DNA of 64,000 bases from Sanguibacter suarezii NBRC 16159 (GTDB taxonomy: Bacteria > Actinomycetota > Actinomycetes > Actinomycetales > Cellulomonadaceae): NCBI RefSeq assembly GCF_001552735.1, contig NZ_BCRT01000008.1:124001-188000 (forward strand), read 5' to 3'. Of the stretch, positions 1 to 64,000 are shown in pieces (positions within the stretch are counted from its first letter, which is position 1; each line of letters begins with the position of its first letter). Position numbers and translations under genes: made by a program. The notes beneath the pieces were generated by a model that was not told the origin of the DNA, did not search any database, and saw only the letters and a list, made by a program, of their open reading frames with translations.

Positions 1-2
1 AC

Positions 3-791
3 TGGGACGCCGCTCAGCGCACCGGTAGCCGGTCCATCGTCGTATGGGAGTCCGACGACCTCGTCGACTGGACGCCGCCGCGCTCGGTGCAGGTCGCCCC
101 GTCGAACGCCGGGGACGCGTGGGCTCCGGAGGCGTGCTGGGACGAGGAGCACGACGAGTTCTTCGTGTTCTGGGCCTCGACGCTCTACGACGCAGACGAC
201 CCAGCTCACGAGCGCCCGAGCTACCACCGCATGCTCTGTGCCACCACCCGCGACTTCGTGTCCTTCAGCGAGGCGCGGGTATGGAGCGACCCGGGGCACT
301 CGGTCATCGACTCGACCGTGGTCGCTCACGACGGCTGGTGGTACCGGTTCACCAAGGACGAGCGGGAGCCGTCCTCGTCCACGCCGACGTCGAAGTTCAT
401 CACCGTCGAGCGGTCGCGCGACCTACGTTCTGACTCCTACGAGCCGGTCACCGACGGTGTGGGCCGCGCGGGTGCGCACGGTCCTGGGATCGAGCAGGGC
501 GAGGGCCCCGTGGTGGTCCGGTCGAACGCGGGGGACCGGTGGTACCTCTTCATCGACGAGTTCGGTGGCCGCGGGTATGTCCCCTTCGAGTCCGCGGACC
601 TCGATGCCTCCCAGTGGACGATGGCTCATGACGCCCGGATGCCCACGGGCGCACGCCACGGCTCGGTGCTGCCTGTCACGCGGGCCGAGCACGCTGCGCT
701 GCTCCAAGCCTGGGGGCCGGGCGACGCCGGGTGTGCTGACTCTCTGTCCGACCTGTCCGACGACCCTGCCGACGACCTCCGAGAGGCGTAG
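3..791 (+). CDS. GH43-like glycoside hydrolase, 5' end missing
   Basis: The open frame runs from the left edge to a TAG at 789-791, so the N-terminus lies outside the window. The visible 262 residues have five-bladed beta-propeller character: repeated aromatic-rich strands such as DLVDWT, WAPEACWDEEHDEFFVFWAS and WWYRFTKDE, with an Asp in VIDSTVV and a Glu in EQGEGPVVV that could be the pKa modulator and general acid of GH43. The missing start should carry the catalytic base. It probably hydrolyses arabinosyl or xylosyl linkages in plant polysaccharide. No signal peptide can be judged. The next gene starts 2 bases downstream, so the two GH43 genes are almost certainly co-transcribed. The subfamily cannot be assigned. 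Confidence 0.7.
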   Translation, partial: WDAAQRTGSRSIVVWESDDLVDWTPPRSVQVAPSNAGDAWAPEACWDEEHDEFFVFWASTLYDADDPAHERPSYHRMLCATTRDFVSFSEARVWSDPGHSVIDSTVVAHDGWWYRFTKDEREPSSSTPTSKFITVERSRDLRSDSYEPVTDGVGRAGAHGPGIEQGEGPVVVRSNAGDRWYLFIDEFGGRGYVPFESADLDASQWTMAHDARMPTGARHGSVLPVTRAEHAALLQAWGPGDAGCADSLSDLSDDPADDLREA

Positions 792-793
792 AC

Positions 794-1732
794 GTGCCCA
801 GTCCCGTTCTGCCCGGCTTCTATGCCGACCCCAACATCGTGCGTTTCGGCGACACCTACTTTCTCTACGTCACCACCGACGGCATCCCCGGATGGGGCTC
901 CACGTCCTTCGAGGCATGGTCCTCGACGAACCTCGTGGACTGGACCAACCACGGCGTCGTCCTCGACCTGCTGACGGACGTCTCCTGGGCCCAGGGTGGC
1001 GCCTGGGCGCCGGCGGCCGCCACGAGAGACGGCAGGTACTACTTCTACTTCACCGCCGACCAGAACATCGGCGTGGCGGTATCGGACTCGCCCACCGGCC
1101 CGTTCTCCGATGCCCTCGGGCGTCCGCTCGTAGACCGCCGGGACTACGACGACCAGCAGATCGACCCTGCGGTCTTCGTCGACGAGGATGGCACGGCGTA
1201 CCTCTACTGGGGCAACATGACAGCCCGCGTCGTACCGCTCGACGCCGCGATGACCGGCTACGACCCTGCTGAGATCCAGGTGCTCGAGGGGCTGGAGGGT
1301 TTCCGAGAGGCACCCTTCGTCGTCCGCCGCGGCGACACCTACTACCTCAGCTGGTCGATCGACGACACGCGTAGCGCTGACTATCGCGTGGGGTACGCCA
1401 CGGGCCCGAGCCCGTACGGGCCGTGGACGCAGCGGGGCCTGCTCCTGGAGAAGGACCCCGCCTCAGGCATCGTGGGGACTGGCCACCACTCGATCGTCCA
1501 GGCTCACACCGGCGACTGGTACATCGCCTACCACCGGCACGCAGTCCCCGACGGGGACGGGACCCACAGGGAGACCACCATCGACCGCCTGTTCTTCACC
1601 GAGGACGGCGGGCTGCGCAAGGTGGTCCCCACGCTGGAGGGTGTCGATCCCCTGCCGCACGCAGGTGCAGGGCAGCCGGGCGGCAGAGACGACGTGAGCC
1701 CGACTCCGTCCGCAGACCAGCGCGTGAAATGA
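794..1732 (+). CDS. GH43 family glycosidase (arabinosidase/xylosidase type)
   Basis: A 312-aa single-domain beta-propeller hydrolase. The N-terminal motif PGFYADPN puts the catalytic base at D12, the IDPAVF motif gives the pKa-modulating Asp at D124, and REAPFVV gives the general acid at E172, so the GH43 triad is complete. No signal peptide is visible, which suggests an intracellular enzyme acting on imported oligosaccharides. The GTG start is preceded by GAGAGG at 781-786, inside the end of the upstream GH43 gene. The C-terminal 30 residues are a low-complexity tail. GH43 mixes alpha-L-arabinofuranosidases, beta-xylosidases and arabinanases; the sequence alone does not decide which. Confidence 0.85.
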   Translation: MPSPVLPGFYADPNIVRFGDTYFLYVTTDGIPGWGSTSFEAWSSTNLVDWTNHGVVLDLLTDVSWAQGGAWAPAAATRDGRYYFYFTADQNIGVAVSDSPTGPFSDALGRPLVDRRDYDDQQIDPAVFVDEDGTAYLYWGNMTARVVPLDAAMTGYDPAEIQVLEGLEGFREAPFVVRRGDTYYLSWSIDDTRSADYRVGYATGPSPYGPWTQRGLLLEKDPASGIVGTGHHSIVQAHTGDWYIAYHRHAVPDGDGTHRETTIDRLFFTEDGGLRKVVPTLEGVDPLPHAGAGQPGGRDDVSPTPSADQRVK

Positions 1733-1739
1733 TCGATCG

Positions 1740-2480
1740 GTGAGCCGCTCTTCGCTGTCCATGCCGCCTCCTGGTGACGCCGCGAGCGCCCCGAGGAAGA
1801 GCCGCATCCTCGTCCTGTCCGGCCGCGGTCGCTACGAGGACCCGTGGCACGACATGGCCGCGACGTCGCACACGATCGCCACGGTGCTCAGCGAGGGCCG
1901 ACCGCACGACGACGTGGTCGTGCGGGGGGCCTTCCCCGACGCAGCGGACGACCTCGCCGACATGGACCTGCTCGTGGTCAACACCGGGTCAGGGCGCCCC
2001 GACCCTCGCCATGACGGCGACGACTCACGGTGGGTTGCCTTCCACGAGTCCGTCCGGTCCTGGGCAGAGGCTGGCAAGCCGGTCCTCGCCGTGCACCAGG
2101 CCGCCAACAGCTTCGCTGACAGCCCGCACTGGGAGCAGATCCTCGGCGGCAGATGGGTCGACGGTACGTCGATGCACCCCGAGATCGGTGACGCGACGGT
2201 CGAGGTCGTGGACGGGGACCTCACCCACCCGATCGCCGCCGGGCTGGGCAGGAGGAGGGTCGTGGCCTTCGACGAGCGGTACTCCTGGCTACGGGTGGCG
2301 GACGGCGTGCAGGTCATCGCCACCCAGCAGCACGACGGCGTGGACCACCCGGTCGTGTGGGTCAACGCGACAGGCGGTCGGCGTGTGGTCTATGACGCCC
2401 TGGGGCACGACACACGCTCGTACCAGTCACGGTCACGGCGCGACCTGCTCCTCGCCGAGGTGAGGTGGCTGCTGGGCTGA
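1740..2480 (+). CDS. ThuA-like domain protein
   Basis: A protein of about 246 aa with a class I glutamine-amidotransferase-like fold of the ThuA (trehalose utilization A) family. The core opens with ILVLSGRGRYEDPWHDM, continues through LVVNTG and PVLAVHQAANSF, and ends with a MHPEIGDATVEVVDGDLTHP segment typical of ThuA proteins. These proteins occur beside sugar dehydrogenases and glycosidases; their chemistry is not firmly established. The gene follows the GH43 gene by 7 bases and ends convergently to the regulator gene. The start is uncertain: GTG at 1740 or ATG at 1761, neither with a strong ribosome site; the core domain begins after both. Confidence 0.72.
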   Translation: MSRSSLSMPPPGDAASAPRKSRILVLSGRGRYEDPWHDMAATSHTIATVLSEGRPHDDVVVRGAFPDAADDLADMDLLVVNTGSGRPDPRHDGDDSRWVAFHESVRSWAEAGKPVLAVHQAANSFADSPHWEQILGGRWVDGTSMHPEIGDATVEVVDGDLTHPIAAGLGRRRVVAFDERYSWLRVADGVQVIATQQHDGVDHPVVWVNATGGRRVVYDALGHDTRSYQSRSRRDLLLAEVRWLLG

Positions 2481-2493
2481 CCACGCGCTGGCT

Positions 2494-2527
2494 CGCCAGC
2501 AGGAGGGACGGCTCGGGCCTGCTGGCG
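2494..2527. terminator. Convergent hairpin terminator
   Basis: A perfect 10-bp stem (cgccagcagg / cctgctggcg) with a 14-nt loop sits between two convergent genes ending at 2480 and 2551. There is no T-run, as is common in high-GC actinobacteria. It could serve both strands. Confidence 0.5.
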
Positions 2528-2550
2528 ACGCGCGACCCGCGGCGTCTGCG

Positions 2551-3708
2551 TCAGGTCTTCGGGGGACCGGAGGACTCTCGCACACGCAGGCTCGGGCTGA
2601 TGACGACCCTGTGGTGCGGGCGCCCCGGGTCGCGCAGGCGGTCGGCCAGGAGGGAGACCGCGGCGCGCCCCACCGACAGGCGTGGCGGACGCACAGCGGT
2701 GAGCGCGGGGGAGAAGAGGCTGGCCACCTCGTCGTCGTACGCGACGACCGAGAGGTCGCCGGGGACGGACAGGCCTCGTTCGTCGCAGCGCTGGACGAAG
2801 GCCATGGCCTCCGGGTCGGAGTGGATGAGCAGCGCTGTGGTTCCCGAGGACAGGCACGCGTCGATGATCGCGTCGATGCGGGCGTCCGGCGCGTCCGACG
2901 CGTAGTCCTCGTCGACGACACCGGTCCGCGACAGCCCACCGTCCTCCGTGGCCTGCAGGTACCCCGCGCGCAGGTGCCGGGCCGTGGGGCTGCGGGTGTT
3001 GACCACGAGGCCGATCCGTTCGTGTCCGAGGCCTGCGAGGTGGCGGACCGTGATGGCTGCCCCGAGCGCGTGGTCGGTCACCACCGACTCCATCGCCTCG
3101 TGGTACGGCGCGACGGTCGCGGTGCGCTCCACGAGCACGGTTGGGCAGTCGATCGACGCGAGCCACGCGACGAGCTCTGCTGAGCGCGGTGAGCTCATGT
3201 TCGGGGCCACGAGAAGGCCGTCGACGCGGCTCGACTCGCGGAGGCGCTCGAGCCGGGGAAGGTCGTCGACGCTGTCGTAGGAGGACCCGCGCAGGATGAC
3301 CCGCATCCCGCGCGAGCGCGCCTCCTGCTCGGCACCGCGGACGACGCCCGGCCAGTAGTAGTCGAGGGACGGTACGAGCATGCCGATCGTGGACGTCGAC
3401 CGTGACGCCGCTGATCGTGAGGGCACCGGGTGGTCGGGCGCGGTCTCCGGCAGGGGCGGGACGGCGTCGTCCGCGGTGGTCTCGGTGCCCGGCTCGACGA
3501 GCCTCGCGCCGCCGTGGACGCGGCGCACGAGTCCCTCCTTGGCGAGCTGAGCGATGTCCCGTCGCACGGTGACGGCCGTGACGCCGAGGAGTTCGACGAG
3601 CTCGGAGACCCGGACGGTGCCCCGGGCGTGGAGAGCATCGAGCAGCTGCGCCCGTCGTGTCACAGGGAGCGCACCACGAACAGGCGTCGTGCGGGTCTCT
3701 TCGGTCAC
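2551..3708 (-). CDS. Chimeric regulator: DeoR-type HTH fused to LacI-type sensor
   Basis: 385 aa. Residues about 17-70 form a DeoR-type winged helix (RRAQLLDALHARGTVRVSEL, then VTAVTVRRDI and EGLVRRVHGGA), and residues about 110-380 form a periplasmic-binding-protein-like sensor of LacI/GalR type (IGMLVPSLDYYWPGVVRGAE, GLLVAPNMSS, LAGLGHERIGLV, ALLIHSDPEAMAF, VPGDLSVVAYDDEVAS). A classical DeoR sensor would be a sugar-phosphate isomerase-like fold and a classical LacI would carry a different HTH, so this is a hybrid. The GTG start at 3708 overlaps the TGA of the lyase gene by 4 bases, which ties regulator and lyase into one operon. It probably senses a sugar released by the locus and controls the divergent promoter region at 5649-5851. 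Confidence 0.82.
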   Translation of the reverse strand: MTEETRTTPVRGALPVTRRAQLLDALHARGTVRVSELVELLGVTAVTVRRDIAQLAKEGLVRRVHGGARLVEPGTETTADDAVPPLPETAPDHPVPSRSAASRSTSTIGMLVPSLDYYWPGVVRGAEQEARSRGMRVILRGSSYDSVDDLPRLERLRESSRVDGLLVAPNMSSPRSAELVAWLASIDCPTVLVERTATVAPYHEAMESVVTDHALGAAITVRHLAGLGHERIGLVVNTRSPTARHLRAGYLQATEDGGLSRTGVVDEDYASDAPDARIDAIIDACLSSGTTALLIHSDPEAMAFVQRCDERGLSVPGDLSVVAYDDEVASLFSPALTAVRPPRLSVGRAAVSLLADRLRDPGRPHHRVVISPSLRVRESSGPPKT

Positions 3709-5648
3709 CGCCGTGTCTCCATCCGCACGAGAAGCGTCCCCGTCGTCGCCTGTCCGGCGTCGTCGATCTCCAAGGTCAGCCGGGTGAGCTGAGCGCCCCA
3801 CACCTGTGTGAGCATCGGGTCGTCCAAGGGGCGTACCTCGAGGGTCGGGCGTGCGTCGGCCGGGTTCCACGTCAGGAGCATAGTGCTGTCACCCTCCGTC
3901 GGGCGGACCTGGACGAGCCCGGGACCGAGGACGCTGACCTGGCCTGCGAGGAGGTAGCGCAGGCGCACGGGGATCGGGAGGGCGGAGCGGCCCGGACCGG
4001 GCGCCTCGTCCAGCTCCCAGTCATCGGTGATCTCGACGGTGCCGGCCTCTCGGTCGAGGACGGCCGTGCGCGTCCACCGCGGGACGTCCGCACGGGGGTA
4101 CGCCCCGGCCAGATCCATGGTGAGCTGCGTGCGTGCGTCCTCGATGACAGCCACGACGTCCCGCGCCGCCCGGTCAGCCCCCTCGTCCTGCCCGGTCCCG
4201 CGGATCTCGGGCACGTTGTGCCAGGCGCTCTGCATGGGCCACAGACGATAACGCTCAGCGCCGAAGGTCTGCGCCGTGTAGGTCGGGCGCCCGGCGTCGA
4301 CGAGGACGGGGACCCCGTCGACCGCGACGACGACGGTGCCGACGTCGTTGTGGTTGTGGTGCTCGCCGTTGTGCCCGCCCTTCGCGGCCAGTGCCAGCCC
4401 GTGGTCGCTGCCCTCGGCGGCTCGGGCGACGAGCACCTGGGTCGAGGGCAGCCAGACGTCCCGGACGAGTGGTGGTGACTCCGGGCGGGCGTCGGTCCAC
4501 CGCCGGTCGGCGAGGGCGAGCAGGAGGCGACCCAGCCCGTCCTCCTCGCTCGCGACCGGCGCACCTGGCCGCCGGTACGACGTGGCGTGCCGACGAGCGG
4601 CGTCGTCGCCGGTGATCAGCGACCAGCGATGCAGGGCGTGCCACGGCTGGTCACGGGGCGGACGGGCTTGGCCGTCGGCGACGTTGAGGTACCAGTCGCC
4701 GCCGAGGTGCATGCGGTGCGGGAAGGCGACGGTCTCCCGCAGGGCGGGTACCTGGGAGGCGTCGAGCGCTCCGCCCGTGGCGTGGCGGACCAGGTCGAGC
4801 GCCTCGAGAGCGCGGCAGGCGCCGTTCCACCAGTACGCGTAGCCCTCGTCGATGGCCCCGTCTGCAGGCAGGGTCGCGACGTATCGGTCGATACCCTCGA
4901 TCACGAGCGCGACGATCTCGCTGCGCTCGACGGGCTCGTCGAGGAGGCGCAGCGCGGCGGCGAGCACGTTTCCGTGGATCCAGGGGTTCCAGTTGTGGGC
5001 GCTCCCGTCGAGGCCGAGCCAGTGCCAGTCGCGGCGGCGGACGAACGGCTCGAGGACACGGGTGCGAACCTCGTGACGGACCCGGCTCCGGACCCCGGGC
5101 AGCTGGGCGTCGAGCAGGTCCCCGAGGACGTGGTCCGCCCACGCGAGCTGGCCGGCGACCTCGCCGGCGCCGAGGTCGAGGTACGGATCGGTGACCGTGG
5201 GGACGACGGCGCCGTGGACCGTGAACGTGTCGTCGTGCGCAGGCCAGCACCACGAGCTCTGCTCGCACAAGGCGATGATCCCGTCCGCTGCCTCGTCGAT
5301 GCGCTCCGTCGAGGGTGTCGCGGCAGCGGCGACGACCGCCCGGCTGAGCCTGTGCTGACGGGCGAAGACGTGGCCCTGGTACTCCTCGCGGTCGCCGTCG
5401 CGGAAGTAGCGCGAGTACTGGCGGGCCGTCGGGTGGGGCCACGGGGTGGCCATCTCGGCGTCGGCGCGCCCGACCAGATCGATGACGGTCGGGCGGTCAG
5501 CAAGGTCCCATCCCGCGCGGTCCGTAGCCGGCGGTGTGGGCAAGGCACGGGACGCGGGAAGAAGGAGGGTGCGCAGGCCGGACGCCGTCGCGGCGTCACC
5601 CCACGCTGCGGCGAGAGGGCCGGTGAACGGCGGTGAAGTGGGGGACAT
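3705..5648 (-). CDS. Heparinase II/III family polysaccharide lyase-like protein
   Basis: 647 aa from the preferred ATG at 5648. The N-terminal two-thirds is an alpha-toroid-like helical region (HNWNPWIHGNVLAAALRLL, AIDEGYAYWWNGACRALEAL). It is followed by the hallmark heparinase II/III block GGHNGEHHNHNDVG, then VPVLVDAGRPTYTAQTF and WPMQSAWHNVPEI, and a beta-sandwich C-terminus. Such enzymes cleave uronic-acid-containing polysaccharides or their oligomers by beta-elimination. No signal peptide is seen, so it may act on imported oligosaccharide. GAGGAG lies only 2 nt from the 5648 ATG, so an upstream in-frame ATG at 5684 is an alternative start. It is first in an operon with the chimeric regulator. 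Confidence 0.8.
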   Translation of the reverse strand: MSPTSPPFTGPLAAAWGDAATASGLRTLLLPASRALPTPPATDRAGWDLADRPTVIDLVGRADAEMATPWPHPTARQYSRYFRDGDREEYQGHVFARQHRLSRAVVAAAATPSTERIDEAADGIIALCEQSSWCWPAHDDTFTVHGAVVPTVTDPYLDLGAGEVAGQLAWADHVLGDLLDAQLPGVRSRVRHEVRTRVLEPFVRRRDWHWLGLDGSAHNWNPWIHGNVLAAALRLLDEPVERSEIVALVIEGIDRYVATLPADGAIDEGYAYWWNGACRALEALDLVRHATGGALDASQVPALRETVAFPHRMHLGGDWYLNVADGQARPPRDQPWHALHRWSLITGDDAARRHATSYRRPGAPVASEEDGLGRLLLALADRRWTDARPESPPLVRDVWLPSTQVLVARAAEGSDHGLALAAKGGHNGEHHNHNDVGTVVVAVDGVPVLVDAGRPTYTAQTFGAERYRLWPMQSAWHNVPEIRGTGQDEGADRAARDVVAVIEDARTQLTMDLAGAYPRADVPRWTRTAVLDREAGTVEITDDWELDEAPGPGRSALPIPVRLRYLLAGQVSVLGPGLVQVRPTEGDSTMLLTWNPADARPTLEVRPLDDPMLTQVWGAQLTRLTLEIDDAGQATTGTLLVRMETRR

Positions 5649-5694
5649 GTCTCCTCGTCGAGATCCGTCGCGGTGACCATCCATGCACATCGGA

Positions 5695-5740
5695 TGATCG
5701 TTTGTGATCGTAACAGGGGGGTCTGAGGTTGACATGATCA
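5695..5740. promoter_or_regulatory. Candidate operator: three phased TGATCR repeats
   Basis: The divergent region between the lyase and the dehydrogenase carries TGATCG at 5695-5700 and 5705-5710 and TGATCA at 5735-5740. The spacings of 10 and 30 bases put all three on the same helix face. Directly repeated sites fit DeoR-type binding, so the chimeric regulator at 2551-3708 is the obvious candidate. Inference only. Confidence 0.4.
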
Positions 5741-5758
5741 TCTTTCGTCGGTTGTATG
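5729..5758 (+). promoter_or_regulatory. Candidate sigma-70-type promoter for the dehydrogenase/DUF2264 pair
   Basis: A perfect -35 TTGACA (5729-5734) is followed after 18 bp by TGTATG (5753-5758), about 94 bases upstream of the GTG start at 5852. The third TGATCR repeat lies inside the spacer, as expected for repression. Confidence 0.45.
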
Positions 5759-5851
5759 GCGGCGTCGCTCGGAGACGATCAGAGATGCTCAGCCCAGCGA
5801 CCGCATCCCGTGCACTGATGCCTGGATGCCTTCGACGACGAAGGAGTGCGC

Positions 5852-6943
5852 GTGACCGCACCACACACCGCCGCACCACACACTGCAGCCCCCACCGCCG
5901 GCCAGGCCCCCGCCACCGATCGGGCTGCGCTCAGCGACCGCCCGACCGCGCTGCTCGTGATGGATCGCGACACCTTCGCCCTGCAGTTCGACCGCGACGA
6001 GCTCGACCGGCTGCACGCCCTCGTCGACCTCGGCGACCCGGTCGTGCTGCACGAGCTCGACACCCCCGAGGCGCTCGACCGCCTTGCCGGTGCCGAGGTG
6101 CTGCTCACCTCGTGGGGCGCCCCGGCGCTCGACGTCGCTCGGCTCGACGCGGCCCCTCGGCTGCGCGCCGTCCTGCACTGCGCGGGCAGCGTCCGCGGCC
6201 TCGTCGGCCCCGAGACATGGGATCGCGGGATCGTGGTCAGCAGCGCCGCCGAGGCCAACGCGGTCCCGGTCGCCGAGTACACCCTCGCCGCGATCATCAT
6301 GGCGGGCAAGAAGGCTCCTTTTCTCGCGGCGACCGCTCGCCTCGACCGCGACGGGTGGTCGCAGTCCGCGGGCCGCGGAGTGCTGTCCAACCGCGGACGC
6401 ACCGTCGGGGTCGTCGGGTTCTCTCGCATCGGGCGGCGTGTGGTCGAGCTGCTGGCACTGCTCGACACCGCAGAGGTGCTGGTGAGTGATCCCTGTGCGG
6501 ATGCGTCCGAGGTCGCCGCCGCGGGCGCTGTCCTCGTGCCGATCGACGATCTCCTGCGCCGCAGCGAGATCGTCTCCCTCCACGCGCCGGCGCTCCCCGC
6601 GACCCATCACATGATTGCCGCGCGCGAGCTCGCCCTCCTGCCGGACGGAGCGACCCTCGTCAACACGGCGCGGGGCGCACTGGTCGATCATGATGCCCTT
6701 CTCGTCGAGTGCTCCTCCGGTCGGCTAGACGCGATCCTCGACGTCACCGATCCGGAGCCGCTGCCCCACGGGTCGCCGCTCTACGAGCTCACCAACGTCA
6801 TGATCACTCCGCACATCGCCGGCTCCCTCGGCTCCGAGACGCGCCGGATGAGCAGCCACGCGATCGACGAGCTCGAGCGTCTTCTCGATGGTCGGGCGCT
6901 CGCCACCCCCGTCACCCCCGCGGGCCTGACGGTGAGCGCATGA
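5852..6943 (+). CDS. D-isomer-specific 2-hydroxyacid dehydrogenase
   Basis: 363 aa. An N-terminal substrate domain is followed by a Rossmann NAD(P) domain with VGVVGFSRIGRRVVELL in the position of the GxGxxG loop (GFSRIG, one residue off consensus), LPDGATLVNTARGALVDHDALL, and the catalytic-His region ITPHIAGSLG. It reduces or oxidises a 2-keto/2-hydroxy acid; the substrate is unknown, probably a sugar-acid intermediate. AAGGAG at 5841-5846 decides the GTG start at 5852; a GTG at 5846 overlaps the Shine-Dalgarno site. The stop overlaps the ATG of the DUF2264 gene by 4 bases, so the two are translationally coupled. Confidence 0.85.
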   Translation: MTAPHTAAPHTAAPTAGQAPATDRAALSDRPTALLVMDRDTFALQFDRDELDRLHALVDLGDPVVLHELDTPEALDRLAGAEVLLTSWGAPALDVARLDAAPRLRAVLHCAGSVRGLVGPETWDRGIVVSSAAEANAVPVAEYTLAAIIMAGKKAPFLAATARLDRDGWSQSAGRGVLSNRGRTVGVVGFSRIGRRVVELLALLDTAEVLVSDPCADASEVAAAGAVLVPIDDLLRRSEIVSLHAPALPATHHMIAARELALLPDGATLVNTARGALVDHDALLVECSSGRLDAILDVTDPEPLPHGSPLYELTNVMITPHIAGSLGSETRRMSSHAIDELERLLDGRALATPVTPAGLTVSA

Positions 6944-9009
6944 ACCCGCTCGCGCGCCACGCCGACCGCGCGCCGGGCGCGGACCTCGCTCCGATCACCG
7001 GCTGGTCACGTGATCGATGGGCCGGCCTGGCCGACACCATGCTGGCAGCGGTCCGTCCCTTCGCCTCCCCAGGTCACGCGCAGGTGCTGCTTCCGGGCAG
7101 GCCAGGCGGGTACGGCTCTGCGGTGGACGGTCTCGAGGGCTTCGCCCGGACCTTCCTGCTCGCGGGCTTCCGTCTGGCGGGGGAGGGCGGGCGGGATCCA
7201 GACAACCTGGCGGAGTGGTTCGCGGCCGGGATCGCTGCGGGCACAGACCCGTCGAGCCCGGACCGGTGGGTACGGCTCGAGGAGCACGGCCAGGCCAAGG
7301 TCGAGGCCGCGTCCCTGGCGCTCATCCTCGACCTCACACGCCCGTGGCTGTGGGACCGGCTTGCCCCACAGGTGCAGGAACGCGTCGTCGACTACCTCGC
7401 TGCCGCCGTCGGCGACGACACGTACCCGCGGATCAACTGGGTGTGGTTCCGCCTCGTCGTCCAGACCTTCCTACGATCCGTCGCGGGCCCGCACTCCCTC
7501 GACGAGATGGCGCAAGACCTTGCCACGCACGACACCTTCGTCCGTGCGGACGGCTGGTTGGCCGACGGCGCGGAGCGCTCCTTCGACCATTACGCCGGCT
7601 GGGCGCTGCATCTCTACCCGACGCTCTGGGCGCGGATGGCAGGCGCGTCTGACCTCGCCGCCGCACGCAAGGACACAGACCTCCTGCGCCTGGACCGCTT
7701 CCTGCAAGATGCCGTGGAGCTCGTGGGTGCTGACGGGTCGCCGCTCGTCCAAGGGCGGAGCCTCATCTATCGCTTCGCCGCTGCTGCGCCGTACTGGGTC
7801 GGTGCCGTCGCCGGCGTGCCGTCGATCTCCCCGGGTGTCCTGCGCCGGGCGGCCTCGGGCGTCGTGGGGCACTTCGTCGACCACGGTGCCCCCGACGCTG
7901 ACGGTCTTCTCACCCAGGGCTGGCACCATATGTGGCCACGTCTGTCGCAGTCATACTCGGGACCTGGCTCTCCCTACTGGGCCAGCAAGGGCATGCTGGG
8001 TCTCGCCCTCCCGCCCGAGCACCCCGTGTGGACCGCCACCGAAGAGCCGCTCCCGCTCGAGACGGCCGACCGCCTGCGCGTCGTGCGCGCTGCGGGATGG
8101 ATCGTCTCCGGGACCCGGGCGGACGGGATCGTCCGCGTGGTCAACCACGGCACCGATCACGCCACCGAGGGCGCGCAGGGCGGAGACTCACCCCTCTACG
8201 CCCGCCTCGGCTACTCGACCGCGACGTCCCCGGTGCTCGACGACGCGGCGTGGCGGGACCCGCTCGACCAGGCGGTCGTCCTCCTTGATGCTGACGGACG
8301 GGCGAGCCATCGCACCGGGATGACGGTGCTTGGTCTCGTCGTCGAGGGTGACCCCCTCGACCAGGCGCAGGTCGCTGTCGCCGCGTCGCGCGCGCAGGTG
8401 CGCTGGCTCGCCCCCGCTCCTGATCAGCAGCGTCACGGATCCGGTCTGCGCGGCGTCGCGACGCCAGCCGGGACCGTCACGACGGTCTCCCTGGTGCGCG
8501 GTGCGTGGGAGGTCCGACTGGTTCGGGTGGACGATGCCGACCCAGCGGCCGTGACCCTCCGGGTCTCGGGCTGGCCCGTCGCGGGAGACACCCCGCCTCG
8601 TGCGGTCCTCGACCCGGGACGACCGTCCGTGCGCGTCTCGGGTGACTCGGTCCGGTCGGTGCTCGTGGGCCTCCAGCCCGCCGGTGCGCCGGGGCCGGTG
8701 ACCGCGGGCAGCACGACGTCAGAGGATGCCTCTCCGCTCGGCGCGGTGGCCGTCACGCCGTGGCTCGCCGGTCCGGTCCAGAGCAACCGTTGGTGGGTGG
8801 TCGGTGCAGGTCTCCTCGGCGATGAGCAGGCCGGTGCGTGCTCGGTCGACGTCGTGAGCCCGCAGGATGCTCATGATCCTCACGTCGATCCGCTCGGTGA
8901 TGACGTCACCCACGTCCAGGTGAGATGGCCGGACGGTGTGCGTACGGCAGTGCGCGTCCCCGGCGAGGCGACGGCGCGGCGCCCAGGGGGCGTGGATGCT
9001 CCTGGATGA
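6940..9009 (+). CDS. DUF2264 domain protein
   Basis: 689 aa. The N-terminal half has DUF2264 hallmarks: GLEGFARTFLLAGFRLAGE, RINWVWFRLVVQTFLRSV, DGWLADGAERSFDHYAGWAL, LVQGRSLIYRFAAAAPYWVG and GCLGWASKGMLG-like SPYWASKGMLGLALP. The C-terminal part is beta-rich. DUF2264 proteins have an alpha/alpha-barrel fold and sit next to polysaccharide lyases and unsaturated-uronate hydrolases; their activity is not settled. The ATG overlaps the TGA of the dehydrogenase gene (ATGA). Placement opposite a heparinase-like gene suggests a role in breaking down the same uronic-acid polymer. Confidence 0.75.
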   Translation: MNPLARHADRAPGADLAPITGWSRDRWAGLADTMLAAVRPFASPGHAQVLLPGRPGGYGSAVDGLEGFARTFLLAGFRLAGEGGRDPDNLAEWFAAGIAAGTDPSSPDRWVRLEEHGQAKVEAASLALILDLTRPWLWDRLAPQVQERVVDYLAAAVGDDTYPRINWVWFRLVVQTFLRSVAGPHSLDEMAQDLATHDTFVRADGWLADGAERSFDHYAGWALHLYPTLWARMAGASDLAAARKDTDLLRLDRFLQDAVELVGADGSPLVQGRSLIYRFAAAAPYWVGAVAGVPSISPGVLRRAASGVVGHFVDHGAPDADGLLTQGWHHMWPRLSQSYSGPGSPYWASKGMLGLALPPEHPVWTATEEPLPLETADRLRVVRAAGWIVSGTRADGIVRVVNHGTDHATEGAQGGDSPLYARLGYSTATSPVLDDAAWRDPLDQAVVLLDADGRASHRTGMTVLGLVVEGDPLDQAQVAVAASRAQVRWLAPAPDQQRHGSGLRGVATPAGTVTTVSLVRGAWEVRLVRVDDADPAAVTLRVSGWPVAGDTPPRAVLDPGRPSVRVSGDSVRSVLVGLQPAGAPGPVTAGSTTSEDASPLGAVAVTPWLAGPVQSNRWWVVGAGLLGDEQAGACSVDVVSPQDAHDPHVDPLGDDVTHVQVRWPDGVRTAVRVPGEATARRPGGVDAPG

Positions 9010-9030
9010 GGCTCACGAGTCGCGCCGCGC

Positions 9031-9708
9031 TCACGAGCTGCCCGCGCGCACCAGGCCCGTCTCGTAGGCGAGCACCACGGCCTGGACGCGGTCACGGACC
9101 TCGAGCTTGCCCAGCAGGCGACCTACGTGCGTCTTGACGGTGGGCTCGGACAGGCCCAGCTGCGCGGCGATCTCCGCGTTCGACCCGCCCTCGGTGAGGC
9201 ACCGCAGCACCTCGAGCTCGCGGGGCGTCAGGCTCGCCAGGCGCGGGTGGACAGCGTCCGGGTCCGGTGCCTGCCCGGTCCCGGGGAACCGCTCGGCGAA
9301 CAGCTCGAGCATCCGCTGAGTCACGCGCGCGGACACGACGGCGTCTCCCGCCGCGATGGTGCGGACCGCAGCGGCGAGCTCGGCCGGGCCGGAGTCCTTG
9401 AGGAGGAAGCCGCTCGCCCCGGCGCGCAGCGCCGCGAAGGCGTACTCGTCGAGGTCGAAGGTGGTCAGGACGAGGACCCGCACGTCAGGGAAGGCCGCGA
9501 CGATGTTCCGGGTCGCGTCGATGCCGTTGACCCCTGGCATGCGCACATCCATCACCACGACCTGGGGGCGCAGCGCCGCGACCTGCTCGAAGGCGGTACG
9601 CCCGTCGGACGCCTCGCCCACCACCTCGATGTCCGGGTTGCTCTCGAGGAGCAGCCGGAATCCCACGCGGACCAGCGCCTGGTCGTCGACCAGCAGCACC
9701 GTCGTCAT
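9031..9708 (-). CDS. NarL/LuxR-family response regulator
   Basis: 225 aa. The receiver domain (1-120) starts TTVLLVDDQALVRVGF, with the phospho-acceptor at D54 in VVMDVRMPG and the conserved Lys in FLLKDSG. The C-terminal LuxR HTH reads LTPRELEVLRCLTEGGSNAEI then LGLSEPTVKTHVGRLL. The ATG overlaps the TGA of the kinase gene (ATGA at 9705-9708). It is last of four genes of one operon with an ABC exporter, a layout seen for self-regulated drug or peptide export systems. Confidence 0.93.
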   Translation of the reverse strand: MTTVLLVDDQALVRVGFRLLLESNPDIEVVGEASDGRTAFEQVAALRPQVVVMDVRMPGVNGIDATRNIVAAFPDVRVLVLTTFDLDEYAFAALRAGASGFLLKDSGPAELAAAVRTIAAGDAVVSARVTQRMLELFAERFPGTGQAPDPDAVHPRLASLTPRELEVLRCLTEGGSNAEIAAQLGLSEPTVKTHVGRLLGKLEVRDRVQAVVLAYETGLVRAGSS

Positions 9709-11165
9709 GTCTGTGTCTCCCTCCGGGGCAGCAGGGCGCGGACGCGCCACCCCTCACCGTACGGGCCGGCGTCGACCGTCCCGCCGAACACCGCCGCACG
9801 CTCGCGCATGCCGACGAGGCCGCGGCCGGACCCCGGGCTGGGTGGGACCGTGAGCACGGCACCACGGTCGGTGACGATCGCCTCGACCTGGTCGCCCCTC
9901 TCGCGCACCGCCACCTCGACGACGGGGGTGCCCGGGGCGTGGCGCAGGGCGTTGGTGAGGGCTTCCTGGATGATGCGGTAGACGGCGAGCTGCAGGCTCG
10001 CGTCCAACCGCTCCAGCACGTCCGTGCCGACGCCGACGTGCCGCACGCTCAGCCCGGTCGCACGGAACCTCGTGATGAGCGCGGCGAGGTCGACGCCGCC
10101 CGGCTGAGGCTCCAGGGGTGCTGCGTCGTCTGGGTCTGCGCCGCTCGCGTCTGCGCCGCCTCGGGAGGCGCTGTCAGGGGCAACGCCGCCAGCCGCTGCG
10201 CCGTCGGCACCCCCGGCGCCAGCCCTCACATCACCCTCAGGGGCGTCGTCGTGAAGGACCCCCAGGACGCGGCGCATGTCGCCGAGGGCGGACCGTCCGG
10301 TCGAGACGAGCTCGTCGAGGGCGGCTCGTGACCGCTCGGGTGCCCAGTCCATCGCGGCCGCGGCGCCGCCGCCGAGGGCAACCATCACGGAGATGGAGTG
10401 CGCGACGATGTCGTGCATCTCCCGCGCGATGCGCGCCCGCTCGGCCGCCTGTGCCAGGCGTGCTCGCTGCTCCTGGTCGCGGGCCAGCGCGTTGGCGGCG
10501 TCCACGAATGCCGTCACGTGCAGGCGCTTGCTGCGTGTGCTCGTCCCGGCCGCGACCGCGAAGAGAGCGAGCACGAGCACCGGGACGCCCGTCTGGTACC
10601 AGACGGGGCTCGTCAGGAGCCCGGAGCCACGCAGGCTCTCGGTGACCGCGGCGAGCTCGGCAGGGTCCGTCACGGCGGTGCCGGTCATGATCGCCCCCAC
10701 CGTCGTGGGGAGCGGGAAGGTGAGGGCTGCGGCGAGCAGGGCCGCCACGACGCCGGCCGTGGTCAGCCACGCGACGGTCGGGCGGCGGGAGGTAGCAACC
10801 GCGTACAGCGCGAGGGCCGCACCGACCTCGAAGCCGGCGGTCATCCCGGTGGTGGCGAGGGCCAGCACGCCGAGGGCGCCCATGGCCACCGCGACGTGCA
10901 CCGGGTGGCTCCGGCGCCACACGAGCGCCGTGGTGCCCAGGGCCGTCAGGACCACCGACGCGACCTGCATCCGCAGGACCTGGTCACTGCCCAGGAAGAG
11001 GTAGAGCACGTAGGTCGAGTCCGCGCTGAGCCCCATGAGCAGCGCCCACCCGGCGAAGAGCACCATGAGCAGCGCGTCCATCGCCCGGGGGTGCTGCACG
11101 AAGAACCGGCGCACCGGCCCGAGCCGGCGCGCCGAGAACTCCGTGAAGACCTGTGTCTCGTTCAT
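9705..11165 (-). CDS. NarL-type sensor histidine kinase
   Basis: 486 aa. Residues about 30-205 hold five or so membrane segments. The HisKA_3 dimerisation region ARIAREMHDIVAHS puts the phospho-accepting His at H251. The HATPase domain follows with YRIIQEALTNALRHAPG and GSGRGLVGMRERAAVFGG. Between them lies a Gly/Ala/Asp-rich insertion of about 40 residues (around 310-350) that looks like a flexible linker. There is no large extracellular sensor, so it probably senses membrane stress or works with the adjacent ABC transporter. It partners the response regulator it overlaps, and starts 14 bases after the permease gene. Confidence 0.9.
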   Translation of the reverse strand: MNETQVFTEFSARRLGPVRRFFVQHPRAMDALLMVLFAGWALLMGLSADSTYVLYLFLGSDQVLRMQVASVVLTALGTTALVWRRSHPVHVAVAMGALGVLALATTGMTAGFEVGAALALYAVATSRRPTVAWLTTAGVVAALLAAALTFPLPTTVGAIMTGTAVTDPAELAAVTESLRGSGLLTSPVWYQTGVPVLVLALFAVAAGTSTRSKRLHVTAFVDAANALARDQEQRARLAQAAERARIAREMHDIVAHSISVMVALGGGAAAAMDWAPERSRAALDELVSTGRSALGDMRRVLGVLHDDAPEGDVRAGAGGADGAAAGGVAPDSASRGGADASGADPDDAAPLEPQPGGVDLAALITRFRATGLSVRHVGVGTDVLERLDASLQLAVYRIIQEALTNALRHAPGTPVVEVAVRERGDQVEAIVTDRGAVLTVPPSPGSGRGLVGMRERAAVFGGTVDAGPYGEGWRVRALLPRRETQT

Positions 11166-11179
11166 GTCCCCTGTCCTGT

Positions 11180-12022
11180 TCAGGCGTCCCTGCGTCGCAG
11201 GAGCACCCCCGCCACCACGAGCACCCCGACCACCCACGCGACCATGATCCCGTACCCCTGCCACGGGGTGAACGTCGTGGTGCTCGAGACGGTGATCACC
11301 GACCCGACGGCGTCCGACTGCAGGAGCCGGGAACCGGCGCTCGCGGGCAGGTGGGCGGCCAGGGTCTGCACGGGGCCCCACGGGATGGCGGCGAGGCCGT
11401 TCTCCACCACGAGCAGGACGCCGAGCACCGTCGCGACGCCCGCAGCAGAGCTGCGCACGATCGCCCCGATGGCGAAGGCGAGCGCCGTCGCGGTCGCCAG
11501 GTACAGCGGCACGCCGAGCAGGATGCGGGTGTCCTCGGCCCGCGTCAGGTCGATCGACATCCCGGTCTGGTCGAAGAACGGCGCGGCCACCACCCAGGCG
11601 AGGACGACTCCCACGAGCGAGGCGACGGCGACGGTCACGGTCGTGACGACGAGCTTGGCGGCCAGGACCGACAGCCGGCCGGGGGAGGCCAGGAAGGTCG
11701 ACCGGATCTGCCCGGTGCCGTACTCGCCGGAGACCACGAGGACCCCGAGCGTGCAGAAGGCCAGCTGGGTGAGCGCCACGCCAGAGGTGACGTAGACGGC
11801 GCCCACCAAGGTGTCTGAGCCGACGGCCTCGGGCACCTGCGCGATGCTCGCCACGCGGGACACCGCGAAGGCGGGCAGGAACAGCATGCCGACCGCCAGG
11901 GTCCACCACGTCGAGCGCAGGGACCGGAGCTTGACCCACTCGGCGGCGACGAGCCGCCTGAAGGAGGCAGGGTGCACGGTGACGCGCCCGGTGGTGGGGG
12001 CGACGGGGGCGAAGATGCTCAT
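11180..12022 (-). CDS. ABC-2 type permease
   Basis: 280 aa with six predicted hydrophobic segments. The N-terminal RLVAAEWVKLRSLRSTWWTL is the typical entry of ABC-2 export permeases in actinobacteria, and SGEYGTGQIRSTFLASPGRL is the conserved cytoplasmic loop. It forms the membrane half of an exporter with the ATPase encoded just upstream; the ATG overlaps the ATPase stop (ATGA). The substrate is unknown; lipids, peptides or antibiotics are the usual candidates. Confidence 0.87.
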   Translation of the reverse strand: MSIFAPVAPTTGRVTVHPASFRRLVAAEWVKLRSLRSTWWTLAVGMLFLPAFAVSRVASIAQVPEAVGSDTLVGAVYVTSGVALTQLAFCTLGVLVVSGEYGTGQIRSTFLASPGRLSVLAAKLVVTTVTVAVASLVGVVLAWVVAAPFFDQTGMSIDLTRAEDTRILLGVPLYLATATALAFAIGAIVRSSAAGVATVLGVLLVVENGLAAIPWGPVQTLAAHLPASAGSRLLQSDAVGSVITVSSTTTFTPWQGYGIMVAWVVGVLVVAGVLLRRRDA

Positions 12023-12978
12023 GAGTGGGCTCCTGTCGTGCGTGCGGGGGTGCGGTCGGAGGTGCGTTCGGGGGTGGTGGTGCGGTACTCGACGTCGTCC
12101 GCGGTCAGGCGCATGTAGGCCTCTTCGAGGGAGGTCTGCACGGGCGTGAGCTCGTGGACCACGACGCGTGCGGCCGCGGCGGCCTCGGCGATCTCTTCGG
12201 CGGTGCTGCCGGTGACCTCGTAGGCGGTGCCGTCCACGTGCGTCAGCTCGATGCCGGGGCGCCCGCGCAGCGCGGCGGCCAGCTCGGCTCCCATGGGGGT
12301 CCGGACGCGGACGGTGGATGCCTGGGCGCGAGTGAGGATCTCGCTCATGGGGGCGTCGGCGACGAGACGACCACGTCCGATGACGATGAGGTGGTCGGCG
12401 GTGAGAGCCATCTCGCTCATGAGGTGCGAGGAGAGGAAGACGGTGCGGCCCTCCGCGGCGAGCCCGCGCAGCAGGGTACGCACCCACAGGACGCCCTCGG
12501 GGTCGAGGCCGTTGACGGGCTCGTCGAGGATGAGGGTCTGCGGGTCGCCGAGCAGTGCGGCGGCGATGCCCAGGCGCTGGCCCATGCCGAGGGAGAACTT
12601 TCCGGCGCGCTTGCCTGCCACGGAGTCGAGCCCGGTCATGGCGATGACCTCCTCGACGCGGCGACGCCCGATGCCGTGGGTGGTCGCCTGGGCGAGCAGG
12701 TGGGCGCGGGCGGACCGGCCGGTGTGCACGGCGCGGGCGTCGAGCAGTGCGCCGACCTCGCCGAGCGGGGCGCGGTGCTGGGCGTAGCGGGCGCCGTTGA
12801 CGGTGACGCCTCCTGCGGTGGGTCGGTCGAGACCGACGATCATCCGCATCGTGGTGGACTTCCCCGCGCCGTTGGGTCCGAGGAACCCTGTGACGGAACC
12901 TGGACGGACGGTGAAGGAGAGGTTGTTGACGACGGTCTTGTCGCCGTACCTCTTGGTCAGGCCGATTGCCTCGATCAT
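12019..12978 (-). CDS. ABC exporter ATPase
   Basis: 319 aa, CcmA/DRA-type nucleotide-binding domain: Walker A GPNGAGKST at 34-42, signature FSLGMGQRLGIA (LGMGQ instead of LSGGQ, common in this clade), Walker B TLILDEPVNGLDPEG and switch His in VFLSSHLMSEM. The C-terminal 80 residues are variable. First gene of the ATPase-permease-kinase-regulator operon; the ATG at 12978 has GAGGAG upstream. Candidate control dyads lie 29-63 and 104-116 bases upstream. Confidence 0.92.
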   Translation of the reverse strand: MIEAIGLTKRYGDKTVVNNLSFTVRPGSVTGFLGPNGAGKSTTMRMIVGLDRPTAGGVTVNGARYAQHRAPLGEVGALLDARAVHTGRSARAHLLAQATTHGIGRRRVEEVIAMTGLDSVAGKRAGKFSLGMGQRLGIAAALLGDPQTLILDEPVNGLDPEGVLWVRTLLRGLAAEGRTVFLSSHLMSEMALTADHLIVIGRGRLVADAPMSEILTRAQASTVRVRTPMGAELAAALRGRPGIELTHVDGTAYEVTGSTAEEIAEAAAAARVVVHELTPVQTSLEEAYMRLTADDVEYRTTTPERTSDRTPARTTGAHS

Positions 12979-13006
12979 GGTCGCTCCTCGGTCGGTGTGT
13001 TCATCC

Positions 13007-13094
13007 AACGTAGGAGCGGGCCCGGTGCTCGCGGGAGCACCTGGGGAACCAACTGTGCGACCGGGGTGGTACGCCGCTCGAATGACGTCGTCAT
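13007..13094 (-). promoter_or_regulatory. Candidate promoter and dyads upstream of the ABC/two-component operon
   Basis: On the minus strand TACGTT (13012-13007) could be a -10. The -35 position is poor but is covered by the dyad GGTGCTC-gcgg-GAGCACC at 13024-13041, as expected for an activator-dependent promoter. A second perfect palindrome, ATGACG-T-CGTCAT, lies at 13082-13094. The co-encoded LuxR-type response regulator is the obvious candidate binder. Unproven. Confidence 0.35.
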
Positions 13095-13142
13095 CCCCGA
13101 GGGTGAGCGCCACCGGTGGCGTCACCCGAGGTCAGCGAGGAC

Positions 13143-13190
13143 GCAGACGGCCGCCGGCCCACCTGTGCGGGTGAGCCGGCGGCCGTCTGC
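13143..13190 (-). terminator. Strong hairpin terminator after ohr
   Basis: A perfect 16-bp stem (gcagacggccgccggc and its complement) with a 16-nt loop starts 18 bases beyond the ohr stop codon. It separates the ohr operon from the upstream region of the ABC operon. Confidence 0.75.
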
Positions 13191-13208
13191 TGTGCGGTTC
13201 GGGGGAGG

Positions 13209-13631
13209 TCAGTCCTCGACGACGTTGATGGTGACGTCGATGTTGCCGCGGGTGGCGTTGGAGTACGGGCACACCATGTGCGCCTTGTCAGCGAGCTCCT
13301 GCGCCTGGTCGGCGGGCAGACCGGGGAGCACGACCTCGAGGGTGACCTCGAGGCCGAAGCCGCCGGCGTCGAGCGCGCCGATGCCCACCCGGGCGCCGAC
13401 GCTCGAGTCCGAGATCGAGACCTTGGCCTCGCGGGCGACGCTCTGCAGCGCGGAGTGGAAGCAGGCCGCGTACCCGGCGGCGAAGAGCTGCTCGGGGTTG
13501 GCGCCCTGGCCCGAGCCGCCCATCTCGGTGGGGACGGCGAGGTCGAGGTCGAGCCGGGCGTCGGACGTGGTGACGTGACCGTTGCGGCCGCCTCCGGTCG
13601 CGAGGGCTTCGGCGGTGTAGAGGGTGTTCAT
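13209..13631 (-). CDS. ohr: Organic hydroperoxide resistance protein (Ohr/OsmC family)
   Basis: 140 aa. Ohr reduces organic hydroperoxides with a reactive Cys pair: C57 in AACFHSAL and C121 in VCPYSNATRGNI, both present, with the conserved Arg (R16) and Glu (E48 in PEQLF). The N-terminal TLYTAEALATGGGRNGHV is typical of the Ohr rather than the OsmC subgroup. Length fits the family. It lies 25 bases downstream of the MarR/OhrR gene and is probably co-transcribed and peroxide-induced. Confidence 0.93.
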   Translation of the reverse strand: MNTLYTAEALATGGGRNGHVTTSDARLDLDLAVPTEMGGSGQGANPEQLFAAGYAACFHSALQSVAREAKVSISDSSVGARVGIGALDAGGFGLEVTLEVVLPGLPADQAQELADKAHMVCPYSNATRGNIDVTINVVED

Positions 13632-13656
13632 GGGCGATCTCCGATCGTCGGACGGG

Positions 13657-14109
13657 TCACCGGGGGTCACCGGTGAGGTTGGTGCAGAGCTTGTCGAGCA
13701 GGCCGGACAGGGTGGCTGCCTCCTCGGCGTCGAGCCCGGTGCGTTCCGCGAGGGTGCGGGGCACGCCTGCGGCACGCTGCTTGAGGGCGGCGCCCTCGGT
13801 GGTCAGGGCCACCCGGACCACGCGCTCGTCGGCGGGGTCGCGGGTGCGGCTCAGCCACCCGGCGGTCTCCATCCGGCGCAGCAGCGGCGAGAGCGTGCCG
13901 CTGTCCAGGGAGAGCCGGTTGCCGATCTGGGAGACGGGGAGGTCGTCCTCCTCCCACAGCACCAGCATGACGAGGTACTGCGGGTAGGTCAGGCCCAGGT
14001 CGTCGAGCAGCTCGCGGTAGGTGCCGAGCAGTGAGCGTTCGCCGCGGTAGAGGCGGAAGCACAGCTGGGCGTCCAGCTGCAGGTCGGTCGCCGGGTCGTC
14101 GAGGCTCAT
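13657..14109 (-). CDS. ohrR: MarR-family peroxide-sensing repressor (OhrR type)
   Basis: 150 aa. Winged-helix MarR fold with LDAQLCFRLYR near the N-terminus: C17 matches the peroxide-sensing Cys of OhrR proteins. LTYPQYLVMLVLWEEDDLPVSQIG and LDSGTLSPLLRRMETAGWLSRTRDPADER form the DNA-binding wing. It should repress itself and ohr and release DNA when C17 is oxidised. The ATG at 14109 is chosen because it precedes the family N-terminus and leaves the palindrome at 14127-14137 outside the gene. Confidence 0.9.
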   Translation of the reverse strand: MSLDDPATDLQLDAQLCFRLYRGERSLLGTYRELLDDLGLTYPQYLVMLVLWEEDDLPVSQIGNRLSLDSGTLSPLLRRMETAGWLSRTRDPADERVVRVALTTEGAALKQRAAGVPRTLAERTGLDAEEAATLSGLLDKLCTNLTGDPR

Positions 14110-14121
14110 GCTTCGACGGTA

Positions 14122-14140
14122 GTGCACAACTAAGTTGCAC
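14122..14140 (-). promoter_or_regulatory. Candidate OhrR operator
   Basis: The 11-bp palindrome CAACT-A-AGTTG at 14127-14137 is flanked by gtgca/gcac, directly upstream of ohrR. AT-rich inverted repeats of this kind in this place are typical OhrR sites. It stands out in a GC-rich background. Confidence 0.55.
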
Positions 14141-14251
14141 ACAACCTAAAGCGCGTGGCGCGCGGGGATCTGCCCGCGCGCGCCGATATCCTGGGCACCC
14201 TGCCAGCCGCGACGCCGCGGCTCGCCCCGGACCAGTGCACAAGGATGTGAC

Positions 14252-14908
14252 ATGACGCTGTCTATCAAGGCCGGCTCGACCGTGCTGTTCATCGGAGACT
14301 CCATCACCGAGTGGGGGCGCGACGACACGACCGGGTCCATCGGGCACGGCTTCGTGCGGATGGCGGCGGACGGCTGGGCCGCAGCACACCCCGAGCACCC
14401 GATCACCGTGGTCAACAAGGGGATCGGCGGCAACCGCGTGATCGACCTGCGCAACCGCTGGACCCGTGACGCCATCGACGTGGGCCCGGACGTCGTGACG
14501 ATCATGGTCGGCATCAACGACACCTGGCGCCGCTTCGACATCGGCGAGACGACGACCACCGCCTCCTACGAGGCCGACCTGCGGTTCGTCCTCGGGCGCC
14601 TGGCCGCCGAGACCTCGGCCCAGGTGCTGCTCATCGAGCCCTTCGTGCTCCCGGTGCGTCCCGACCAGTGGCAGTGGCGCGAGGACCTCGACGCGCGCAT
14701 CGCCGTCGTGCGCCGTCTCGCCGCCGAGACCGGCGCGACGCTCGTGGCCGCGGACGGCCTGCTCACCGCGCTCGCGGTGAACGCCGGCGGCAACACCGAC
14801 GGCGAGGCCCGCGGCTTCGCCCGCTACGCCGACGACGGCGTCCACCTCACCGACGAGGGCAACGCCGAGCTCGCCGCCGCCTGGTTGGCGCGCACGGAGG
14901 CGGTCTGA
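14252..14908 (+). CDS. SGNH/GDSL-family esterase
   Basis: 218 aa with all SGNH blocks: FIGDSITE (nucleophile S17), KGIGGNR (oxyanion Gly), VGINDTW (Asn in block III, 87-90) and YADDGVHLT (D195, H198). No signal peptide, so intracellular. Likely a carbohydrate deacetylase or esterase that strips acetyl groups from imported oligosaccharides; substrate unknown. The ATG follows cacaaggatgtgac with AAGGA as ribosome site. It is followed by a tandem 23-bp repeat and then a LacI regulator in the same direction. Confidence 0.85.
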   Translation: MTLSIKAGSTVLFIGDSITEWGRDDTTGSIGHGFVRMAADGWAAAHPEHPITVVNKGIGGNRVIDLRNRWTRDAIDVGPDVVTIMVGINDTWRRFDIGETTTTASYEADLRFVLGRLAAETSAQVLLIEPFVLPVRPDQWQWREDLDARIAVVRRLAAETGATLVAADGLLTALAVNAGGNTDGEARGFARYADDGVHLTDEGNAELAAAWLARTEAV

Positions 14909-14952
14909 CGCTGGCGTTCCCGGAGGTAGGACGCTGGCGTTCCCGGAGGTAG
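14907..14952 (+). repeat. Perfect 23-bp tandem direct repeat
   Basis: The 23-bp unit starting gacgctggcgttcccggagg occupies 14907-14929 and is repeated exactly at 14930-14952, beginning inside the stop codon of the esterase gene. It includes GGAGG and lies 49 bases before the LacI start. Probably a recent slipped duplication; it could also affect expression of the regulator. Confidence 0.85.
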
Positions 14953-15001
14953 GCGGAGCGGCGTGTCGTAGTATCGATGCCGTGACGAGAGGGCAGATCT
15001 G

Positions 15002-16093
15002 ATGCAGAAGGCCCCCACGGTCTATGACGTCGCGAAGCTCGCCGGTGTGTCTATCGCGACTGTGTCCCGAGTGTTCCGCAAGCCCCACGAGGTCTCCCAG
15101 TCCACCCAGGATCGCGTGCACGCAGCCGTCCTGGACCTCGGTTACGTCCCGAGCGGGAGCGCTCGCAGCCTCGCGGCGCGCCGGGCCGGCGCGATCGGTC
15201 TGTGCTTCCCCGACTTCGACGGCATCGACGGAGGGCCGGCTCCGGTCGCCTACGCCGAGGGCCCCGTCACGGCCCAGCTCGACCCGCCGGAGGGCGTCGA
15301 GCCCAGCGGTGACCTGTACATCAGCGAGGTCATGCTCGGCACGGAGATCGAGGCATGGCGGCACGGCATGGCGGTGACCATCGCCGTCGCCCGGGGTGAG
15401 CGTGGCTCGGAGATCTTCGACAACCTCGCCGGGCGCGTCGACGGCATGGTCACCCTCTCTCGGACGGTGCCCGAGCGCCTGCTGGCCCACATCTCCCGGC
15501 GGATCCCCGTCGTGGTCATCGCCGGCCCCCGGGCGGGGGACGAGTACGACCACATCGGCACCGACAACGTCGCAGGGATGCGGGCCATGACCGAGCACGT
15601 CGTCGATGTCCACGGCGTCCGTGACGTGGCCTTCCTCGGCGGCCCCCCAGACTCTCCCGACGACCACGACCGCTTCACGGGCTTCCGGGCGGGGTTGGCC
15701 GCCGCGGGGATCGTCCCGCCGGCGGAGCCCTTGCTGCGCGGCGACTTCACGCGCGGTCAGGGACGTGTCCTCGGGCGCCGGCTCATCGAGTCCGGCACTG
15801 TCCCGCGGGCGCTCGTGTGCTCGAACGACCAGACCGCCCTCGGTGTCCTCGACGCCTTGCTCGGGGCCGGGCTGCGTGTCCCGGAGGACGTGATCCTCAC
15901 CGGATTCGACGGGATCGACGCCACGGAGATGTCGCGACCCCGGATCACCACCGTGCGTCAGCCCATGCGGGAGCTGGGACGCGCGGCCGTGGACGCCCTG
16001 CTGTGCCGCCTGCGTGATCCGCTGCTGCCCCCTCAGACGCGGACCCTGCCCGTCACCGTCCTGCTGCGCGAGAGCTGCGGTTGCCTCGCCTGA
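15002..16093 (+). CDS. LacI-family transcriptional regulator
   Basis: 363 aa. The N-terminal LacI HTH reads TVYDVAKLAGVSIATVSRVF with a hinge around YVPSGSARSLA; the sensor domain follows (GAIGLCFPDFDGI, GRVDGMVTLSRTV, PVVVIAGPRAGDEYDHIGTDN, ALVCSNDQTALGVLDALL, ILTGFDGIDATEMSRPRITT) and ends CGCLA. A Gly/Pro/acidic insertion at about 75-100 is unusual. It lies directly before the importer/glucosidase/phosphorylase genes, and the palindrome at 16152-16167 is its likely operator, so it should repress that operon until the imported glucoside binds. Confidence 0.9.
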   Translation: MQKAPTVYDVAKLAGVSIATVSRVFRKPHEVSQSTQDRVHAAVLDLGYVPSGSARSLAARRAGAIGLCFPDFDGIDGGPAPVAYAEGPVTAQLDPPEGVEPSGDLYISEVMLGTEIEAWRHGMAVTIAVARGERGSEIFDNLAGRVDGMVTLSRTVPERLLAHISRRIPVVVIAGPRAGDEYDHIGTDNVAGMRAMTEHVVDVHGVRDVAFLGGPPDSPDDHDRFTGFRAGLAAAGIVPPAEPLLRGDFTRGQGRVLGRRLIESGTVPRALVCSNDQTALGVLDALLGAGLRVPEDVILTGFDGIDATEMSRPRITTVRQPMRELGRAAVDALLCRLRDPLLPPQTRTLPVTVLLRESCGCLA

Positions 16094-16139
16094 GTCTGCC
16101 GCCCGCCGACACACGCTCACCGTCGCCTGTCGGAGGCAG

Positions 16140-16168
16140 TTGCGCGAAGCGATGTATGCGCATACATT
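16140..16168 (+). promoter_or_regulatory. Promoter with embedded 16-bp LacI operator
   Basis: TTGCGC (16140-16145) and TACATT (16163-16168) are separated by 17 bp. The perfect palindrome ATGTATGCGCATACAT fills 16152-16167, between the elements and over the -10. Binding would block RNA polymerase. It is about 90 bases upstream of the SBP gene. Confidence 0.7.
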
Positions 16169-16257
16169 GCTCAGGACAGCATGACTGACCGACGTGGTTT
16201 GCGCGGATGCATCCCGCTCGTTCGCCGTGACGAAGAAGACACGAAGGAGAACCCGCC

Positions 16258-17919
16258 ATGATCGATGGCACCCGTCGGACGCGCAAGCGCCTGACCTCCG
16301 CGCTCGGGCTTGGCCTTGTGACGGCCCTCGCCCTCGGCGCCTGCGCAGCACCTGAGAGCGGCTCCGCGAGCTCCGCCGGCGGGAGCAGCTCGCTCATGCT
16401 CGCCGCTGACAACGGCTCACCGACATTTACGCGCAACTTCAACCCGTTCGTCATCGAGAAGCGCAACATGTCGCTGATCATCAACGAACCCCTCATGGTC
16501 GTGAACGCCCTCGACGGCAAGTCGACCAACTTCCTCCAGTCGGACTTCACGCAGCCCGACGCGAAGACCATCGTCTCCACCATCCGTGAAGGCGTGACCT
16601 GGAGCGACGGGGAAGAGTTCACCCCCGACGACGTCCTGTTCACCTACGCCCTGCTCCAGGAGTTCCCCGCCCTGGACACCACGGGCGTCTGGTCCCGTCT
16701 GGAGTCCGTCACGGCGGAGGGTCAGGACGTCACCTTCACCCTCAAGGCCGAGGACTCCTCCGCTCCCATCTCCGTGCTGGCCGTGCCGATCGTCCCCGAG
16801 CACATCTGGGCCGAGCAGGCTGACCCGGTCACGTTCACCAACGAGAACCCGATCGGCACCGGCCCGTACGTCCTGGGCGACTTCAACGCCAACCAGTACA
16901 CGATGACCAAGAACGAGACGTACTGGCAGGCGGACAAGGTCGCCGCGGAGGAGCTCGTGCTCCCCGCCGCGAACTCCCAGCTGGACGTGGTCAACAACGG
17001 CTACGACTGGGCCTACTCCTTCATGTCTGACGTCGAGAACACCTGGGTCGCGGCCGACGAGGGCAACGAGTACTGGTTCCCCGCCGGCGGCACGGTGGGC
17101 ATCGCGCCCAACCTCACCAAGGCCCCGTACAACGACCCCAACTTCCGCAAGGGCATGTCTCTCGCCCTCGAGCGTGACGCCATCGCCGAGAACGCCTCCG
17201 AGGGCACCGTGGACGCCGCCGGCCAGCAGGGTCTGCTGCTCCCCACGCAGTCCGAGTGGCTCACGGACGCCATCCCCGACGAGGGCATGGTCACCCAGGA
17301 CACCGCCGCGGCCGAGGCAGCCTTCGCCGAGGCGGGCTACACCCTCTCCGGCGGCAAGCTCGTCGACGCCAACGGCACCCAGGCCACGATGACGATCACC
17401 ACGCCCAACGGTTGGACCGACTGGCTGCGCGCCGTCCAGGAGATCCAGAAGCAGTACACCGCCATGGGCATCGACGTGAAGGTCAACCAGCCGCAGCCGG
17501 CCGCCTACTTCCAGGCTGTCCAGAACGGTGACTTCGACGTCGCGATGACGTCCTTCGGTGGCAACGGCTCGGTCTACCAGGGGTACTACAACCTGCTGAG
17601 CTCGGACTTCTTCCACCCGATCGGGGAGTCGGCTCCGTCGAACTACCAGCGGTACTCCAACCCGGAGGTCGACGCGCTGCTCACCGAGTTCCGCATGAGC
17701 GTCGACGAGAACCGCCAGAAGGAGATCGCCGGCGAGCTCCAGGAGGTCATGTACAACGAGGTCCCGATCATCTCGGTGTACTACGCAGGCCTGTGGGGCC
17801 TCGTCTCCAACAAGAGCTTCACCGGATGGCCCTCCGCGGAGGACCCCTACATGACGCCGACGCCGTACACCTCCAGCGCGCTCGTCGTCCTGACCACCAT
17901 CACCAAGGTGGACAGCTGA
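16258..17919 (+). CDS. Family 5 (DppA/OppA-type) ABC substrate-binding lipoprotein
   Basis: 553 aa. A positively charged N-terminus and lipobox LALGACA (lipid-modified C29) mark a secreted lipoprotein. SBP family 5 features: NPFVIEKRNMSLIINEPLM, TFTLKAEDSSAPISVLAVPI, ENPIGTGPYVLGDFNANQ, and a C-terminal region binding the backbone of an extended ligand. Family 5 proteins bind peptides, nickel or oligosaccharides such as cellobiose and other beta-glucosides. The flanking GH1 and GH94 genes make an oligosaccharide ligand much more likely. RBS AAGGAG at 16244-16249. A hairpin after the gene may keep this protein more abundant than the permeases. Confidence 0.88.
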   Translation: MIDGTRRTRKRLTSALGLGLVTALALGACAAPESGSASSAGGSSSLMLAADNGSPTFTRNFNPFVIEKRNMSLIINEPLMVVNALDGKSTNFLQSDFTQPDAKTIVSTIREGVTWSDGEEFTPDDVLFTYALLQEFPALDTTGVWSRLESVTAEGQDVTFTLKAEDSSAPISVLAVPIVPEHIWAEQADPVTFTNENPIGTGPYVLGDFNANQYTMTKNETYWQADKVAAEELVLPAANSQLDVVNNGYDWAYSFMSDVENTWVAADEGNEYWFPAGGTVGIAPNLTKAPYNDPNFRKGMSLALERDAIAENASEGTVDAAGQQGLLLPTQSEWLTDAIPDEGMVTQDTAAAEAAFAEAGYTLSGGKLVDANGTQATMTITTPNGWTDWLRAVQEIQKQYTAMGIDVKVNQPQPAAYFQAVQNGDFDVAMTSFGGNGSVYQGYYNLLSSDFFHPIGESAPSNYQRYSNPEVDALLTEFRMSVDENRQKEIAGELQEVMYNEVPIISVYYAGLWGLVSNKSFTGWPSAEDPYMTPTPYTSSALVVLTTITKVDS

Positions 17920-17951
17920 CCGGTCCGCTCTGACCGGTTCGACCCTCGACC

Positions 17952-17984
17952 GGGTGGGGGCGTCCGCACCGCGCGCCCCCACCC
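17952..17984 (+). terminator. Intra-operon hairpin between SBP and permease
   Basis: An 11-bp perfect stem (gggtgggggcg / cgcccccaccc) with an 11-nt loop, 32 bases after the SBP stop. Probably a partial terminator or RNA-stabilising stem that raises SBP expression over that of the membrane subunits. Confidence 0.5.
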
Positions 17985-18023
17985 TGTCCTCCGCCCCTCC
18001 TCCCTGACGAAGGCGAGCACCCC

Positions 18024-19004
18024 GTGTGGTACCTCCTGCGCAAGCTTGGCTTGCTGCTCCTGACGGCGTGGGCCGCCATCACGCTGAACTTCCTGCTGCC
18101 GCGGCTCATGCCCGGCACCCCGGCTGACGCGGCCATCGCCAAGCTCGCGCAGAACGGCCCCGTCGACCCGGCGACCCGCGCGGCCATCGAGGCTCAGCTC
18201 GGCGTCCCGACCGGCGACGCCTGGTCCCAGTACGTCCAGTACCTCGGCAACGTGCTCCACCTCGACTTCGGGGTGTCGTACACGTTCTTCCCGCAGAGCG
18301 TCTCCTCCCTCATCATGAACGCCCTCCCGTGGACCCTCGTCATGGTCGGTCTGGTGACGATCGTGGCCTTCATCCTCGGGACGCTGCTCGGCGTGCTCGC
18401 CGCCTGGAAGCGCGGGACCTGGCTGGACACCCCGCCCACCCTCGGTGGGACCTTCACCTCCGCCTTCCCCTACTTCTGGACCGCGCTGCTGCTCGTCTTC
18501 TTCCTCGGGTACGAGCTCAAGTGGTTCCCGACCTCCGGGGCCTACGGCCGCGAGTCCACCCCGACGATGTCGCTCGCCTTCATCTCCGACGCGATCGGCC
18601 ACGCCTGGCTGCCGGCCATCACCATCCTCATCACCTCCCTCGGTGGGTGGATCCTCGGCATGCGCAACAACATGATCAACACCCTCGGTGACGACTACGT
18701 GACCTTCGCCGAGGCGAACGGCCTGCACAGCCGCACCGTGGCCGTGAAGTACGCAGCCCGCAACGCGATCCTGCCCAACCTCACCGGCTTCGGCCTGGCC
18801 CTCGGCGGCGTCGTGGGCGGGTCCCTGCTCGTGGAGCAGGTCTTCAACTACCCCGGCGTCGGGTACCTGCTCTTCAACGCGGTGACCAACCAGGACTTCC
18901 CGCTCATGCAGGCCCTGTTCCTCATGATCACGATCAGCGTGCTCCTGGCGAACTTCCTAGTCGACATCTTGTACGGACTCTTGGATCCGAGGACCCGCCG
19001 ATGA
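18024..19004 (+). CDS. DppB/OppB-type ABC permease
   Basis: 326 aa, six membrane segments. N-terminal LRKLGLLLLTAWAAITLNFLLPRLMPGTPAD is the family signature, followed by the large periplasmic loop and the EAA-like coupling region FAEANGLHSRTVAVKYAARNAILPN. It pairs with the next permease to form the channel. The start is GTG at 18024; the TGA overlaps the next ATG (ATGA). Substrate inferred from neighbours: beta-gluco-oligosaccharides. Confidence 0.9.
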   Translation: MWYLLRKLGLLLLTAWAAITLNFLLPRLMPGTPADAAIAKLAQNGPVDPATRAAIEAQLGVPTGDAWSQYVQYLGNVLHLDFGVSYTFFPQSVSSLIMNALPWTLVMVGLVTIVAFILGTLLGVLAAWKRGTWLDTPPTLGGTFTSAFPYFWTALLLVFFLGYELKWFPTSGAYGRESTPTMSLAFISDAIGHAWLPAITILITSLGGWILGMRNNMINTLGDDYVTFAEANGLHSRTVAVKYAARNAILPNLTGFGLALGGVVGGSLLVEQVFNYPGVGYLLFNAVTNQDFPLMQALFLMITISVLLANFLVDILYGLLDPRTRR

Positions 19005-19954
19005 CTCTCCCCGCGAAGCTCACGGAGCCCACAGGCTCCCCGTCCGCCTCCGTCCCCGGGGCCGGCGCGACCGCCCCTGCTGGTCCGGCATCACCGCTGC
19101 GGGTGCTCGCCCGCGTGGCCTCGACGATCTGGAGCAACAAGAAGGCGCGCATCGGCGTCGTCCTGCTCTCGATCTTCATCCTCATGGCCATCTTCGCCCC
19201 GCTCATCGCCCCCTACGGGGCGAGCGAGAACGGCTTCGGCCGGAACCAGGGTCCGTCCTCGGCACACTGGTTCGGAACCACCGCCGCCGGTGAGGACGTC
19301 TTCTCCCAGGTGGTCTTCGGTGCGAGGATCTCCGTCCTCGTCGGCTTCATCGCCGGGTTCCTCTCCACGCTCATCGCCGTGGTGGTCGGGCTCTCCTGGG
19401 GCTACATCCGCGGACCGCTGGCTGACGTCATCAACTTCATCGTCAACCTCGTCCTCGTCATCCCGGGCCTGCCGCTCATGATCGTCATCGCGGCCTACCT
19501 GCAGAACGGCGGCATGACGATGATCATCTTCGTCGTCGTGCTCACCGGGTGGGCTTACGGGGCCCGCGTGCTCCGGTCCCAGACGCAGTCCATCCGCGGG
19601 CGTGACTTCATCACCGCAGCCCAGTTCTCCGGGGACGGCGCAGCCCGCATCGTCTTCCGCGAGATCCTGCCGAACATGACCTCGCTCATCACCGGCAGCT
19701 TCTTCGGTGCGGCGACGTCGGCGATCCTCGCCGAGTCGGGTCTGTCCTTCCTCGGGATCGGCGACACGACGACGGTGAGCTGGGGTTCGATGCTCTTCTG
19801 GGCCTCGAACTCGAACGCCCTGCTCACCGGCCAGTGGGTGCTGCTCTTCGCGCCGGGTCTGTGCATCGCGCTGCTCGCCACGTCGCTCACCCTCATCAAC
19901 TTCGGGGTGGACGGACTGTCCAACCCCCGCCTACGGGAAGGATCCGGGCGATGA
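19001..19954 (+). CDS. DppC/OppC-type ABC permease
   Basis: 317 aa. A Pro/Ala-rich cytoplasmic N-terminus of about 40 residues precedes the first membrane segment (IGVVLLSIFILMAIFAPLIA). The following loop ends in the family motif HWFGTTAAGEDVFSQVVFGARIS, and the coupling region is ITAAQFSGDGAARIVFREILPN. Overlaps the flanking genes by 4 bases on both sides, which points to tight translational coupling. Confidence 0.9.
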   Translation: MTLPAKLTEPTGSPSASVPGAGATAPAGPASPLRVLARVASTIWSNKKARIGVVLLSIFILMAIFAPLIAPYGASENGFGRNQGPSSAHWFGTTAAGEDVFSQVVFGARISVLVGFIAGFLSTLIAVVVGLSWGYIRGPLADVINFIVNLVLVIPGLPLMIVIAAYLQNGGMTMIIFVVVLTGWAYGARVLRSQTQSIRGRDFITAAQFSGDGAARIVFREILPNMTSLITGSFFGAATSAILAESGLSFLGIGDTTTVSWGSMLFWASNSNALLTGQWVLLFAPGLCIALLATSLTLINFGVDGLSNPRLREGSGR

Positions 19955-21669
19955 GCCTCCTTGAGGTCCGCGACCTGTCGGTCGTCTACGAACCGCGCGG
20001 CGCTGAGCCGACCTACGCGGTCAAGAACGCCTCCTTCTCCCTCGAGCGCGGCGAGTTCGTCGGCCTCGTGGGGGAGTCCGGCTCCGGGAAGTCCACCCTC
20101 GGCTTCGCGGTCACCCGCCTGGCCAAGGCCCCTGCCCGCATCTCCAACGGCACGATCCTCTTCGACGGCCGCGACATCGCGAGCATGAAGGAAGAGGAGC
20201 TGCGCACCCAGCGCCAGGGCGGCTTCGCGATGGTGCTGCAGTCGGGGATGAACGCCCTCAACCCGGTGCGCTCGATCCGCAAGCACTTCGGCGACATCTT
20301 CGCCGCGCACGGCCACGTCCCCAAGGCCAAGCGGGTCGCCCGGGCCTACGAGCTCGTCGAGAAGGTCGAGCTGCCGCGCACGGTCCTCGACCGCTTCCCA
20401 GGCGAGCTGTCCGGCGGCATGCGCCAGCGCGTCTCGATCGCCCTCGCCCTCGCCCTCGAGCCGCAGCTCATGGTCTTCGACGAGCCCACCACGGCCCTGG
20501 ACGTCCTCGTCCAGCACGCTGTCATGGGCACCATCCGTGACCTGCAGAAGTCTGAGAACTTCACGGCGCTGCTCATCAGCCACGACCTCGGCATCGTCCT
20601 GGAGTCCACCTCACGGGTCATGGTCATGAGCGAGGGGGTCATCGTCGAGGACGGGACCTCCCAGCAGATCCTGCAGGCCCCTCGCCACGAGTACACCCAG
20701 ATGCTCCTCAGCCACTACGCCGACCCGCGCGCTGAGGTCGTCGAGGTCCCCGGGCTCGTGGTGCGCGGCTCAACCATCGAGACCACCGGCCAGAGCACCG
20801 TGGCCGACGCCGCACCGACGGCTCTCGCAGGCGCCGCGGCGCCCGCGCGGCGTCGGGCAGGGCGCCCCGAGGCGACGGCGATCGTCGTCGACGACGTGAC
20901 CAAGGTCTACCCGGCCCCGCGCCGCGGCCAGCCCAAGGTCACCGCCGTCGACCACGTGTCCTTCACCCTCGCCCAGGGCCAGTCCATGGCCCTGGTGGGG
21001 GCGAGCGGCTCCGGGAAGTCGACCCTCGCCAAGCTCATCACCGGCGTCGAGCGCCCGACGACGGGCGCGATCCACTTCGGTGACGCCCGCGTCGACACGC
21101 TGCGCCGCAAGGGGCTGCGCGAGCTGCGCCGCGAGGTGCAGATGGTCTTCCAGGACCCGTACTCGGCGCTCAACCCGCTGCACACGGTCGAGTACGCGCT
21201 CATGCGGCCTGTCCTCAACTACACCGGGCTGCGCGGGGTCGCCGCGCGCACCCGTGTCCTGGAGCTCCTCGACACCGTGGGTCTGAACCCGGTCGAGCAG
21301 TTCGCGGCGAAGCTCCCGCACCAGCTCTCGGGCGGGCAGCGTCAACGCGTCGTCATCGCCCGGGCGCTGGCCTGCGACCCGCAGGTGATCATCGCGGACG
21401 AGCCCGTCTCCATGCTCGACGTGTCCCTGCGTGCCGGGGTGCTCGCCCTGCTGGACGACCTGCGCGTCACCTTCGGCGTCTCGATGCTCTACATCACCCA
21501 CGACCTGCTCTCCGCACGCCTGGTCACCGACCAGATCATGGTCCTCAACCAGGGCCGCGTCGTGGAGTCGGGGGAGACCGCGCAGGTCCTCCGGTTCCCC
21601 GAGGACCCGTACACGATGGAGCTTCTCGAGGCCATCCCGCAGCCCCAGCGCGCGGGCACCGGACGATGA
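19951..21669 (+). CDS. Dual ATP-binding protein of the oligosaccharide ABC importer (DppD-DppF fusion)
   Basis: 572 aa carrying two complete nucleotide-binding domains. The first has Walker A GESGSGKST at 41-49, LSGGMRQRVSIA and LMVFDEPTTALD; the second has GASGSGKST at about 350, LSGGQRQRVVIA and VIIADEPVSMLDVS. The two halves correspond to the separate DppD and DppF subunits of classical systems, here joined by an Ala-rich linker at about 285-310. It energises the two permeases above. The gap of 68 bases to the GH1 gene holds no hairpin, so transcription probably continues. Confidence 0.92.
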   Translation: MSLLEVRDLSVVYEPRGAEPTYAVKNASFSLERGEFVGLVGESGSGKSTLGFAVTRLAKAPARISNGTILFDGRDIASMKEEELRTQRQGGFAMVLQSGMNALNPVRSIRKHFGDIFAAHGHVPKAKRVARAYELVEKVELPRTVLDRFPGELSGGMRQRVSIALALALEPQLMVFDEPTTALDVLVQHAVMGTIRDLQKSENFTALLISHDLGIVLESTSRVMVMSEGVIVEDGTSQQILQAPRHEYTQMLLSHYADPRAEVVEVPGLVVRGSTIETTGQSTVADAAPTALAGAAAPARRRAGRPEATAIVVDDVTKVYPAPRRGQPKVTAVDHVSFTLAQGQSMALVGASGSGKSTLAKLITGVERPTTGAIHFGDARVDTLRRKGLRELRREVQMVFQDPYSALNPLHTVEYALMRPVLNYTGLRGVAARTRVLELLDTVGLNPVEQFAAKLPHQLSGGQRQRVVIARALACDPQVIIADEPVSMLDVSLRAGVLALLDDLRVTFGVSMLYITHDLLSARLVTDQIMVLNQGRVVESGETAQVLRFPEDPYTMELLEAIPQPQRAGTGR

Positions 21670-21737
21670 CCCTCCCGTCCTGCGCCAGCCCTCTCCCGTC
21701 CTGACTGCACCACCCCTGACTATCTAGCGAGGCCTAC

Positions 21738-22907
21738 ATGCTGCACTTCCCCGAAGGATTCCGCTGGGGATCCGCGACCGCCGCCCACCAGATCGAGGGC
21801 AACAACGTCCTGTCCGACTGGTGGCGCCGCGAGAACCTCGCCGGCACCACGATCGCCGAGCCGAGCCTCGACGCCTGCGACAGCTACCACCGCTTCCGTG
21901 AGGACATGCAGGTCCTCGTCGACGCAGGTCTGAGCATGTACCGGTTCTCCATCGAGTGGGCGCGCATCGAGCCCGTCAAGGGATTCATCTCCCAGGCCGA
22001 GCTCGCCCACTACCGCCGGATGGTCACGACCGCCCGTGAGATGGGCCTGGAGCCCATGGTCACGCTGCACCACTTCACCATCCCGCAGTGGTTCGAGGAC
22101 GAGGGCGGGTGGCGTGCGCCCGACGCCGTCGAGCGCTTCGCCTTCTACACCCGGGCTGTGCTCCCCGTCCTGGAGGGCGTGGAGTGGGTGTGCACCATCA
22201 ACGAGCCGAACATGGTCGCGATGATGGCCGGCGGGGATGGCCAGGGCACCACGCTGCAGGCCTTCGGCCAGCCCGGTCCGGACGTCAACGTCGGCCAGAC
22301 CCTCTTCGAGGCGCACCGAGCCTGCCGGGCGGTGCTCGCCGAGGCCGGGGACTTCCGCACCGGCTGGACCGTGGCCACCCAGGACTTCCAGCCCGAGCCG
22401 GGCTGCGAGGAGATCGCCCGCGAGTACGGCTACCACCGTGACGCCTGGTACCTGGAGAAGGCCGCCGGAGACGACTGGGTCGGTGTGCAGGCCTACACCC
22501 GCACGAAGATCGGCACCGACGGCCCGCTGCCGATCGCCGAGGGCGCTGAGCGCACCCTGACCGGCTGGGAGTTCTACCCGCGTGCCCTCGAGGACGGCAT
22601 CCGGCTGTCCCACGAGATGGCTCCGGGAGTGCCCGTCTTCGTCACCGAGAACGGCATCGCGACCGACGACGACACCCGCCGCGTGGCCTACATGCAGGGC
22701 GCACTGGAAGGCATGCACCGCGCGATCACCGACGGGATCGAGGTTGTCGGGTTCCTCTACTGGAGCCTGCTGGACAACTACGAGTGGGGCTCCTACGGAC
22801 CGACCTTCGGCCTCGTGAGCGTGGACCGCTCGACCTTCGAGCGGACCGTCAAGCCCAGCGCCCGCTGGCTGGGTGAGGTGGCGACGGCGAACGCCCTCGC
22901 CGTCTGA
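21738..22907 (+). CDS. GH1 family beta-glucosidase
   Basis: 389 aa, (beta/alpha)8 barrel. Acid/base E156 in TINEPN and nucleophile E304 in VTENG are both present, as is the N-terminal FRWGSATAAHQIEG and the aglycone-side LLDNYEWGSYGPTFGLVSVD. It is shorter than the usual 440-480 aa, with loops trimmed in the 170-260 region. No signal peptide: a cytoplasmic retaining beta-glycosidase that releases glucose (or another sugar) from imported beta-linked oligosaccharides or short phosphorolysis products. Confidence 0.92.
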   Translation: MLHFPEGFRWGSATAAHQIEGNNVLSDWWRRENLAGTTIAEPSLDACDSYHRFREDMQVLVDAGLSMYRFSIEWARIEPVKGFISQAELAHYRRMVTTAREMGLEPMVTLHHFTIPQWFEDEGGWRAPDAVERFAFYTRAVLPVLEGVEWVCTINEPNMVAMMAGGDGQGTTLQAFGQPGPDVNVGQTLFEAHRACRAVLAEAGDFRTGWTVATQDFQPEPGCEEIAREYGYHRDAWYLEKAAGDDWVGVQAYTRTKIGTDGPLPIAEGAERTLTGWEFYPRALEDGIRLSHEMAPGVPVFVTENGIATDDDTRRVAYMQGALEGMHRAITDGIEVVGFLYWSLLDNYEWGSYGPTFGLVSVDRSTFERTVKPSARWLGEVATANALAV

Positions 22908-22936
22908 CCTGCGCTGACTGAGCCCGCTCGGCGCTG

Positions 22937-23006
22937 GCTCGGACTGTGCTGACCCGCGCAGTCCGAGCTGCGCCGCCCACGGCGGACGGGCACCTGCCCG
23001 TCCGCC
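22937..23006 (+). terminator. Two successive hairpins between the GH1 and GH94 genes
   Basis: First stem gctcggactg/cagtccgagc (22937-22946 with 22959-22968). Second stem ggcggacgggca/tgcccgtccgcc (22981-22992 with 22995-23006), only a 2-nt gap. The second ends 25 bases before the phosphorylase ATG. They may attenuate or process the transcript; full termination is uncertain because a new promoter is not evident. Confidence 0.5.
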
Positions 23007-23031
23007 CCTGCCTGAACTGAGGAATCTCACG

Positions 23032-26000
23032 ATGACCATCCGTGCTGCCCACCCGTCCGCCACCGACCCTGCCGTGGCAGTCGCTGACCTGCCTGCCCCG
23101 CGCAGCCCTCAGCGGCCCGCGCCAGCCGCGGCGGTGCTCGAGGCGGGCGCCACCCGCATCGAGCTGTCCGAGGCCGGTGACGTGCGCACCATCACCCACG
23201 GTGGGTCGATGCTGGTCAACCAGTACGTGCCGAGCGAGCACGACGCCATGATCGGCGGAGTCTTCCTGCGTCGTCACGGCGTCGACGCAGCGGGTGGCCG
23301 CACAGTCCAGGGGGTGCCCCTCGTCGGCGGCCGCTCTGCGAGCGTCTGCGCTGCGGGTTCCTCAGGTGCCCGGTGGACCGGTGAGGCCCTCGGGGCCCGC
23401 TACGCGGTGACCCTCACCCTCGACCCGGCTGGTGACGTGTGGGTGTGGCGGATCGACCTGGAGGCAGCGGGCGAGGAGACGGCAGGGGCCAGCTACGACG
23501 TCGTCGTCGCTCAGGACCTGGCGCTGGCGCCGATCTCGACGGCCGTCAACAACGAGCCCTACGTGAGCCAGTACATCGTGCACCACGTGCTCGACGACGC
23601 CCGCGCCGGCTCCGTCGTCGCGAGCCGGCAGACCATGGCGACCGCGCCCGTCCTCCCGCTCGCAGTGACCGCCCTCGTCGAAGGGGCCCGTGCGTACCTC
23701 ACCGACGGCTTCTCCTTCTACGGGCTCGAGTCCAAGGCGGACGGCCGCGCCCACGGGCTCGACCTCCCGGACTGGGACTCCCTCGTCTACCAGTACGAGA
23801 TGGCCCTCCCCGTCCTGCTCGGACCCGAGCTCGACCTCGCCGCCCCGCGGACCCTGCACGCGGTGACCGCCCTCGTCGCGGACTACCGCGGCGAGCTGGG
23901 GGACGCCCTCGAGGCGGTGCCGGGCCTGTTCGACCGCGCTGTCTCCCTCGCCGCGCAGGCGCCGGGCGCTGACGCCCCGGCGCCCCAGGAGAGCGCCAAC
24001 CCCACGGCATCGAGCTCGCTCCTGGTCTCTGCCCCGCTCCTCGCCGGCCGCGACCTCACCGACGACGAGCTGATCGCCCTCGGCGGCACAGGGGCGCACT
24101 CGACGCCGTCGACCCGGGTGCTCCAGCCCGAGCGCGACGCCGCCGGTCGCCTGCTGTCCTACTTCACCCCCGAGGCCTCCCACGTGGTGAGCCGGGCCAA
24201 GGAGCTCGCGGTCGAGCGGCCGCACGGGCACGTGCTCAAGGCGGGCTCCGACGTCGCGCCGGCGGACAACATCCTCTCCGCGACCGCCTACGCCTACGGG
24301 GTCTTCGCCTCGCACGTGGTGGTCGGGAACACGACCGCCAACCGCTTCGTCTCCGTCCAGCGCAACCACCTCAACCTGCTGCGCTCCTCCGGGGTGCGCG
24401 CCCTGGTGCGCACCGGCACAGGCACCGGCGAGCAGTGGCAGCTGCTGGGCCTCCCCTCGGCCCTCGTCCTCGACCTCGGCGGCATCCGCTGGGTCTACGC
24501 GACCGAGCATGGACGCATCGAGGTCCGCACCACCGCGAGCCACGACGGGCGTGCCATCGAGGTCCGCCTGGACTCCGACCACCCGCTCGAGGTCATCCTC
24601 ACCGCTGACATCGAGCTCGGCGACCAGTCGTGGACGGCCACCCGGGCCCTCGACGGCCGGGCCCTCGTCTTCACCGCCGACGCCGGGACCGACGTGGCAG
24701 AGCACTGCCCCGAGCTCACCTACGTGCTCGCCAGCCAGAGCGGCCTGCTCGGCGACGACGCAGCGCTCTTCGCGGACGGCACCTCGCGAGGCACCAGCCT
24801 GACGACGATCGCCTTCGGCGCGACCACGTCGGCCTCGCTCGTGCTCACCGGTGACCTCGACAGCGCGGACGGGGCGCTCGCCGCCGCGGCGGCCGTGCTC
24901 ACCGAGCCGCTCGACGTCGGGGCCGAGCTCGCCGGGCACCGCGGCTACATCGCCGACTACACGCGGAACCTGCGCGTCGAGGGGGAGGGGCGCCTCGCCG
25001 AGGTCAACCTGCTGCTGCCGTGGTTCACGCAGAACGCCCTCGTGCACTTCCTCGTGCCGCACGGCCTCGAGCAGTACTCCGGGGCCGCATGGGGGACCCG
25101 CGACGTCTGCCAGGGTCCGCTCGAGCTCAACCTGGCCTTCGGGCACTTCGAGGCGGCCGGGGACATCGTGCGCCGGGTGTTCTCCCACCAGCTGCCCGAC
25201 GGCACCCTGCCGCAGTGGTTCATGTTCGACGCCTACCGCGAGCGGTACTCCGACGAGGCCCACGGCGACGTCGTCGTCTGGCCCCTCATGGCACTGGGGG
25301 AGTACCTCTCCGCGACCGGAGACACCGCGATCCTCGATGTCGAGGTCCCGTTCTGGGACGGCGCGCTGCGCCGCCCGAGCACGGTGAGCGCCCCCATCGC
25401 CGAGCACGTCCGGGCCTCCCTCGACTACATCCGCAGCCACCGTGCCCCCGGCACCGAGCTGCTCTCCTACGGTGAGGGCGACTGGGACGACACTCTCCAG
25501 CCCGCCCAGGCCTCGATGCGCGAGGAGATGGCCTCCGCCTGGACCGTGGCCCTCCTGTTCCAGGCGGCGAGCCCCCTCGACGCCCTGCTCCGCGGGACCG
25601 CGCACGACTCCCTCGCCGCCGAGCTCGCAGCCGAGGCGGCGACGATCACCGCGGAGTTCACCGACCGTCTCGTGCTCGACGACGTGCTCGCCGGCTACGT
25701 CGTCTTCGCCCCGGAGGGCCCCTGGCCGGTGCTGCACCCCAGCGACGACCGGACCGGGTTGTCCTACCGGCTCATCCCGATGACCCGGTCGATCATCGCT
25801 GGGCTGTTCACCCCGGAGCAGGTGCTGCGCCACGAGAGTCTCGTCGAGGAGCACCTGCACTTCCCCGACGGCGTGCGTCTCATGGACCGCCCGGCGCCCT
25901 TCCACGACGGTCAGACGCGGTTCTTCCGGCGCGGGGAGCAGGCGGCGAACTTCGGCCGCGAGGTGGGCCTGATGTACACCCACGCCCACATCCGCTACAC

Positions 26001-26556
26001 CCAGGCGCTGGCGACCCTGGGCCGCGAGCGGCTCGTCACCGAGCTGCTGCGGATCAGCCCGGTTGGCCAGTTCGAGCGGCTGAGCACGAGCCTGCCGCGC
26101 CAGCGCAACTGCTACTACTCCTCCTCCGACGCGGCCTTCACCGACCGCTACGACGCCGCCGCGAACTTCGACCGCCTGCGCGAGGGGACGGTCGGGGTCA
26201 AGGGCGGCTGGCGCGTCTACTCGAGCGGCCCGGGCATCTACCTGCGCCAGCTGGTCCAGGGTGCGCTCGGGATCGTCGAGCGGGCCGGGGCCGTGGTCGT
26301 GGACCCGGTCCTCGCCCTGGAGGACGACGGACTGACCATCGGCATCGACCTGGCCGGGGCGCACCGCACCGTGCGGTTCCACGTCGAGCCGGGCGGCGCA
26401 GGTGTCCGTGTCCTGGCGGACGGCGTGGCGCTGGACGGCGTCGAGACGGCGGCCCACTACCGCCGTGGCGGCCTGTCCCTCGCGGCAGCCGACCTCGCCG
26501 GCGCGTGCGTGCTCGACGTCCACGTCGGCGTCGACCGCAGCACCCTCGAGGTCTGA
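23032..26556 (+). CDS. GH94-type glycoside phosphorylase, probable 1,2-beta-oligoglucan phosphorylase
   Basis: 1174 aa. A beta-sandwich N-terminal region is followed by an (alpha/alpha)6 catalytic barrel from about residue 640 (LLLPWFTQNALVHFLVPHGL, AWGTRDVCQGPLELNLAFGH, RVFSHQLPDGTLPQWFMFD). The motif EGDWDDTLQP at 815-824 matches the DWND catalytic motif of GH94 phosphorylases, and PAPFHDGQTRFFRRGEQAAN is a late motif. Cellobiose and chitobiose phosphorylases are about 800 aa; this length fits 1,2-beta-oligoglucan phosphorylase (sophoro-oligosaccharide + phosphate to glucose-1-phosphate). The beta-1,3-oligoglucan phosphorylases of GH149/GH161 have similar size and are the main alternative. 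Cytoplasmic, and co-located with an importer and a GH1 enzyme. Confidence 0.68.
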   Translation: MTIRAAHPSATDPAVAVADLPAPRSPQRPAPAAAVLEAGATRIELSEAGDVRTITHGGSMLVNQYVPSEHDAMIGGVFLRRHGVDAAGGRTVQGVPLVGGRSASVCAAGSSGARWTGEALGARYAVTLTLDPAGDVWVWRIDLEAAGEETAGASYDVVVAQDLALAPISTAVNNEPYVSQYIVHHVLDDARAGSVVASRQTMATAPVLPLAVTALVEGARAYLTDGFSFYGLESKADGRAHGLDLPDWDSLVYQYEMALPVLLGPELDLAAPRTLHAVTALVADYRGELGDALEAVPGLFDRAVSLAAQAPGADAPAPQESANPTASSSLLVSAPLLAGRDLTDDELIALGGTGAHSTPSTRVLQPERDAAGRLLSYFTPEASHVVSRAKELAVERPHGHVLKAGSDVAPADNILSATAYAYGVFASHVVVGNTTANRFVSVQRNHLNLLRSSGVRALVRTGTGTGEQWQLLGLPSALVLDLGGIRWVYATEHGRIEVRTTASHDGRAIEVRLDSDHPLEVILTADIELGDQSWTATRALDGRALVFTADAGTDVAEHCPELTYVLASQSGLLGDDAALFADGTSRGTSLTTIAFGATTSASLVLTGDLDSADGALAAAAAVLTEPLDVGAELAGHRGYIADYTRNLRVEGEGRLAEVNLLLPWFTQNALVHFLVPHGLEQYSGAAWGTRDVCQGPLELNLAFGHFEAAGDIVRRVFSHQLPDGTLPQWFMFDAYRERYSDEAHGDVVVWPLMALGEYLSATGDTAILDVEVPFWDGALRRPSTVSAPIAEHVRASLDYIRSHRAPGTELLSYGEGDWDDTLQPAQASMREEMASAWTVALLFQAASPLDALLRGTAHDSLAAELAAEAATITAEFTDRLVLDDVLAGYVVFAPEGPWPVLHPSDDRTGLSYRLIPMTRSIIAGLFTPEQVLRHESLVEEHLHFPDGVRLMDRPAPFHDGQTRFFRRGEQAANFGREVGLMYTHAHIRYTQALATLGRERLVTELLRISPVGQFERLSTSLPRQRNCYYSSSDAAFTDRYDAAANFDRLREGTVGVKGGWRVYSSGPGIYLRQLVQGALGIVERAGAVVVDPVLALEDDGLTIGIDLAGAHRTVRFHVEPGGAGVRVLADGVALDGVETAAHYRRGGLSLAAADLAGACVLDVHVGVDRSTLEV

Positions 26557-26582
26557 GGGCGGCGTCTGCCCCCACAGTCTGA

Positions 26583-26610
26583 GGTCCGCCCGCCCTGAGG
26601 CGGGCGGACC
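26583..26610 (+). terminator. Terminator after the phosphorylase gene
   Basis: 12-bp perfect stem ggtccgcccgcc/ggcgggcggacc with a CTGA tetraloop, 26 bases past the stop codon. Confidence 0.7.
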
Positions 26611-26638
26611 GCCGCCCGCGCCCGAGCATCGCCCCGCG

Positions 26639-26702
26639 AGTGCGTGCTCTTGGTGCGAGGGCGTGCTCTCAAACGCACGCCCTCGCACCAAGAGCACGCA
26701 CT
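26639..26702. repeat. 64-bp perfect hairpin element A (28-bp arms)
   Basis: 28-nt arms at 26639-26666 and 26675-26702 are perfect inverted repeats around an 8-nt loop. The arm contains gcgtgctcttg near its base. It lies between the phosphorylase terminator and the convergent sugar isomerase gene (stop at 26833). An element of the same size and related arm sequence is at 31133-31196. Far longer than a normal terminator. The remaining bases to 26832 are GC-rich with short ggcggggagg-type repeats and no gene. Confidence 0.85.
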
Positions 26703-26832
26703 TGACGGAAGAGGACCGGGCGGTCAGCGGGCGGCGGGAACTTGGCCGGCGGGGACTTGGCCGGCGGGGAGGTGGCTGGCGGGGAGGTGGCTGGCGAGGA
26801 CCGGGCCGTCGGGCGGCCGGGGTGAACCGCTG

Positions 26833-27738
26833 TCAGAGGTGGGGGGCGACCAGCTGGGTGTAGCGGTCAGCCACCGTTGCGATCACCGAGTCCGCCTCGG
26901 AGTCCCAGATCTGCTGGTTGAAGATCTCCACCTCGATGTCGCCGGCGTAGCCGGTCGCCGCGACCCAGCGGGTGATGGTCGGGAAGTCGATGTACCCGTC
27001 GCCCATGTACCCGCGGGAGAGCAGGGGGTCCGCGGCCAGCGGCAGGATCCAGTCGCACACCTGGTAGGAGGCCAGGCGCCCCTCCGCCCCGGCCCGGGCG
27101 ATGAGCCCCTCCAGAGCCGGGTCCCACCACACGTGATAGGTGTCGACGACGACGCCGACGACGTCGGCCGGGTGCGGTGCAGCGAGGTCGAGGGCCTGGC
27201 CGAGGGTGGAGATCACCGCGCGGTCCGCGGCGAAGATCGGGTGCAGCGGCTCGAGCACGATGCGCACGCCGTGCTCGGCGGCGAAGGGTGCGAGGTCGGC
27301 GATGCGGTCGGCCACCCGCTGGCGGGTGGCCACGAGGTCCTTGGCCGCGTCGCGCTCGGCCTCGGCCGAGTAGCTGCGGGCCGGCAGGCCCGGTCCGGGG
27401 TTCGCGTCCAGCCCGCCGACGACGAAGACCAGCTCGGAGGTCCCCACGGTCGCGGCCTCGACGATCGCAGCCTTGTTGTCTGCCAGGGCCGAGGCGATCC
27501 CGGCGTCGTCGGAGGCGGTGAGGAAGCCGCCGCGGCACAGGGAGGACACACGCAGCCCGGCGTCGGCCACGATCTTGGCGGCCTTGTCCGCGCCGACCTC
27601 CTGGACCCGGTCCCGCCACAGCCCGACGCCGCCGTAGCCGGCGCGCGCGGCGCCGTCGACGGCCTCGGCGAGGGTGAGGAGCTTGGTCGTCGCCGTGTTC
27701 AGGGACAGGCGGGACAGGTCAGGTGCGCCGGAGGTCAT
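26833..27738 (-). CDS. Sugar phosphate isomerase/epimerase family protein (TIM barrel)
   Basis: 301 aa, xylose-isomerase-like TIM barrel of AP endonuclease family 2. Barrel motifs: AARAGYGGVGLWRDRV, IVLEPLHPIFAADRA (metal-binding Glu), VGVVVDTYHVWWDP (Asp, His) and GDIEVEIFNQQIWD (Glu). This matches the divalent-metal site of inosose dehydratase/hydroxypyruvate isomerase-like enzymes, including those acting on 3-keto sugars. Reaction unknown. The ATG at 27738 is followed by the family N-terminus. A good promoter and a LacI-type operator lie upstream, and the gene diverges from the SDR/FAD operon. Confidence 0.85.
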   Translation of the reverse strand: MTSGAPDLSRLSLNTATTKLLTLAEAVDGAARAGYGGVGLWRDRVQEVGADKAAKIVADAGLRVSSLCRGGFLTASDDAGIASALADNKAAIVEAATVGTSELVFVVGGLDANPGPGLPARSYSAEAERDAAKDLVATRQRVADRIADLAPFAAEHGVRIVLEPLHPIFAADRAVISTLGQALDLAAPHPADVVGVVVDTYHVWWDPALEGLIARAGAEGRLASYQVCDWILPLAADPLLSRGYMGDGYIDFPTITRWVAATGYAGDIEVEIFNQQIWDSEADSVIATVADRYTQLVAPHL

Positions 27739-27789
27739 CGTCGAGTCCGTTCGGTGGTGGGGCGCCGCCCGCCCGTGGGAACGCACGTC

Positions 27790-27803
27790 GGAAGGCGTTT
27801 TCC
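27790..27803. promoter_or_regulatory. LacI-type operator 1 (GGAAnnCGnTTnCC)
   Basis: GGAAGGCGTTTTCC, an imperfect 14-bp palindrome just downstream of the isomerase -10. Matches the sites at 27844, 42200 and 52148. Probable target of the LacI regulator at 52196-53251. Confidence 0.6.
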
Positions 27804-27807
27804 AGCG

Positions 27808-27836
27808 AGCATAGGACTCCCGCGACACGCCGTCAA
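27808..27836 (-). promoter_or_regulatory. Promoter of the sugar isomerase gene
   Basis: On the minus strand TTGACG (27836-27831) and TATGCT (27813-27808) are spaced by 17 bp. The operator at 27790-27803 covers the expected transcription start. Confidence 0.65.
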
Positions 27837-27843
27837 CCATCCT

Positions 27844-27857
27844 GGAAAGCGCTTGCC
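27844..27857. promoter_or_regulatory. LacI-type operator 2 (GGAAnnCGnTTnCC)
   Basis: GGAAAGCGCTTGCC overlaps a candidate -35 TTGCCC (27853-27858) that is 17 bp from AACGAT (27876-27881), a weak promoter for the rightward SDR/FAD operon. One side of a two-operator divergent control region; centres are 54 bp apart. Confidence 0.6.
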
Positions 27858-27952
27858 CAAACGTCGCGACTCTGGAACGATGGCGGGCAGCACACGGCGC
27901 GCCTGCGCCGCACGACAGCCCGCCTCGGCGGACGAACCCCAGAAGGATGGCA

Positions 27953-28756
27953 ATGATGCCCAAGGTCGCACTCGTCACCGGTGGAAACCGCGGAATCGGG
28001 CTGGGGATCACCCGCCGGCTGCTGACCGACGGCTACGCCGTCGCCATCCTCGCCACCCGTGACGAGCCCACCGAGCTCCTCGACGAGCTGCGCGGCGCCG
28101 GGCCCGACGGCGCCCCGGCGCAGGTCCTCTACGTCCAGGGATCCGTCGCCGAGCTCGCCGACCACGACCGTTACGTCACCGCGGCGCTGGAGGCCTGGGG
28201 TCGCATCGACCTGCTGGTCAACAACGCCGGCGTCGCGCCGTCGGTCCGGGCGGACCTCCTGGAGGCCGGCGCGGAGAGCTTCGACCGGGTGCTGGGCATC
28301 AACCTGCGCGGGCCGTACTTCCTCACCCAGCGCGTGGCCAACGCCATGATCGCCCAGCGCGACGCCAGCGGGGAGGACCTGTCCGCGAACGAGAGCCCCG
28401 TCGGCACGATCGTCAACGTCTCCTCGATCTCGGCCACCACGGTCTCGACCAACCGCGGCGAGTACTGCGTCTCCAAGGCCGGGGTCTCCATGGGCACCCA
28501 GCTCTTCGCCGCGCGCCTGGCCCCCGAGGGCATCGTCGTCTACGAGGTGCGCCCCGGCGTCATCGCGACCGACATGACCGCCGGCGTCACCGAGAAGTAC
28601 GACAAGCTGCTCGCCGACGGCCTCGCCCCCAACCCCCGGTGGGGGCGCCCCTCCGACGTCGCCGGCGCCGTCGCGATCCTCGCCTCCGGCCAGACGCCGT
28701 ACTCGACCGGCGAGGTCTTCCACGTCGACGGCGGCATGCACATCCCGCGCCTGTAG
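27953..28756 (+). CDS. Short-chain dehydrogenase/reductase (SDR)
   Basis: 267 aa. Classical SDR: TGGNRGIGLGI cofactor loop, NNAGVAP, catalytic Ser in NVSSIS, YCVSK Tyr-Lys pair, and a C-terminal STGEVFHVDGGMHIPRL. An acidic insertion DASGEDLSANESP before the Ser strand is unusual. NAD(P)-dependent oxidoreductase, probably of a sugar or polyol given the neighbours. AGAAGG at 27941-27946 favours ATG at 27953 (or 27956) over 27947, which touches the ribosome site. Followed after 93 bases by the FAD oxidoreductase, likely in one transcript. Confidence 0.85.
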   Translation: MMPKVALVTGGNRGIGLGITRRLLTDGYAVAILATRDEPTELLDELRGAGPDGAPAQVLYVQGSVAELADHDRYVTAALEAWGRIDLLVNNAGVAPSVRADLLEAGAESFDRVLGINLRGPYFLTQRVANAMIAQRDASGEDLSANESPVGTIVNVSSISATTVSTNRGEYCVSKAGVSMGTQLFAARLAPEGIVVYEVRPGVIATDMTAGVTEKYDKLLADGLAPNPRWGRPSDVAGAVAILASGQTPYSTGEVFHVDGGMHIPRL

Positions 28757-28778
28757 CGCCGTCGTCCGCCTCCGTCCT

Positions 28779-28833
28779 GCCCGCCGCCCCGCCCGCCGCC
28801 CCGCCCGCCGCCCGCCCCTTCGCCCGCCGCCCC
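28779..28833 (+). repeat. GC-rich tandem repeat (gcccgccgcccc units)
   Basis: Units of gcccgccgcccc at 28779-28790, 28791-28802, a degenerate copy at 28803-28814, and again at 28822-28833. The pattern continues into the start of the FAD gene as the PA/SSP-rich N-terminus. Probably slippage-prone; lies in the leader between the two genes. Confidence 0.7.
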
Positions 28834-28849
28834 GTCTCTGGAGAACCTC

Positions 28850-31069
28850 ATGCCCGCCCAGCCCGCCTCGTCCTCGCCCGCCGCCCAGCCCGCCGGTGAC
28901 CACTCGGTCAACGCGAGCTACGACGTGGAGACCGTCCGCATCGCCGGGTACGACGTGCCCGTGGTGTCGGCGAACACGGTCATCGTGGGGACCGGATCGG
29001 CCGGGTTCTGCGCCGCGGACCGGCTGTGGGAGTTCGGCCAGGAAGACATCGTCATGGTGGCGGACAAGGTCAACGCCGGGTCCTCGCGCAACGCCGGCTC
29101 GGACAAGCAGACGTACTACAAGATGACGCTGTCCGGCGGGGATGGCGACTCCGTCCGGGAGATGGCCCAGACCCTCTTCTCCGGCGGGGCGATGGACGGC
29201 GACAACGCCCTGTGCGAGGCGGCGCTGTCCGCCCGCGGGTTCCTGCGCCTGTGCGAGCTCGGTGTGCCCTTCCCGCAGAACCGCTTCGGGGAGTTCATCG
29301 GTTACAAGACCGACCACGACCCGCGCCGCCGAGCCACCTCGGTGGGTCCGTACACCTCGCGGTCGATGGTCGAGCAGCTCGAGAAGAAGGTGCACCGCAA
29401 CGGCACCCGCATCTACGACCAGTGCCGCGTCGTCGACGTCCTCACCCGCGAGGTCCCGGCCGCCGCCGACGGCGCGCCCGGCGAGGCCCAGCGCGAGGTG
29501 GTGGGCCTGCTCTGCCTGCGCACCGACGTCGTGCACGACGGCGCGCAGAGCCCCTACGTGCTCTTCCGCGCCACCAACCTCGTCTACGCGACCGGCGGGC
29601 CGGCCGGGATGTATGCGACCTCGGTGTTCCCCAACGGGCAGTGGGGCGCCTCGGGGGCCGCCTACCGCGCCGGGGTGCACGGCAAGAACCTCACCGAGTG
29701 GCAGTTCGGGTTGGCCTCGACCAAGCCGCGGTGGAACGTGTCGGGGACGTACATGCAGGTCATGCCGCGCTTCGTGTCGACCGATGCGGACGGCGGGGAT
29801 GAGCGGGAGTTCCTCACCGAGACCATCCCCGACTACGGCCGCCAGCTGTCGATGATCTTCCTCAAGGGCTACCAGTGGCCCTTCGACATCCGCAAGGCCC
29901 TCGACGGCTCCTCGCTCATCGACCTGCTCGTCTACCAGGAGACGGTGCTGCGTGGGCGCAAGGTCTACCTCGACTTCACGCGCAACCCCATGCAGGCCGA
30001 GCTCGACGCCTCGAAGATCTCGCCCGAGGCCTACGCCTACCTGGCCAAGGGTGGTGCGCTCTTCGGCACGCCGATCGAGCGGCTCAAGCACATGAACATG
30101 CCCTCCTACGAGCTCTACCTCGGCAAGAACCCCTACGTGGACCTCGCCACCGACTGGCTCGAGGTGGACGTGTGCGCCCAGCACAACAACGGCGGGCTCG
30201 TCGTGGACATGTGGTGGGAGTCCAACGTCACCGGGTTCTTCCCCGTCGGGGAGGCCGGCGGCGCGCACGGGATCTACCGTCCCGGCGGCGCGGCCCTCAA
30301 CTCCGGGCAGGTCGGGGCGACCCGCGCCTCCCAGCTCATCGCCGCCCGCCGCACGCACGCCCCGCTCGACCTCGCCCCCTTCGCCGACGTCGCTGCTCCG
30401 GTCGTGGAGGCCGCCGTCGCCCTGGTGGCCGGCGCCGCCGCCCGGGTGGCCGCCGGAGAGGCGGACAACACCGGTGAGCTTCTGCGTGCGGCCAGCTCGC
30501 TCATGAGCGAGAAGGCCGGCCCGGTGCGCTCGGCGGAGTCCATCAAGCAGGCCCTCGCGCAGGTCACCCAGTGGTTGGCCGCCTACGACTCGCTGGTGGT
30601 CGCCGACCCGAGCAGCCGCCGCTCGGTCAACCGCACCTTCCTCGTCCGCGACATCATCACCACCCAGTACGTCTACCTATCGGCGATGGCCGACTACGTC
30701 GCGCACGGCGGGCGCAGCCGCGGGTCGGTGCTCTACACCGACGCCTCCGGCCACCTGCCCCAGGTCGGCTTCGGCGATGCGCCGCAGACCGAGCTCGACC
30801 TGCCGGAGATCTTCCGCTTCGCCCTGGACGGCGGCGCGCTGGACGACGTCGTGCAGGAGGCTGCGTGGTCGGGCGCCGAAGGCAGCGGGCAGGGTGCTGC
30901 TGGCAGCCTCGACGACGCTGCCACCCCTGACGCCCCCGCCGACGCCGGCGCCGGCGCCGGCGCGGGGGAGTGCTCCTTCGTCTGGCGCCCCGTGCGCCCC
31001 ATCCCCGAGGACGACGACTTCTTCGAGAACGTCTGGCGAGCCTACCGCGAGACGCAGAACATCTTCTGA
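28850..31069 (+). CDS. FAD-dependent oxidoreductase (fumarate reductase/succinate dehydrogenase flavoprotein-like)
   Basis: 739 aa. FAD-binding Rossmann motif in NTVIVGTGSAGFCAADRLWE at about 38-57, NAGSSRNAGSDKQTYYK, then KNLTEWQFGLASTKPRWNVSGTYMQVMPRF and GFFPVGEAGGAHGIYRPGGAALNSGQ, the C-terminal FAD contact of this family. The Ala/Pro N-terminus (about 20 residues) and an Ala/Gly repeat at about 695-705 are low complexity. Not an ordinary respiratory subunit: no iron-sulphur or anchor gene is adjacent. It is linked to an SDR and a sugar isomerase, which suggests oxidation or reduction of a sugar-derived substrate. Substrate unknown. Confidence 0.78.
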   Translation: MPAQPASSSPAAQPAGDHSVNASYDVETVRIAGYDVPVVSANTVIVGTGSAGFCAADRLWEFGQEDIVMVADKVNAGSSRNAGSDKQTYYKMTLSGGDGDSVREMAQTLFSGGAMDGDNALCEAALSARGFLRLCELGVPFPQNRFGEFIGYKTDHDPRRRATSVGPYTSRSMVEQLEKKVHRNGTRIYDQCRVVDVLTREVPAAADGAPGEAQREVVGLLCLRTDVVHDGAQSPYVLFRATNLVYATGGPAGMYATSVFPNGQWGASGAAYRAGVHGKNLTEWQFGLASTKPRWNVSGTYMQVMPRFVSTDADGGDEREFLTETIPDYGRQLSMIFLKGYQWPFDIRKALDGSSLIDLLVYQETVLRGRKVYLDFTRNPMQAELDASKISPEAYAYLAKGGALFGTPIERLKHMNMPSYELYLGKNPYVDLATDWLEVDVCAQHNNGGLVVDMWWESNVTGFFPVGEAGGAHGIYRPGGAALNSGQVGATRASQLIAARRTHAPLDLAPFADVAAPVVEAAVALVAGAAARVAAGEADNTGELLRAASSLMSEKAGPVRSAESIKQALAQVTQWLAAYDSLVVADPSSRRSVNRTFLVRDIITTQYVYLSAMADYVAHGGRSRGSVLYTDASGHLPQVGFGDAPQTELDLPEIFRFALDGGALDDVVQEAAWSGAEGSGQGAAGSLDDAATPDAPADAGAGAGAGECSFVWRPVRPIPEDDDFFENVWRAYRETQNIF

Positions 31070-31132
31070 GCCACCAGCACCTGCTGGGCCACGCCTGACC
31101 ACCAGCCGCCTGCTGCGCAGTCGAGGTCGTAC

Positions 31133-31196
31133 GGGGCGTGCTTGTGACGGCAGAACGTGCTGTTGAAGGCACGTTCTGTCGTCAAGAGCACGCCCC
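31133..31196. repeat. 64-bp hairpin element B (28-nt arms)
   Basis: Arms 31133-31160 and 31169-31196 pair at 25 of 28 positions around an 8-nt loop. Arm sequence on the minus strand starts ggggcgtgctcttgacg and agrees with element A (26639) at 20 of 28 positions. It fills most of the gap between the FAD oxidoreductase and the iron transport operon and could also terminate the former. The bases from 31197 to 31296 show no gene. Confidence 0.8.
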
Positions 31197-31296
31197 ATAC
31201 CTCCAGATGGGGTGGGGGCGCTGGTCCGGGAGGGGGGGTGGTGTTGGCCACGTCACACGGGTGGGCGGACTCAAGGCCTATTCGGCTGTGGGGCCA

Positions 31297-31315
31297 TGAG
31301 GTTAGGCTTACCAAA
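31297..31315 (+). promoter_or_regulatory. IdeR/DtxR iron box
   Basis: TGAGGTTAGGCTTACCAAA matches 16 of 19 positions of the DtxR/IdeR consensus ttaggttaggctaacctaa. It covers a candidate -10 TAGGCT (31303-31308), 51 bases before the SBP start. The operon should be repressed by iron-loaded IdeR/DtxR. Confidence 0.8.
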
Positions 31316-31365
31316 GCACGTTAGTGGGCTCTGTGCCCCGAACCTCATACCGGAAGGCTCTCCCC

Positions 31366-32433
31366 GTGGCTGCCTCATCCCTGCCCTTCGCTCGCGCCCG
31401 TCGCACCCTCGTTGCGGCGACCACCGCCGCGCTGGCCTTGACGCTCGCCGCCTGCGGCTCCTCTGACGACACCGACACCGACGCCAGCCCGAGCGGCTCC
31501 GCCGGTGCCAGCGAGACCGCCGGCGCCTTCCCGGTGACCATCACCGGCGCCCTCGGGGAGACGGTCATCGAGGAAGCGCCCGAGCGGGTCGTCACCCTCG
31601 GCTGGGGAGCCAGCGACATTGCCCTGTCCCTCGGCGTCGTGCCGGTCGGCGTCGAGGTCGACGACTGGGCTGGTGACGATGAGGGCTACCAGCCGTGGTT
31701 CCGCGAGGCCGTGGAAGCGGAGGGCGCTGAGCTCCCCGAGACCATCACCATGTACCCCGAGCTCGACGTCGAGGCGATCGTGGCACTCGAGCCGGACCTC
31801 ATCCTCGCCCCGCAGTCCGGGATCGACCAGGCGACCTTCGACCAGCTGTCGGAGTTCACCGACGTCGTCGCCTACCCCGAGGGCCCGTGGATCACCCCGC
31901 TCGACGAGCAGATCACCATCGCCGCGACCGCGCTGGGCAAGAGCGAGGAGCAGGCACAGGAGCTCATCGACGGGATCGACACGACGCTGGCCGAGGCCGC
32001 CGCCGAGCACCCGGAGTTCGCAGGCAAGACCGTCGCCTACGTCGCCGCGCAGGAGCTGGGCACCCTCGAGGTCTACGTGCCGGGTGACCCGCGCATCGAC
32101 ACGATCCTCGGCCTCGGCTTCACCCTCGCCCCGTCGGTCGCTGATCTCGAGGCCCCGACGGGGCTGTTCACCGCGCCCTTCGGCCTGGAGAACTCCGACA
32201 AGCTGAGCGACGTCGACGTCCTGTTCACGTGGTTCAACGACACCGACGAGCAGGCCGCCACCGAGGCGCAGCCGCTCTTCGCGTCCATCCCGGCCTTCGC
32301 CTCGGGCGCGTACGTGCCCATGGTCGACCGCCAGCTCGGCATGGCCGTCACGGTCGGCACCCCGCTGAGCGTGCCGTGGGCCATCGACCGCTACGTGCCG
32401 ATGATCGCTGAGGCTGTCGCTAAGGTCGGGTGA
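31366..32433 (+). CDS. Iron-siderophore ABC substrate-binding lipoprotein (FecB/FepB type)
   Basis: 355 aa. Signal peptide with lipobox LTLAAC (C30). Periplasmic-binding type III fold: ERVVTLGWGASDIALSLGVVPVGVE, LDVEAIVALEPDLILAPQSG, VYVPGDPRIDTILGLGF. Captures ferric siderophore outside the membrane for the FecCD-type permeases that follow. The GTG start at 31366 has GGAAGG at 31352-31357; an upstream in-frame GTG at 31324 would place extra residues before the signal peptide. First gene of a four-gene operon behind the iron box. Confidence 0.9.
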   Translation: MAASSLPFARARRTLVAATTAALALTLAACGSSDDTDTDASPSGSAGASETAGAFPVTITGALGETVIEEAPERVVTLGWGASDIALSLGVVPVGVEVDDWAGDDEGYQPWFREAVEAEGAELPETITMYPELDVEAIVALEPDLILAPQSGIDQATFDQLSEFTDVVAYPEGPWITPLDEQITIAATALGKSEEQAQELIDGIDTTLAEAAAEHPEFAGKTVAYVAAQELGTLEVYVPGDPRIDTILGLGFTLAPSVADLEAPTGLFTAPFGLENSDKLSDVDVLFTWFNDTDEQAATEAQPLFASIPAFASGAYVPMVDRQLGMAVTVGTPLSVPWAIDRYVPMIAEAVAKVG

Positions 32434-33473
32434 TGACCGCAGCACTCGACGTACCTGTGCAGGGCCGGACGCTCACGTCCGGCCCTGCGCGGCGTTGGGG
32501 GTTGAGCGTCGGTCTGGTCCTCGCGCTCGCGGCTGCCGCGCTGGTCGCTGGGCTCAGCCTGGCCGTGGGATCCAACCAGCTGCCGCTGAGCACCGTGTGG
32601 CAGGGGCTGGTCTCCCCGGACGACTCCTTCGCCTCGACCGTCGTGTCCTCGCGGATCCCACGCACCGTGCTCGGCCTCCTGGTGGGGGCCGGTCTGGCCG
32701 CGGCCGGCGCCCTCATGCAGGGCATCACCCGCAACCCTCTGGCCGACCCAGGGCTGCTCGGTGTCAACGCCGGCGCCTCGGCCGCCGTAGTCCTGGGCAC
32801 GGTGGTGCTCGGCTCCCTCGGCCAGCGCGCCGTGCTGCTCGCCATCCCCGGCGCCTTCCTCGCCGCGGCCGTCGTCTATGCGATCGGCTCAGGTCGCAGC
32901 GGGCCGACGCCGGTGCGCCTGGTCCTGGCCGGAGCCGCGATCACCGCCGCGCTCATGGCCGGCATCCAGGCGATCACCCTGACCAACCCCACCGTCTTCG
33001 ACTCCTACCGCTTCTGGGTGGTGGGCTCCCTCGCGGGCCGCCCCAGCTCGGTGGTCGACATGATCTGGCCCGTCGTGGCGGTCGGTCTGGTGGCCGCGCT
33101 GGCGCTGGGCCGCCCGCTCAACACCCTGGCTCTGGGCGACGAGACTGCCCGCGCCCTCGGCGGCAACGCCGGTCGCACCCGGTTGATCGGCGCCCTCGTG
33201 GCGACCGCGCTGGCCGGGGCGTGCACCGCGGCCGTCGGGCCCATCGCCTTCGTCGGCCTCGCCGTCCCGCACATCGTGCGCACCTTCACCGGCTCGGACT
33301 ACCGCTGGCTCATGGCCTACAGCGTCGCCCTCGGCCCGGTGCTGCTCCTGGGAGCCGACGTCGTCGGGCGCATCGTGGCCCGGCCCGGTGAGCTCATGGT
33401 CGGCGTGGTCACGGCCTTCGTCGGAGCGCCCTTCCTCTACGTCGCCGTCCGCCGGTCCGGGAGCGGGATGTGA
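32433..33473 (+). CDS. FecCD-family siderophore ABC permease (first)
   Basis: 346 aa, about ten membrane segments. Family motifs: SSRIPRTVLGLLVGAGLAAA, MQGITRNPLADPGLLGVNAGA and GPIAFVGLAVPHIVRT. TGATG overlap with the SBP stop favours ATG at 32433; a GTG at 32430 is the alternative. Forms a heterodimer with the next permease. Confidence 0.92.
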   Translation: MTAALDVPVQGRTLTSGPARRWGLSVGLVLALAAAALVAGLSLAVGSNQLPLSTVWQGLVSPDDSFASTVVSSRIPRTVLGLLVGAGLAAAGALMQGITRNPLADPGLLGVNAGASAAVVLGTVVLGSLGQRAVLLAIPGAFLAAAVVYAIGSGRSGPTPVRLVLAGAAITAALMAGIQAITLTNPTVFDSYRFWVVGSLAGRPSSVVDMIWPVVAVGLVAALALGRPLNTLALGDETARALGGNAGRTRLIGALVATALAGACTAAVGPIAFVGLAVPHIVRTFTGSDYRWLMAYSVALGPVLLLGADVVGRIVARPGELMVGVVTAFVGAPFLYVAVRRSGSGM

Positions 33474-34576
33474 CCGCCGCCGACGCCGCAGCCACGCTGC
33501 CCACCCCGTCGCCGGGACCGGCGTGTGCCCCCCGCCCGGGAGACCCGGGAGCCGGTGACCACCGCTGGTTCCTCGGCCTCGTCCTGCCCTGGAATGCCCG
33601 CGCGGTGACCGTGGTCGTCGCCGCGTCCCTCGTGGTCCTCGTCTGCGTCGTAGCCTCCCTGACCCTGGGCAAGCTCGGCATCGCTCTGGGCGACCTGCCG
33701 GCCGTGCTGTCCGGTGACGGCTCCAAGACTCAGCACTGGGTCGTGTTCAGCAACCGCCTGCCCCGGGCGCTGGTCGCCGTCGGCGCCGGTGCGGCCCTGG
33801 GTATCTCCGGTGCCATCTTCCAGTCCGTCACCCGCAACCCGCTGGGCAGCCCGGACATCATCGGTCTCAACGGCGGGGCGGCGGCCGGAGCGGCCGCGGT
33901 CACCCTGGTGTGGCCGGGGGTGCTGCCGGCCCCGGTCGGCGCGCTGCTCGGCGGCGCGATCGCGGTGACCCTCGTGCTGCTCGGCGCGGGCAGCGGCTTC
34001 CATGCCCCGCACCGGATGGTGGTGATCGGCATCGGCGTCGGGGCGATGGCGCTGGCCTTCGTGCAGTTCGCGGTGACCCGCACCCAGCGCGAGCAGGCCC
34101 AGCAGATGGCCGCGTGGCTCAACGGCTCGCTCAGCGCCCGGGGCTGGGACGACGTGTGGACGATCACCGTGGCGGTCCTTGTCTTCGGCGCGGCCGCGCT
34201 GGCCCTGACCCGGGGCCTGCAGCTCGTGGAGATGGGCGACGAGACCGCCCTCGCCCTGGGGGTCGGCGCGCAGCGGGTGCGGCTGGCGGCGGTGGCCGTC
34301 GGCGTCGTGCTCGCCGCCGCGGCGGTCGTGGTGTGCGGACCGATCGCCTTCGTGGCACTCGTCGCCCCGCAGATCGCCCGCCGGATGACCGGCTCCGCGG
34401 GGCCGGGGATGGTCGCCGCCGCGGTGCTCGGCGCCCTCGTCATGATCGTCGCCGACCTCGTGGCCCAGTACCAGCCGTGGTCGGCCACCCTCCCGGTCGG
34501 GGTGCTGACCGCCGGGATCGGCGGGATCTACCTCGCCGCCCTGCTCACCCATGAATGGAGACGGGGAAACCTGTGA
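33470..34576 (+). CDS. FecCD-family siderophore ABC permease (second)
   Basis: 368 aa with a Pro-rich N-terminus of about 30 residues before the first membrane segment. Same family marks as its partner: SNRLPRALVAVGAGAALGIS, FQSVTRNPLGSPDIIGLNGG, GPIAFVALVAPQIARR. GTG start overlapping the previous TGA (GTGA). Confidence 0.92.
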   Translation: MTAADAAATLPTPSPGPACAPRPGDPGAGDHRWFLGLVLPWNARAVTVVVAASLVVLVCVVASLTLGKLGIALGDLPAVLSGDGSKTQHWVVFSNRLPRALVAVGAGAALGISGAIFQSVTRNPLGSPDIIGLNGGAAAGAAAVTLVWPGVLPAPVGALLGGAIAVTLVLLGAGSGFHAPHRMVVIGIGVGAMALAFVQFAVTRTQREQAQQMAAWLNGSLSARGWDDVWTITVAVLVFGAAALALTRGLQLVEMGDETALALGVGAQRVRLAAVAVGVVLAAAAVVVCGPIAFVALVAPQIARRMTGSAGPGMVAAAVLGALVMIVADLVAQYQPWSATLPVGVLTAGIGGIYLAALLTHEWRRGNL

Positions 34577-35430
34577 CCGCATCCCTCACCCCGCCCGACG
34601 CCGTGCCACCGGCCGGGCAGGACGCCTCACCCGGGCCGGTACCTCCGGTCCGGGCCCGCGGCCTGCGGCTGGCCTACGACCAGCGGGTCGTCGTCGACGG
34701 CCTCGACGTGGACATCCCGGCGGGGTCGTTCACCGTCATCGTCGGTCCCAACGGCTGCGGCAAGTCGACCCTGCTGCGTGCGCTGGGTCGGACGCTGACC
34801 CCTAAGGCCGGCACGGTCGAGCTCTACGGCCGGGCGATCACGGCGATGCACAACAAGGAGGTCGCCCGGCGGCTGGCGCTGCTGCCGCAGTCGCCGATCG
34901 CCCCCGAGGCGATCACCGTGCGCGACCTCGTGGGCCGGGGGCGCTACCCGTACCAGACGCTGCTGCGCCAGTGGTCGGCCAGCGACGGCGCGGCTGTGCG
35001 CGAGGCGATGGAGGCGACCGGGACCACGGACCTGGCCGACCGACGCGTCGCCGAGCTCTCCGGCGGGCAGCGGCAGCGGGTGTGGATCGCGATGGTGCTG
35101 GCCCAGGACACCGACCTACTGCTGCTCGACGAGCCGACGACCTTCCTCGACATCGCCCACCAGGTCGACGTCCTCGAGCTGTGCGCCCGCTTGCACGAGG
35201 CCGGCCGGACCCTCGTCGCGGTGCTGCACGACCTCAACTTCGCCGCCCGCTACGCGACCCACATGATCGCCATGCGCGACGGTGCGATCGTGGAGAGCGG
35301 GACCCCGCACGAGGTGATGACGGCCGAGAACGTCGAGGAGATCTTCGGCCTGCGCTGCCGCATCATCAACGACCCGGAGACCGGGACCCCGCTGGTGGTC
35401 CCGCGGGCCGGGAGCGTGGCGCGGCGCTGA
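34573..35430 (+). CDS. FecE/FepC-type siderophore ABC ATPase
   Basis: 285 aa. Walker A GPNGCGKST at 58-66, signature LSGGQRQRVWIA, Walker B LLLLDEPTTFLDI, switch His in VAVLHDLNFAARYA. Energises uptake through the FecCD pair. The GTG at 34573 overlaps the previous stop by 4 bases, as at the permease junction; an ATG at 34555 would add six residues. Ends convergently with the GNAT gene, with a short hairpin between. Confidence 0.92.
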   Translation: MTASLTPPDAVPPAGQDASPGPVPPVRARGLRLAYDQRVVVDGLDVDIPAGSFTVIVGPNGCGKSTLLRALGRTLTPKAGTVELYGRAITAMHNKEVARRLALLPQSPIAPEAITVRDLVGRGRYPYQTLLRQWSASDGAAVREAMEATGTTDLADRRVAELSGGQRQRVWIAMVLAQDTDLLLLDEPTTFLDIAHQVDVLELCARLHEAGRTLVAVLHDLNFAARYATHMIAMRDGAIVESGTPHEVMTAENVEEIFGLRCRIINDPETGTPLVVPRAGSVARR

Positions 35431-35446
35431 TCAGCCGCTGCTGACG

Positions 35447-35470
35447 GGCGCGCCTGCGGCGCTGCGCGCC
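35447..35470. terminator. Short hairpin between convergent genes
   Basis: Stem ggcgcgc/gcgcgcc of 7 bp with a 10-nt loop, 16 bases after the ATPase stop and 15 before the GNAT stop. Confidence 0.4.
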
Positions 35471-35485
35471 ACCGTGAGCCGCAGG

Positions 35486-35944
35486 TCAGGGGCGAGCTGC
35501 GGCGTCGGGCAGGCGGCGCATGGGGACGTGGGGGATGTCGTCCTCGAGGAAGTCCGCGCCCTCGCGGACGAAGCCGAAGCGCTCGTACCAGCCCTCCAGG
35601 TGCGACTGCGCGTCCAGCACGATGCTCACCGGACCGCACAGCTCGACGGCCGCAGCCATCATGGCCGACGCCGTCCCGCCCCGGCGGGCCTCCGTCGCGG
35701 CGCAGACCCGGCCGATGCGGCGGCCGCCGTCCGCGGTGTCCAGGATGCGGGAGGTGGCCAGCACCTGCCCGGCGTCGTCGGCGGCCCACACCAGCAGAGC
35801 GCCGGGGGCGGTGTCCGCACCGTCCAGATCGGGGTAAGGGCAGTTCTGCTCGACGACAAAGACGTCGACCCGGAGCTTGAGGATGGCGTAGAGCGTGGCG
35901 GGGGAGACGTCGGACAGCGGCGCGTGATGGATCGTGGGAGGCAC
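35486..35944 (-). CDS. GNAT acetyltransferase (ElaA family)
   Basis: 152 aa. ElaA-like features: LYAILKLRVDVFVVEQNCPYPDLDGAD at the N-terminus, then RIGRVCAATEARRGGTASAMM as the acetyl-CoA pyrophosphate loop, and GWYERFGFVREGADFLEDDIPHVPM at the end. Acceptor unknown. The GTG start is 6 bases downstream of TACAGT on the minus strand, which suggests a leaderless transcript. Confidence 0.85.
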   Translation of the reverse strand: MPPTIHHAPLSDVSPATLYAILKLRVDVFVVEQNCPYPDLDGADTAPGALLVWAADDAGQVLATSRILDTADGGRRIGRVCAATEARRGGTASAMMAAAVELCGPVSIVLDAQSHLEGWYERFGFVREGADFLEDDIPHVPMRRLPDAAARP

Positions 35945-36007
35945 CGGACCACTGTACGGTCGCCGGCCGATCGTGATGGTCGCCCGACCACGCCGGCCCA
36001 GAACGTG

Positions 36008-36051
36008 CCGCAGCCGGGCCAGTCGTCCGTGGACGACCGACCCGGCTGCGG
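36008..36051. terminator. Terminator after the aldo/keto reductase gene
   Basis: Outer stem ccgcagccggg/cccggctgcgg (11 bp) and inner stem gtcgtcc/ggacgac (7 bp, GT loop) form a two-tier hairpin between the reductase stop (36088) and the GNAT start, both minus strand. Confidence 0.65.
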
Positions 36052-36087
36052 GAACGCGGGTGGCCGCGGTGCTACGGAGTCGGCGGC

Positions 36088-36969
36088 TCAGGCCTCGGGG
36101 ATGGGCATGCCGTAGTTCTCCAGCGTGATGCCTGACGGCTCGGGACCGCCGCGCACCCCGGTGTCCAGGGCGTCGATGGCCGCGAGCTGGCTCGGGGTGA
36201 GCTCGATGTCGACGACGTCGAAGTTCTCGGCGATGCGCGCGGCCTTGACGGACTTGGGGATGACCGAGCGGCCCTGCTGCAGGTGCCAGGCCAGCATGAC
36301 CTGGGCGACGGTCTTGCCGTGGGCGGAGGCGATCTCGGTCAGCGTCGGGTCGTCGAAGGTGCTGCGTGCGGCGCCGCCGTAGGAGGTGATGCCGCCGAGC
36401 GGGGACCAGGCCTGGGTGAGGATGCCGTGCTGGGCGTGCAGACGCTGCAGCTCGGGCTGCTGGAAGTACGGGTGGACCTCGATCTGGTTGACGGCGGGCA
36501 CCACCGTCGTCTCCTCGAGCAGTCGGGTGAGGTCGTCGACCATGAAGTTGCTGACGCCGATCGCGCGGACCTTGCCGTCGGCGAGCAGCTGCTCGAGCGC
36601 GCGGTAGGCGTCCAGGGTCAGGTCGAAGCGGGACGGCAGCGGCTGGTGCAGGATGAACAGGTCGATCTGCTCGACGCCGAGCTTGGCCGCGGACTTGTCG
36701 AAGGCGTGCAGCGTGGAGTCGTAGCCGTAGTCGCTGATCCACACCTTGCTCTCGATGAAGACCTCCTCGCGGGCGACGCCCGACGCGGCGATCCCGTCAC
36801 CGACCTGGCGCTCGTTGCCGTAGGCCGCGGCCGTGTCGACGTGGCGGTAGCCCACGCGCAGGGCCTCGGCGACGGCAGCGCTGGTCTCCTGCGGCGCGGT
36901 CTGGAAGACCCCGAGACCCAGTGCTGGCATGTGGACAGTGTTGTTGAGGGTGATGGTGTTCGTGGTCAT
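36088..36969 (-). CDS. Aldo/keto reductase (2,5-diketogluconate reductase type)
   Basis: 293 aa. AKR tetrad D45, Y50 (VDTAAAYGNE), K75 (ESKVWISD) and H108 (LFILHQP), plus the NADPH loop IPKSVKAARIAENFDV. Small AKRs of this type reduce aldehydes and keto sugars such as 2,5-diketo-D-gluconate. It diverges from the XRE regulator, and a second AKR with long identical stretches (for example WISDYGYDSTLHAF, ALGVEQID-like) lies beyond it, so both may be under that regulator. Confidence 0.9.
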   Translation of the reverse strand: MTTNTITLNNTVHMPALGLGVFQTAPQETSAAVAEALRVGYRHVDTAAAYGNERQVGDGIAASGVAREEVFIESKVWISDYGYDSTLHAFDKSAAKLGVEQIDLFILHQPLPSRFDLTLDAYRALEQLLADGKVRAIGVSNFMVDDLTRLLEETTVVPAVNQIEVHPYFQQPELQRLHAQHGILTQAWSPLGGITSYGGAARSTFDDPTLTEIASAHGKTVAQVMLAWHLQQGRSVIPKSVKAARIAENFDVVDIELTPSQLAAIDALDTGVRGGPEPSGITLENYGMPIPEA

Positions 36970-37013
36970 GCCTCGACGATATGAGCGGGACCGGTGCAGG
37001 TGAGAGTCCCTGC

Positions 37014-37042
37014 TGGTATCACCCAGACCCAGGGAGATACCA
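37014..37042. promoter_or_regulatory. Candidate operator of the XRE/MmyB regulator
   Basis: TGGTATC at 37014-37020 and GATACCA at 37036-37042 form a 7-bp inverted repeat with a 15-bp spacer in the divergent region. Likely autoregulatory site controlling both the AKR and the regulator. Confidence 0.5.
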
Positions 37043-37087
37043 CCAGTGACTGCCACGCCGTACCCGTCGGGGCTAGCGTCAGATGCT

Positions 37088-38011
37088 ATGGACCTTCGTG
37101 ACGACATCCAGCAGTTCCTCACCGGTATGCGCGCACGGCTCACCCCCGAGCAGGCCGGCGTCGCGCTGTTCGGCGGCGAGCGCAGGGTCCCCGGGCTGCG
37201 CCACGAGGAGGTCGCCCAGCTGGCCGGGGTGAGCACCGCGTACTACACACGGATGGAACGCGGCGACCTGCGCGGAGTCTCCGAGAGCGTCCTGCGCGCT
37301 CTCGCCCGGGCGCTGCACATGGACGACGCCGAGACGCAGCACCTCTTCGACCTCGCCCGGGCCTCCTCGGCCGGGCGGACGGCGACGTCGCGCACCCGCG
37401 GGCGCCCCCTGCTCCCGGCCCGCGCCGCCCAGCTGCTCGACACCATGTCCGACGTACCCGCGATCGCCCTCGGGCGCCTGGGCGACCCGCTCGGGTCCAA
37501 CGCCCTCGGCCGGGCCCTGTTCCCGGACCTCTTCCCCGAGGGCGCGCCGCCGCTCAACCACACCCGGTACCTCTTCCTCGACGACCGCTCGCGCGAGTTC
37601 TACGTCGACTGGGAGCGCAGCGCGCGGGAGGTCGTCTCCGGGCTGCGGCTGCTCGCCGGGCACGACCCTGCCGACCGCGCCCTCACCGCGCTCGTCGGCG
37701 AGCTCGCCACCCACAGCCCGGAGTTCCGCGCCTGGTGGGCCGGTCACACCGTGCGCATCCACGCCACCGGGGACAAGACCCTGCGCCACCCGGTCGTGGG
37801 CGAGCTGACCGTCGGCTACGACAGCCTGAGCTTCGCCTCGGCCCCCCAGGTGCAGCTCGTGACGTACCTGCCCCAGCCCGGCACACCGTCGGCCGACGCC
37901 CTCGACCTGCTGCGGACCTGGGTCGCGACCCAGGCGTCGTCCGGCGCAGGGACGCAGGCCTCGGGAACCGGGCCCCCGCCGAGCGGGCCGGGACTGCCTC
38001 AGGTGTACTGA
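37088..38011 (+). CDS. XRE-family regulator with MmyB-like ligand-binding domain
   Basis: 307 aa. N-terminal lambda-repressor-like HTH (LRHEEVAQLAGVSTAYYTRMERGDLRGVSESVLRALARAL, about 35-80), then the MmyB-type PAS-like sensor (VPAIALGRLGDPLGSNALGRALFPDLF, NHTRYLFLDDRSREFYVDWE, PEFRAWWAGHTVRIHATGDKTLRHPVVGEL). Such regulators usually repress a neighbouring oxidoreductase. The ATG at 37088 matches the family start; TAGCGT lies 8 bases before it, which suggests a leaderless mRNA. A GTG at 37046 is an alternative. The second AKR gene follows 41 bases after the stop. Confidence 0.87.
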   Translation: MDLRDDIQQFLTGMRARLTPEQAGVALFGGERRVPGLRHEEVAQLAGVSTAYYTRMERGDLRGVSESVLRALARALHMDDAETQHLFDLARASSAGRTATSRTRGRPLLPARAAQLLDTMSDVPAIALGRLGDPLGSNALGRALFPDLFPEGAPPLNHTRYLFLDDRSREFYVDWERSAREVVSGLRLLAGHDPADRALTALVGELATHSPEFRAWWAGHTVRIHATGDKTLRHPVVGELTVGYDSLSFASAPQVQLVTYLPQPGTPSADALDLLRTWVATQASSGAGTQASGTGPPPSGPGLPQVY

Positions 38012-38052
38012 AGACAGCGCCGCTGTCCCGCCGACACCACCAGGAGACCACC

Positions 38053-38943
38053 ATGAGCACCCCGTCGCCCATCCCCGTCACCCTCAACAACGACGTCACG
38101 ATGCCGTCTCTCGGGTTCGGCGTCTTCCAGACCCCGCCCGAGGAGACGGTCGCCTCGGTCCTCGTCGCGCTGGAGGCCGGGTACCGGCTCATCGACACCG
38201 CGGCCGCCTACGGCAACGAGCGCGAAGTGGGTCTGGCGATCGCCGACTCCCAGGTCGACCGCGCGGACGTGTTCATCGAGACCAAGATCTGGATCAGCGA
38301 CTACGGCTACGACTCCACGCTGCACGCCTTCTTGAAGTCGGCGCGGAAGCTGGGGGTCGACCAGATCGACCTGCTCATCCTGCACCAGCCGCTGCCGAGC
38401 GAGTTCAAGCTCACCCTCGATGCCTACCGCGCGCTGGAGACCCTGCTCGCAGACGGGAAGGTCCGCGCCATCGGCGTCAGCAACTTCACGGTCGAGCACC
38501 TGCGCCGCCTCCTGGACGCGACCGCCGTGATCCCCGCGGTCAACCAGATCGAGGTCCACCCGTACTTCCAGCAGCGCGACCTCCAGACCTTCCACACCGA
38601 GCAGGGCATCCACACCCAGGCCTGGTCCCCGATCGGTGGCATCACCTCCTACCGCGAGAACGGGGCACGGACCTTCGACGACCCCACGATCCTGGCGATC
38701 GCCGAGTCCTTCGGGAAGAGCGCGGCCCAGGTGATGCTGCGCTGGCACCTGCAGGAGGGCAGGTCCGCGATCCCCAAGTCCACCAAGCCTGCCCGGATCG
38801 CGGAGAACTTCGACGTGGCCGACTTCGTCCTCTCCGAGGACCAGCTGGCCGCGATCGACGGCCTCGACGAGCGCGTGCGCCGCGGGCCGGATCCGGCGGA
38901 CATCACGCTTGAGAACTTCGGCATGAAGATCCCGGAGGCCTGA
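38053..38943 (+). CDS. Aldo/keto reductase, paralogue of the 36088-36969 gene
   Basis: 296 aa. Same AKR tetrad (VDTAAAYGNE-type IDTAAAYGNE, ETKIWISD, LLILHQP) and C-terminus ITLENFGMKIPEA, nearly the same as ITLENYGMPIPEA in the paralogue. NADPH loop IPKSTKPARIAENFDV. RBS AGGAGA at 38042-38047. Probably NADPH-dependent reduction of aldehydes or keto-sugars; the pair around a regulator looks like a local duplication. Confidence 0.9.
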   Translation: MSTPSPIPVTLNNDVTMPSLGFGVFQTPPEETVASVLVALEAGYRLIDTAAAYGNEREVGLAIADSQVDRADVFIETKIWISDYGYDSTLHAFLKSARKLGVDQIDLLILHQPLPSEFKLTLDAYRALETLLADGKVRAIGVSNFTVEHLRRLLDATAVIPAVNQIEVHPYFQQRDLQTFHTEQGIHTQAWSPIGGITSYRENGARTFDDPTILAIAESFGKSAAQVMLRWHLQEGRSAIPKSTKPARIAENFDVADFVLSEDQLAAIDGLDERVRRGPDPADITLENFGMKIPEA

Positions 38944-39034
38944 GCTCCTTCGCCGACCGGCGCCGCCGCAGCCGGCGTCCGCCCCGCCACCGGCTCCCGC
39001 CGACTCAGCCCCCGATCCCCGTGGAGAAACACCC

Positions 39035-39808
39035 ATGACCACCGCACCCCAGCACGTCCTCGTCGTCGGAGCGACCGGCAGCATCGGCCGCCTCGTCGTC
39101 GAGGAGGCCCTCGCACAAGGACACCGCACACGCGCCCTCGTGCGGAGACCCAGTCCCGACCTCGCAGACGGCGCCGACCAGACGATCGGCGACCTGACCA
39201 GGGCTGACGCCCTCGCCGACGCCGTCGACGGGATCACCGCCGTCGTCTTCACCCACGGGTCCCACGGCGGCGCCCAGGAGGCGGAGGCCGTCGACTACGG
39301 CGCTGTCCGCAACGTGCTGGCGGCACTCGGCGACAGGCCTGCGCGGATCGTGCTCATGACGGCGATCGGCGTCACGAAGCACACCCCGGGGCACGACTGG
39401 AAGCGCCGCGGGGAACGCCTCGTCCGGGCCTCGGGCCTGCCCTACACGATCGTGCGTCCGGGATGGTTCGACTACAACGCGACCGACGAGCTGGCGCTGG
39501 TCATGCTGCAGGGCGACCGCCGCTGGGCGAGCGATCCGAGCGACGGCGTCATCTCCCGCCGCCAGCTGGCCCAGGTGCTGGTCGCCAGCCTCACCTCCGC
39601 GGCCGCCACCCGCAAGACCTTCGAGCTGGTGGCCGAGCGCGGGCCCGCCCCGCAGGACCTGGACCCGCTCTTCGCCGCGCTCCAGGCGGACCCTCCTGGG
39701 ACGCTCGACGGGGTCCTCGACACGGACAACATGCCGTTGGACGACGAACCCGAGCGCGTCCTGCGGGACCTCGTGACGATCGAGGCGGCCGCGTCCGCCG
39801 AGGGGTGA
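39035..39808 (+). CDS. Atypical SDR / NAD(P)H-binding protein
   Basis: 257 aa. N-terminal VLVVGATGSIGRLVVEEALAQGH gives the TGxxGxxG fingerprint of atypical SDRs. VLMTAIGVT and LPYTIVRPGWFDYN are typical later motifs. No YxxxK catalytic pair is obvious, so it may be a sensor or flavin-reductase-like member. RBS GGAGA upstream of ATG at 39035. Follows the AKR gene by 91 bases, probably same stress operon. Confidence 0.82.
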   Translation: MTTAPQHVLVVGATGSIGRLVVEEALAQGHRTRALVRRPSPDLADGADQTIGDLTRADALADAVDGITAVVFTHGSHGGAQEAEAVDYGAVRNVLAALGDRPARIVLMTAIGVTKHTPGHDWKRRGERLVRASGLPYTIVRPGWFDYNATDELALVMLQGDRRWASDPSDGVISRRQLAQVLVASLTSAAATRKTFELVAERGPAPQDLDPLFAALQADPPGTLDGVLDTDNMPLDDEPERVLRDLVTIEAAASAEG

Positions 39809-39875
39809 CCGCGGGGCGCGCCGGCGGCCCGCGCAGGCCTGTCCCCGCGGGAGACGTGCGCGCTAGCATCGCAGG

Positions 39876-40385
39876 ATGTCTGACGTCCCGCTTGTCCTGA
39901 CCAGCATCGACGCATCCGACGTGGCTGGCCTCACGGCCATGATGACCGCGTCCTTCGACGATTCCACGCGCCGCAACACCGGCCGCGAGCGAGGCGGCCC
40001 GCCGGGATACGACACCGAGGAGTTCTTCCGCGAGTGGGCGGTCGGCAAGCCCTACGCCTGGAAGGCGGTCGACGGCGACCAGGTCGTGGGGGCCGTGTTC
40101 GCCTTCCCCGGCGAGGACGGTCACCACTACCTCGGGAGGATCTTCGTCGACCCGGCCGCCCAGCGCCGCGGCTACGGCGGCAGGATCTGGGACCAGGTCT
40201 ACGACCGGTTCCCGGAGGCGCTGTCCTGGACCTTGGACACCCCCGAAGCCGAGGTGAGCAACCACCTCTTCTACGAGGGGCGCTGCGGATTCGTCCTCGT
40301 CGACCAGGTCGAGGCCGACGACGGCCCCAGCCGGATCTACCGCCGGTCCGGGCCGGCGGCGACCGGGGCGGCGGGCGAGGGCTGA
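39876..40385 (+). CDS. GNAT-family N-acetyltransferase
   Basis: 169 aa. Acetyl-CoA motif A: YLGRIFVDPAAQRRGYGGRIWDQV, followed by the C-terminal LFYEGRCGFVLVDQVEADDGPSRIYRR. Acceptor unknown. TAGCAT lies 6 bases before the ATG with no ribosome site, which suggests a leaderless transcript. Confidence 0.85.
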   Translation: MSDVPLVLTSIDASDVAGLTAMMTASFDDSTRRNTGRERGGPPGYDTEEFFREWAVGKPYAWKAVDGDQVVGAVFAFPGEDGHHYLGRIFVDPAAQRRGYGGRIWDQVYDRFPEALSWTLDTPEAEVSNHLFYEGRCGFVLVDQVEADDGPSRIYRRSGPAATGAAGEG

Positions 40386-40486
40386 GGACAGTCACAGCCG
40401 CTCAGGACGATTCCCTCAGACCTGTCACAGGCGCGGCGCGTTCCCTGGACTCATCGCCCCGACCGGGTCGAGGAGGAGGAACGATC

Positions 40487-40870
40487 ATGAGCACTGCCAT
40501 CGCCGAACGCACCCTGTCAGCGACCACCGGATGCACTCCGGGAGGCGCCGAAGCCGGTGGAGCCTGGCTGACCGCGACCATCCGCCCGGTGGGCATGATC
40601 TGCCGCTGCGACGCCGACCGGCTCGCCGCACTGCTCGACGCGCTCGCCAGCGCGTCGTCGGTCGTGGTGCTGGACCTGCAGGTCGCGCGGATCGAGAGCG
40701 CCCGGGTGGCGAACGTCGTCGGGCAGGCGGCGGCGCTGCTCGACGCGCGCGACGGCTGCCTGCTCTGCGTGGGGGCCGACCAGGCGACGCGGTCCTGCCT
40801 GGAGCGCGCCCAGGCGCCGGTCGCCTTCGTCGATCCCGTCGCCGGTTCCGAGCGGCTGCTGGCCGGCTGA
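40487..40870 (+). CDS. STAS-like (anti-sigma factor antagonist-like) protein
   Basis: 127 aa. Weak similarity in shape to STAS domains: TATIRPVGMICRCDADRLAALLDAL, SVVVLDLQVARIESARVANVVGQAAALL, and GCLLCVGADQATRSCLERA. In active antagonists a Ser/Thr sits after the LDL strand; here RIESA carries a Ser, so phospho-control is possible but not shown. Strong RBS AGGAGGAGGA at 40471-40480. Bounded downstream by a strong terminator. Confidence 0.5.
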   Translation: MSTAIAERTLSATTGCTPGGAEAGGAWLTATIRPVGMICRCDADRLAALLDALASASSVVVLDLQVARIESARVANVVGQAAALLDARDGCLLCVGADQATRSCLERAQAPVAFVDPVAGSERLLAG

Positions 40871-40905
40871 CGCCGCGCCGCCGGTGCGCCCTGCGGCCCG
40901 CGACG

Positions 40906-40945
40906 CACGAGGTCCCCCGGCCGAGTACGGCCGGGGGACCTCGTG
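40906..40945. terminator. Bidirectional terminator
   Basis: Perfect 18-bp stem (cacgaggtcccccggccg and complement) with an AGTA tetraloop, between convergent genes ending at 40870 and 40970. Confidence 0.85.
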
Positions 40946-40969
40946 CTGACCTGCGGGCTGAGCGTCAGG

Positions 40970-42133
40970 TCAGAGCGTGATCGCCGGGATGTCGATCGTG
41001 CGACGCTCGGCCGAGGACTGCAGGCCGAGCTCGGCGAGCTGGACCCCGCGGGCGGCCGAGAGCAGACCGAAGCGGTGCTCGCGCCCGGCGACGACGTCGC
41101 GCAGGAACTCTTCCCACTGGGCCTTGAAGCCGTTGTCGAGGTCGGCGTTGGCGGGGACCTCGAGCCACTGCTCGCGGAACGGCTCGGTGACCGGCAGGTC
41201 CGGGTTCCACACCGGCTTGGGGGTGTGGGCGCGCTGCTGGGCGACGCACTTGCGCAGACCGGCGACGGCGGAGCCGTGGGTGCCGTCGATCTGGAACTCG
41301 ACCAGCTCGTCGCGGTAGACGCGCACTGCCCAGGAGGAGTTGATCTGGCCGACCACCTGGTCGCCGCCGGGGGTCTCCAGCTCGAAGATGCCGTAGGCGG
41401 CGTCGTCGGCGGTGGCCTTGTACTCGTCGCCGTTCTCGTCCCAGCGGACCGGGATGTGGGTGACGGTGGTGGCGTTGACGGACTTGACTGTGCCGATGAT
41501 GCCTTCGAGGACGTAGTTCCAGTGGCAGAACATGTCGGTGGTCATGCCGCCGCCGTCCTCCGCGCGGTAGTTCCACGAGGGGCGCTGGGCCTCCTGGACG
41601 TCACCCTCGAAGACCCAGTAGCCGAACTCACCGCGGATGGACAGGATCCGCCCGAAGAAGCCCTCGTCGACGAGGCGGCGCAGCTTGACCAGGCCCGGCA
41701 GGTAGAGCTTGTCGTGCACGACGCCGGCGGTCACGCCGGTCTCCTGGGCGATCTGCGCCAGCTCGATCGCCTCGGCGAGGGTCTCGGCGGTGGGCTTCTC
41801 GGTGAAGATGTGCTTGCCGGCTGCCATGGCCTTCTTCAGCGTCGCGGCGCGCAGGCTGGTCATCGAGGCGTCGAAGACGATGTCCACGCTCGGGTCGTTG
41901 ATCGCGCCGTCCAGGTCGGTCGTCCAGTGCTCGACGCCGTGCAGCTCGGCCAGCTCTTTGATCTTCGCTTCGTTGCGGCCGATGAGGATCGGCTCGACCT
42001 GGACCGTGGTGCCGTCGTCGAGGGTGAATCCGCCTGCGTCGCGGATGGGCAGGATGGAGCGGACGAGGTGCTGGCGGTAGCCCATGCGGCCGGTGATGCC
42101 GTTCATGGCGATGCGCAGGGTGCGGGTGGTCAT
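40970..42133 (-). CDS. Gfo/Idh/MocA family oxidoreductase
   Basis: 387 aa. N-terminal Rossmann domain MNGITGRMGYRQHL (a variant of GxGxxG), DIVFDASMTSLRAATLKKAMAAGKHIFTEKP (the EKP hinge motif) and VVHDKLYLPGLVKLRRLVDEGFFG. C-terminal alpha/beta domain: AEDGGGMTTDMFCHWNYVL with the catalytic His region. NAD(P)-dependent oxidation or reduction of a sugar, such as 3-keto sugar or inositol chemistry. RBS GGAGA 6 nt before the ATG. A GGAAnnCGnTTnCC operator and promoter lie upstream, linking it to the isomerase, SDR/FAD and GH42 genes. Confidence 0.9.
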   Translation of the reverse strand: MTTRTLRIAMNGITGRMGYRQHLVRSILPIRDAGGFTLDDGTTVQVEPILIGRNEAKIKELAELHGVEHWTTDLDGAINDPSVDIVFDASMTSLRAATLKKAMAAGKHIFTEKPTAETLAEAIELAQIAQETGVTAGVVHDKLYLPGLVKLRRLVDEGFFGRILSIRGEFGYWVFEGDVQEAQRPSWNYRAEDGGGMTTDMFCHWNYVLEGIIGTVKSVNATTVTHIPVRWDENGDEYKATADDAAYGIFELETPGGDQVVGQINSSWAVRVYRDELVEFQIDGTHGSAVAGLRKCVAQQRAHTPKPVWNPDLPVTEPFREQWLEVPANADLDNGFKAQWEEFLRDVVAGREHRFGLLSAARGVQLAELGLQSSAERRTIDIPAITL

Positions 42134-42199
42134 CGAAGGTCTCCGTGGGTCGATTCCAGTGCGGCGAGAGCGGGCGCACTCCGGCGACACAACACCTTT

Positions 42200-42213
42200 G
42201 GAATGCGCTTTCC
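42200..42213. promoter_or_regulatory. LacI-type operator 3 (GGAAnnCGnTTnCC)
   Basis: GGAATGCGCTTTCC, immediately downstream of the -10 of the minus-strand oxidoreductase gene. Same family as sites at 27790, 27844 and 52148. Confidence 0.65.
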
Positions 42214-42244
42214 AGAATAGGGAACCGGTGTGGCGGAGTCAAGA
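42214..42244 (-). promoter_or_regulatory. Promoter of the Gfo/Idh/MocA gene
   Basis: TATTCT (42219-42214) with TTGACT (42244-42239) 19 bp upstream on the minus strand; the spacing is long but the elements are clear. Confidence 0.45.
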
Positions 42245-42314
42245 GCGCCGCAGGGCATGACCGGGCGAAAGACCTCTGACGGGCGCCGACGCCGATCTCT
42301 GCCACAGTGGTCCG

Positions 42315-42647
42315 ATGGAGAAGTTCTCACTCACTGCCCTTGGCCGGAACGCACTCGAGGCCGCCCGGGCCGCGCCGAGCGGTCGTAGCGCGCAGACCGT
42401 CTACGGCGGGCACGAGCACGTGCTGCGCCAGACCGTCATCGCCATGACCGAGGGAGCGCGCCTCGCCGACCACGAGAACCCGGGTGAGGCGACCATCCAG
42501 GTCACCCTCGGACGCGTCCTGCTCACCACGGAGGAGAACTCCTGGGAAGGGGCGCCTGGGACTCTTCTCATCGTGCCGCAGATGCGCCATGCCCTGGAGG
42601 CCCTCGAGGACTCCGTCGTCCTGCTCACGGTCGCCAAGCTGCCCTGA
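42315..42647 (+). CDS. Cupin domain protein
   Basis: 110 aa, single cupin beta-barrel: TVIAMTEGARLADHENPGEATIQVTLGRVLL carries the H-E part of motif 1 in reduced form, and MRHALEALEDSVVLLTVAKLP is motif 2. Small cupins of this type act as metal-binding enzymes or sensors; role unknown. CACAGT is 6 bases before the ATG, a leaderless layout. Diverges from the Gfo/Idh/MocA gene. Confidence 0.78.
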   Translation: MEKFSLTALGRNALEAARAAPSGRSAQTVYGGHEHVLRQTVIAMTEGARLADHENPGEATIQVTLGRVLLTTEENSWEGAPGTLLIVPQMRHALEALEDSVVLLTVAKLP

Positions 42648-42727
42648 CGACCGGCCCGCGTGGGCCCCCGCTCTCCAGGCACTCCGTGCGGGAGCGCCCG
42701 GACACGACCGGAGATATCGTCCAGAGT

Positions 42728-43177
42728 GTGGAGAACCGACGCTGGTGTCCGGGATCTTCCGGTCTCGCGGCGTCCTGCGCGACCGGCCGATGGCCGCTGC
42801 TCGCGGTCGTGGTGCTCGGCGTCTCGGTGGGCTGCTCGGGGCAGGGGTCGGCCGAGACCGCCGCGGTCGAGCAGGCGGTGCAAGCCTTTGAGGGGGCGCT
42901 GGCGACCCAACCCCATGAGGCCTGCATGATGCTCGCCCCCGGCACGCTCATGGAGCTGGAGACGAGCGGGACGTGCCCCGCTGAGCTGGCTGATCTTGAG
43001 ACTGGCGCCCCGGGGCAGATCCAGAGCGTGGAGGTCTTCGGCACGCATGCCATGGTGGAGACCGCCCAGGACACGCTGTTCCTGGCGCGCTTCGACGGGG
43101 ACGGGTGGTTGGTGGTCGCGGCGGGCTGCGTGCCCCGGGTGGAGCAGCCCTACGACTGCGTCGTCGAGGGAGGATGA
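42728..43177 (+). CDS. Putative lipoprotein of unknown function
   Basis: 149 aa. Signal peptide with lipobox GVSVGC (C36), then a small mostly alpha/beta domain of about 110 residues with four Cys (ACMML, GTCPAEL, AAGCVPR, YDCVV) that may form two disulphides. Family not recognised. The GTG at 42728 lies 7 bases after TATCGT, so the transcript is probably leaderless. First gene of an operon with a 27-aa membrane peptide and a DUF6766 protein. Confidence 0.65.
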   Translation: MENRRWCPGSSGLAASCATGRWPLLAVVVLGVSVGCSGQGSAETAAVEQAVQAFEGALATQPHEACMMLAPGTLMELETSGTCPAELADLETGAPGQIQSVEVFGTHAMVETAQDTLFLARFDGDGWLVVAAGCVPRVEQPYDCVVEGG

Positions 43178-43178
43178 C

Positions 43179-43262
43179 ATGCGGTTCATGTTCGCCGTCG
43201 TGCTGGTGGTCATCGCTGCGGGGCTGACCTTCTGCATCCTCATCGGGGTGATGCACCGATGA
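43179..43262 (+). CDS. 27-aa single-pass membrane peptide
   Basis: MRFMFAVVLVVIAAGLTFCILIGVMHR: charged ends around one hydrophobic helix. GGGAGG ends 5 bases before the ATG, and the TGA overlaps the next ATG (ATGA), which supports real translation. It starts right after the lipoprotein stop. Function unknown; probably a partner of the flanking membrane proteins. Confidence 0.6.
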   Translation: MRFMFAVVLVVIAAGLTFCILIGVMHR

Positions 43263-43951
43263 GCGCCGCCAGTGCGGTCAGGAGGGCCCTCGCCCGCAAT
43301 GGGCTGGGGCTGGTCTTCCTCGGGCTCTTCGGCGCAGCGCTGCTGGGCCAGGCGATCACGGGCATGCTGCGCTACAACGAGGAGGCCGCCGCCGAGCAGA
43401 TGCCGTCCCTGAGCTTTGGCCAGTACGTGACGTCTTCCCAGTTCGCGGTGGACGTCGCGGAGAACTGGCAGTCGGAGTACCTGCAGTTCTTCCTCTTCAT
43501 CGTCCTCACCGTGTGGCTCATCCAGGTGGGTTCCCCGGAGTCCAAGGAGCTGGGGCGTGCCGGTCGAGAGTCAGACGAGCAGCAGAAGGTCGGGGAGTAC
43601 GCACAGCCTGACTCGCCCGCGTGGGCGCGGGCGGGCGGTTGGCGCCTGGCGGTCTACGCCCGCTCGCTCGGGCTGACGATGGGGCTGATCTTCCTGCTGT
43701 CATGGACGGCTCAGCTGGTCGCCGGCAGGGCTGCGCTCAACACCGAGCGGCTCCAACAGCTCCAGGCCCCGCTCGGTTGGGCGGACTACGCCGTCTCGCC
43801 CGACTTCTGGAACCGGACGCTGCAGAACTGGCAGTCGGAGTTCCTCGCTGTGGCCAGCATGGTGGTGCTCGCGATCTACCTGCGCGAACGGGGGTCTCCC
43901 GAGTCCAAGCCTGTCGGGGACCCGCACACGACCACGGCCAGCGAGGGGTGA
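43259..43951 (+). CDS. DUF6766-like membrane protein with internal duplication
   Basis: 230 aa, four membrane segments in two similar halves. Each half has one helix, a periplasmic stretch ending NWQSEYLQFFLF or NWQSEFLAVASM, a second helix and a GSPESK turn. The halves are separated by a charged cytoplasmic linker. The repeat is seen directly; the family name is recalled and not certain. Function unknown. Confidence 0.65.
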   Translation: MSAASAVRRALARNGLGLVFLGLFGAALLGQAITGMLRYNEEAAAEQMPSLSFGQYVTSSQFAVDVAENWQSEYLQFFLFIVLTVWLIQVGSPESKELGRAGRESDEQQKVGEYAQPDSPAWARAGGWRLAVYARSLGLTMGLIFLLSWTAQLVAGRAALNTERLQQLQAPLGWADYAVSPDFWNRTLQNWQSEFLAVASMVVLAIYLRERGSPESKPVGDPHTTTASEG

Positions 43952-44191
43952 GCAGGGAGGGATGAGCGGCGGGGGCGGAGCCTGGGCCGAGCGCCGGTGG
44001 GCGCCTCGCTCGCACGAAGCGTGGTGCCCACCGACCCCGAAGGGTGCTCGACTCTCGTCAAGCTGAACGCATCGGACCTCAGGCTGCCGGTGCTCCTAGG
44101 AGCACCGCGGCATGCAACAGTTCTACCACCTGCTGGTCAAGCCCGCGCGTTGAAACGACAAGTTCGGTCAATCGCAGGGGCGGCAGGGGTA

Positions 44192-44491
44192 TCAGATCTC
44201 GTGCGTCCCGGCGTTGGGAGCAGGTCGCGCGGAGCTCTCGCCGGAGTCCCCGGAGTCACGCGACGTGGCCGAGCGCACGGCCTCGGTGACCTTCTCCTTG
44301 ATCGCACTGCCCTGCTCCTTGGCGACCTCAGCGGCCTTGTCCTGGACCGTGGAGACCGTCGACTGCACGGACGGGCTGTTCCACACGCCAGCCGCGTGGG
44401 ACTTGATCGACTCGAACTGGCGCCGTCCGGCGCGAGTGCCCAAGACGTAACCGATGCCGGCTCCGACGACGAATGCTGCCTTCGACTTCAT
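44192..44491 (-). CDS. YtxH-like small membrane-associated protein
   Basis: 99 aa. N-terminal helix AAFVVGAGIGYVLGTRAGRRQFE followed by an amphipathic helix and a Ser/Asp/Ala-rich tail, as in YtxH-like proteins linked to envelope stress. AGGAG lies before the ATG. The 240 bases to the DUF6766 gene and the 282 bases to the next gene show no convincing CDS. Confidence 0.65.
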   Translation of the reverse strand: MKSKAAFVVGAGIGYVLGTRAGRRQFESIKSHAAGVWNSPSVQSTVSTVQDKAAEVAKEQGSAIKEKVTEAVRSATSRDSGDSGESSARPAPNAGTHEI

Positions 44492-44773
44492 GTGCGCTCC
44501 TAGGTCGTGGTCACGGGAGGTCGGGGGCTGCCGCGCAGGTCAGGCCTGCGCGGCCGGCGCTCCGATGCCTTTGAGCGTACGTGCCCGGACGTGCGTCCGC
44601 AGCCCGCACAGGGACTGGGTGTATCGAGTCAAGTGTCGTGGTCCAACCCGTCTGACCCGGGTTGCGCCGACAGGTCCGTTGTCGACGGGCGATGGCTCAC
44701 GCCGTCCCTTAGGGTCGGCGATCAGCAGCGATCGCCCAGCGGCGATGCAGGTCAGGGCCTTGAAGGAGGACGT

Positions 44774-45922
44774 GTGACATCCGTGTACGACGAGTTCCAG
44801 CACAGCACCCTGCTCGACCGGCTCCCCCCGCCGCCAGCGAGCGAGGAGAACCTGGACCGGGTGCTCGAGTGGATGGTCGGGGTGGGGCGGGTGGCGCCGG
44901 TGGCGGGCAGCGGCCAGACCGAGGCGCTGTGGGACCTGCTGGCAGGCACCGCCGCCCAGGACGTCACGACCGCGCGGGTACTAGAGCCTCACCTGGATGC
45001 TCTCGCCATCCTCGCCCAGGTGCCCGACGGCGTGGACCTGGGCGCAGTGGGCGCGGGCGCAGACAGCACATGGGGAGTCTTCGCCGCCGAAGGCCCCGGC
45101 GTGCGGCTGTCCGCACGTGAGGAAGCCGGCCGGTGGCGCCTCGACGGCACCAAACCGTGGTGCTCCCTCGCCCAGCAGCTCAGCCACGCCCTGGTGACGG
45201 CCTGGACCCCGGACGGCCGTCGTCTGTTCGCCGTCGACCTGCGCGCGGACGGAGTTCAGCCGGAGCCCGGCCCGTGGGTTGCGCGGGGCCTGCGTCAGGT
45301 GATCAGTGCTCCGGTGCAGTTCGAGGACGTGACCGCCGTGCCCGTGGGTCCGACCGGCTGGTACCTCACCCGCCCGGGCTTCGCCTGGGGCGGGATCGGC
45401 GTGGCGGCGTGCTGGTGGGGCGGGGCGCTCGGGGTGGGGCGGGAGATGCTCGCTGCCGCCCGCGAGCGGGAGAACGACCAGATCGGGTTGGCGCACCTCG
45501 GTGCGGTCGACGCCGCCCTGTGGTCGGCTCGAGCGGTCTTGCGCGAGGCGGCCGCGCTCGTCGACGACCCGCCGTCGTGGCTCGCCCCCTCGATCCTCGC
45601 CCGGCGCTGCCGCCAGGTCGCGGCGCGCTGCGTCGAGGAGGTGCTCGAGAGGTCCGCGCACGCCCGCGGACCGGCGCCGCTCGCCCTCGACGAGACCCAC
45701 GCGCGCAGGACAGCCGACCTCGCTCTCTACGTCCGTCAGCACCACGCCGAGCGGGACGACGCCTCCCTCGGCCGCGACCTGCTGGCCCGCGCGGAGCGCC
45801 TCGGCGAGGTGGACGCGGGGATCGACGACGTCGAGACGCGTTCTCCCTTCGTGGGAACCCTGGGCGTGCCGGCATTGCTGCGCTCGGCGGACCTGCTCCC
45901 GGTCGGTGGTCCGTCATGGTGA
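44774..45922 (+). CDS. Acyl-CoA dehydrogenase-like flavoprotein
   Basis: 382 aa. Middle-domain motif WRLDGTKPWCSLAQQLSHALVTAW resembles the FAD-contacting GxKxW(C/I)(S/T) of acyl-CoA dehydrogenases, and FAWGGIGVAACWWGGALGVGREML matches the start of the C-terminal helical domain. The catalytic Glu of classical enzymes cannot be placed. It may act on a sugar- or carrier-linked substrate rather than acyl-CoA. GTG start with AAGGAGGA at 44763-44770. It overlaps the next gene and heads a three-gene operon. Confidence 0.7.
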   Translation: MTSVYDEFQHSTLLDRLPPPPASEENLDRVLEWMVGVGRVAPVAGSGQTEALWDLLAGTAAQDVTTARVLEPHLDALAILAQVPDGVDLGAVGAGADSTWGVFAAEGPGVRLSAREEAGRWRLDGTKPWCSLAQQLSHALVTAWTPDGRRLFAVDLRADGVQPEPGPWVARGLRQVISAPVQFEDVTAVPVGPTGWYLTRPGFAWGGIGVAACWWGGALGVGREMLAAARERENDQIGLAHLGAVDAALWSARAVLREAAALVDDPPSWLAPSILARRCRQVAARCVEEVLERSAHARGPAPLALDETHARRTADLALYVRQHHAERDDASLGRDLLARAERLGEVDAGIDDVETRSPFVGTLGVPALLRSADLLPVGGPSW

Positions 45923-47301
45923 CCTTCAACCACCTCGACGCCGGCACCAGCGAAGACGTCTGGCGCCAGTCCGACGTCACGGGCAACCTGCCGCTGCTCG
46001 ACGACCAGGCGATCGACGCGCTGCTCGTCGTGGCAGCCCACCCTGACGACGAGTCGCTCGGGGCCGCGGGGCTGGTCGCGCGCTGCGCGGCACGCGGGAT
46101 CCCCGTCTCGGTGCTCGTCCTCACCGATGGTGAGGGCTCGCACCCGGACTCCCCGACCTGGAGCTCGACCGCCCTGGCGACCGTGCGCCGGGCCGAGCTG
46201 GTGACGGCGGTCGGCGAGGTGGCCCCACGCGCGGGAGTTCGCTTCCTCGGCCTGACCGACGGTGGGCTGCGTGAGCAGGCCGACGTCGTGCGGCGAGAGA
46301 TCGAGCGCATGATCGACACCTCTCTGCACCCGACGATCGCCGCGCCGTGGAGCGGGGACGGACACCGTGATCACCGCATCGCGGGCCAGTGCGCCCGGGA
46401 TGTCGCCGAGCGACTAGGGCTCGACCTCGTGGAGTATCCCGTCTGGTTCTGGCACTGGGGGCGCCTCGACGGCGACGAGCTTCCTTGGGGGCGGGCGCGA
46501 CAGCTCCGCCTGACCGACCAGGAGCAGCAGATGAAGGCACGCGCCCTCGCTGCCCACACGACCCAGACCGCCCCGCTCTCCGCGGCTGACGGGGACGAGG
46601 CGATGCTCAGCCCGCAGATGCTCGCCCACTTCCAGCGCGACTGGGAGACCTTCGTCGTCACTCCCGCCCCAGCTCCGGCCCCCGTGGGCGAGGGCGAGGG
46701 CGCCGCGTCGTTGGGGGAGGCGTTCTTCGACGACTTCTACGACGGACGCGCCGACCCGTGGGGCTTCCAAACCCGCTGGTACGAGGAGCGCAAGCGTGCG
46801 ATCACGCTGGCGGCGCTGCCCCGTGCCCGGTTCGCGGCGGGCCTCGAGGTCGGCTGCTCGACCGGCGTCCTGACCGCCGAGCTGGCCGAGCGGTGCGACC
46901 GGCTGCTCGGGATCGACATCGCCGCCGCCCCGCTCGAGGCGGCCCGCGCCCGAGCTCCGCGCTCGGTGACCTTCGAGCAGATGGCCACACCCGCGCGCTG
47001 GCCCGCGGGGAGCTTCGACCTCGTCGTGCTCTCCGAGGTGGGCTACTACTGCTCGGCGCAGGACCTGGATCTCATGATCACCCAGGCCATCGGCTCCCTC
47101 ACCCCCGACGGCGTCCTGCTCGCCTGCCACTGGCGTCACCCGGTCGCGGAGTACCCGCTCGGCGGGGACGTGGTCCACGCCATCATCGCGGCCCGTCCCG
47201 AGCTTGCCCGGACCGTGCGCCACGAGGAGGAGGACTTCCTGCTCGAGGTGTTCACCCGCCCGCCGGGCCGGTCGGTCGCGACCGAGACGGGGCTGAGATG
47301 A
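45916..47301 (+). CDS. PIG-L deacetylase / SAM methyltransferase fusion
   Basis: 461 aa in two parts. Residues about 35-235: PIG-L (LmbE-like) zinc deacetylase, AHPDDES at 41-47 (H42, D44, D45) and GDGHRDH with H150 and H153. Residues about 268-455: class I methyltransferase of NodS type, FYDGRADPWGFQTRWYEERK then SAM loop EVGCSTG at 311-317 and LVVLSEVGYYCS. Such an enzyme could N-deacetylate a sugar or lipid and then N-methylate the exposed amine. An alternative start is GTG at 45919 (GTGA overlap). The ACAD and GT2 genes overlap it on both sides. Confidence 0.88.
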   Translation: MVTFNHLDAGTSEDVWRQSDVTGNLPLLDDQAIDALLVVAAHPDDESLGAAGLVARCAARGIPVSVLVLTDGEGSHPDSPTWSSTALATVRRAELVTAVGEVAPRAGVRFLGLTDGGLREQADVVRREIERMIDTSLHPTIAAPWSGDGHRDHRIAGQCARDVAERLGLDLVEYPVWFWHWGRLDGDELPWGRARQLRLTDQEQQMKARALAAHTTQTAPLSAADGDEAMLSPQMLAHFQRDWETFVVTPAPAPAPVGEGEGAASLGEAFFDDFYDGRADPWGFQTRWYEERKRAITLAALPRARFAAGLEVGCSTGVLTAELAERCDRLLGIDIAAAPLEAARARAPRSVTFEQMATPARWPAGSFDLVVLSEVGYYCSAQDLDLMITQAIGSLTPDGVLLACHWRHPVAEYPLGGDVVHAIIAARPELARTVRHEEEDFLLEVFTRPPGRSVATETGLR

Positions 47302-48089
47302 CCACCTGCGGTGCGCAGGCGCAGAGGGGTGCAGGTGCTGGCCACGGATCGAGCGCCGGTGCCGGGGCGGTCGATGCGGTCGTCGTCGTCGTGCCGGTGC
47401 ATGACGAGGAGGAGCTGCTCCCGCGCTGTCTGGAGGCCCTCGACGCGGCGCGCCGGGCGCTCGCCCGCGACGTGCAGCCTGCTCCGGCGGTGGCCGTCGT
47501 CGTCGTGCTCGACGCGTGCAGCGATGCCTCCGAGCGGGTGGTCCGCGGCCATCCGGTGACGCTGCTGCGGACCGAGCACGCGTGCGTCGGCGCGGCCCGG
47601 GCGGCGGGGGTCGAGGAAGCGTTGGAGCTGGTGCGCCCGGTGGTCGCTGGCCTGGACCGGGTGTGGGTCGCGAGCACCGACGCCGACTCCGCAGTCCCGG
47701 AGAACTGGCTGGTGGAGCAGGTCCGCCTGGCGGGGCAGGGCGCCGACCTCATGATCGGCACGGTCCGTCCTGATCCCCGCGACCTCACCCCGGCCCAACG
47801 TGCCGCGTGGACGGCCACGCACACCCCCGGCATCGCCAACGGTCACGTTCATGGGGCGAACCTCGGCATCCGGGGGAGCGTCTACCGTGCCGCCGGCGGG
47901 TATGCCCCAGCCCCCGAGCACGAGGACGTGCTGCTCGTCGAGAGCGCTCGCCGGGCCGGGGCGCGGGTGGTGGCGAGCGACGTGTGCTGGGTGCTGACCT
48001 CGGGCCGACCGGTCGGGCGCACCCCCGGAGGCTACGCCCGCTACCTGCGGGAGGACCTGGTCTCCAGCGGCGCCCCCGGACAGACGTGA
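47298..48089 (+). CDS. GT2-family glycosyltransferase
   Basis: 263 aa. GT-A fold: VVVVVPVHDEEELLPRCLEAL, VVVLDACSDAS, and VWVASTDADSAVPENWL with the DxD metal motif, then ANGHVHGANLGIRGSVYRAAGGY. A low-complexity N-terminus of about 25 residues precedes the domain. Start ATG overlaps the previous stop (ATGA). No membrane helix. Transfers an unknown sugar, probably to the product of the two upstream enzymes. Confidence 0.85.
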   Translation: MTTCGAQAQRGAGAGHGSSAGAGAVDAVVVVVPVHDEEELLPRCLEALDAARRALARDVQPAPAVAVVVVLDACSDASERVVRGHPVTLLRTEHACVGAARAAGVEEALELVRPVVAGLDRVWVASTDADSAVPENWLVEQVRLAGQGADLMIGTVRPDPRDLTPAQRAAWTATHTPGIANGHVHGANLGIRGSVYRAAGGYAPAPEHEDVLLVESARRAGARVVASDVCWVLTSGRPVGRTPGGYARYLREDLVSSGAPGQT

Positions 48090-48119
48090 TCGCCCCGGCC
48101 CAGCCTTGACGTCGGCCGT

Positions 48120-48596
48120 CTAGCCCCGCGGCGGGGTCTGCTCGTGCAGGGCGGCGTCGAGCCGTTCGAGCGCGCCGGCCGCGGCCTCGATGGCGGCGAC
48201 GTCGGCGGCGTCGAGGCGGTCCAGGACCTCGCGCATCTCACCGGACCAGGCTGCCGAGATCATGGTGCTGTCCGCGAGGGCGAGCTCGGTGGGGAAGACG
48301 AGGGTGACCCGGCGGTCGGTGGTGCTCACCTCGCGGTGCACCAGGCCGCGTGCGACCAGCGTGCGCAGCGCGGCGCTGGTGTTGCTCTGGCGCAGGGCGA
48401 GGTGGCGGGCGAGGGCGGTGACGGTTGCGCCCGGGGAGTCGATGACGTGCTTGAGGATGGCCAGCTCGGTCGACGGCAGAGGGTCCAGGCCGGCGACCTC
48501 GGGCACGCGGCGATGGATCGTCCAGGCGAGGTCGCGCAGGACGGTGGTGACGTCGCGGTCGGGACGTGGCGCGTCTGCGGTGGGCACGCTCACCAT
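48120..48596 (-). CDS. MarR-family regulator
   Basis: 158 aa. Winged helix: LPSTELAILKHVIDSPGATV, LARHLALRQSNTSAALRTLVARGLVHRE, and the wing STTDRRVTLVFPTE. Divergent from a drug-efflux MFS gene, with palindromic sites between them, so probably the local repressor relieved by the pump's substrate. The ATG at 48596 sits just inside the operator region. GTG at 48590 is an alternative. Confidence 0.85.
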   Translation of the reverse strand: MVSVPTADAPRPDRDVTTVLRDLAWTIHRRVPEVAGLDPLPSTELAILKHVIDSPGATVTALARHLALRQSNTSAALRTLVARGLVHREVSTTDRRVTLVFPTELALADSTMISAAWSGEMREVLDRLDAADVAAIEAAAGALERLDAALHEQTPPRG

Positions 48597-48603
48597 CGTA
48601 CTG

Positions 48604-48632
48604 CATATGTTGACATATGTATGTTGCCATAC
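48604..48632. promoter_or_regulatory. MarR operators in the divergent region
   Basis: CATATGT-TG-ACATATG (48604-48619) is a perfect 7-bp inverted repeat that contains TTGACA at 48610-48615; GTATG-TTGC-CATAC (48619-48632) is a second dyad. AT-rich repeats next to a MarR gene are the expected binding sites. Confidence 0.65.
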
Positions 48633-48672
48633 GTAAAGTCGGCCCGTTCCCCACCCCCGACCTGAGGTCGTC

Positions 48673-49932
48673 ATGTCTGTCTCCACGCCCGCTCGCCCCG
48701 TGCCACCCACCGCCACCGCCGACCCACGGCTGCCGGTGGTGCTCATCGTCCTGCTCGGGCTGCTCACCGCCGTCGCCCCGCTGGCCATCGACATGTACCT
48801 GCCGGCCTTCCCCCAGATCGCAGCCGACCTCGGCACGAGCGCGAGCGGGGTGCAGCTGACCATGACCGCGCTCCTGGTGGGCCTGGCAGTCGGCCAGCTC
48901 GTCATCGGTCCGCTGTCCGACGGCGTCGGTCGCCGTCGTCCGCTGCTGGCGGGCACGGTCCTGTGCTTCCTCGCGAGCGTCGTGTGCGCTCTCGCCCCGA
49001 GCGTCGAGGTGCTCACGGCGGCGCGGTTCCTGCAGGGGGTGGGCGGTGCGGCCGGCATCGTCCTGGCGCGGGCCATCGTCACCGACACCTCCCGCGGCGC
49101 CGCGGCCACGCGCATCCTCGGGGTGCTCATGATCATCGGCGCCGTCGCGCCCATCGTCGGTCCGCTGCTGGGCGGCGCGATCATCACCGGCTTCGGCTGG
49201 CGTGCGGTCTTCTGGTTCGTGGCTGGGCTGGTTGCCCTCATGTTCGTGGGCGCTCTGGTGTGGGCGCGGGAGACGCGCCCGGAGTCTGACCGCACCTCCG
49301 GCGGCCTGAGCGCGACCGTCGCAGCGGCACGGGTGGTCCTGGCCCGCCGGGCCTACACCGGCAACATGCTGACCTTCTGCCTCGCCTTCTGCGCGATGTT
49401 CGCCTACATCTCTGCCTCGCCCTTCGTGCTGCAGAACATCCTGGGCTTCTCCACGGGGACCTACTCGATCATCTTCGCGCTCAACGCCGCCGTCATCATG
49501 ATCACCAGCGGCGTCGCGGCTGCCTGCGCCAACCGCTGGTCTGCCCGCGGCATGGTGCGGGTGGGCCTGCTGGGCATCCTTGTCTCCGCCGTCGGGCTCC
49601 TGGTGTGCGCGCTGTCCGGGGTGCCGCTGGCCGCGACCCTCGGCTTCTTCGCGCTGCTGCAGGCGGCCCTCGGCTTCGTCTTCGGCAACGCCACGGGGCT
49701 CGCCCTTGAGGCCGCCGGTCACCACGCCGGGACCGGCTCGGCCTTCCTGGGCGCCACCCAGTTCGTGCTCGCCGCCGTGCTGGCGCCGCTCGTCGGCCTC
49801 AACGGCGAGGACTCGGCGCTGCCGATGGCCGTCATCATGTGCGTCGCCGCAGTCCTGGCCCTAGGCGCCTTCCGCTACGCCGCCCCCAAGACCAGCCCCC
49901 ACCCAGCCCCACCCCTCCCGCCGAACTCGTGA
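48673..49932 (+). CDS. Bcr/CflA-family MFS drug efflux transporter
   Basis: 419 aa, 12 membrane segments. Signature APLAIDMYLPAFPQIAADL and VGQLVIGPLSDGVGRRRPLLAG (MFS motif A), plus ARFLQGVGGAAGIVLARAIV. Exports hydrophobic drugs by proton antiport; the substrate is not predictable. The C-terminal tail PAPPLPPNS overlaps hairpin element C, so the stop codon lies within the stem. Confidence 0.9.
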   Translation: MSVSTPARPVPPTATADPRLPVVLIVLLGLLTAVAPLAIDMYLPAFPQIAADLGTSASGVQLTMTALLVGLAVGQLVIGPLSDGVGRRRPLLAGTVLCFLASVVCALAPSVEVLTAARFLQGVGGAAGIVLARAIVTDTSRGAAATRILGVLMIIGAVAPIVGPLLGGAIITGFGWRAVFWFVAGLVALMFVGALVWARETRPESDRTSGGLSATVAAARVVLARRAYTGNMLTFCLAFCAMFAYISASPFVLQNILGFSTGTYSIIFALNAAVIMITSGVAAACANRWSARGMVRVGLLGILVSAVGLLVCALSGVPLAATLGFFALLQAALGFVFGNATGLALEAAGHHAGTGSAFLGATQFVLAAVLAPLVGLNGEDSALPMAVIMCVAAVLALGAFRYAAPKTSPHPAPPLPPNS

Positions 49933-49982
49933 GCCACAGCCGTCTGAGGTGACGAGACGGGCGTGGCTCACGAGTTCGGCGG
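49918..49982. repeat. 65-bp hairpin element C, overlapping the MFS stop
   Basis: Outer arms 49918-49937/49963-49982 pair perfectly over 20 bp; after 2 mismatches a further 6 bp pair, giving 28-nt arms around a 9-nt loop. The stop codon (49930-49932) is inside the first arm. Same geometry as elements A and B but a different arm sequence. Likely terminates the MFS gene. Confidence 0.75.
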
Positions 49983-50068
49983 ACGGTAGCTAGGCGGGGG
50001 TGGGGCCGGGCGCCGGGCGCCGAGGGCCGGAGGGCCGGATCAGGGTCGCGGGTCGGCGGGTCGGCGGG

Positions 50069-52144
50069 TCAGCTTTCCTGGATGACTGCTACGGCGCCGG
50101 GGGCGATGGTGAGGTCGCCGGTCGCGGTGGAGCCGGTGAGCAGGTCGAGGCCGGAGGCCTTGACGCTCGCCTCGGCGTCGGTGTGGTTGAGGACGAAGAG
50201 GAAGCTCGCACCGTCGGCGCCGTGGCGGCGCACCACCTCGACGCCGGCGGGCGCCTCGATCTCACCGGTCACCCCGGCGTCGGCCAGCACGGCCTCCACG
50301 AGCGCGGCGGTGCCGGCCTCCTCGAAGCGGGTCGCGGAGTACCAGGCGGAACCGGAGCCGACGGCGTTGCGGGTGACAGCCGGCAGCCCGGCGAGGGCGC
50401 CGTCGTCGTGCACCGCGACGGCCTGTGCGCCGGTCAGGTGTGTCTTCTCCGTCCACAGGTCCGCGCTGTAGGTGCCGGCCAGCGGGCCGCCGCCCGAGAC
50501 CGTCACGGTCTCGGTCGCCTGCAGGGTGTAGAACTCCTCGGTGCGCACGCCCAGCAGGTCGCGGAAGGCCCCCGGGTAGCCGCCCAGGCGCACGTGGTCC
50601 TCGGGGGTGACGATCCCGGAGAAGTACGTGACGAGCACCGTCCCCCCGCGCTCGGCCACAGCCGCGACGTTGGCCGCGTCTGCATCGCTGACCAGGTACA
50701 ACGTGGGCACGATGACAAGGTCGTAGCCGCTGAGGTCCGCCCCCGGGTGCACGACGTCGGTGCTCACCCCGCGCAGCCACAGCTGCTTGTACAGCGCCTG
50801 GGCCTGGTCGAGGTAGCGCAGCTCCTGGGTGGGGTGGGAGTCGAGCTCGCTCGCCCACCACGCCTCGTAGTCGAAGACCATCGCCACGCGTGAGCGCACC
50901 GTGGAGCCCTGGACCGGGGCGAGGTCGCGCAGCGCCTGACCTAGAGCGACGGTGTTGGCCCACACGTCCGAGTCGCGCCCGGCGTGCGGGACCATCGCGG
51001 AGTGGAACTTCTCCGCACCGGCCGCGGACTGGCGCCACTGGAAGAACATCACCGAGTCCGCCCCGCGAGCCACGTGCGCGAGGGAGTTGCGCAGCATCTC
51101 ACCGGGTGCCTTGGTGCGGTTGCGCGGCTGCCAGTTGACCGCGGACGTGGAGTGCTCCATGAGGATCCACGGTCGCCCGCCGCCGATGCCGCGGGTGAGG
51201 TCAGCCGAGAAGGCCAGCTCGATGTGGCGGTCGTCGTTGTCCGCGCCGGTGTAGTGGTCGTTGGAGATGACGTCGAGCTCGGCGGCCCAGTCGAAGTAGT
51301 CCATGCCCTTGGTGCCGGTGGACGCCATGAAGTTCGTCGTGATCGGCACGTCCGGGGTGATGGCGCGCAGCGTGTCACGCAGGTCCTGGTAGTAGCCGAG
51401 CAGAGCGCGCGAGCTGAACCGGTCGAAGTCCAGCTGCTGGGTGGGGTTGGCGTAGGTGGGGGCGGTGCGCGGGGGGAGGATGTCCTCGAAGGCGCTGTAC
51501 CGCTGGGACCAGAACGCCGTGCCCCAGGCCTCGTTGAGGGCGTCGATCGAGCCGTAGCGCTCGGCGAGCCAGGAGCGGAAGGCGGAGGCGGCGGCGTCGG
51601 AGTAGTCGCGCGGGACGTGGCAGCCGATCTCGTTGTCCACGTGCCACAGCGCGAGGGCCGGGTGGTCCTTGTAGCGCTCGGCCATGACGGTGGCCATGGT
51701 CAGCGCGTACTGGCGGAACACCGGGTGGGTCACCGCGTAGGACTGTCGTCCGCCCTGGCCCAGCACGGTCCCGTCGGCGAGCTGGGGCAGGATCTCGGGG
51801 TGGCGCGCGGTGAGCCACGGCGGCGGGCTCGCGGTCGCGGTGGCCAGGGCCACGCGGATGCCTGCGGCGTGCAGCCGGTCCATCATCTCGTCGAGCCAGC
51901 CGAACTCGTACTGGCCCTCGTCGGGCTCGAGGGTGGCCCAGGCGAAGATCGCCACCGAGACGATGTTCACCCCGGCCTCGATCATCATCTCGACGTCCTC
52001 GAGACGGGTGGCCTGGGGCCACTGCTCGGGGTTGTAGTCGCCGCCGTAGCCCAGGCCGGTCAGGCCGGTGGGCCACCCGGCGACGCCGCCGAGGGGGGTG
52101 CTGGACACAGGGGTGGCAGAGGGGTTCGCATCAGTGAGAGCCAT
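50069..52144 (-). CDS. GH42 family beta-galactosidase
   Basis: 691 aa from ATG 52144. N-terminal TIM barrel with acid/base E172 in WHVDNEIG and nucleophile E330 in ILMEHSTSAVNW; then the trimerisation domain (VAMVFDYEAWWASEL, LSGYDLVIVPTLYLV) and a C-terminal beta-domain. Cytoplasmic retaining enzyme acting on beta-galactosides or arabinogalacto-oligosaccharides. No ribosome site precedes 52144; the LacI operator lies 4-17 bases upstream, so a leaderless start or an upstream TTG (52180) are both possible. It lies just downstream of the LacI gene. Confidence 0.9.
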   Translation of the reverse strand: MALTDANPSATPVSSTPLGGVAGWPTGLTGLGYGGDYNPEQWPQATRLEDVEMMIEAGVNIVSVAIFAWATLEPDEGQYEFGWLDEMMDRLHAAGIRVALATATASPPPWLTARHPEILPQLADGTVLGQGGRQSYAVTHPVFRQYALTMATVMAERYKDHPALALWHVDNEIGCHVPRDYSDAAASAFRSWLAERYGSIDALNEAWGTAFWSQRYSAFEDILPPRTAPTYANPTQQLDFDRFSSRALLGYYQDLRDTLRAITPDVPITTNFMASTGTKGMDYFDWAAELDVISNDHYTGADNDDRHIELAFSADLTRGIGGGRPWILMEHSTSAVNWQPRNRTKAPGEMLRNSLAHVARGADSVMFFQWRQSAAGAEKFHSAMVPHAGRDSDVWANTVALGQALRDLAPVQGSTVRSRVAMVFDYEAWWASELDSHPTQELRYLDQAQALYKQLWLRGVSTDVVHPGADLSGYDLVIVPTLYLVSDADAANVAAVAERGGTVLVTYFSGIVTPEDHVRLGGYPGAFRDLLGVRTEEFYTLQATETVTVSGGGPLAGTYSADLWTEKTHLTGAQAVAVHDDGALAGLPAVTRNAVGSGSAWYSATRFEEAGTAALVEAVLADAGVTGEIEAPAGVEVVRRHGADGASFLFVLNHTDAEASVKASGLDLLTGSTATGDLTIAPGAVAVIQES

Positions 52145-52147
52145 GCC

Positions 52148-52161
52148 GGCAAGCGTATTCC
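52148..52161. promoter_or_regulatory. LacI-type operator 4 (GGAAnnCGnTTnCC)
   Basis: Minus-strand reading GGAATACGCTTGCC, between the LacI stop and the GH42 ATG. Fourth member of the set at 27790, 27844 and 42200. Confidence 0.6.
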
Positions 52162-52195
52162 AGCCCTGTGGGAAACCCAAGCGACCGCTGGTGGC

Positions 52196-53251
52196 TCAGT
52201 CCCGCCGGGGCGTGGAGTCGCGGACGATGACCTCGCCGTCCACCGGCACGACGCGCGGCTCGGGCTTGGCCGGAGACAGCGCCAGCTCGGTGACCAAGGA
52301 GCCGATGTCCGCGAGCGGCAGCCGGATGGTGGTCAGCGACGGGGTGATGTCTCGCAGGGTGATGATGTCGTCGAAGCCCGCGATCCCGACGTCGTCGGGC
52401 ACGGTCACGCCCGCGGTCCTGGCGGCGGCCATGGCGCCGACAGCCATGACGTCGTTGACCGCGAACACCGCGTCGACGTGGCCGTCACGGGCTCCGCCGG
52501 GGCGCACCCGGCCGCGCGACAGGAGCTCTTGCATGCCCTCGAAGCCGCCGTCGCGGGTGAAGGCGCAGTGCACCACGTCCTCGTCGGCGATGCTCACGCC
52601 GTGGGCGGCGAGCCCGTCCCGGAACCCGGTCAGGCGCGCGCGGGCGGTGAGGTGCCCCTCGGGGCCGGCGAGGATCGCGAAGCGCCGGTAGCCGAGCGCG
52701 TGCAGGCGGCTCGCGAGCTCGCTCGTGCTCGCCTCGTTCTCGATGGTCACGGTGTCCACCCCGAGCAGCGCCTGGCCGATCACCGCGGCGCCACCTCCGC
52801 GCGAGCGGTACTCGGCGAGGGCCTCGGTGAGTGCGGCGTTGGCCTCGGCGTCGTCGGAGCGCCCACCGGCGACGATGATCGCGCGGGCGCGCTGACGCTG
52901 CATGAGGTCGACGAAGGCGAGCTCGCGCTCGGGGTCACGATCGGTGCTGGCCAGGGTGACCACCAGCCCGGCACGCTCGGCGGCGGCGGTCACCCCCGAC
53001 GCGATGGTCGAGAAGTACGGGTCGGCGATGTCGTGGACGATGAGGCCGAGGGCCGTCGTCCGTCCGCGCGCCATGGCCTGAGCGTTGGCGTCGGGGGAGT
53101 ACTTGAGCCGCTGCGCGGCAGCGAGCACCTTCTCGCGCAGCTCGGGACGCACGGTGCGGTTCGCGCTGCCGTTGATCGCTCGGCTGGCAGTCGCCAGGGA
53201 CACGCCGGCCTCGCGTGCGACATCGCTCAGGGTGACGGTCATACGGGACAT
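52196..53251 (-). CDS. LacI-family regulator of the GH42/sugar-oxidation regulon
   Basis: 351 aa. HTH VTLSDVAREAGVSLATASRAINGSANRTV, hinge LKYSPDANAQAMARGRTTALG, sensor domain with GLIVHDIADPYFSTIASGV, IIVAGGRSDD, VDAVFAVNDVMAVGAMAAAR and VGIAGFDDIITLRDITPSLTTIRLPL. The extended operators GGAAnnCGnTTnCC are typical LacI-type half-site palindromes. Start ATG at 53251 (or 53242); TAAGAT abuts 53251, possibly a leaderless start. Likely represses the downstream GH42 gene and three other units. Confidence 0.88.
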   Translation of the reverse strand: MSRMTVTLSDVAREAGVSLATASRAINGSANRTVRPELREKVLAAAQRLKYSPDANAQAMARGRTTALGLIVHDIADPYFSTIASGVTAAAERAGLVVTLASTDRDPERELAFVDLMQRQRARAIIVAGGRSDDAEANAALTEALAEYRSRGGGAAVIGQALLGVDTVTIENEASTSELASRLHALGYRRFAILAGPEGHLTARARLTGFRDGLAAHGVSIADEDVVHCAFTRDGGFEGMQELLSRGRVRPGGARDGHVDAVFAVNDVMAVGAMAAARTAGVTVPDDVGIAGFDDIITLRDITPSLTTIRLPLADIGSLVTELALSPAKPEPRVVPVDGEVIVRDSTPRRD

Positions 53252-53272
53252 CTTAGGGCCGTCACCTGGGGA

Positions 53273-53316
53273 CCCGCTCCGCCGCCGGTGCGCAGCCCGC
53301 CGAGCGGCGGAGCGGG
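53273..53316 (-). terminator. Terminator after nhaA
   Basis: 13-bp perfect stem cccgctccgccgc/gcggcggagcggg with an 18-nt loop, 40 bases past the nhaA stop on the minus strand. Confidence 0.6.
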
Positions 53317-53355
53317 CGAGGTCTGCACCGCGGCCGTGCGGTGGTCACGCGGCGT

Positions 53356-54609
53356 TCACGCGGTGGTCGGCACCTCCCCGGAGCGCTGCTCGCGGGCCCG
53401 TACGGCGCTGCGCCAGCTGAGCAGCGCACCGCCCGCCGCCGCGGAGGTGAGGGACCCGAGGAGCACCGCGGCCTTGACCGCCTCGCTGGTCACGGTGCCC
53501 GGGTCGAAGGACAGCTCGCCGATGAGCAGCGAGACCGTGAACCCGACACCGCCCACGCAGGCCACCGCGACGACGTCGAGCCAGCGCAGCGAGGCGTCCA
53601 GGGCTGCGCCGGTGAAGGTCACCAGCAGCCAGGTGGCCAGCACGATGCCGACCGGCTTGCCGAGCACCAGGCCAAAGAACACGCCCTGCGCGGCCGGGTT
53701 GGAGGCGGCGTCGGCCAGCGCGGAGGGGGTCATCGCGACGCCGGCCGCGAAGAGGGCGAAGACCGGCACCGCGAAGCCGGCCGAGAGCGGGCGCCAGGCG
53801 TGCTCGTAGCGCTCGGCCAGCGACGTGGCCTCCCCGCCGCGGGCGAGGGCAGGCACCGTGAGCCCGAGGGCGACGCCGGCGATCGTCGCGTGGACCCCGG
53901 AGGCGTGCATGAACGCCCACGCCAGCACCCCGAGCGGGATGAGCAGCCACGGGGAGGCGCCACCGCGGCGGCGCACCAGCACGGCGAACAGGCCGATCGC
54001 CACGAAGGCCGCGAGCATCCACACGAAGCTCAGACCGTTGGCGTAGAAGACGGCGATGACGATGATCCCGAGCAGGTCGTCCACCACCGCGAGGGTGAGC
54101 AGGAAGGCACGCAGAGCCGTCGGCAGGCCCTTGCCGAAGATGGTGAGCACGGCCACCGCGAAGGCGATGTCTGTGGCGACCGGCACGGCCCAGCCGTTGG
54201 GGTCCCCGGCCGAGCTCAGGGTGTTGATCACCGAGTAGACGACCGCAGGGACGGCCATGCCGCCGACCGCGGCCAGGATCGGCACGATCGCCGTCGCCGG
54301 GCGGCGCAGCTCGCCGTCGACGATCTCGCGCTTGAGCTCGATCCCGACGACGAAGAAGAAGATCGCCAGCAGGCCGTCCGTGGCCCACTGGGCGACCGTG
54401 AGGTCCAGATGCAGGGCTGAGGGCCCGAAGGTGAGGCTGCTCAGGGCGCGGTAGCTCTCGCCGAAGGGCGAGTTGGCCCAGATCAGCGCGATGACCGCGC
54501 CTGAGAGCAGCAGGATCGCGCCGGTGTTCTCGGCGCGCAGGGTGTCGGCGAAGTTGCGCCGCCCGCCGGGGGTCATCGTCCCCAGGAGGGTCTTCGGAGG
54601 AGTGCTCAT
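53356..54609 (-). CDS. nhaA: Na+/H+ antiporter NhaA
   Basis: 417 aa, 12 membrane segments. The ion-binding Asp pair D177-D178 in LLTLAVVDDLLGIIVIAV and the TDIAF motif at 146-150 (unwound helix) match NhaA; GFTVSLLIGELSF is in helix XI. Exports Na+ for 2 H+ at alkaline pH. Start ATG at 54609 with AAGGA 5 bases upstream; ATG 54612 touches the ribosome site. Monocistronic with its own terminator. Confidence 0.92.
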   Translation of the reverse strand: MSTPPKTLLGTMTPGGRRNFADTLRAENTGAILLLSGAVIALIWANSPFGESYRALSSLTFGPSALHLDLTVAQWATDGLLAIFFFVVGIELKREIVDGELRRPATAIVPILAAVGGMAVPAVVYSVINTLSSAGDPNGWAVPVATDIAFAVAVLTIFGKGLPTALRAFLLTLAVVDDLLGIIVIAVFYANGLSFVWMLAAFVAIGLFAVLVRRRGGASPWLLIPLGVLAWAFMHASGVHATIAGVALGLTVPALARGGEATSLAERYEHAWRPLSAGFAVPVFALFAAGVAMTPSALADAASNPAAQGVFFGLVLGKPVGIVLATWLLVTFTGAALDASLRWLDVVAVACVGGVGFTVSLLIGELSFDPGTVTSEAVKAAVLLGSLTSAAAGGALLSWRSAVRAREQRSGEVPTTA

Positions 54610-54753
54610 CATCGTCCTTGAGGTGTGATCGGCGTCTGCCCGCTCGTCGTCGAGGGGCTCGCCGGTCGTCACGATAGCCCACCTCGCGGGGCCTGGATCC
54701 GGGCCTTCTGGCATGGTTGCGAGGGCTCCGGAGGTGGTATCACGCGCGGGTTG

Positions 54754-55728
54754 TCAGCTGTGACGGCCCAGCGCCTCGGCCGGTGCGATCCGCGCCAGGC
54801 TGCCCACGAAGGCCTGCACCACGGACGTGTCCTGGTCGCCGAGGCCGGCTGCGGTGAGGTCGGTGAACACCGAGCGCAGCACGTCGAGCTGAGGGGTCGC
54901 GGTGCCGGTCCGCACGGCCTCGTCGGTTGCGAAGCCGAGGTCCTTGATGAGGAACTTCGCGGCGCCCGAGGGGCTGTGGTCGTGCTCGGCGAAGCGGCGC
55001 TTCTTGACCTCGAGCATCCGTGATCCGGCGTAGCCGCCGCCGAGCAGGTCGAAGAGGGCGCCGACGTCGAGCCCGGCTCGTTCGGCGAGGACGGAGGCCT
55101 CGCCCAGGGCGAGCACCGTGGCGGCGACGATCATCTGGTTGCAGGCCTTGGCGATCTGTCCCGCGCCCAGCGGGCCCAGGTGGACCGGGGTGCCGGTGGG
55201 GCGCAGCACGGCGCAGGCCTGGGCGGCGTCGTCGTCGTGGCCGCCGACCATGACGGACAGCGTGCCGGCGCGCGCGCCCTCCTCGCCGCCGCTCACCGGG
55301 GCGTCGATCACCCGAACTCGTCCGTCGGTGCGGGAGCGGACGTCTTCGTCCAACGCGCGCAGCCCGGCGGGGGAGACCGTCGAGCAGACGACGATGAGCG
55401 CGGGGCCGGTGAGCCCGGCGAGCAGACCGTCCGCGCCGTCGAGCACGGCTGTCACGTCGGGCAGGTCCGGGACCATGAGGACCAGCGTGGGCCGCGGTCC
55501 GCGGCAGGCGGCGCCGAGCTCTCGCGCGGTGGGGTGCCAGCGCGCGCCCGCCTCCACGAGCGCCTGGGCCGAGGCCGGGCGCCGGGCGGTGACGTGCAGC
55601 TTCGCACCGGCGGGACGGGCAGCGAGGAGGTGGGCTGCCATCGGTGCGCCCATGACCCCCAGTCCTATGAAACCGATATCCGAATCGGGGAGGATGGGGG
55701 GCGTGGCGAGGTCGGTGCGGGCTGTCAT
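54754..55728 (-). CDS. 3-hydroxyisobutyrate dehydrogenase-family oxidoreductase
   Basis: 324 aa. Rossmann IGFIGLGVMGAPMAAHLL, VIDAPVSGGEEGARAGTL (conserved DAPVSGG), GAGQIAKACNQMIVA with the catalytic Lys, and LIKDLGFATDEA. This family reduces tartronate semialdehyde or oxidises sugar-acid/hydroxyacid substrates. It diverges from the TRAP/uronate locus, and the IclR operator region lies between, so it probably joins uronate metabolism (for example tartronate semialdehyde reduction). Confidence 0.87.
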   Translation of the reverse strand: MTARTDLATPPILPDSDIGFIGLGVMGAPMAAHLLAARPAGAKLHVTARRPASAQALVEAGARWHPTARELGAACRGPRPTLVLMVPDLPDVTAVLDGADGLLAGLTGPALIVVCSTVSPAGLRALDEDVRSRTDGRVRVIDAPVSGGEEGARAGTLSVMVGGHDDDAAQACAVLRPTGTPVHLGPLGAGQIAKACNQMIVAATVLALGEASVLAERAGLDVGALFDLLGGGYAGSRMLEVKKRRFAEHDHSPSGAAKFLIKDLGFATDEAVRTGTATPQLDVLRSVFTDLTAAGLGDQDTSVVQAFVGSLARIAPAEALGRHS

Positions 55729-55788
55729 GGGGTCACCGTAGCGAAGGTCTCAGTCTGGTCTCGACCCAGGCCAGACACGCCCAGCGGG

Positions 55789-55843
55789 TTGACGGAACCG
55801 AAGTTCCCCGGTCTACTGGTTCCACCCACCGGAACTTAGTTCC
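55789..55843. promoter_or_regulatory. Promoter and IclR-type operators of the uronate locus
   Basis: TTGACG (55789-55794) and TCTACT (55812-55817) form a promoter with 17-bp spacing. GGAAC-CGAA-GTTCC (55794-55807) lies inside the spacer, and GGAAC-TTA-GTTCC (55831-55843) is downstream. Paired GGAAC dyads suit IclR-family regulators; the IclR gene at 59791 is the candidate. Confidence 0.6.
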
Positions 55844-55952
55844 ATGGACGTGATGCCGACGCGGTTGTCGGATTCACCTCGGCGACGGCGCCGGTGGTCC
55901 AGGACAGTACTCGGTCTGCTCATCCCCCGGTGAGCCCACTAAGGAGTTACAC

Positions 55953-56972
55953 ATGATGCGGAACAAGGTTGTTTCGATCGTCGCCATGGCTGGCGTCTCG
56001 GCGCTCGCCCTCTCGTTGGCTGCCTGCAGCTCGGACGGCAGCGCGGACGGTGGCGGTGACACCACGGTCTTCAAGGTTGCCTTCAACCAGACCGAGTCCC
56101 ACCCCCAGTTCAAGGTGCTCGAGGCCCTCGGTGACCGGCTCAGCGAGCGCACCGACGGACGCTACGACATCGAGGTCTTCCCGAACGAGACGCTGGGCAG
56201 CCAGAAGGACACCATCGAGCTGGTGCAGGCCGGCTCGATCGACTTCTCCATGGTCTCCGGGTCCCTCCTGGAGAACTTCAACCCTGACTTCGTCGTGTTC
56301 AACCTGCCCTACGTCTTCGACAGCCAGGACCACCAGCGGGCGGTCGTCAACGACCCCGCGGTCACCGGCGACCTCTTCGCCTCGATCGAGGACAAGGGCA
56401 TCTCGGTCCAGGCCGGCTTCCACGGCGGCATCCGCAACGTGTACAACTCCGAGAAGCCGATCAACACCCCCGCCGACCTCGCCGGCATGAAGATCCGCGT
56501 CATCGAGTCCGACACCAACCTGCGCATGATGGAGCTCATGGGCGGGTCCGGGACCCCGATGGGCCAGGGCGAGGTCTACACCGCGATCCAGTCCGGCGTG
56601 CTCACCGGCGCCGAGAACAACGAGTCGATCTTCTCCAACCTCAAGCACGCCGAGATCGCGCCGTACTACTCCTACACCCGTCACCTGATGTTCCCCGACT
56701 ACCTCATCGTCAACCCCAAGACGATGGACAAGATGTCCGCCGAGGACCAGAAGGTCTTCGCCGAGGAGCTCGCCGTGGCCATCGAGGACGAGGCCGGCCT
56801 GTGGGCCGAGGAGGTCTCCTCGAGCAAGGCCGCCGCCGAGGCAGCCGGAGCGAAGTTCAACGAGGTCGACGCCGACGCCTTCCGCACCGCTCTCGCCCCG
56901 CTCATCGAGGAGAAGCTGGCCACGCAGACCAGCAAGGACCTCTACGACAATGTCCGCGCGGCGGCCGAGTAA
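55953..56972 (+). CDS. TRAP transporter substrate-binding protein (DctP type)
   Basis: 339 aa. Lipobox SLAACS (C25): membrane-anchored lipoprotein, as expected in a Gram-positive. DctP fold with GSIDFSMVSGSLLENFNPDFVVFNLPYVF, GGIRNVYNSEKPINTPADLAGMKIRV, and the Arg in MKIRV that usually binds the carboxylate. A sugar acid, here probably an unsaturated or simple hexuronate, is the likely ligand. RBS AAGGAG at 55941-55946. First of three TRAP genes. Confidence 0.92.
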   Translation: MMRNKVVSIVAMAGVSALALSLAACSSDGSADGGGDTTVFKVAFNQTESHPQFKVLEALGDRLSERTDGRYDIEVFPNETLGSQKDTIELVQAGSIDFSMVSGSLLENFNPDFVVFNLPYVFDSQDHQRAVVNDPAVTGDLFASIEDKGISVQAGFHGGIRNVYNSEKPINTPADLAGMKIRVIESDTNLRMMELMGGSGTPMGQGEVYTAIQSGVLTGAENNESIFSNLKHAEIAPYYSYTRHLMFPDYLIVNPKTMDKMSAEDQKVFAEELAVAIEDEAGLWAEEVSSSKAAAEAAGAKFNEVDADAFRTALAPLIEEKLATQTSKDLYDNVRAAAE

Positions 56973-57000
56973 TCACCCGGCTACCCGAAGAGGTCTCCTC

Positions 57001-57504
57001 ATGAAAACAGTCAAGAAGGGGCTCGACAGCGCGCTGAGCTGGTTCTGCGTCGTGCTGTTCGCCGTCCTGGTCGTCGACGTCTCCTGGCAGGTGTTCACCC
57101 GCCAGGTCCTCAACTCCCCGAGCGGGTGGTCCGAGGAGCTCGCCAAGTACGTCTTCATCTGGCTCGGCCTCTTCGGGTCAGCCCTGGTGTTCGGCGAGCG
57201 CGGTCACATCTACGTCGACTTCGCCGTCAAGAAGCTCCCCGCCAAGGTCCAGTACGTCGTCGGGCTGCTCATGCAGGTCGCGATCCTGGCCTTCGCCACG
57301 CTCGTCCTCATCTACGGCGGCTGGCAGGTCACCGAGCTGGCCTGGGACCAGAAGCTCGCGGGCCTCCCGATCGCCGTCGGACCGCTCTACCTGGCGCTGC
57401 CCATCTCCGGCGTGCTCATCGTCTTCTACACCGTCTACCACCTGGTTGGGATCCTCCGCCGCACCGAGAGTGCGGTCGAAGACGCCGAGCCGGACGTCCT
57501 TTAG
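57001..57504 (+). CDS. TRAP transporter small membrane subunit (DctQ type)
   Basis: 167 aa, four membrane segments. QVFTRQVLNSPSGWSEELAKYVFIWLGLFGSALVFGERGHIYVD is the typical DctQ core. It bridges DctP and DctM. GAGG-rich ribosome site before the ATG at 57001; spaced 28 bases after dctP. Confidence 0.88.
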   Translation: MKTVKKGLDSALSWFCVVLFAVLVVDVSWQVFTRQVLNSPSGWSEELAKYVFIWLGLFGSALVFGERGHIYVDFAVKKLPAKVQYVVGLLMQVAILAFATLVLIYGGWQVTELAWDQKLAGLPIAVGPLYLALPISGVLIVFYTVYHLVGILRRTESAVEDAEPDVL

Positions 57505-57518
57505 GGAGGGGCACACTC

Positions 57519-58823
57519 ATGGACGTCGCAGCTCTAGCAGCACTCATCCTGGTCGTCGGAGTCTTCGGGTTCCTGCTCCTGGGAGCTCCCATCTCCGTCG
57601 CGGTCGGTCTGTCCTCCGCGCTGGCCATGGTCTCCGCCCTCGGCTTCGAGAACGGCATGCTCACCTCGGCTCAGCAGATGTTCCGAGGGATCAACAACTT
57701 CTCGCTCCTGGCCATCCCGTTCTTCGTCCTCGCGGGCGTGATCATGAACAACGGCGGCATAGCCTTACGGCTGATCAACGCCGCCAAGGTCCTCGTGGGC
57801 CGCATGCCCGGGTCCCTGGCCCAGACGAACGTCGCCGCCAACGCGCTCTTCGGAGCGGTGTCCGGCTCGGCCGTCGCGGCCGTCGCCGCGGTCGGTTCCA
57901 CCATGGGACCGCTGCAGGCCAAGGAGGGGTACGACAAGAACTTCGCGGCGGCGACCAACATCGCCTCGGCTCCCGCCGGCATGCTCATCCCGCCGAGCAA
58001 CCTCATGATCGTGTACTCCCTCGTCTCGAGCACGTCGATCGCGGCGCTCTTCGTGGCTGGCTACATCCCCGGCATCCTGTGGGCTGTGACCTGCATGGTC
58101 ATCGTCTACCTCTACGCCCGCAAGCGGCCTGAGCTCAAGGTCACCGAGAAGATCAGCCTGTCCGTGCGGGCCAAGACGATCGTCGACGCCCTCCCGTCGC
58201 TGGCGCTCATCGTCGTCGTCATCGGCGGAATCCTGCTCGGGTACTTCACCCCGACCGAGGCCTCGTGCATCGCGGTGGTCTACTCCCTCGCGCTGTCCTT
58301 CATCTACCGGTCGGTCAAGGTCCGTGACCTCAAGCCGATCCTCCTGGACTCCACCCGCACCACGGCCATCGTCATGTTCCTCGTGGGTGTCTCCTCGATC
58401 ATGGGCTGGGTCATGTCCTTCGCCAAGATCCCGGCGATGGTCGCCGACGCGATGTTCTCGATCAGCGACAACCCCACGGTGCTGCTGCTCCTCATCGCGG
58501 TGGTCATGCTCGTCGTCGGCTGCTTCATGGACCCGACGCCGGCCGTGCTGATCTTCGCGCCGATCTTCCTGCCGATCGTCATGAGCTTCGGGGTGGACCC
58601 GATCCACTTCGGCATCGTGATGATCTTCAACCTCTGCATCGGCACGATCACGCCGCCGGTGGGACCGGTCCTGTTCGTCGGGGCCAAGGTGGCCAACCTG
58701 CGCATCGAAGACGTCATCCGCAGGCTCGTGCCGTTCTTCATCGCCCTGGTGGTCATGCTCCTCGTGGTGATGTTCATCCCGCAGCTCTCGCTGTGGCTCC
58801 CCAGTGTCCTCGACCTGACATAG
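57519..58823 (+). CDS. TRAP transporter large permease (DctM type)
   Basis: 434 aa, about 12 membrane segments with the DctM repeats: AIPFFVLAGVIMNNGGI, GAVSGSAVAAVAAVGSTMGPLQ, ASAPAGMLIPPSNLMIVYSLV and GTITPPVGPVLFVGAKVANL. Sodium-driven import of the DctP ligand. RBS GGGAGGGG just after the dctQ stop. Ends before a strong terminator. Confidence 0.92.
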   Translation: MDVAALAALILVVGVFGFLLLGAPISVAVGLSSALAMVSALGFENGMLTSAQQMFRGINNFSLLAIPFFVLAGVIMNNGGIALRLINAAKVLVGRMPGSLAQTNVAANALFGAVSGSAVAAVAAVGSTMGPLQAKEGYDKNFAAATNIASAPAGMLIPPSNLMIVYSLVSSTSIAALFVAGYIPGILWAVTCMVIVYLYARKRPELKVTEKISLSVRAKTIVDALPSLALIVVVIGGILLGYFTPTEASCIAVVYSLALSFIYRSVKVRDLKPILLDSTRTTAIVMFLVGVSSIMGWVMSFAKIPAMVADAMFSISDNPTVLLLLIAVVMLVVGCFMDPTPAVLIFAPIFLPIVMSFGVDPIHFGIVMIFNLCIGTITPPVGPVLFVGAKVANLRIEDVIRRLVPFFIALVVMLLVVMFIPQLSLWLPSVLDLT

Positions 58824-58837
58824 CCCGGCGACACCCC

Positions 58838-58874
58838 GCGGACCGTCCCGACCGACCCGGGCGGGACGGTCCGC
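58838..58874 (+). terminator. Terminator after the TRAP genes
   Basis: Stem gcggaccgtcccg/cgggacggtccgc (13 bp), 11-nt loop, 15 bases after the DctM stop. Suggests kduI has its own promoter. Confidence 0.7.
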
Positions 58875-58895
58875 CCCCCGCATCAACCGTCTCTG

Positions 58896-58903
58896 TATAT
58901 ATA
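58896..58903 (+). promoter_or_regulatory. AT-rich -10 element upstream of kduI
   Basis: TATATATA stands out in the GC-rich background, 13 bases before the kduI ATG, after a TG extended -10 (58894-58895). No clear -35. Confidence 0.4.
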
Positions 58904-58916
58904 GGTGAGGATCGTC

Positions 58917-59756
58917 ATGGAACAGCGGTACGCAACAAGCCCCGAGCACGTGCCGGGGATGGACACGGCAGAGCTGCGCAGTCGCTACCTCGTGCAGGAC
59001 CTCTTCGCTGCCGACGAGATCAACGCCGTCTACACCCACCACGACCGCGTGGTGCTCGTGGGCATCAGCCCGGTCACCGGCCCGCTCACGCTGGGCACCT
59101 ACCCCGAGATCCGCTCGGACTTCTTCTTCGCCCACCGCGAGGGCGGCATCGTCAACGTCGGCGGCGCCGGCACAGTCACGGTCGACGGCACCACGTACAC
59201 CCTGGCCAAGGGCGCGTGCCTGTACATCGGTCGCGGGGCCCAGGACATCGTCTTCGCCTCCACCGAGCCCGACGCCGCAGACGGCGCCGCGGCCTTCTAC
59301 CTCGTCTCCGCCCCGGCGCACACCGCCTACCCCACCACCCTCGTGGAGCCTGGGCAGGGCACGGTGCGTGAGCTCGGCGACCCGCTCACCTCCAACCGCC
59401 GCACCCTCAACCAGTACATCCACGAGAACGGCGTGCAGAGCTGCCAGATCGTCATGGGTGTCACAACCCTTCACCCAGGCAGCATGTGGAATACAATGCC
59501 TGCTCACACGCATGATCGCCGGATGGAGGCCTACCTCTACTTCGATCTGCCGGTCCAGGCACGGGTCATCCACATCATGGGTGAGCCGACCGAGACCCGG
59601 CACCTGGTCGTAGGGAACAAGGAAGCCATCATCTCCCCGAGCTGGTCGGTCCACTCCGGCGTCGGCTCGGAGAGCTACAGCTTCGTCTGGGCCATGGCGG
59701 GGGAGAACCAGTCCTTCGACGACATGGACGGATTCGCCATCGCGGACATGCGCTGA
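58917..59756 (+). CDS. kduI: 5-dehydro-4-deoxy-D-glucuronate isomerase
   Basis: 279 aa, matching the family length. Zinc-site residues H197, H199, E204 (HTHDRRMEAYLYF) and H246 (SWSVHSG) are intact. Converts 4-deoxy-L-threo-5-hexosulose uronate, the product of unsaturated uronide breakdown, into 2,5-diketo-3-deoxygluconate, which KduD then reduces. GAGG lies before the ATG. Own -10 and upstream terminator suggest a separate transcript from the TRAP genes. Confidence 0.93.
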   Translation: MEQRYATSPEHVPGMDTAELRSRYLVQDLFAADEINAVYTHHDRVVLVGISPVTGPLTLGTYPEIRSDFFFAHREGGIVNVGGAGTVTVDGTTYTLAKGACLYIGRGAQDIVFASTEPDAADGAAAFYLVSAPAHTAYPTTLVEPGQGTVRELGDPLTSNRRTLNQYIHENGVQSCQIVMGVTTLHPGSMWNTMPAHTHDRRMEAYLYFDLPVQARVIHIMGEPTETRHLVVGNKEAIISPSWSVHSGVGSESYSFVWAMAGENQSFDDMDGFAIADMR

Positions 59757-59781
59757 CCAATGGCGCCTTTGCCCGACAGGG

Positions 59782-60579
59782 ATGGACGAGATGGACACCG
59801 AAGCCTCCGCAGCAGCGCATGGAACGGCACTGACGACCACCAATGCGAGCGAGAAGACGCTGCTGGTCCTCGAGGCAGCGTTCTCCTACTCACGGTTCAC
59901 CGACATCGTCGAGGCCACGGGTCTGCCCAAGGCCACCACCCACCGCATCCTCGCCACGCTGCTGGACCGTCAGTTCGTCACCGTGAACAAGGACGGCGGC
60001 TACCTGCCCGGGCCGAAGATCTTGTCCTTGGCCGGGCGGGCCCTGGAACGGATCGACATCTCGGCGATCGCGCAGCCGCACATCGACGCCCTCGTGGAGC
60101 GGGTGCACTGCACGGTCCACCTCGGAGCCGGTAACGGCGACGAGGTGCTGTACCTGGTCCGCACGGACTCGGACACGCCGTACCGCATGCCGTCCCGGGT
60201 GGGGCACTCCATCCCGATGCACTCCTCGGGGATCGGCAAGGTCATCCTCGCCAGCTACTCCGACGACGCGCTCGAGCGATTCGTCGCCCGGGCCGGCCTG
60301 GAACGCCGCACGCACCGCACCCTGACCACGCTCCCCGACCTCGAGCGGGAGATCACCCAGGTGCGGCAGGTGGGGTACGCCCTCGACCGCGAGGAGAACG
60401 TCCCGGGTGTCATCTGCGTGGCGGCCCCCGTCTACGACCACACCGGAACAGTGAAGTACGGCGTGTCCATCTCCACCATCACCCTGCAGCACACCGAAGA
60501 CCAGATCGAAGCAATGTCCCCCGAGGCGATCGCCACCGCGAACGCCATCTCGGAGGCGTTGGGCTACACCCCGCACTGA
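59782..60579 (+). CDS. IclR-family regulator of uronate catabolism
   Basis: About 262-265 aa. N-terminal winged helix (SYSRFTDIVEATGLPKATTHRIL) and IclR sensor domain (IPMHSSGIGKVILAS, GYALDREENVPGVICVAAPV). The ATG at 59791 is preceded by AGGG at a usable distance and may be preferred over 59782. It lies between kduI and kduD and probably controls the locus through the GGAAC dyads at 55794-55843, with a uronate catabolite as inducer. Confidence 0.87.
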   Translation: MDEMDTEASAAAHGTALTTTNASEKTLLVLEAAFSYSRFTDIVEATGLPKATTHRILATLLDRQFVTVNKDGGYLPGPKILSLAGRALERIDISAIAQPHIDALVERVHCTVHLGAGNGDEVLYLVRTDSDTPYRMPSRVGHSIPMHSSGIGKVILASYSDDALERFVARAGLERRTHRTLTTLPDLEREITQVRQVGYALDREENVPGVICVAAPVYDHTGTVKYGVSISTITLQHTEDQIEAMSPEAIATANAISEALGYTPH

Positions 60580-60628
60580 CGGTGCCCTGACGGGCGCCGG
60601 CCAGGCCCCATCAGAGAAGAGCACCGTC

Positions 60629-61417
60629 ATGTCCCACTCCAGCACGTCCCCCCAGATCACCGAGCGCCTGTTCAGCCTGGACGGCCAGCTGGCCGTCGTC
60701 ACCGGCGCCAGCCAGGGAATCGGCCTGGCCATCGCGAGCACCCTCGCCGCAGCCGGCGCCGACGTCATCGGCGTGTCCACCACGATGCCCGACGGCGAGA
60801 GCGCGGCCCGCACCGCGGTCGAGGCCGCCGGACGCACCTTCATCCCGCTGAGCGCCGACTTCACCGACCGGGCCGCTGTCGCCGCGCTCGCCGCGGACCT
60901 GGCCGCCCGCCCGGTCGACATCCTCGTCAACAACGGCGGCACGATCCGCCGGGCACCGGCTGTGGAGCACTCCGACGAGGACTTCGACGCCGTGCTCGAC
61001 GTCAACCTGCGCAGCGCCTGGGTGCTCTCCCGCGAGGTCGGCGCCACGATGATCGCCCGCGGTCACGGCAAGATCGTCAACACCGCCTCCATGCTCAGCT
61101 TCCAGGGCGGCATCAACGTCCCGGGCTACACCTCCTCGAAGTCGGCGATCGCCGGGCTCACCCGCGCGCTGGCCAACGAGTGGGCGAGCAAGGGGATCAA
61201 CGTCAACGCCGTGGCCCCCGGATACGTGGCGACCGCCAACACCCACCAGCTCCGCGAGGACGCCGAGCGCAGCGAGTCCATCCTCGCCCGCATCCCGGCC
61301 GGGCGGTGGGCCGTGCCCGAGGACATCGCCGGCGCCGTCCTGTTCCTCTCCTCACGTGCGGCCGACTACGTCAACGGTGCGGTGCTGCCCGTCGACGGCG
61401 GCTGGCTCGCCCGCTGA
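60629..61417 (+). CDS. kduD: 2-dehydro-3-deoxy-D-gluconate 5-dehydrogenase
   Basis: 262 aa SDR. TGASQGIGLAI cofactor loop, NTASMLSFQGGINVPGYTSSK catalytic Ser-Tyr-Lys region (the LSFQGG stretch and ILARIPAGRW are characteristic of KduD), and VLPVDGGWLAR. Reduces 2,5-diketo-3-deoxygluconate to 2-keto-3-deoxygluconate. AGAGAAG lies before the ATG. Follows the IclR gene by 49 bases. Confidence 0.88.
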   Translation: MSHSSTSPQITERLFSLDGQLAVVTGASQGIGLAIASTLAAAGADVIGVSTTMPDGESAARTAVEAAGRTFIPLSADFTDRAAVAALAADLAARPVDILVNNGGTIRRAPAVEHSDEDFDAVLDVNLRSAWVLSREVGATMIARGHGKIVNTASMLSFQGGINVPGYTSSKSAIAGLTRALANEWASKGINVNAVAPGYVATANTHQLREDAERSESILARIPAGRWAVPEDIAGAVLFLSSRAADYVNGAVLPVDGGWLAR

Positions 61418-61455
61418 CCCGCACTGCACCCTGCCGGCCCTGAAAGGACCAGACG

Positions 61456-62463
61456 ATGCGCATCACCATCACCGAGTGCGACCACGACTCCTTCGACGCG
61501 GAGAACACGGTCGCCGCCGCCGCGGGGGCTGAGCTCGTCGTCGCGCAGTCCACCGACGCCGCCTCCCTCGTGGACGCCTGCGCCGACGCCGACGCGATCC
61601 TCGTGCAGTACGCCTCCATCACCGCCGAGATCATGGACGCCCTGCCAGGGCTCAAGGTCATCGGCCGCTACGGCGTCGGCGTCGACTCGGTCGATGTCGC
61701 GGCCGCCACGGCGCGCGGGATCGCGGTGTGCAACGTGCCCGACTACGGCACCGAGGCGGTCTCCGACCACGCGATCGGCCTGGCGCTGGCGGTGGGCCGG
61801 GGCATCCCGCGGCTGGACCGCGGGATGCGGGCCGGCAGCTTCGACCTCGCGGTGGTGCGCCCGCTGTACCAGACCGCCGCCCGCGTCTTCGGGATCATCG
61901 GGATGGGGTTGATCGGCACGGCCACCGCGCGCAAGGCCGCCGGCCTGGGCTACGAGGTGATCGGCTACGACGTGCGCGCCGAGCCGGGAGCCGCGACCTT
62001 CCACGGCTTCCCCGCGGTGAGCCTCGACGAGCTGCTCGAGCGCTCGCAGGTGGTCTCCATGCACACCCCCCTCACCGACGAGACGCGCAACCTCGTCGGC
62101 GCGGCCGAGCTCGACCGGATGCGCACCGACGCGATCATCGTCAACACCAGCCGCGGCGGGGTCATCAGCACCGCCGCGCTCGTGGACGCGCTGCGCGCCG
62201 GGAGCATCGCCGGGGCAGGGATCGACGTCCACGAGACCGAGCCGCTGCCGGCCGGTCACCCGCTGATGGACTTCGACAACGTGGTGCTCACCCCGCACCT
62301 GGCCTGGTACTCCGAGGAGTCCTACGTCGAGCTCAAGCGACGCACCATCGAGAACGTCGTCGAGGTGTGCGCCGGGCGGATGCCGCGCAACATCCTCAAC
62401 CCGCAGGTCCTGGGGACCGCGGGACGCAACGCCCAGTTTCCCCTTCTCACCACTGGAGCCTGA
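61456..62463 (+). CDS. D-isomer-specific 2-hydroxyacid dehydrogenase
   Basis: 335 aa. Rossmann ARVFGIIGMGLIGTATA, VSMHTPLTDETRN, IIVNTSRGGVISTAAL and catalytic-His region VVLTPHLAWYSEE. A phosphoglycerate-dehydrogenase-like member. Possibly reduces 2-keto-gluconate or a 2-keto-3-deoxy sugar acid. RBS GAAAGGA. The ADH gene starts 2 bases after the stop; one operon from kduD to the end. Confidence 0.87.
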   Translation: MRITITECDHDSFDAENTVAAAAGAELVVAQSTDAASLVDACADADAILVQYASITAEIMDALPGLKVIGRYGVGVDSVDVAAATARGIAVCNVPDYGTEAVSDHAIGLALAVGRGIPRLDRGMRAGSFDLAVVRPLYQTAARVFGIIGMGLIGTATARKAAGLGYEVIGYDVRAEPGAATFHGFPAVSLDELLERSQVVSMHTPLTDETRNLVGAAELDRMRTDAIIVNTSRGGVISTAALVDALRAGSIAGAGIDVHETEPLPAGHPLMDFDNVVLTPHLAWYSEESYVELKRRTIENVVEVCAGRMPRNILNPQVLGTAGRNAQFPLLTTGA

Positions 62464-62464
62464 G

Positions 62465-63547
62465 ATGAACACCATGCACGCGGCCCGTTGGACGGCCACC
62501 GACGAGGTCGAGGTCACCGAGGTGCCTCGACCGACAGTGCCGCAGGGCTGGGCCCTGGTCAAGGTCGCCTACAACGGGATCTGCGGGACGGACCTGTCGA
62601 TCGTGCACGGCAAGCACCCGCGCGCGGTGCACGGGCTCATCCCCGGTCACGAGATGTCCGGGTGGATCGAGGAGCCGGGGGACAGTGGGCTCGCGGTCGG
62701 CACCCTCGTCGTCGTCGAGCCGCTCATCTCCTGCGGTGAGTGCCTGTCCTGCCGCGGCGGCAACGCCCACGTGTGCAGCAGGCTCGGGCTCTACGGCATC
62801 GACGCCCCGGGCGCGATGGCCGACCTCGTCGCACTGCCCCCGCACGTGCTGCACGCCGTCCCGGACTCGGTCGACCCGCGCACCGCCGCCCTCGCCGAGC
62901 CGCTGGCCGTCGCGGTGCACGCGGTCGCCCGGTCCGGTATGGAGGCAGGCGACACGGTCGCGGTCTTCGGGGCGGGGCCCATCGGCGTGCTCGTCGCCCT
63001 CGTCGCCCGGCACGAGGGAGCCGGTCAGGTGGTCATCACCGAGCCCAGCCCGTGGCGGCGCTCGGTGGCCCACGACCTCGGCCTGACCGTGGTGCCCGAG
63101 GACGCGACCATGACGTCGGTCGTGGCTGAGCTCACCGGCGGGGAAGGGGCGGACACGACCTTCGACTCCGCCGCCCACCCCTGCGTGGCGGCCGAGGTGA
63201 CCGCGGCGACGCGGGTGCTCGGGCGGATCGTCGTGGTCGGTGTGTACAAGCAGCCCACCGCGCTGGACCTGCAGGCCATCTGCTTCAAGGAGCAGTCGAT
63301 GGTGGGGGTGCGCGTGTACACCACCGCGGACATGACCCGGGCGATCGAGCTCATCGCCTCCGGCGCCCTCGGCCTCGAGGGTTTCCCCACCCGGGCCTTC
63401 GCCCTGGCCGACTCCGCAGCCGCCTTCGACGCCGCGACCACCGGGCAGGACTGCCTCAAGGTGCTCGTGACCCCGCTCCCCGGTGCGTCCGACGACGCCG
63501 TCGCCGCTGCGGCTGCCGGCGCCGTCATCGAGGAGGCGGCACTGTGA
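62465..63547 (+). CDS. Zinc-dependent medium-chain alcohol/sugar dehydrogenase
   Basis: 360 aa. GHEMSGWIEEPG and catalytic-Zn Cys in NGICGTD (C40 region), structural-Zn cysteines in CGECLSCRGGNAHVC, cofactor loop VAVFGAGPIGVLVAL. Similar to threonine/sorbitol dehydrogenases. Likely oxidises a sugar acid, such as an aldonate, in uronate breakdown. Stop overlaps the next GTG start. Confidence 0.88.
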   Translation: MNTMHAARWTATDEVEVTEVPRPTVPQGWALVKVAYNGICGTDLSIVHGKHPRAVHGLIPGHEMSGWIEEPGDSGLAVGTLVVVEPLISCGECLSCRGGNAHVCSRLGLYGIDAPGAMADLVALPPHVLHAVPDSVDPRTAALAEPLAVAVHAVARSGMEAGDTVAVFGAGPIGVLVALVARHEGAGQVVITEPSPWRRSVAHDLGLTVVPEDATMTSVVAELTGGEGADTTFDSAAHPCVAAEVTAATRVLGRIVVVGVYKQPTALDLQAICFKEQSMVGVRVYTTADMTRAIELIASGALGLEGFPTRAFALADSAAAFDAATTGQDCLKVLVTPLPGASDDAVAAAAAGAVIEEAAL

Positions 63548-64000
63548 GCGCCTTCGACCTCACCGGTCAGGTCGCCGCCGTCACCGGCGGCGGGCGCGGG
63601 CTCGGCTCGGGGATCACCCGGGCGCTGCTCGACGCCGGCGCCGACGTCGTCGTCTTCGGGCGAAGCGGGGTCCCAGCCGAGCTCACCGACCATGCCGCGG
63701 CCCTGGGGCGGCAGGTGCACTTCTTCGCGATGGACCTGTCCGACCCGGCCCAGGTGGAGGCCGTCTCCGGGGAGGTGCTCGCCGCCCACCGCGTCGACAT
63801 CCTCGTCAACAACGCCGGGACCCAGGACCGCTACCCCGCGGTCGACTTCCCGCTCGAGGCCTGGGACGAGGTGATCAACGTCAACCTCCGCTCGGTGTTC
63901 CAGCTGTGCCAGCTCTTCGGCCGGCCGATGCTCGAGCGCGGGGCGGGCAAGATCGTCAACCTCGCCTCGCTGCTGAGCTTCCAGGGCGGCTTCACCGTGC
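63544..64000 (+). CDS. KduD-like SDR, 3' end outside the window
   Basis: The visible 152 residues show TGGGRGLGSGI, DILVNNAGTQDRYPA and ASLLSFQGG, like KduD at 60629. GTG start overlaps the previous stop (GTGA at 63544-63547). Probably a second uronate or keto-sugar reductase in the same operon. The end and downstream genes are not in the window. Confidence 0.82.
   Translation, partial: MSAFDLTGQVAAVTGGGRGLGSGITRALLDAGADVVVFGRSGVPAELTDHAAALGRQVHFFAMDLSDPAQVEAVSGEVLAAHRVDILVNNAGTQDRYPAVDFPLEAWDEVINVNLRSVFQLCQLFGRPMLERGAGKIVNLASLLSFQGGFTV

Follow-up and report, generated by a model that had tools for sequence, protein, structure and literature searches.

A conserved cassette of an acyl-CoA-dehydrogenase-fold flavoprotein, a PIG-L/NodS-like fusion and a GT2 glycosyltransferase as a candidate route to an N-methylated amino-sugar glycoside

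In the window, a stretch of 64,000 nucleotides from Sanguibacter suarezii NBRC 16159, three tightly packed genes lie on the forward strand. The first of them (44774..45922, GTG start) encodes a 382-aa flavoprotein with the acyl-CoA dehydrogenase (ACAD) fold, and it is preceded by a Shine-Dalgarno-like AAGGAGG at 44763..44769, as read from the sequence. The second gene (45916..47301, ATG start, 461 aa) encodes a fusion of a PIG-L deacetylase domain (PF02585; 46024..46404, residues 37-163, with AHPDDE and DGHRDH motifs) and a NodS-like SAM methyltransferase domain (46750..47136, residues 279-407, with DPW..WYE..K and E-GCSTG motifs), whereas the third (47298..48089) encodes a soluble, single-domain GT2 glycosyltransferase of 263 aa with a GT-A fold. 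As the earlier note had described, the genes overlap, and the gene models proved real: the first two share 7 nt (ATGGTGA, 45916..45922, with the ATG of the fusion inside it) and the last two share 4 nt (ATGA, 47298..47301), which suggests translational coupling at both junctions. Scans for promoters, terminators and RNA families returned no matches, and the window flanks of the cassette hold DUF6766, oxidoreductases and a GH42 locus.

The earlier note had made its proposal depend on the conservation of these genes as a unit, which was borne out by neighbourhood counts, and the unit was kept in actinobacteria and beyond them, in Pseudomonadota, Deinococcus and Nostoc. When the methyltransferase alone was searched, the 80 top-ranked loci out of at least 558, a sample that leans to close relatives, showed an adjacent PIG-L in 80/80, an ACAD in 78/80 (the gene being cut by the locus end in L063 and L088) and a GT2 in 74/80, with a gene order common to 74 of these 80 loci. 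PIG-L and methyltransferase are fused in 64 of this same set and split in the other 16, and the fusion is lineage-specific. A search with the ACAD alone revealed, among 32 Pseudomonadota loci (L138, mostly N, left out), the methyltransferase in 31, PIG-L in 28 and GT2 in 26, in comparison with 0/40 control regions, all of them from Pseudomonadota. By profile, PIG-L was missing from L123, PIG-L and GT2 from L135 and L139 (the latter has another GT2 gene), and methyltransferase and GT2 from L146. The search profiles derive from the window and from some of the loci L004-L024, so that these match by construction.

The fusion itself was matched at E 1e-50 or better in 14 of 58 other genomes searched, in two pieces in G003, and eleven of the matching loci (L008-L018) carried the ACAD in 10/11 and the GT2 in 10/11; the ACAD is missing from L017, whose examined stretch breaks off immediately 5' of the fusion, and the GT2 from L014. 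Distribution is patchy even within the genus, where the cassette occurs in 3/5 other genomes. In genome samples of the two large phyla, the ACAD marker was found at E 1e-25 or better in 34 of 398 Pseudomonadota and in 50 of 396 Actinomycetota (including the genome of the window), and the cassette was also seen on Deinococcus and Nostoc plasmids. Once the cassette genes and their antisense shadows are set aside, flank families recur in 7 of 33 loci at most (BLAST, 32 loci plus the window). Moreover, the ACAD, PIG-L and methyltransferase domains have pairwise distances that correlate across 131 loci (13 of 144 were left out because not all three domains scored above 60 bits), with r values of 0.79-0.84 that are inflated by shared species history and of 0.32-0.57 for between-phylum pairs.

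A closer view of the fusion agrees with the earlier note, which had read it as a deacetylase joined to a methyltransferase: both domains pass their Pfam cut-offs (PIG-L 86.2 bits vs 28.2; NodS 41.7 vs 24), and the sites predicted to bind metal and SAM are intact. Residues H42, P43, D44, D45 and E46, together with D152 and H153, are invariant in 11 PIG-L sequences including that of the window, HPDD and a downstream His being the metal-site motifs of PIG-L. The methyltransferase domain stays well under the NodS equivalog NF041650 (52 bits vs a cut-off of 300), which is still its best NCBIfam match, and in the PDB it comes closest to 4isc and NodS itself (3ofj). In three distinct Rubrobacter-type loci, PIG-L is replaced by a CE4 deacetylase, a substitution that supports a de-N-acetylation step; the only CE4 protein tested, from L111, had NodB as its best NCBIfam match (113 bits vs a cut-off of 240), and gene order indicates that L204 and L111 are probably the same replicon. 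Among the NCBIfam deacetylase models, BshB2 and BshB1 give the window PIG-L its highest scores, but identity as a bacillithiol deacetylase was rejected (BshB2, 50.3 bits vs 195), as was identity as a mycothiol deacetylase (MshB, 33.7 vs 224; Mca, 33.1 vs 277). Genes of the latter kind lie elsewhere in the genome, namely Mca (L001) and an MshB-like protein (L002, 200 bits vs 224). A role in anti-phage defence was also discarded, the sole PADLOC match being that of the methyltransferase part to mad2, at 45 bits.

The flavoprotein belongs to the ACAD fold, with true dehydrogenases matched at Z 30-32 and rmsd 2.6-3.8 over 315-337 aligned residues (50 rows shown). At the level of Pfam, it is recognised only by Acyl-CoA_dh_M, with 27.9 bits and thus under the cut-off of 33.3, and the C-terminal ACAD domain is seen in just 8 of 39 cassette members. 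In acyl-CoA dehydrogenases the catalytic Glu sits either in a C-terminal loop or in helix G. In this regard, all 10 ordinary ACADs from relatives, which were used as references and taken regardless of the motif, have a Glu at one of these two sites, whereas in an alignment-dependent comparison the 52 cassette proteins carry Gln at the main C-terminal site (52/52) and Gly (51/52) or Asp (1/52, L111) at the alternative helix site. Replacement of the catalytic Glu by Gln would fit a redox reaction whose substrate is of a different kind, and a partner in beta-oxidation was rejected on the same grounds, the one PF00441 match of the genome lying elsewhere. The best PDB profile match is the flavin monooxygenase TdsC, with DszC and MsuC within the top eight, and the fold search also brought up the nitrososynthases KijD3 and DnmZ, yet tied with true dehydrogenases, so that a nitrososynthase identity, although considered, could not be separated from that of dehydrogenases by fold. 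The cassette protein shares its fold with the DszC/TdsC and MsuC monooxygenases and with the amino-sugar nitrososynthases KijD3, DnmZ and ORF36, but the fold singles out neither these group D enzymes nor the true dehydrogenases. A group-D-type neighbour in L135 has a C-terminal motif that differs from that of the cassette protein.

The GT2 protein passes the Glycos_transf_2 cut-off (43 bits vs 23.3), and residues D128 and D130 of its TDADS (DxD) motif are invariant in 37 members. Many GT2 families score alike, and no single donor or acceptor is indicated. A glucosylglycerate-type synthase was rejected, since glucosyl-3-phosphoglycerate synthase matched 13 of the 37 members and the window protein was not among them.

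Altogether, these data are best accommodated by a self-contained biosynthetic cassette of patchy distribution that would make a small N-methylated amino-sugar glycoside in the cytosol, for use under abiotic stress, a reading to which we assign a probability of roughly 45% and in which step order, product, substrates and role are proposals from sequence and gene context. The GT2 enzyme would move an N-acetylhexosamine from a nucleotide sugar onto an acceptor, and PIG-L, or the NodB-like CE4 enzyme in Rubrobacter-type loci, would take off the N-acetyl group, as its metal-site motifs and the enzyme replacement suggest. The freed amine may then be methylated with SAM by the NodS-like domain, NodS being its closest named family, and the ACAD-fold flavoprotein might use its flavin to oxidise or hydroxylate the amino sugar or the aglycone. 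The N-methylated amino-sugar chemistry put forward in the earlier note is plausible. The note knew of no characterised pathway that unites the three genes, and searches of an open-access full-text library likewise brought up no account of such a pathway or its product.

The closest known parallel is the Nod factor, made with the chitooligosaccharide deacetylase NodB, the N-methyltransferase NodS and the GT2 enzyme NodC. Both systems combine a GT2 with sugar de-N-acetylation and amine methylation, the methyltransferase finds NodS as its best NCBIfam match, and Rubrobacter-type loci even have a CE4 enzyme, nearest to NodB in the one tested. However, the window deacetylase is a PIG-L and not a CE4 protein, the cassette GT2 is a soluble single GT-A domain of 263 aa whereas NodC is a membrane chitin synthase, the NodS and NodB cut-offs are far from reached, the ACAD flavoprotein is extra, and 0/80 named loci (best 80 of at least 558) come from a rhizobium. 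In mycothiol and bacillithiol biosynthesis, a GlcNAc-glycoside is made first, by a GT4 enzyme, and then de-N-acetylated by a PIG-L protein. The cassette shares this logic of a glycosyltransferase plus a PIG-L deacetylase but has a GT2 instead of a GT4, scores low with MshB and BshB2, and shows no other widely recurring gene family nearby among the 33 loci compared.

A link with compatible solutes was advanced by the neighbours, the cassette abutting or sitting inside OtsA/OtsB, TreYZ-GlgX or sucrose operons in several lineages. Comamonas has an otsA-ACAD-PIGL-MT-GT2-otsB operon and Legionella lytica the order otsB-GH65-PIGL-MT-GT2-ACAD, otsA abuts the cassette in L114 and L130, a glgX-type gene abuts the ACAD in Pseudomonas and similar loci, and the gene run of L139 includes a sucrose-phosphate-synthase-like gene. 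Trehalose/alpha-glucan genes were found near 9 of 32 Pseudomonadota loci vs 2 of 40 controls (p 0.008), four of the nine not being independent because they group with Pseudomonas in the tree. Tested separately, the figures were 3/32 vs 0/40 for OtsA (p 0.08), 2/32 vs 0/40 for OtsB (p 0.19) and 6/32 vs 2/40 for GlgX/Tre (p 0.07), with p 0.12 for KatE and 0.23 for Ku/LigD on the same loci and controls. A catalase lies near 4/32 Pseudomonadota loci and 3/20 actinobacterial loci (20 of the 50 Actinomycetota ACAD-marker matches) vs 1/40 of the Pseudomonadota controls. Among the 73 non-Pseudomonas loci within the 80 top-ranked methyltransferase loci (of at least 558), OtsA, OtsB, TreY, MalQ and Ku/LigD were near none, GlgX-like proteins near four and catalase near two. 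The linkage to trehalose/alpha-glucan and stress genes is recurrent but a minority trait, mainly of Pseudomonadota, and that to trehalose and alpha-glucan is rare among actinobacterial loci. In addition, the cassette enzymes are not known trehalose or sucrose enzymes, and the majority of the cassettes examined do not lie near such genes.

Other readings of the same genes have to be weighed. The cassette might modify a glycolipid or glycan of the envelope, in which case the GT2 would glycosylate a lipid or polymer, PIG-L and methyltransferase would tailor the sugar amine and the ACAD would work on the lipid part. PIG-L proper acts on a glycolipid, ArnC-type polyprenyl-phosphate sugar transferases lead the PDB profile matches of the GT2 family, and the polysaccharide-acting WrtF, TarS and TarP are among its top fold matches. 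We nevertheless consider this unlikely, given that a strongly hydrophobic segment is absent from all three proteins (maximum 19-residue Kyte-Doolittle mean 1.6), that an overview of the recurrent flank clusters turned up neither a flippase nor a polymerase family, and that the ACAD lacks the acyl-CoA base. The same lack of a catalytic Glu (0/52 cassette ACADs vs 10/10 ordinary ones), and the Pfam C-terminal domain seen in so few members, make it highly unlikely that the ACAD works as an ordinary dehydrogenase of acyl-CoA or acyl-ACP and desaturates an acyl chain in the product, in spite of its fold similarity to true dehydrogenases and of the ETF pair in the genome; the latter does not discriminate, since 53 of 59 genomes, this one among them, have ETF.

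A new low-molecular-weight redox metabolite, made with the logic of mycothiol and bacillithiol and then N-methylated, would fit the BshB2 and BshB1 models being the best for the PIG-L domain, the catalase neighbours, and the existence of N-methyl-bacillithiol. In bacillithiol, NmbA is reported to methylate the nitrogen of the cysteine and not the sugar, so the analogy was abandoned, and with no candidate ligase family recurring widely beside the cassette in the flank clusters of 33 loci, and Mca and an MshB-like gene already elsewhere in the genome, such a metabolite appears very unlikely. Finally, the mixed stress neighbours (catalase, Ku/LigD, DUF421, CsbD and otsAB) could mean that these genes act on different substrates and travel as a general-stress island under one regulon. 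Islands shuffle and the cassette hardly does, with one gene order in 74/80 and a fused PIG-L-methyltransferase in 64/80 of the top-ranked loci (of at least 558), and wide recurrence across genera is limited to the cassette genes, so this explanation seems quite unlikely.

The preferred reading, a stand-alone cassette for an N-methylated amino-sugar glycoside, can be taken further, into a version that we regard as rather unlikely: a widespread undescribed route in which an N-methyl and possibly flavin-hydroxylated amino-sugar glycoside, perhaps a modified trehalose-like disaccharide, would serve as a stress protectant. NodB/NodS-type sugar tailoring would then have branched off from such a general stress route or be convergent with it, and the flavoprotein reaction on a sugar would be new to the fold family. 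The four domains come from expressible and assayable families, which makes the question directly testable. The cassette occurs in Actinomycetota, Pseudomonadota, Deinococcota and Cyanobacteriota, and if its product is a stress protectant, common environmental bacteria would hold an overlooked metabolite together with its flavoenzyme.

In the window, the cassette consists of three plus-strand genes encoding a 382-residue protein with the acyl-CoA dehydrogenase (ACAD) fold (44774-45922, GTG start), a fusion of a PIG-L deacetylase with a NodS-like methyltransferase (MT; 45916-47301, ATG start) and a soluble GT2 glycosyltransferase (47298-48089, ATG start). The gene models bear out the three overlapping genes described in the earlier note, with ATGGTGA shared by the first and second and ATGA by the second and third. 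The AlphaFold models of the ACAD (mean pLDDT 88.1) and the GT2 (91.3) are good, the 19-residue Kyte-Doolittle mean never exceeds 1.6 in the three proteins, and scans for a consensus promoter, terminator or RNA family of the cassette found none. Just upstream lie a DUF6766 protein (324 bits; 43259-43951, plus strand), also found near the cassettes of loci L132 and L097, and a small YtxH-like protein (44195-44491, minus strand) recognised by eye without a Pfam match; the minus strand at 50069-54714 carries a GH42 beta-galactosidase, a LacI-type regulator and an NhaA-type antiporter.

The cassette genes are conserved as a unit. A search of named genomes with the MT domain only confirmed at least 558 places, of which the best 80 were kept. 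PIG-L was present in 80 of 80, ACAD in 78 (absent from L075 and L104, and truncated where the locus ends in L063 and L088) and GT2 in 74 (absent from L059, L075, L086, L088, L092 and L104), the order being ACAD-PIGL-MT-GT2 in 74 loci, ACAD-PIGL-MT in 4 and PIGL-MT in 2. PIG-L and MT are fused in 64 of these best 80 and split in 16, so the fusion characterises lineages rather than defining the cassette. In a set of 33 comprising the window and 32 loci chosen at roughly one per genus, no family other than the cassette's own and its antisense shadows recurs in more than 7, which marks the cassette as a stand-alone unit.

Searches with the ACAD at E 1e-25 or better gave one match in each of 34 Pseudomonadota genomes (of 398) and 50 Actinomycetota genomes (of 396, with the window's own genome among them). 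The 33 new Pseudomonadota loci, reduced to 32 by leaving out one that was mostly N, were compared with 40 control regions taken from other parts of 20 of those genomes: beside the ACAD, MT was found in 31 loci versus 0 controls (missed in L146), PIG-L in 28 versus 0 (missed in L123, L131, L135 and L139, L131 having a diverged PIG-L gene on the far side of GT2) and GT2 in 26 versus 0 (missed in L121, L125, L133, L135, L139 and L146, with another GT2 gene within the run of L139). Among 15 named plasmid loci, Deinococcus and Nostoc plasmids included, profiles to which six of them had contributed recovered ACAD and MT in 15, PIG-L in 14 and GT2 in 13. In Deinococcus wulumuqiensis, a plasmid locus (L112) has a TnpB-family gene (4484-5836) between ACAD and PIG-L on the opposite strand. 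Pairwise distances of ACAD, PIG-L and MT correlate over 131 loci (r 0.79-0.84; 0.32-0.57 in between-phylum pairs only), and a rapidly built tree from the joined domains, with local support only, splits the loci into a clade that unites Actinomycetota with a subset of the Pseudomonadota and a clade of Pseudomonadota, Deinococcus and Nostoc.

The flavoprotein is altered at the C-terminal EG loop and helix G, which we take to be the catalytic Glu sites of ACADs. Ten ordinary ACADs from relatives' genomes, picked by Pfam match and not by motif, all have Glu at one of them (8 in the EG loop, 2 in helix G), versus Gln at the EG-loop site in 52 of 52 aligned cassette proteins, whose helix-G site holds Gly in 51 and Asp in the one from L111. 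By profile, TdsC ranks first, with DszC and MsuC within the top eight; in the fold comparison, true dehydrogenases score level with monooxygenases. L135 has, directly upstream of its cassette ACAD, a further ACAD-fold protein (7390-8820) carrying an Acyl-CoA_dh_2 (group D type) domain.

With respect to the deacetylase, the PIG-L score in the window is above the Pfam cut-off and the metal-site motifs are invariant in 11 of 11 aligned fusions. In the three examined loci of family f34, of Rubrobacter type (L111/L204, L205 and L206), a CE4 polysaccharide deacetylase takes the place of PIG-L, the L111 enzyme having NodB as top NCBIfam match (113 bits versus 240). That one de-N-acetylase fold can stand in for the other next to the same set of enzymes is the strongest hint of a sugar de-N-acetylation step. 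L111, L205 and L206 also carry, between MT and GT2, an extra pyridine-nucleotide flavoprotein (Pyr_redox_2 in L111), which might supply the ACAD with electrons. A second PIG-L gene lies just downstream of several Pseudomonas or Pseudomonas-like cassettes (L084, at 9328-10131, L080, L086, L088, L118, L119, L124 and L125). Elsewhere in the own genome, L003:1177-2292 (G000:C13:157146-157487, minus strand) encodes a PIG-L deacetylase (BshB1-like match at 149-317) preceded in the same protein by a response-regulator receiver domain, to which many REC families match around residues 18-150. The MT domain has NodS as top NCBIfam match, and 4isc, from P. syringae, and NodS 3ofj as top structure matches. 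On the GT2 side, the DxD, GANLG and ED motifs are conserved, and fold and profile matches converge on no one substrate.

Several neighbourhoods place the cassette among genes for sugar protectants. Comamonas antarctica has otsA-ACAD-PIGL-MT-GT2-otsB, most of the genes overlapping slightly, and Legionella lytica has otsB-GH65-PIGL-MT-GT2-ACAD; otsA abuts ACAD in L114 and L130, OtsB/GH65-like and OtsA-like genes lie nearby in L198 and L200, and L139 has a sucrose-phosphate-synthase-like gene within the run. A glgX-type gene abuts ACAD in the Pseudomonas loci L084 and L093 and in L118, L119, L124 and L125, which group with Pseudomonas in the tree; in L084, L118, L119, L124 and L125 it follows treY- and malQ-type genes. 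Among the seven Pseudomonas loci in the MT-based set of the best 80, six carry all three types, the other, L088, being truncated; the operon is given without the cassette enzymes in the available portion of a P. aeruginosa paper (PMC3591346). A trehalose or alpha-glucan gene was present in the fetched stretch of 9 of the 32 Pseudomonadota loci (four of them near relatives) versus 2 of 40 controls (p 0.008; 0.07-0.19 for the genes tested separately), catalase in 4 of 32 and in 3 of 20 actinobacterial loci versus 1 of 40 Pseudomonadota controls, and Ku/LigD in 3 of 32 versus 1 of 40. Around the 73 non-Pseudomonas loci of the best 80, a GlgX-like protein was found at 4 loci, catalase at 2, and OtsA, OtsB, TreY, MalQ and Ku/LigD at none. 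The stress and sugar-protectant linkage thus recurs in several lineages, yet in a minority, and is rare among the window's own relatives.

That four enzymes remain associated is most simply explained by a single pathway. The combination of a glycosyltransferase, a NodS-like methyltransferase and a de-N-acetylase acting on sugars, with two folds able to replace each other, suggests an N-methyl amino sugar, to which the altered flavoprotein would add an oxidation. The chemistry of the earlier note, N-methylated amino-sugar synthesis with a redox step, may be regarded as a fair proposal. The product would most likely be a small cytosolic glycoside, given the soluble enzymes and the solute operons that adjoin some cassettes. 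As in Nod factors, the tailoring would work as that of NodB and NodS does; the cassette is nevertheless not a Nod system, as it differs in deacetylase fold, GT2 and scores. Since full-text searches of an open-access library, from which subscription papers are mostly absent, gave no description of the pathway or product, the cassette would represent, as far as that library goes, a so far undescribed amino-sugar tailoring pathway of a known kind.
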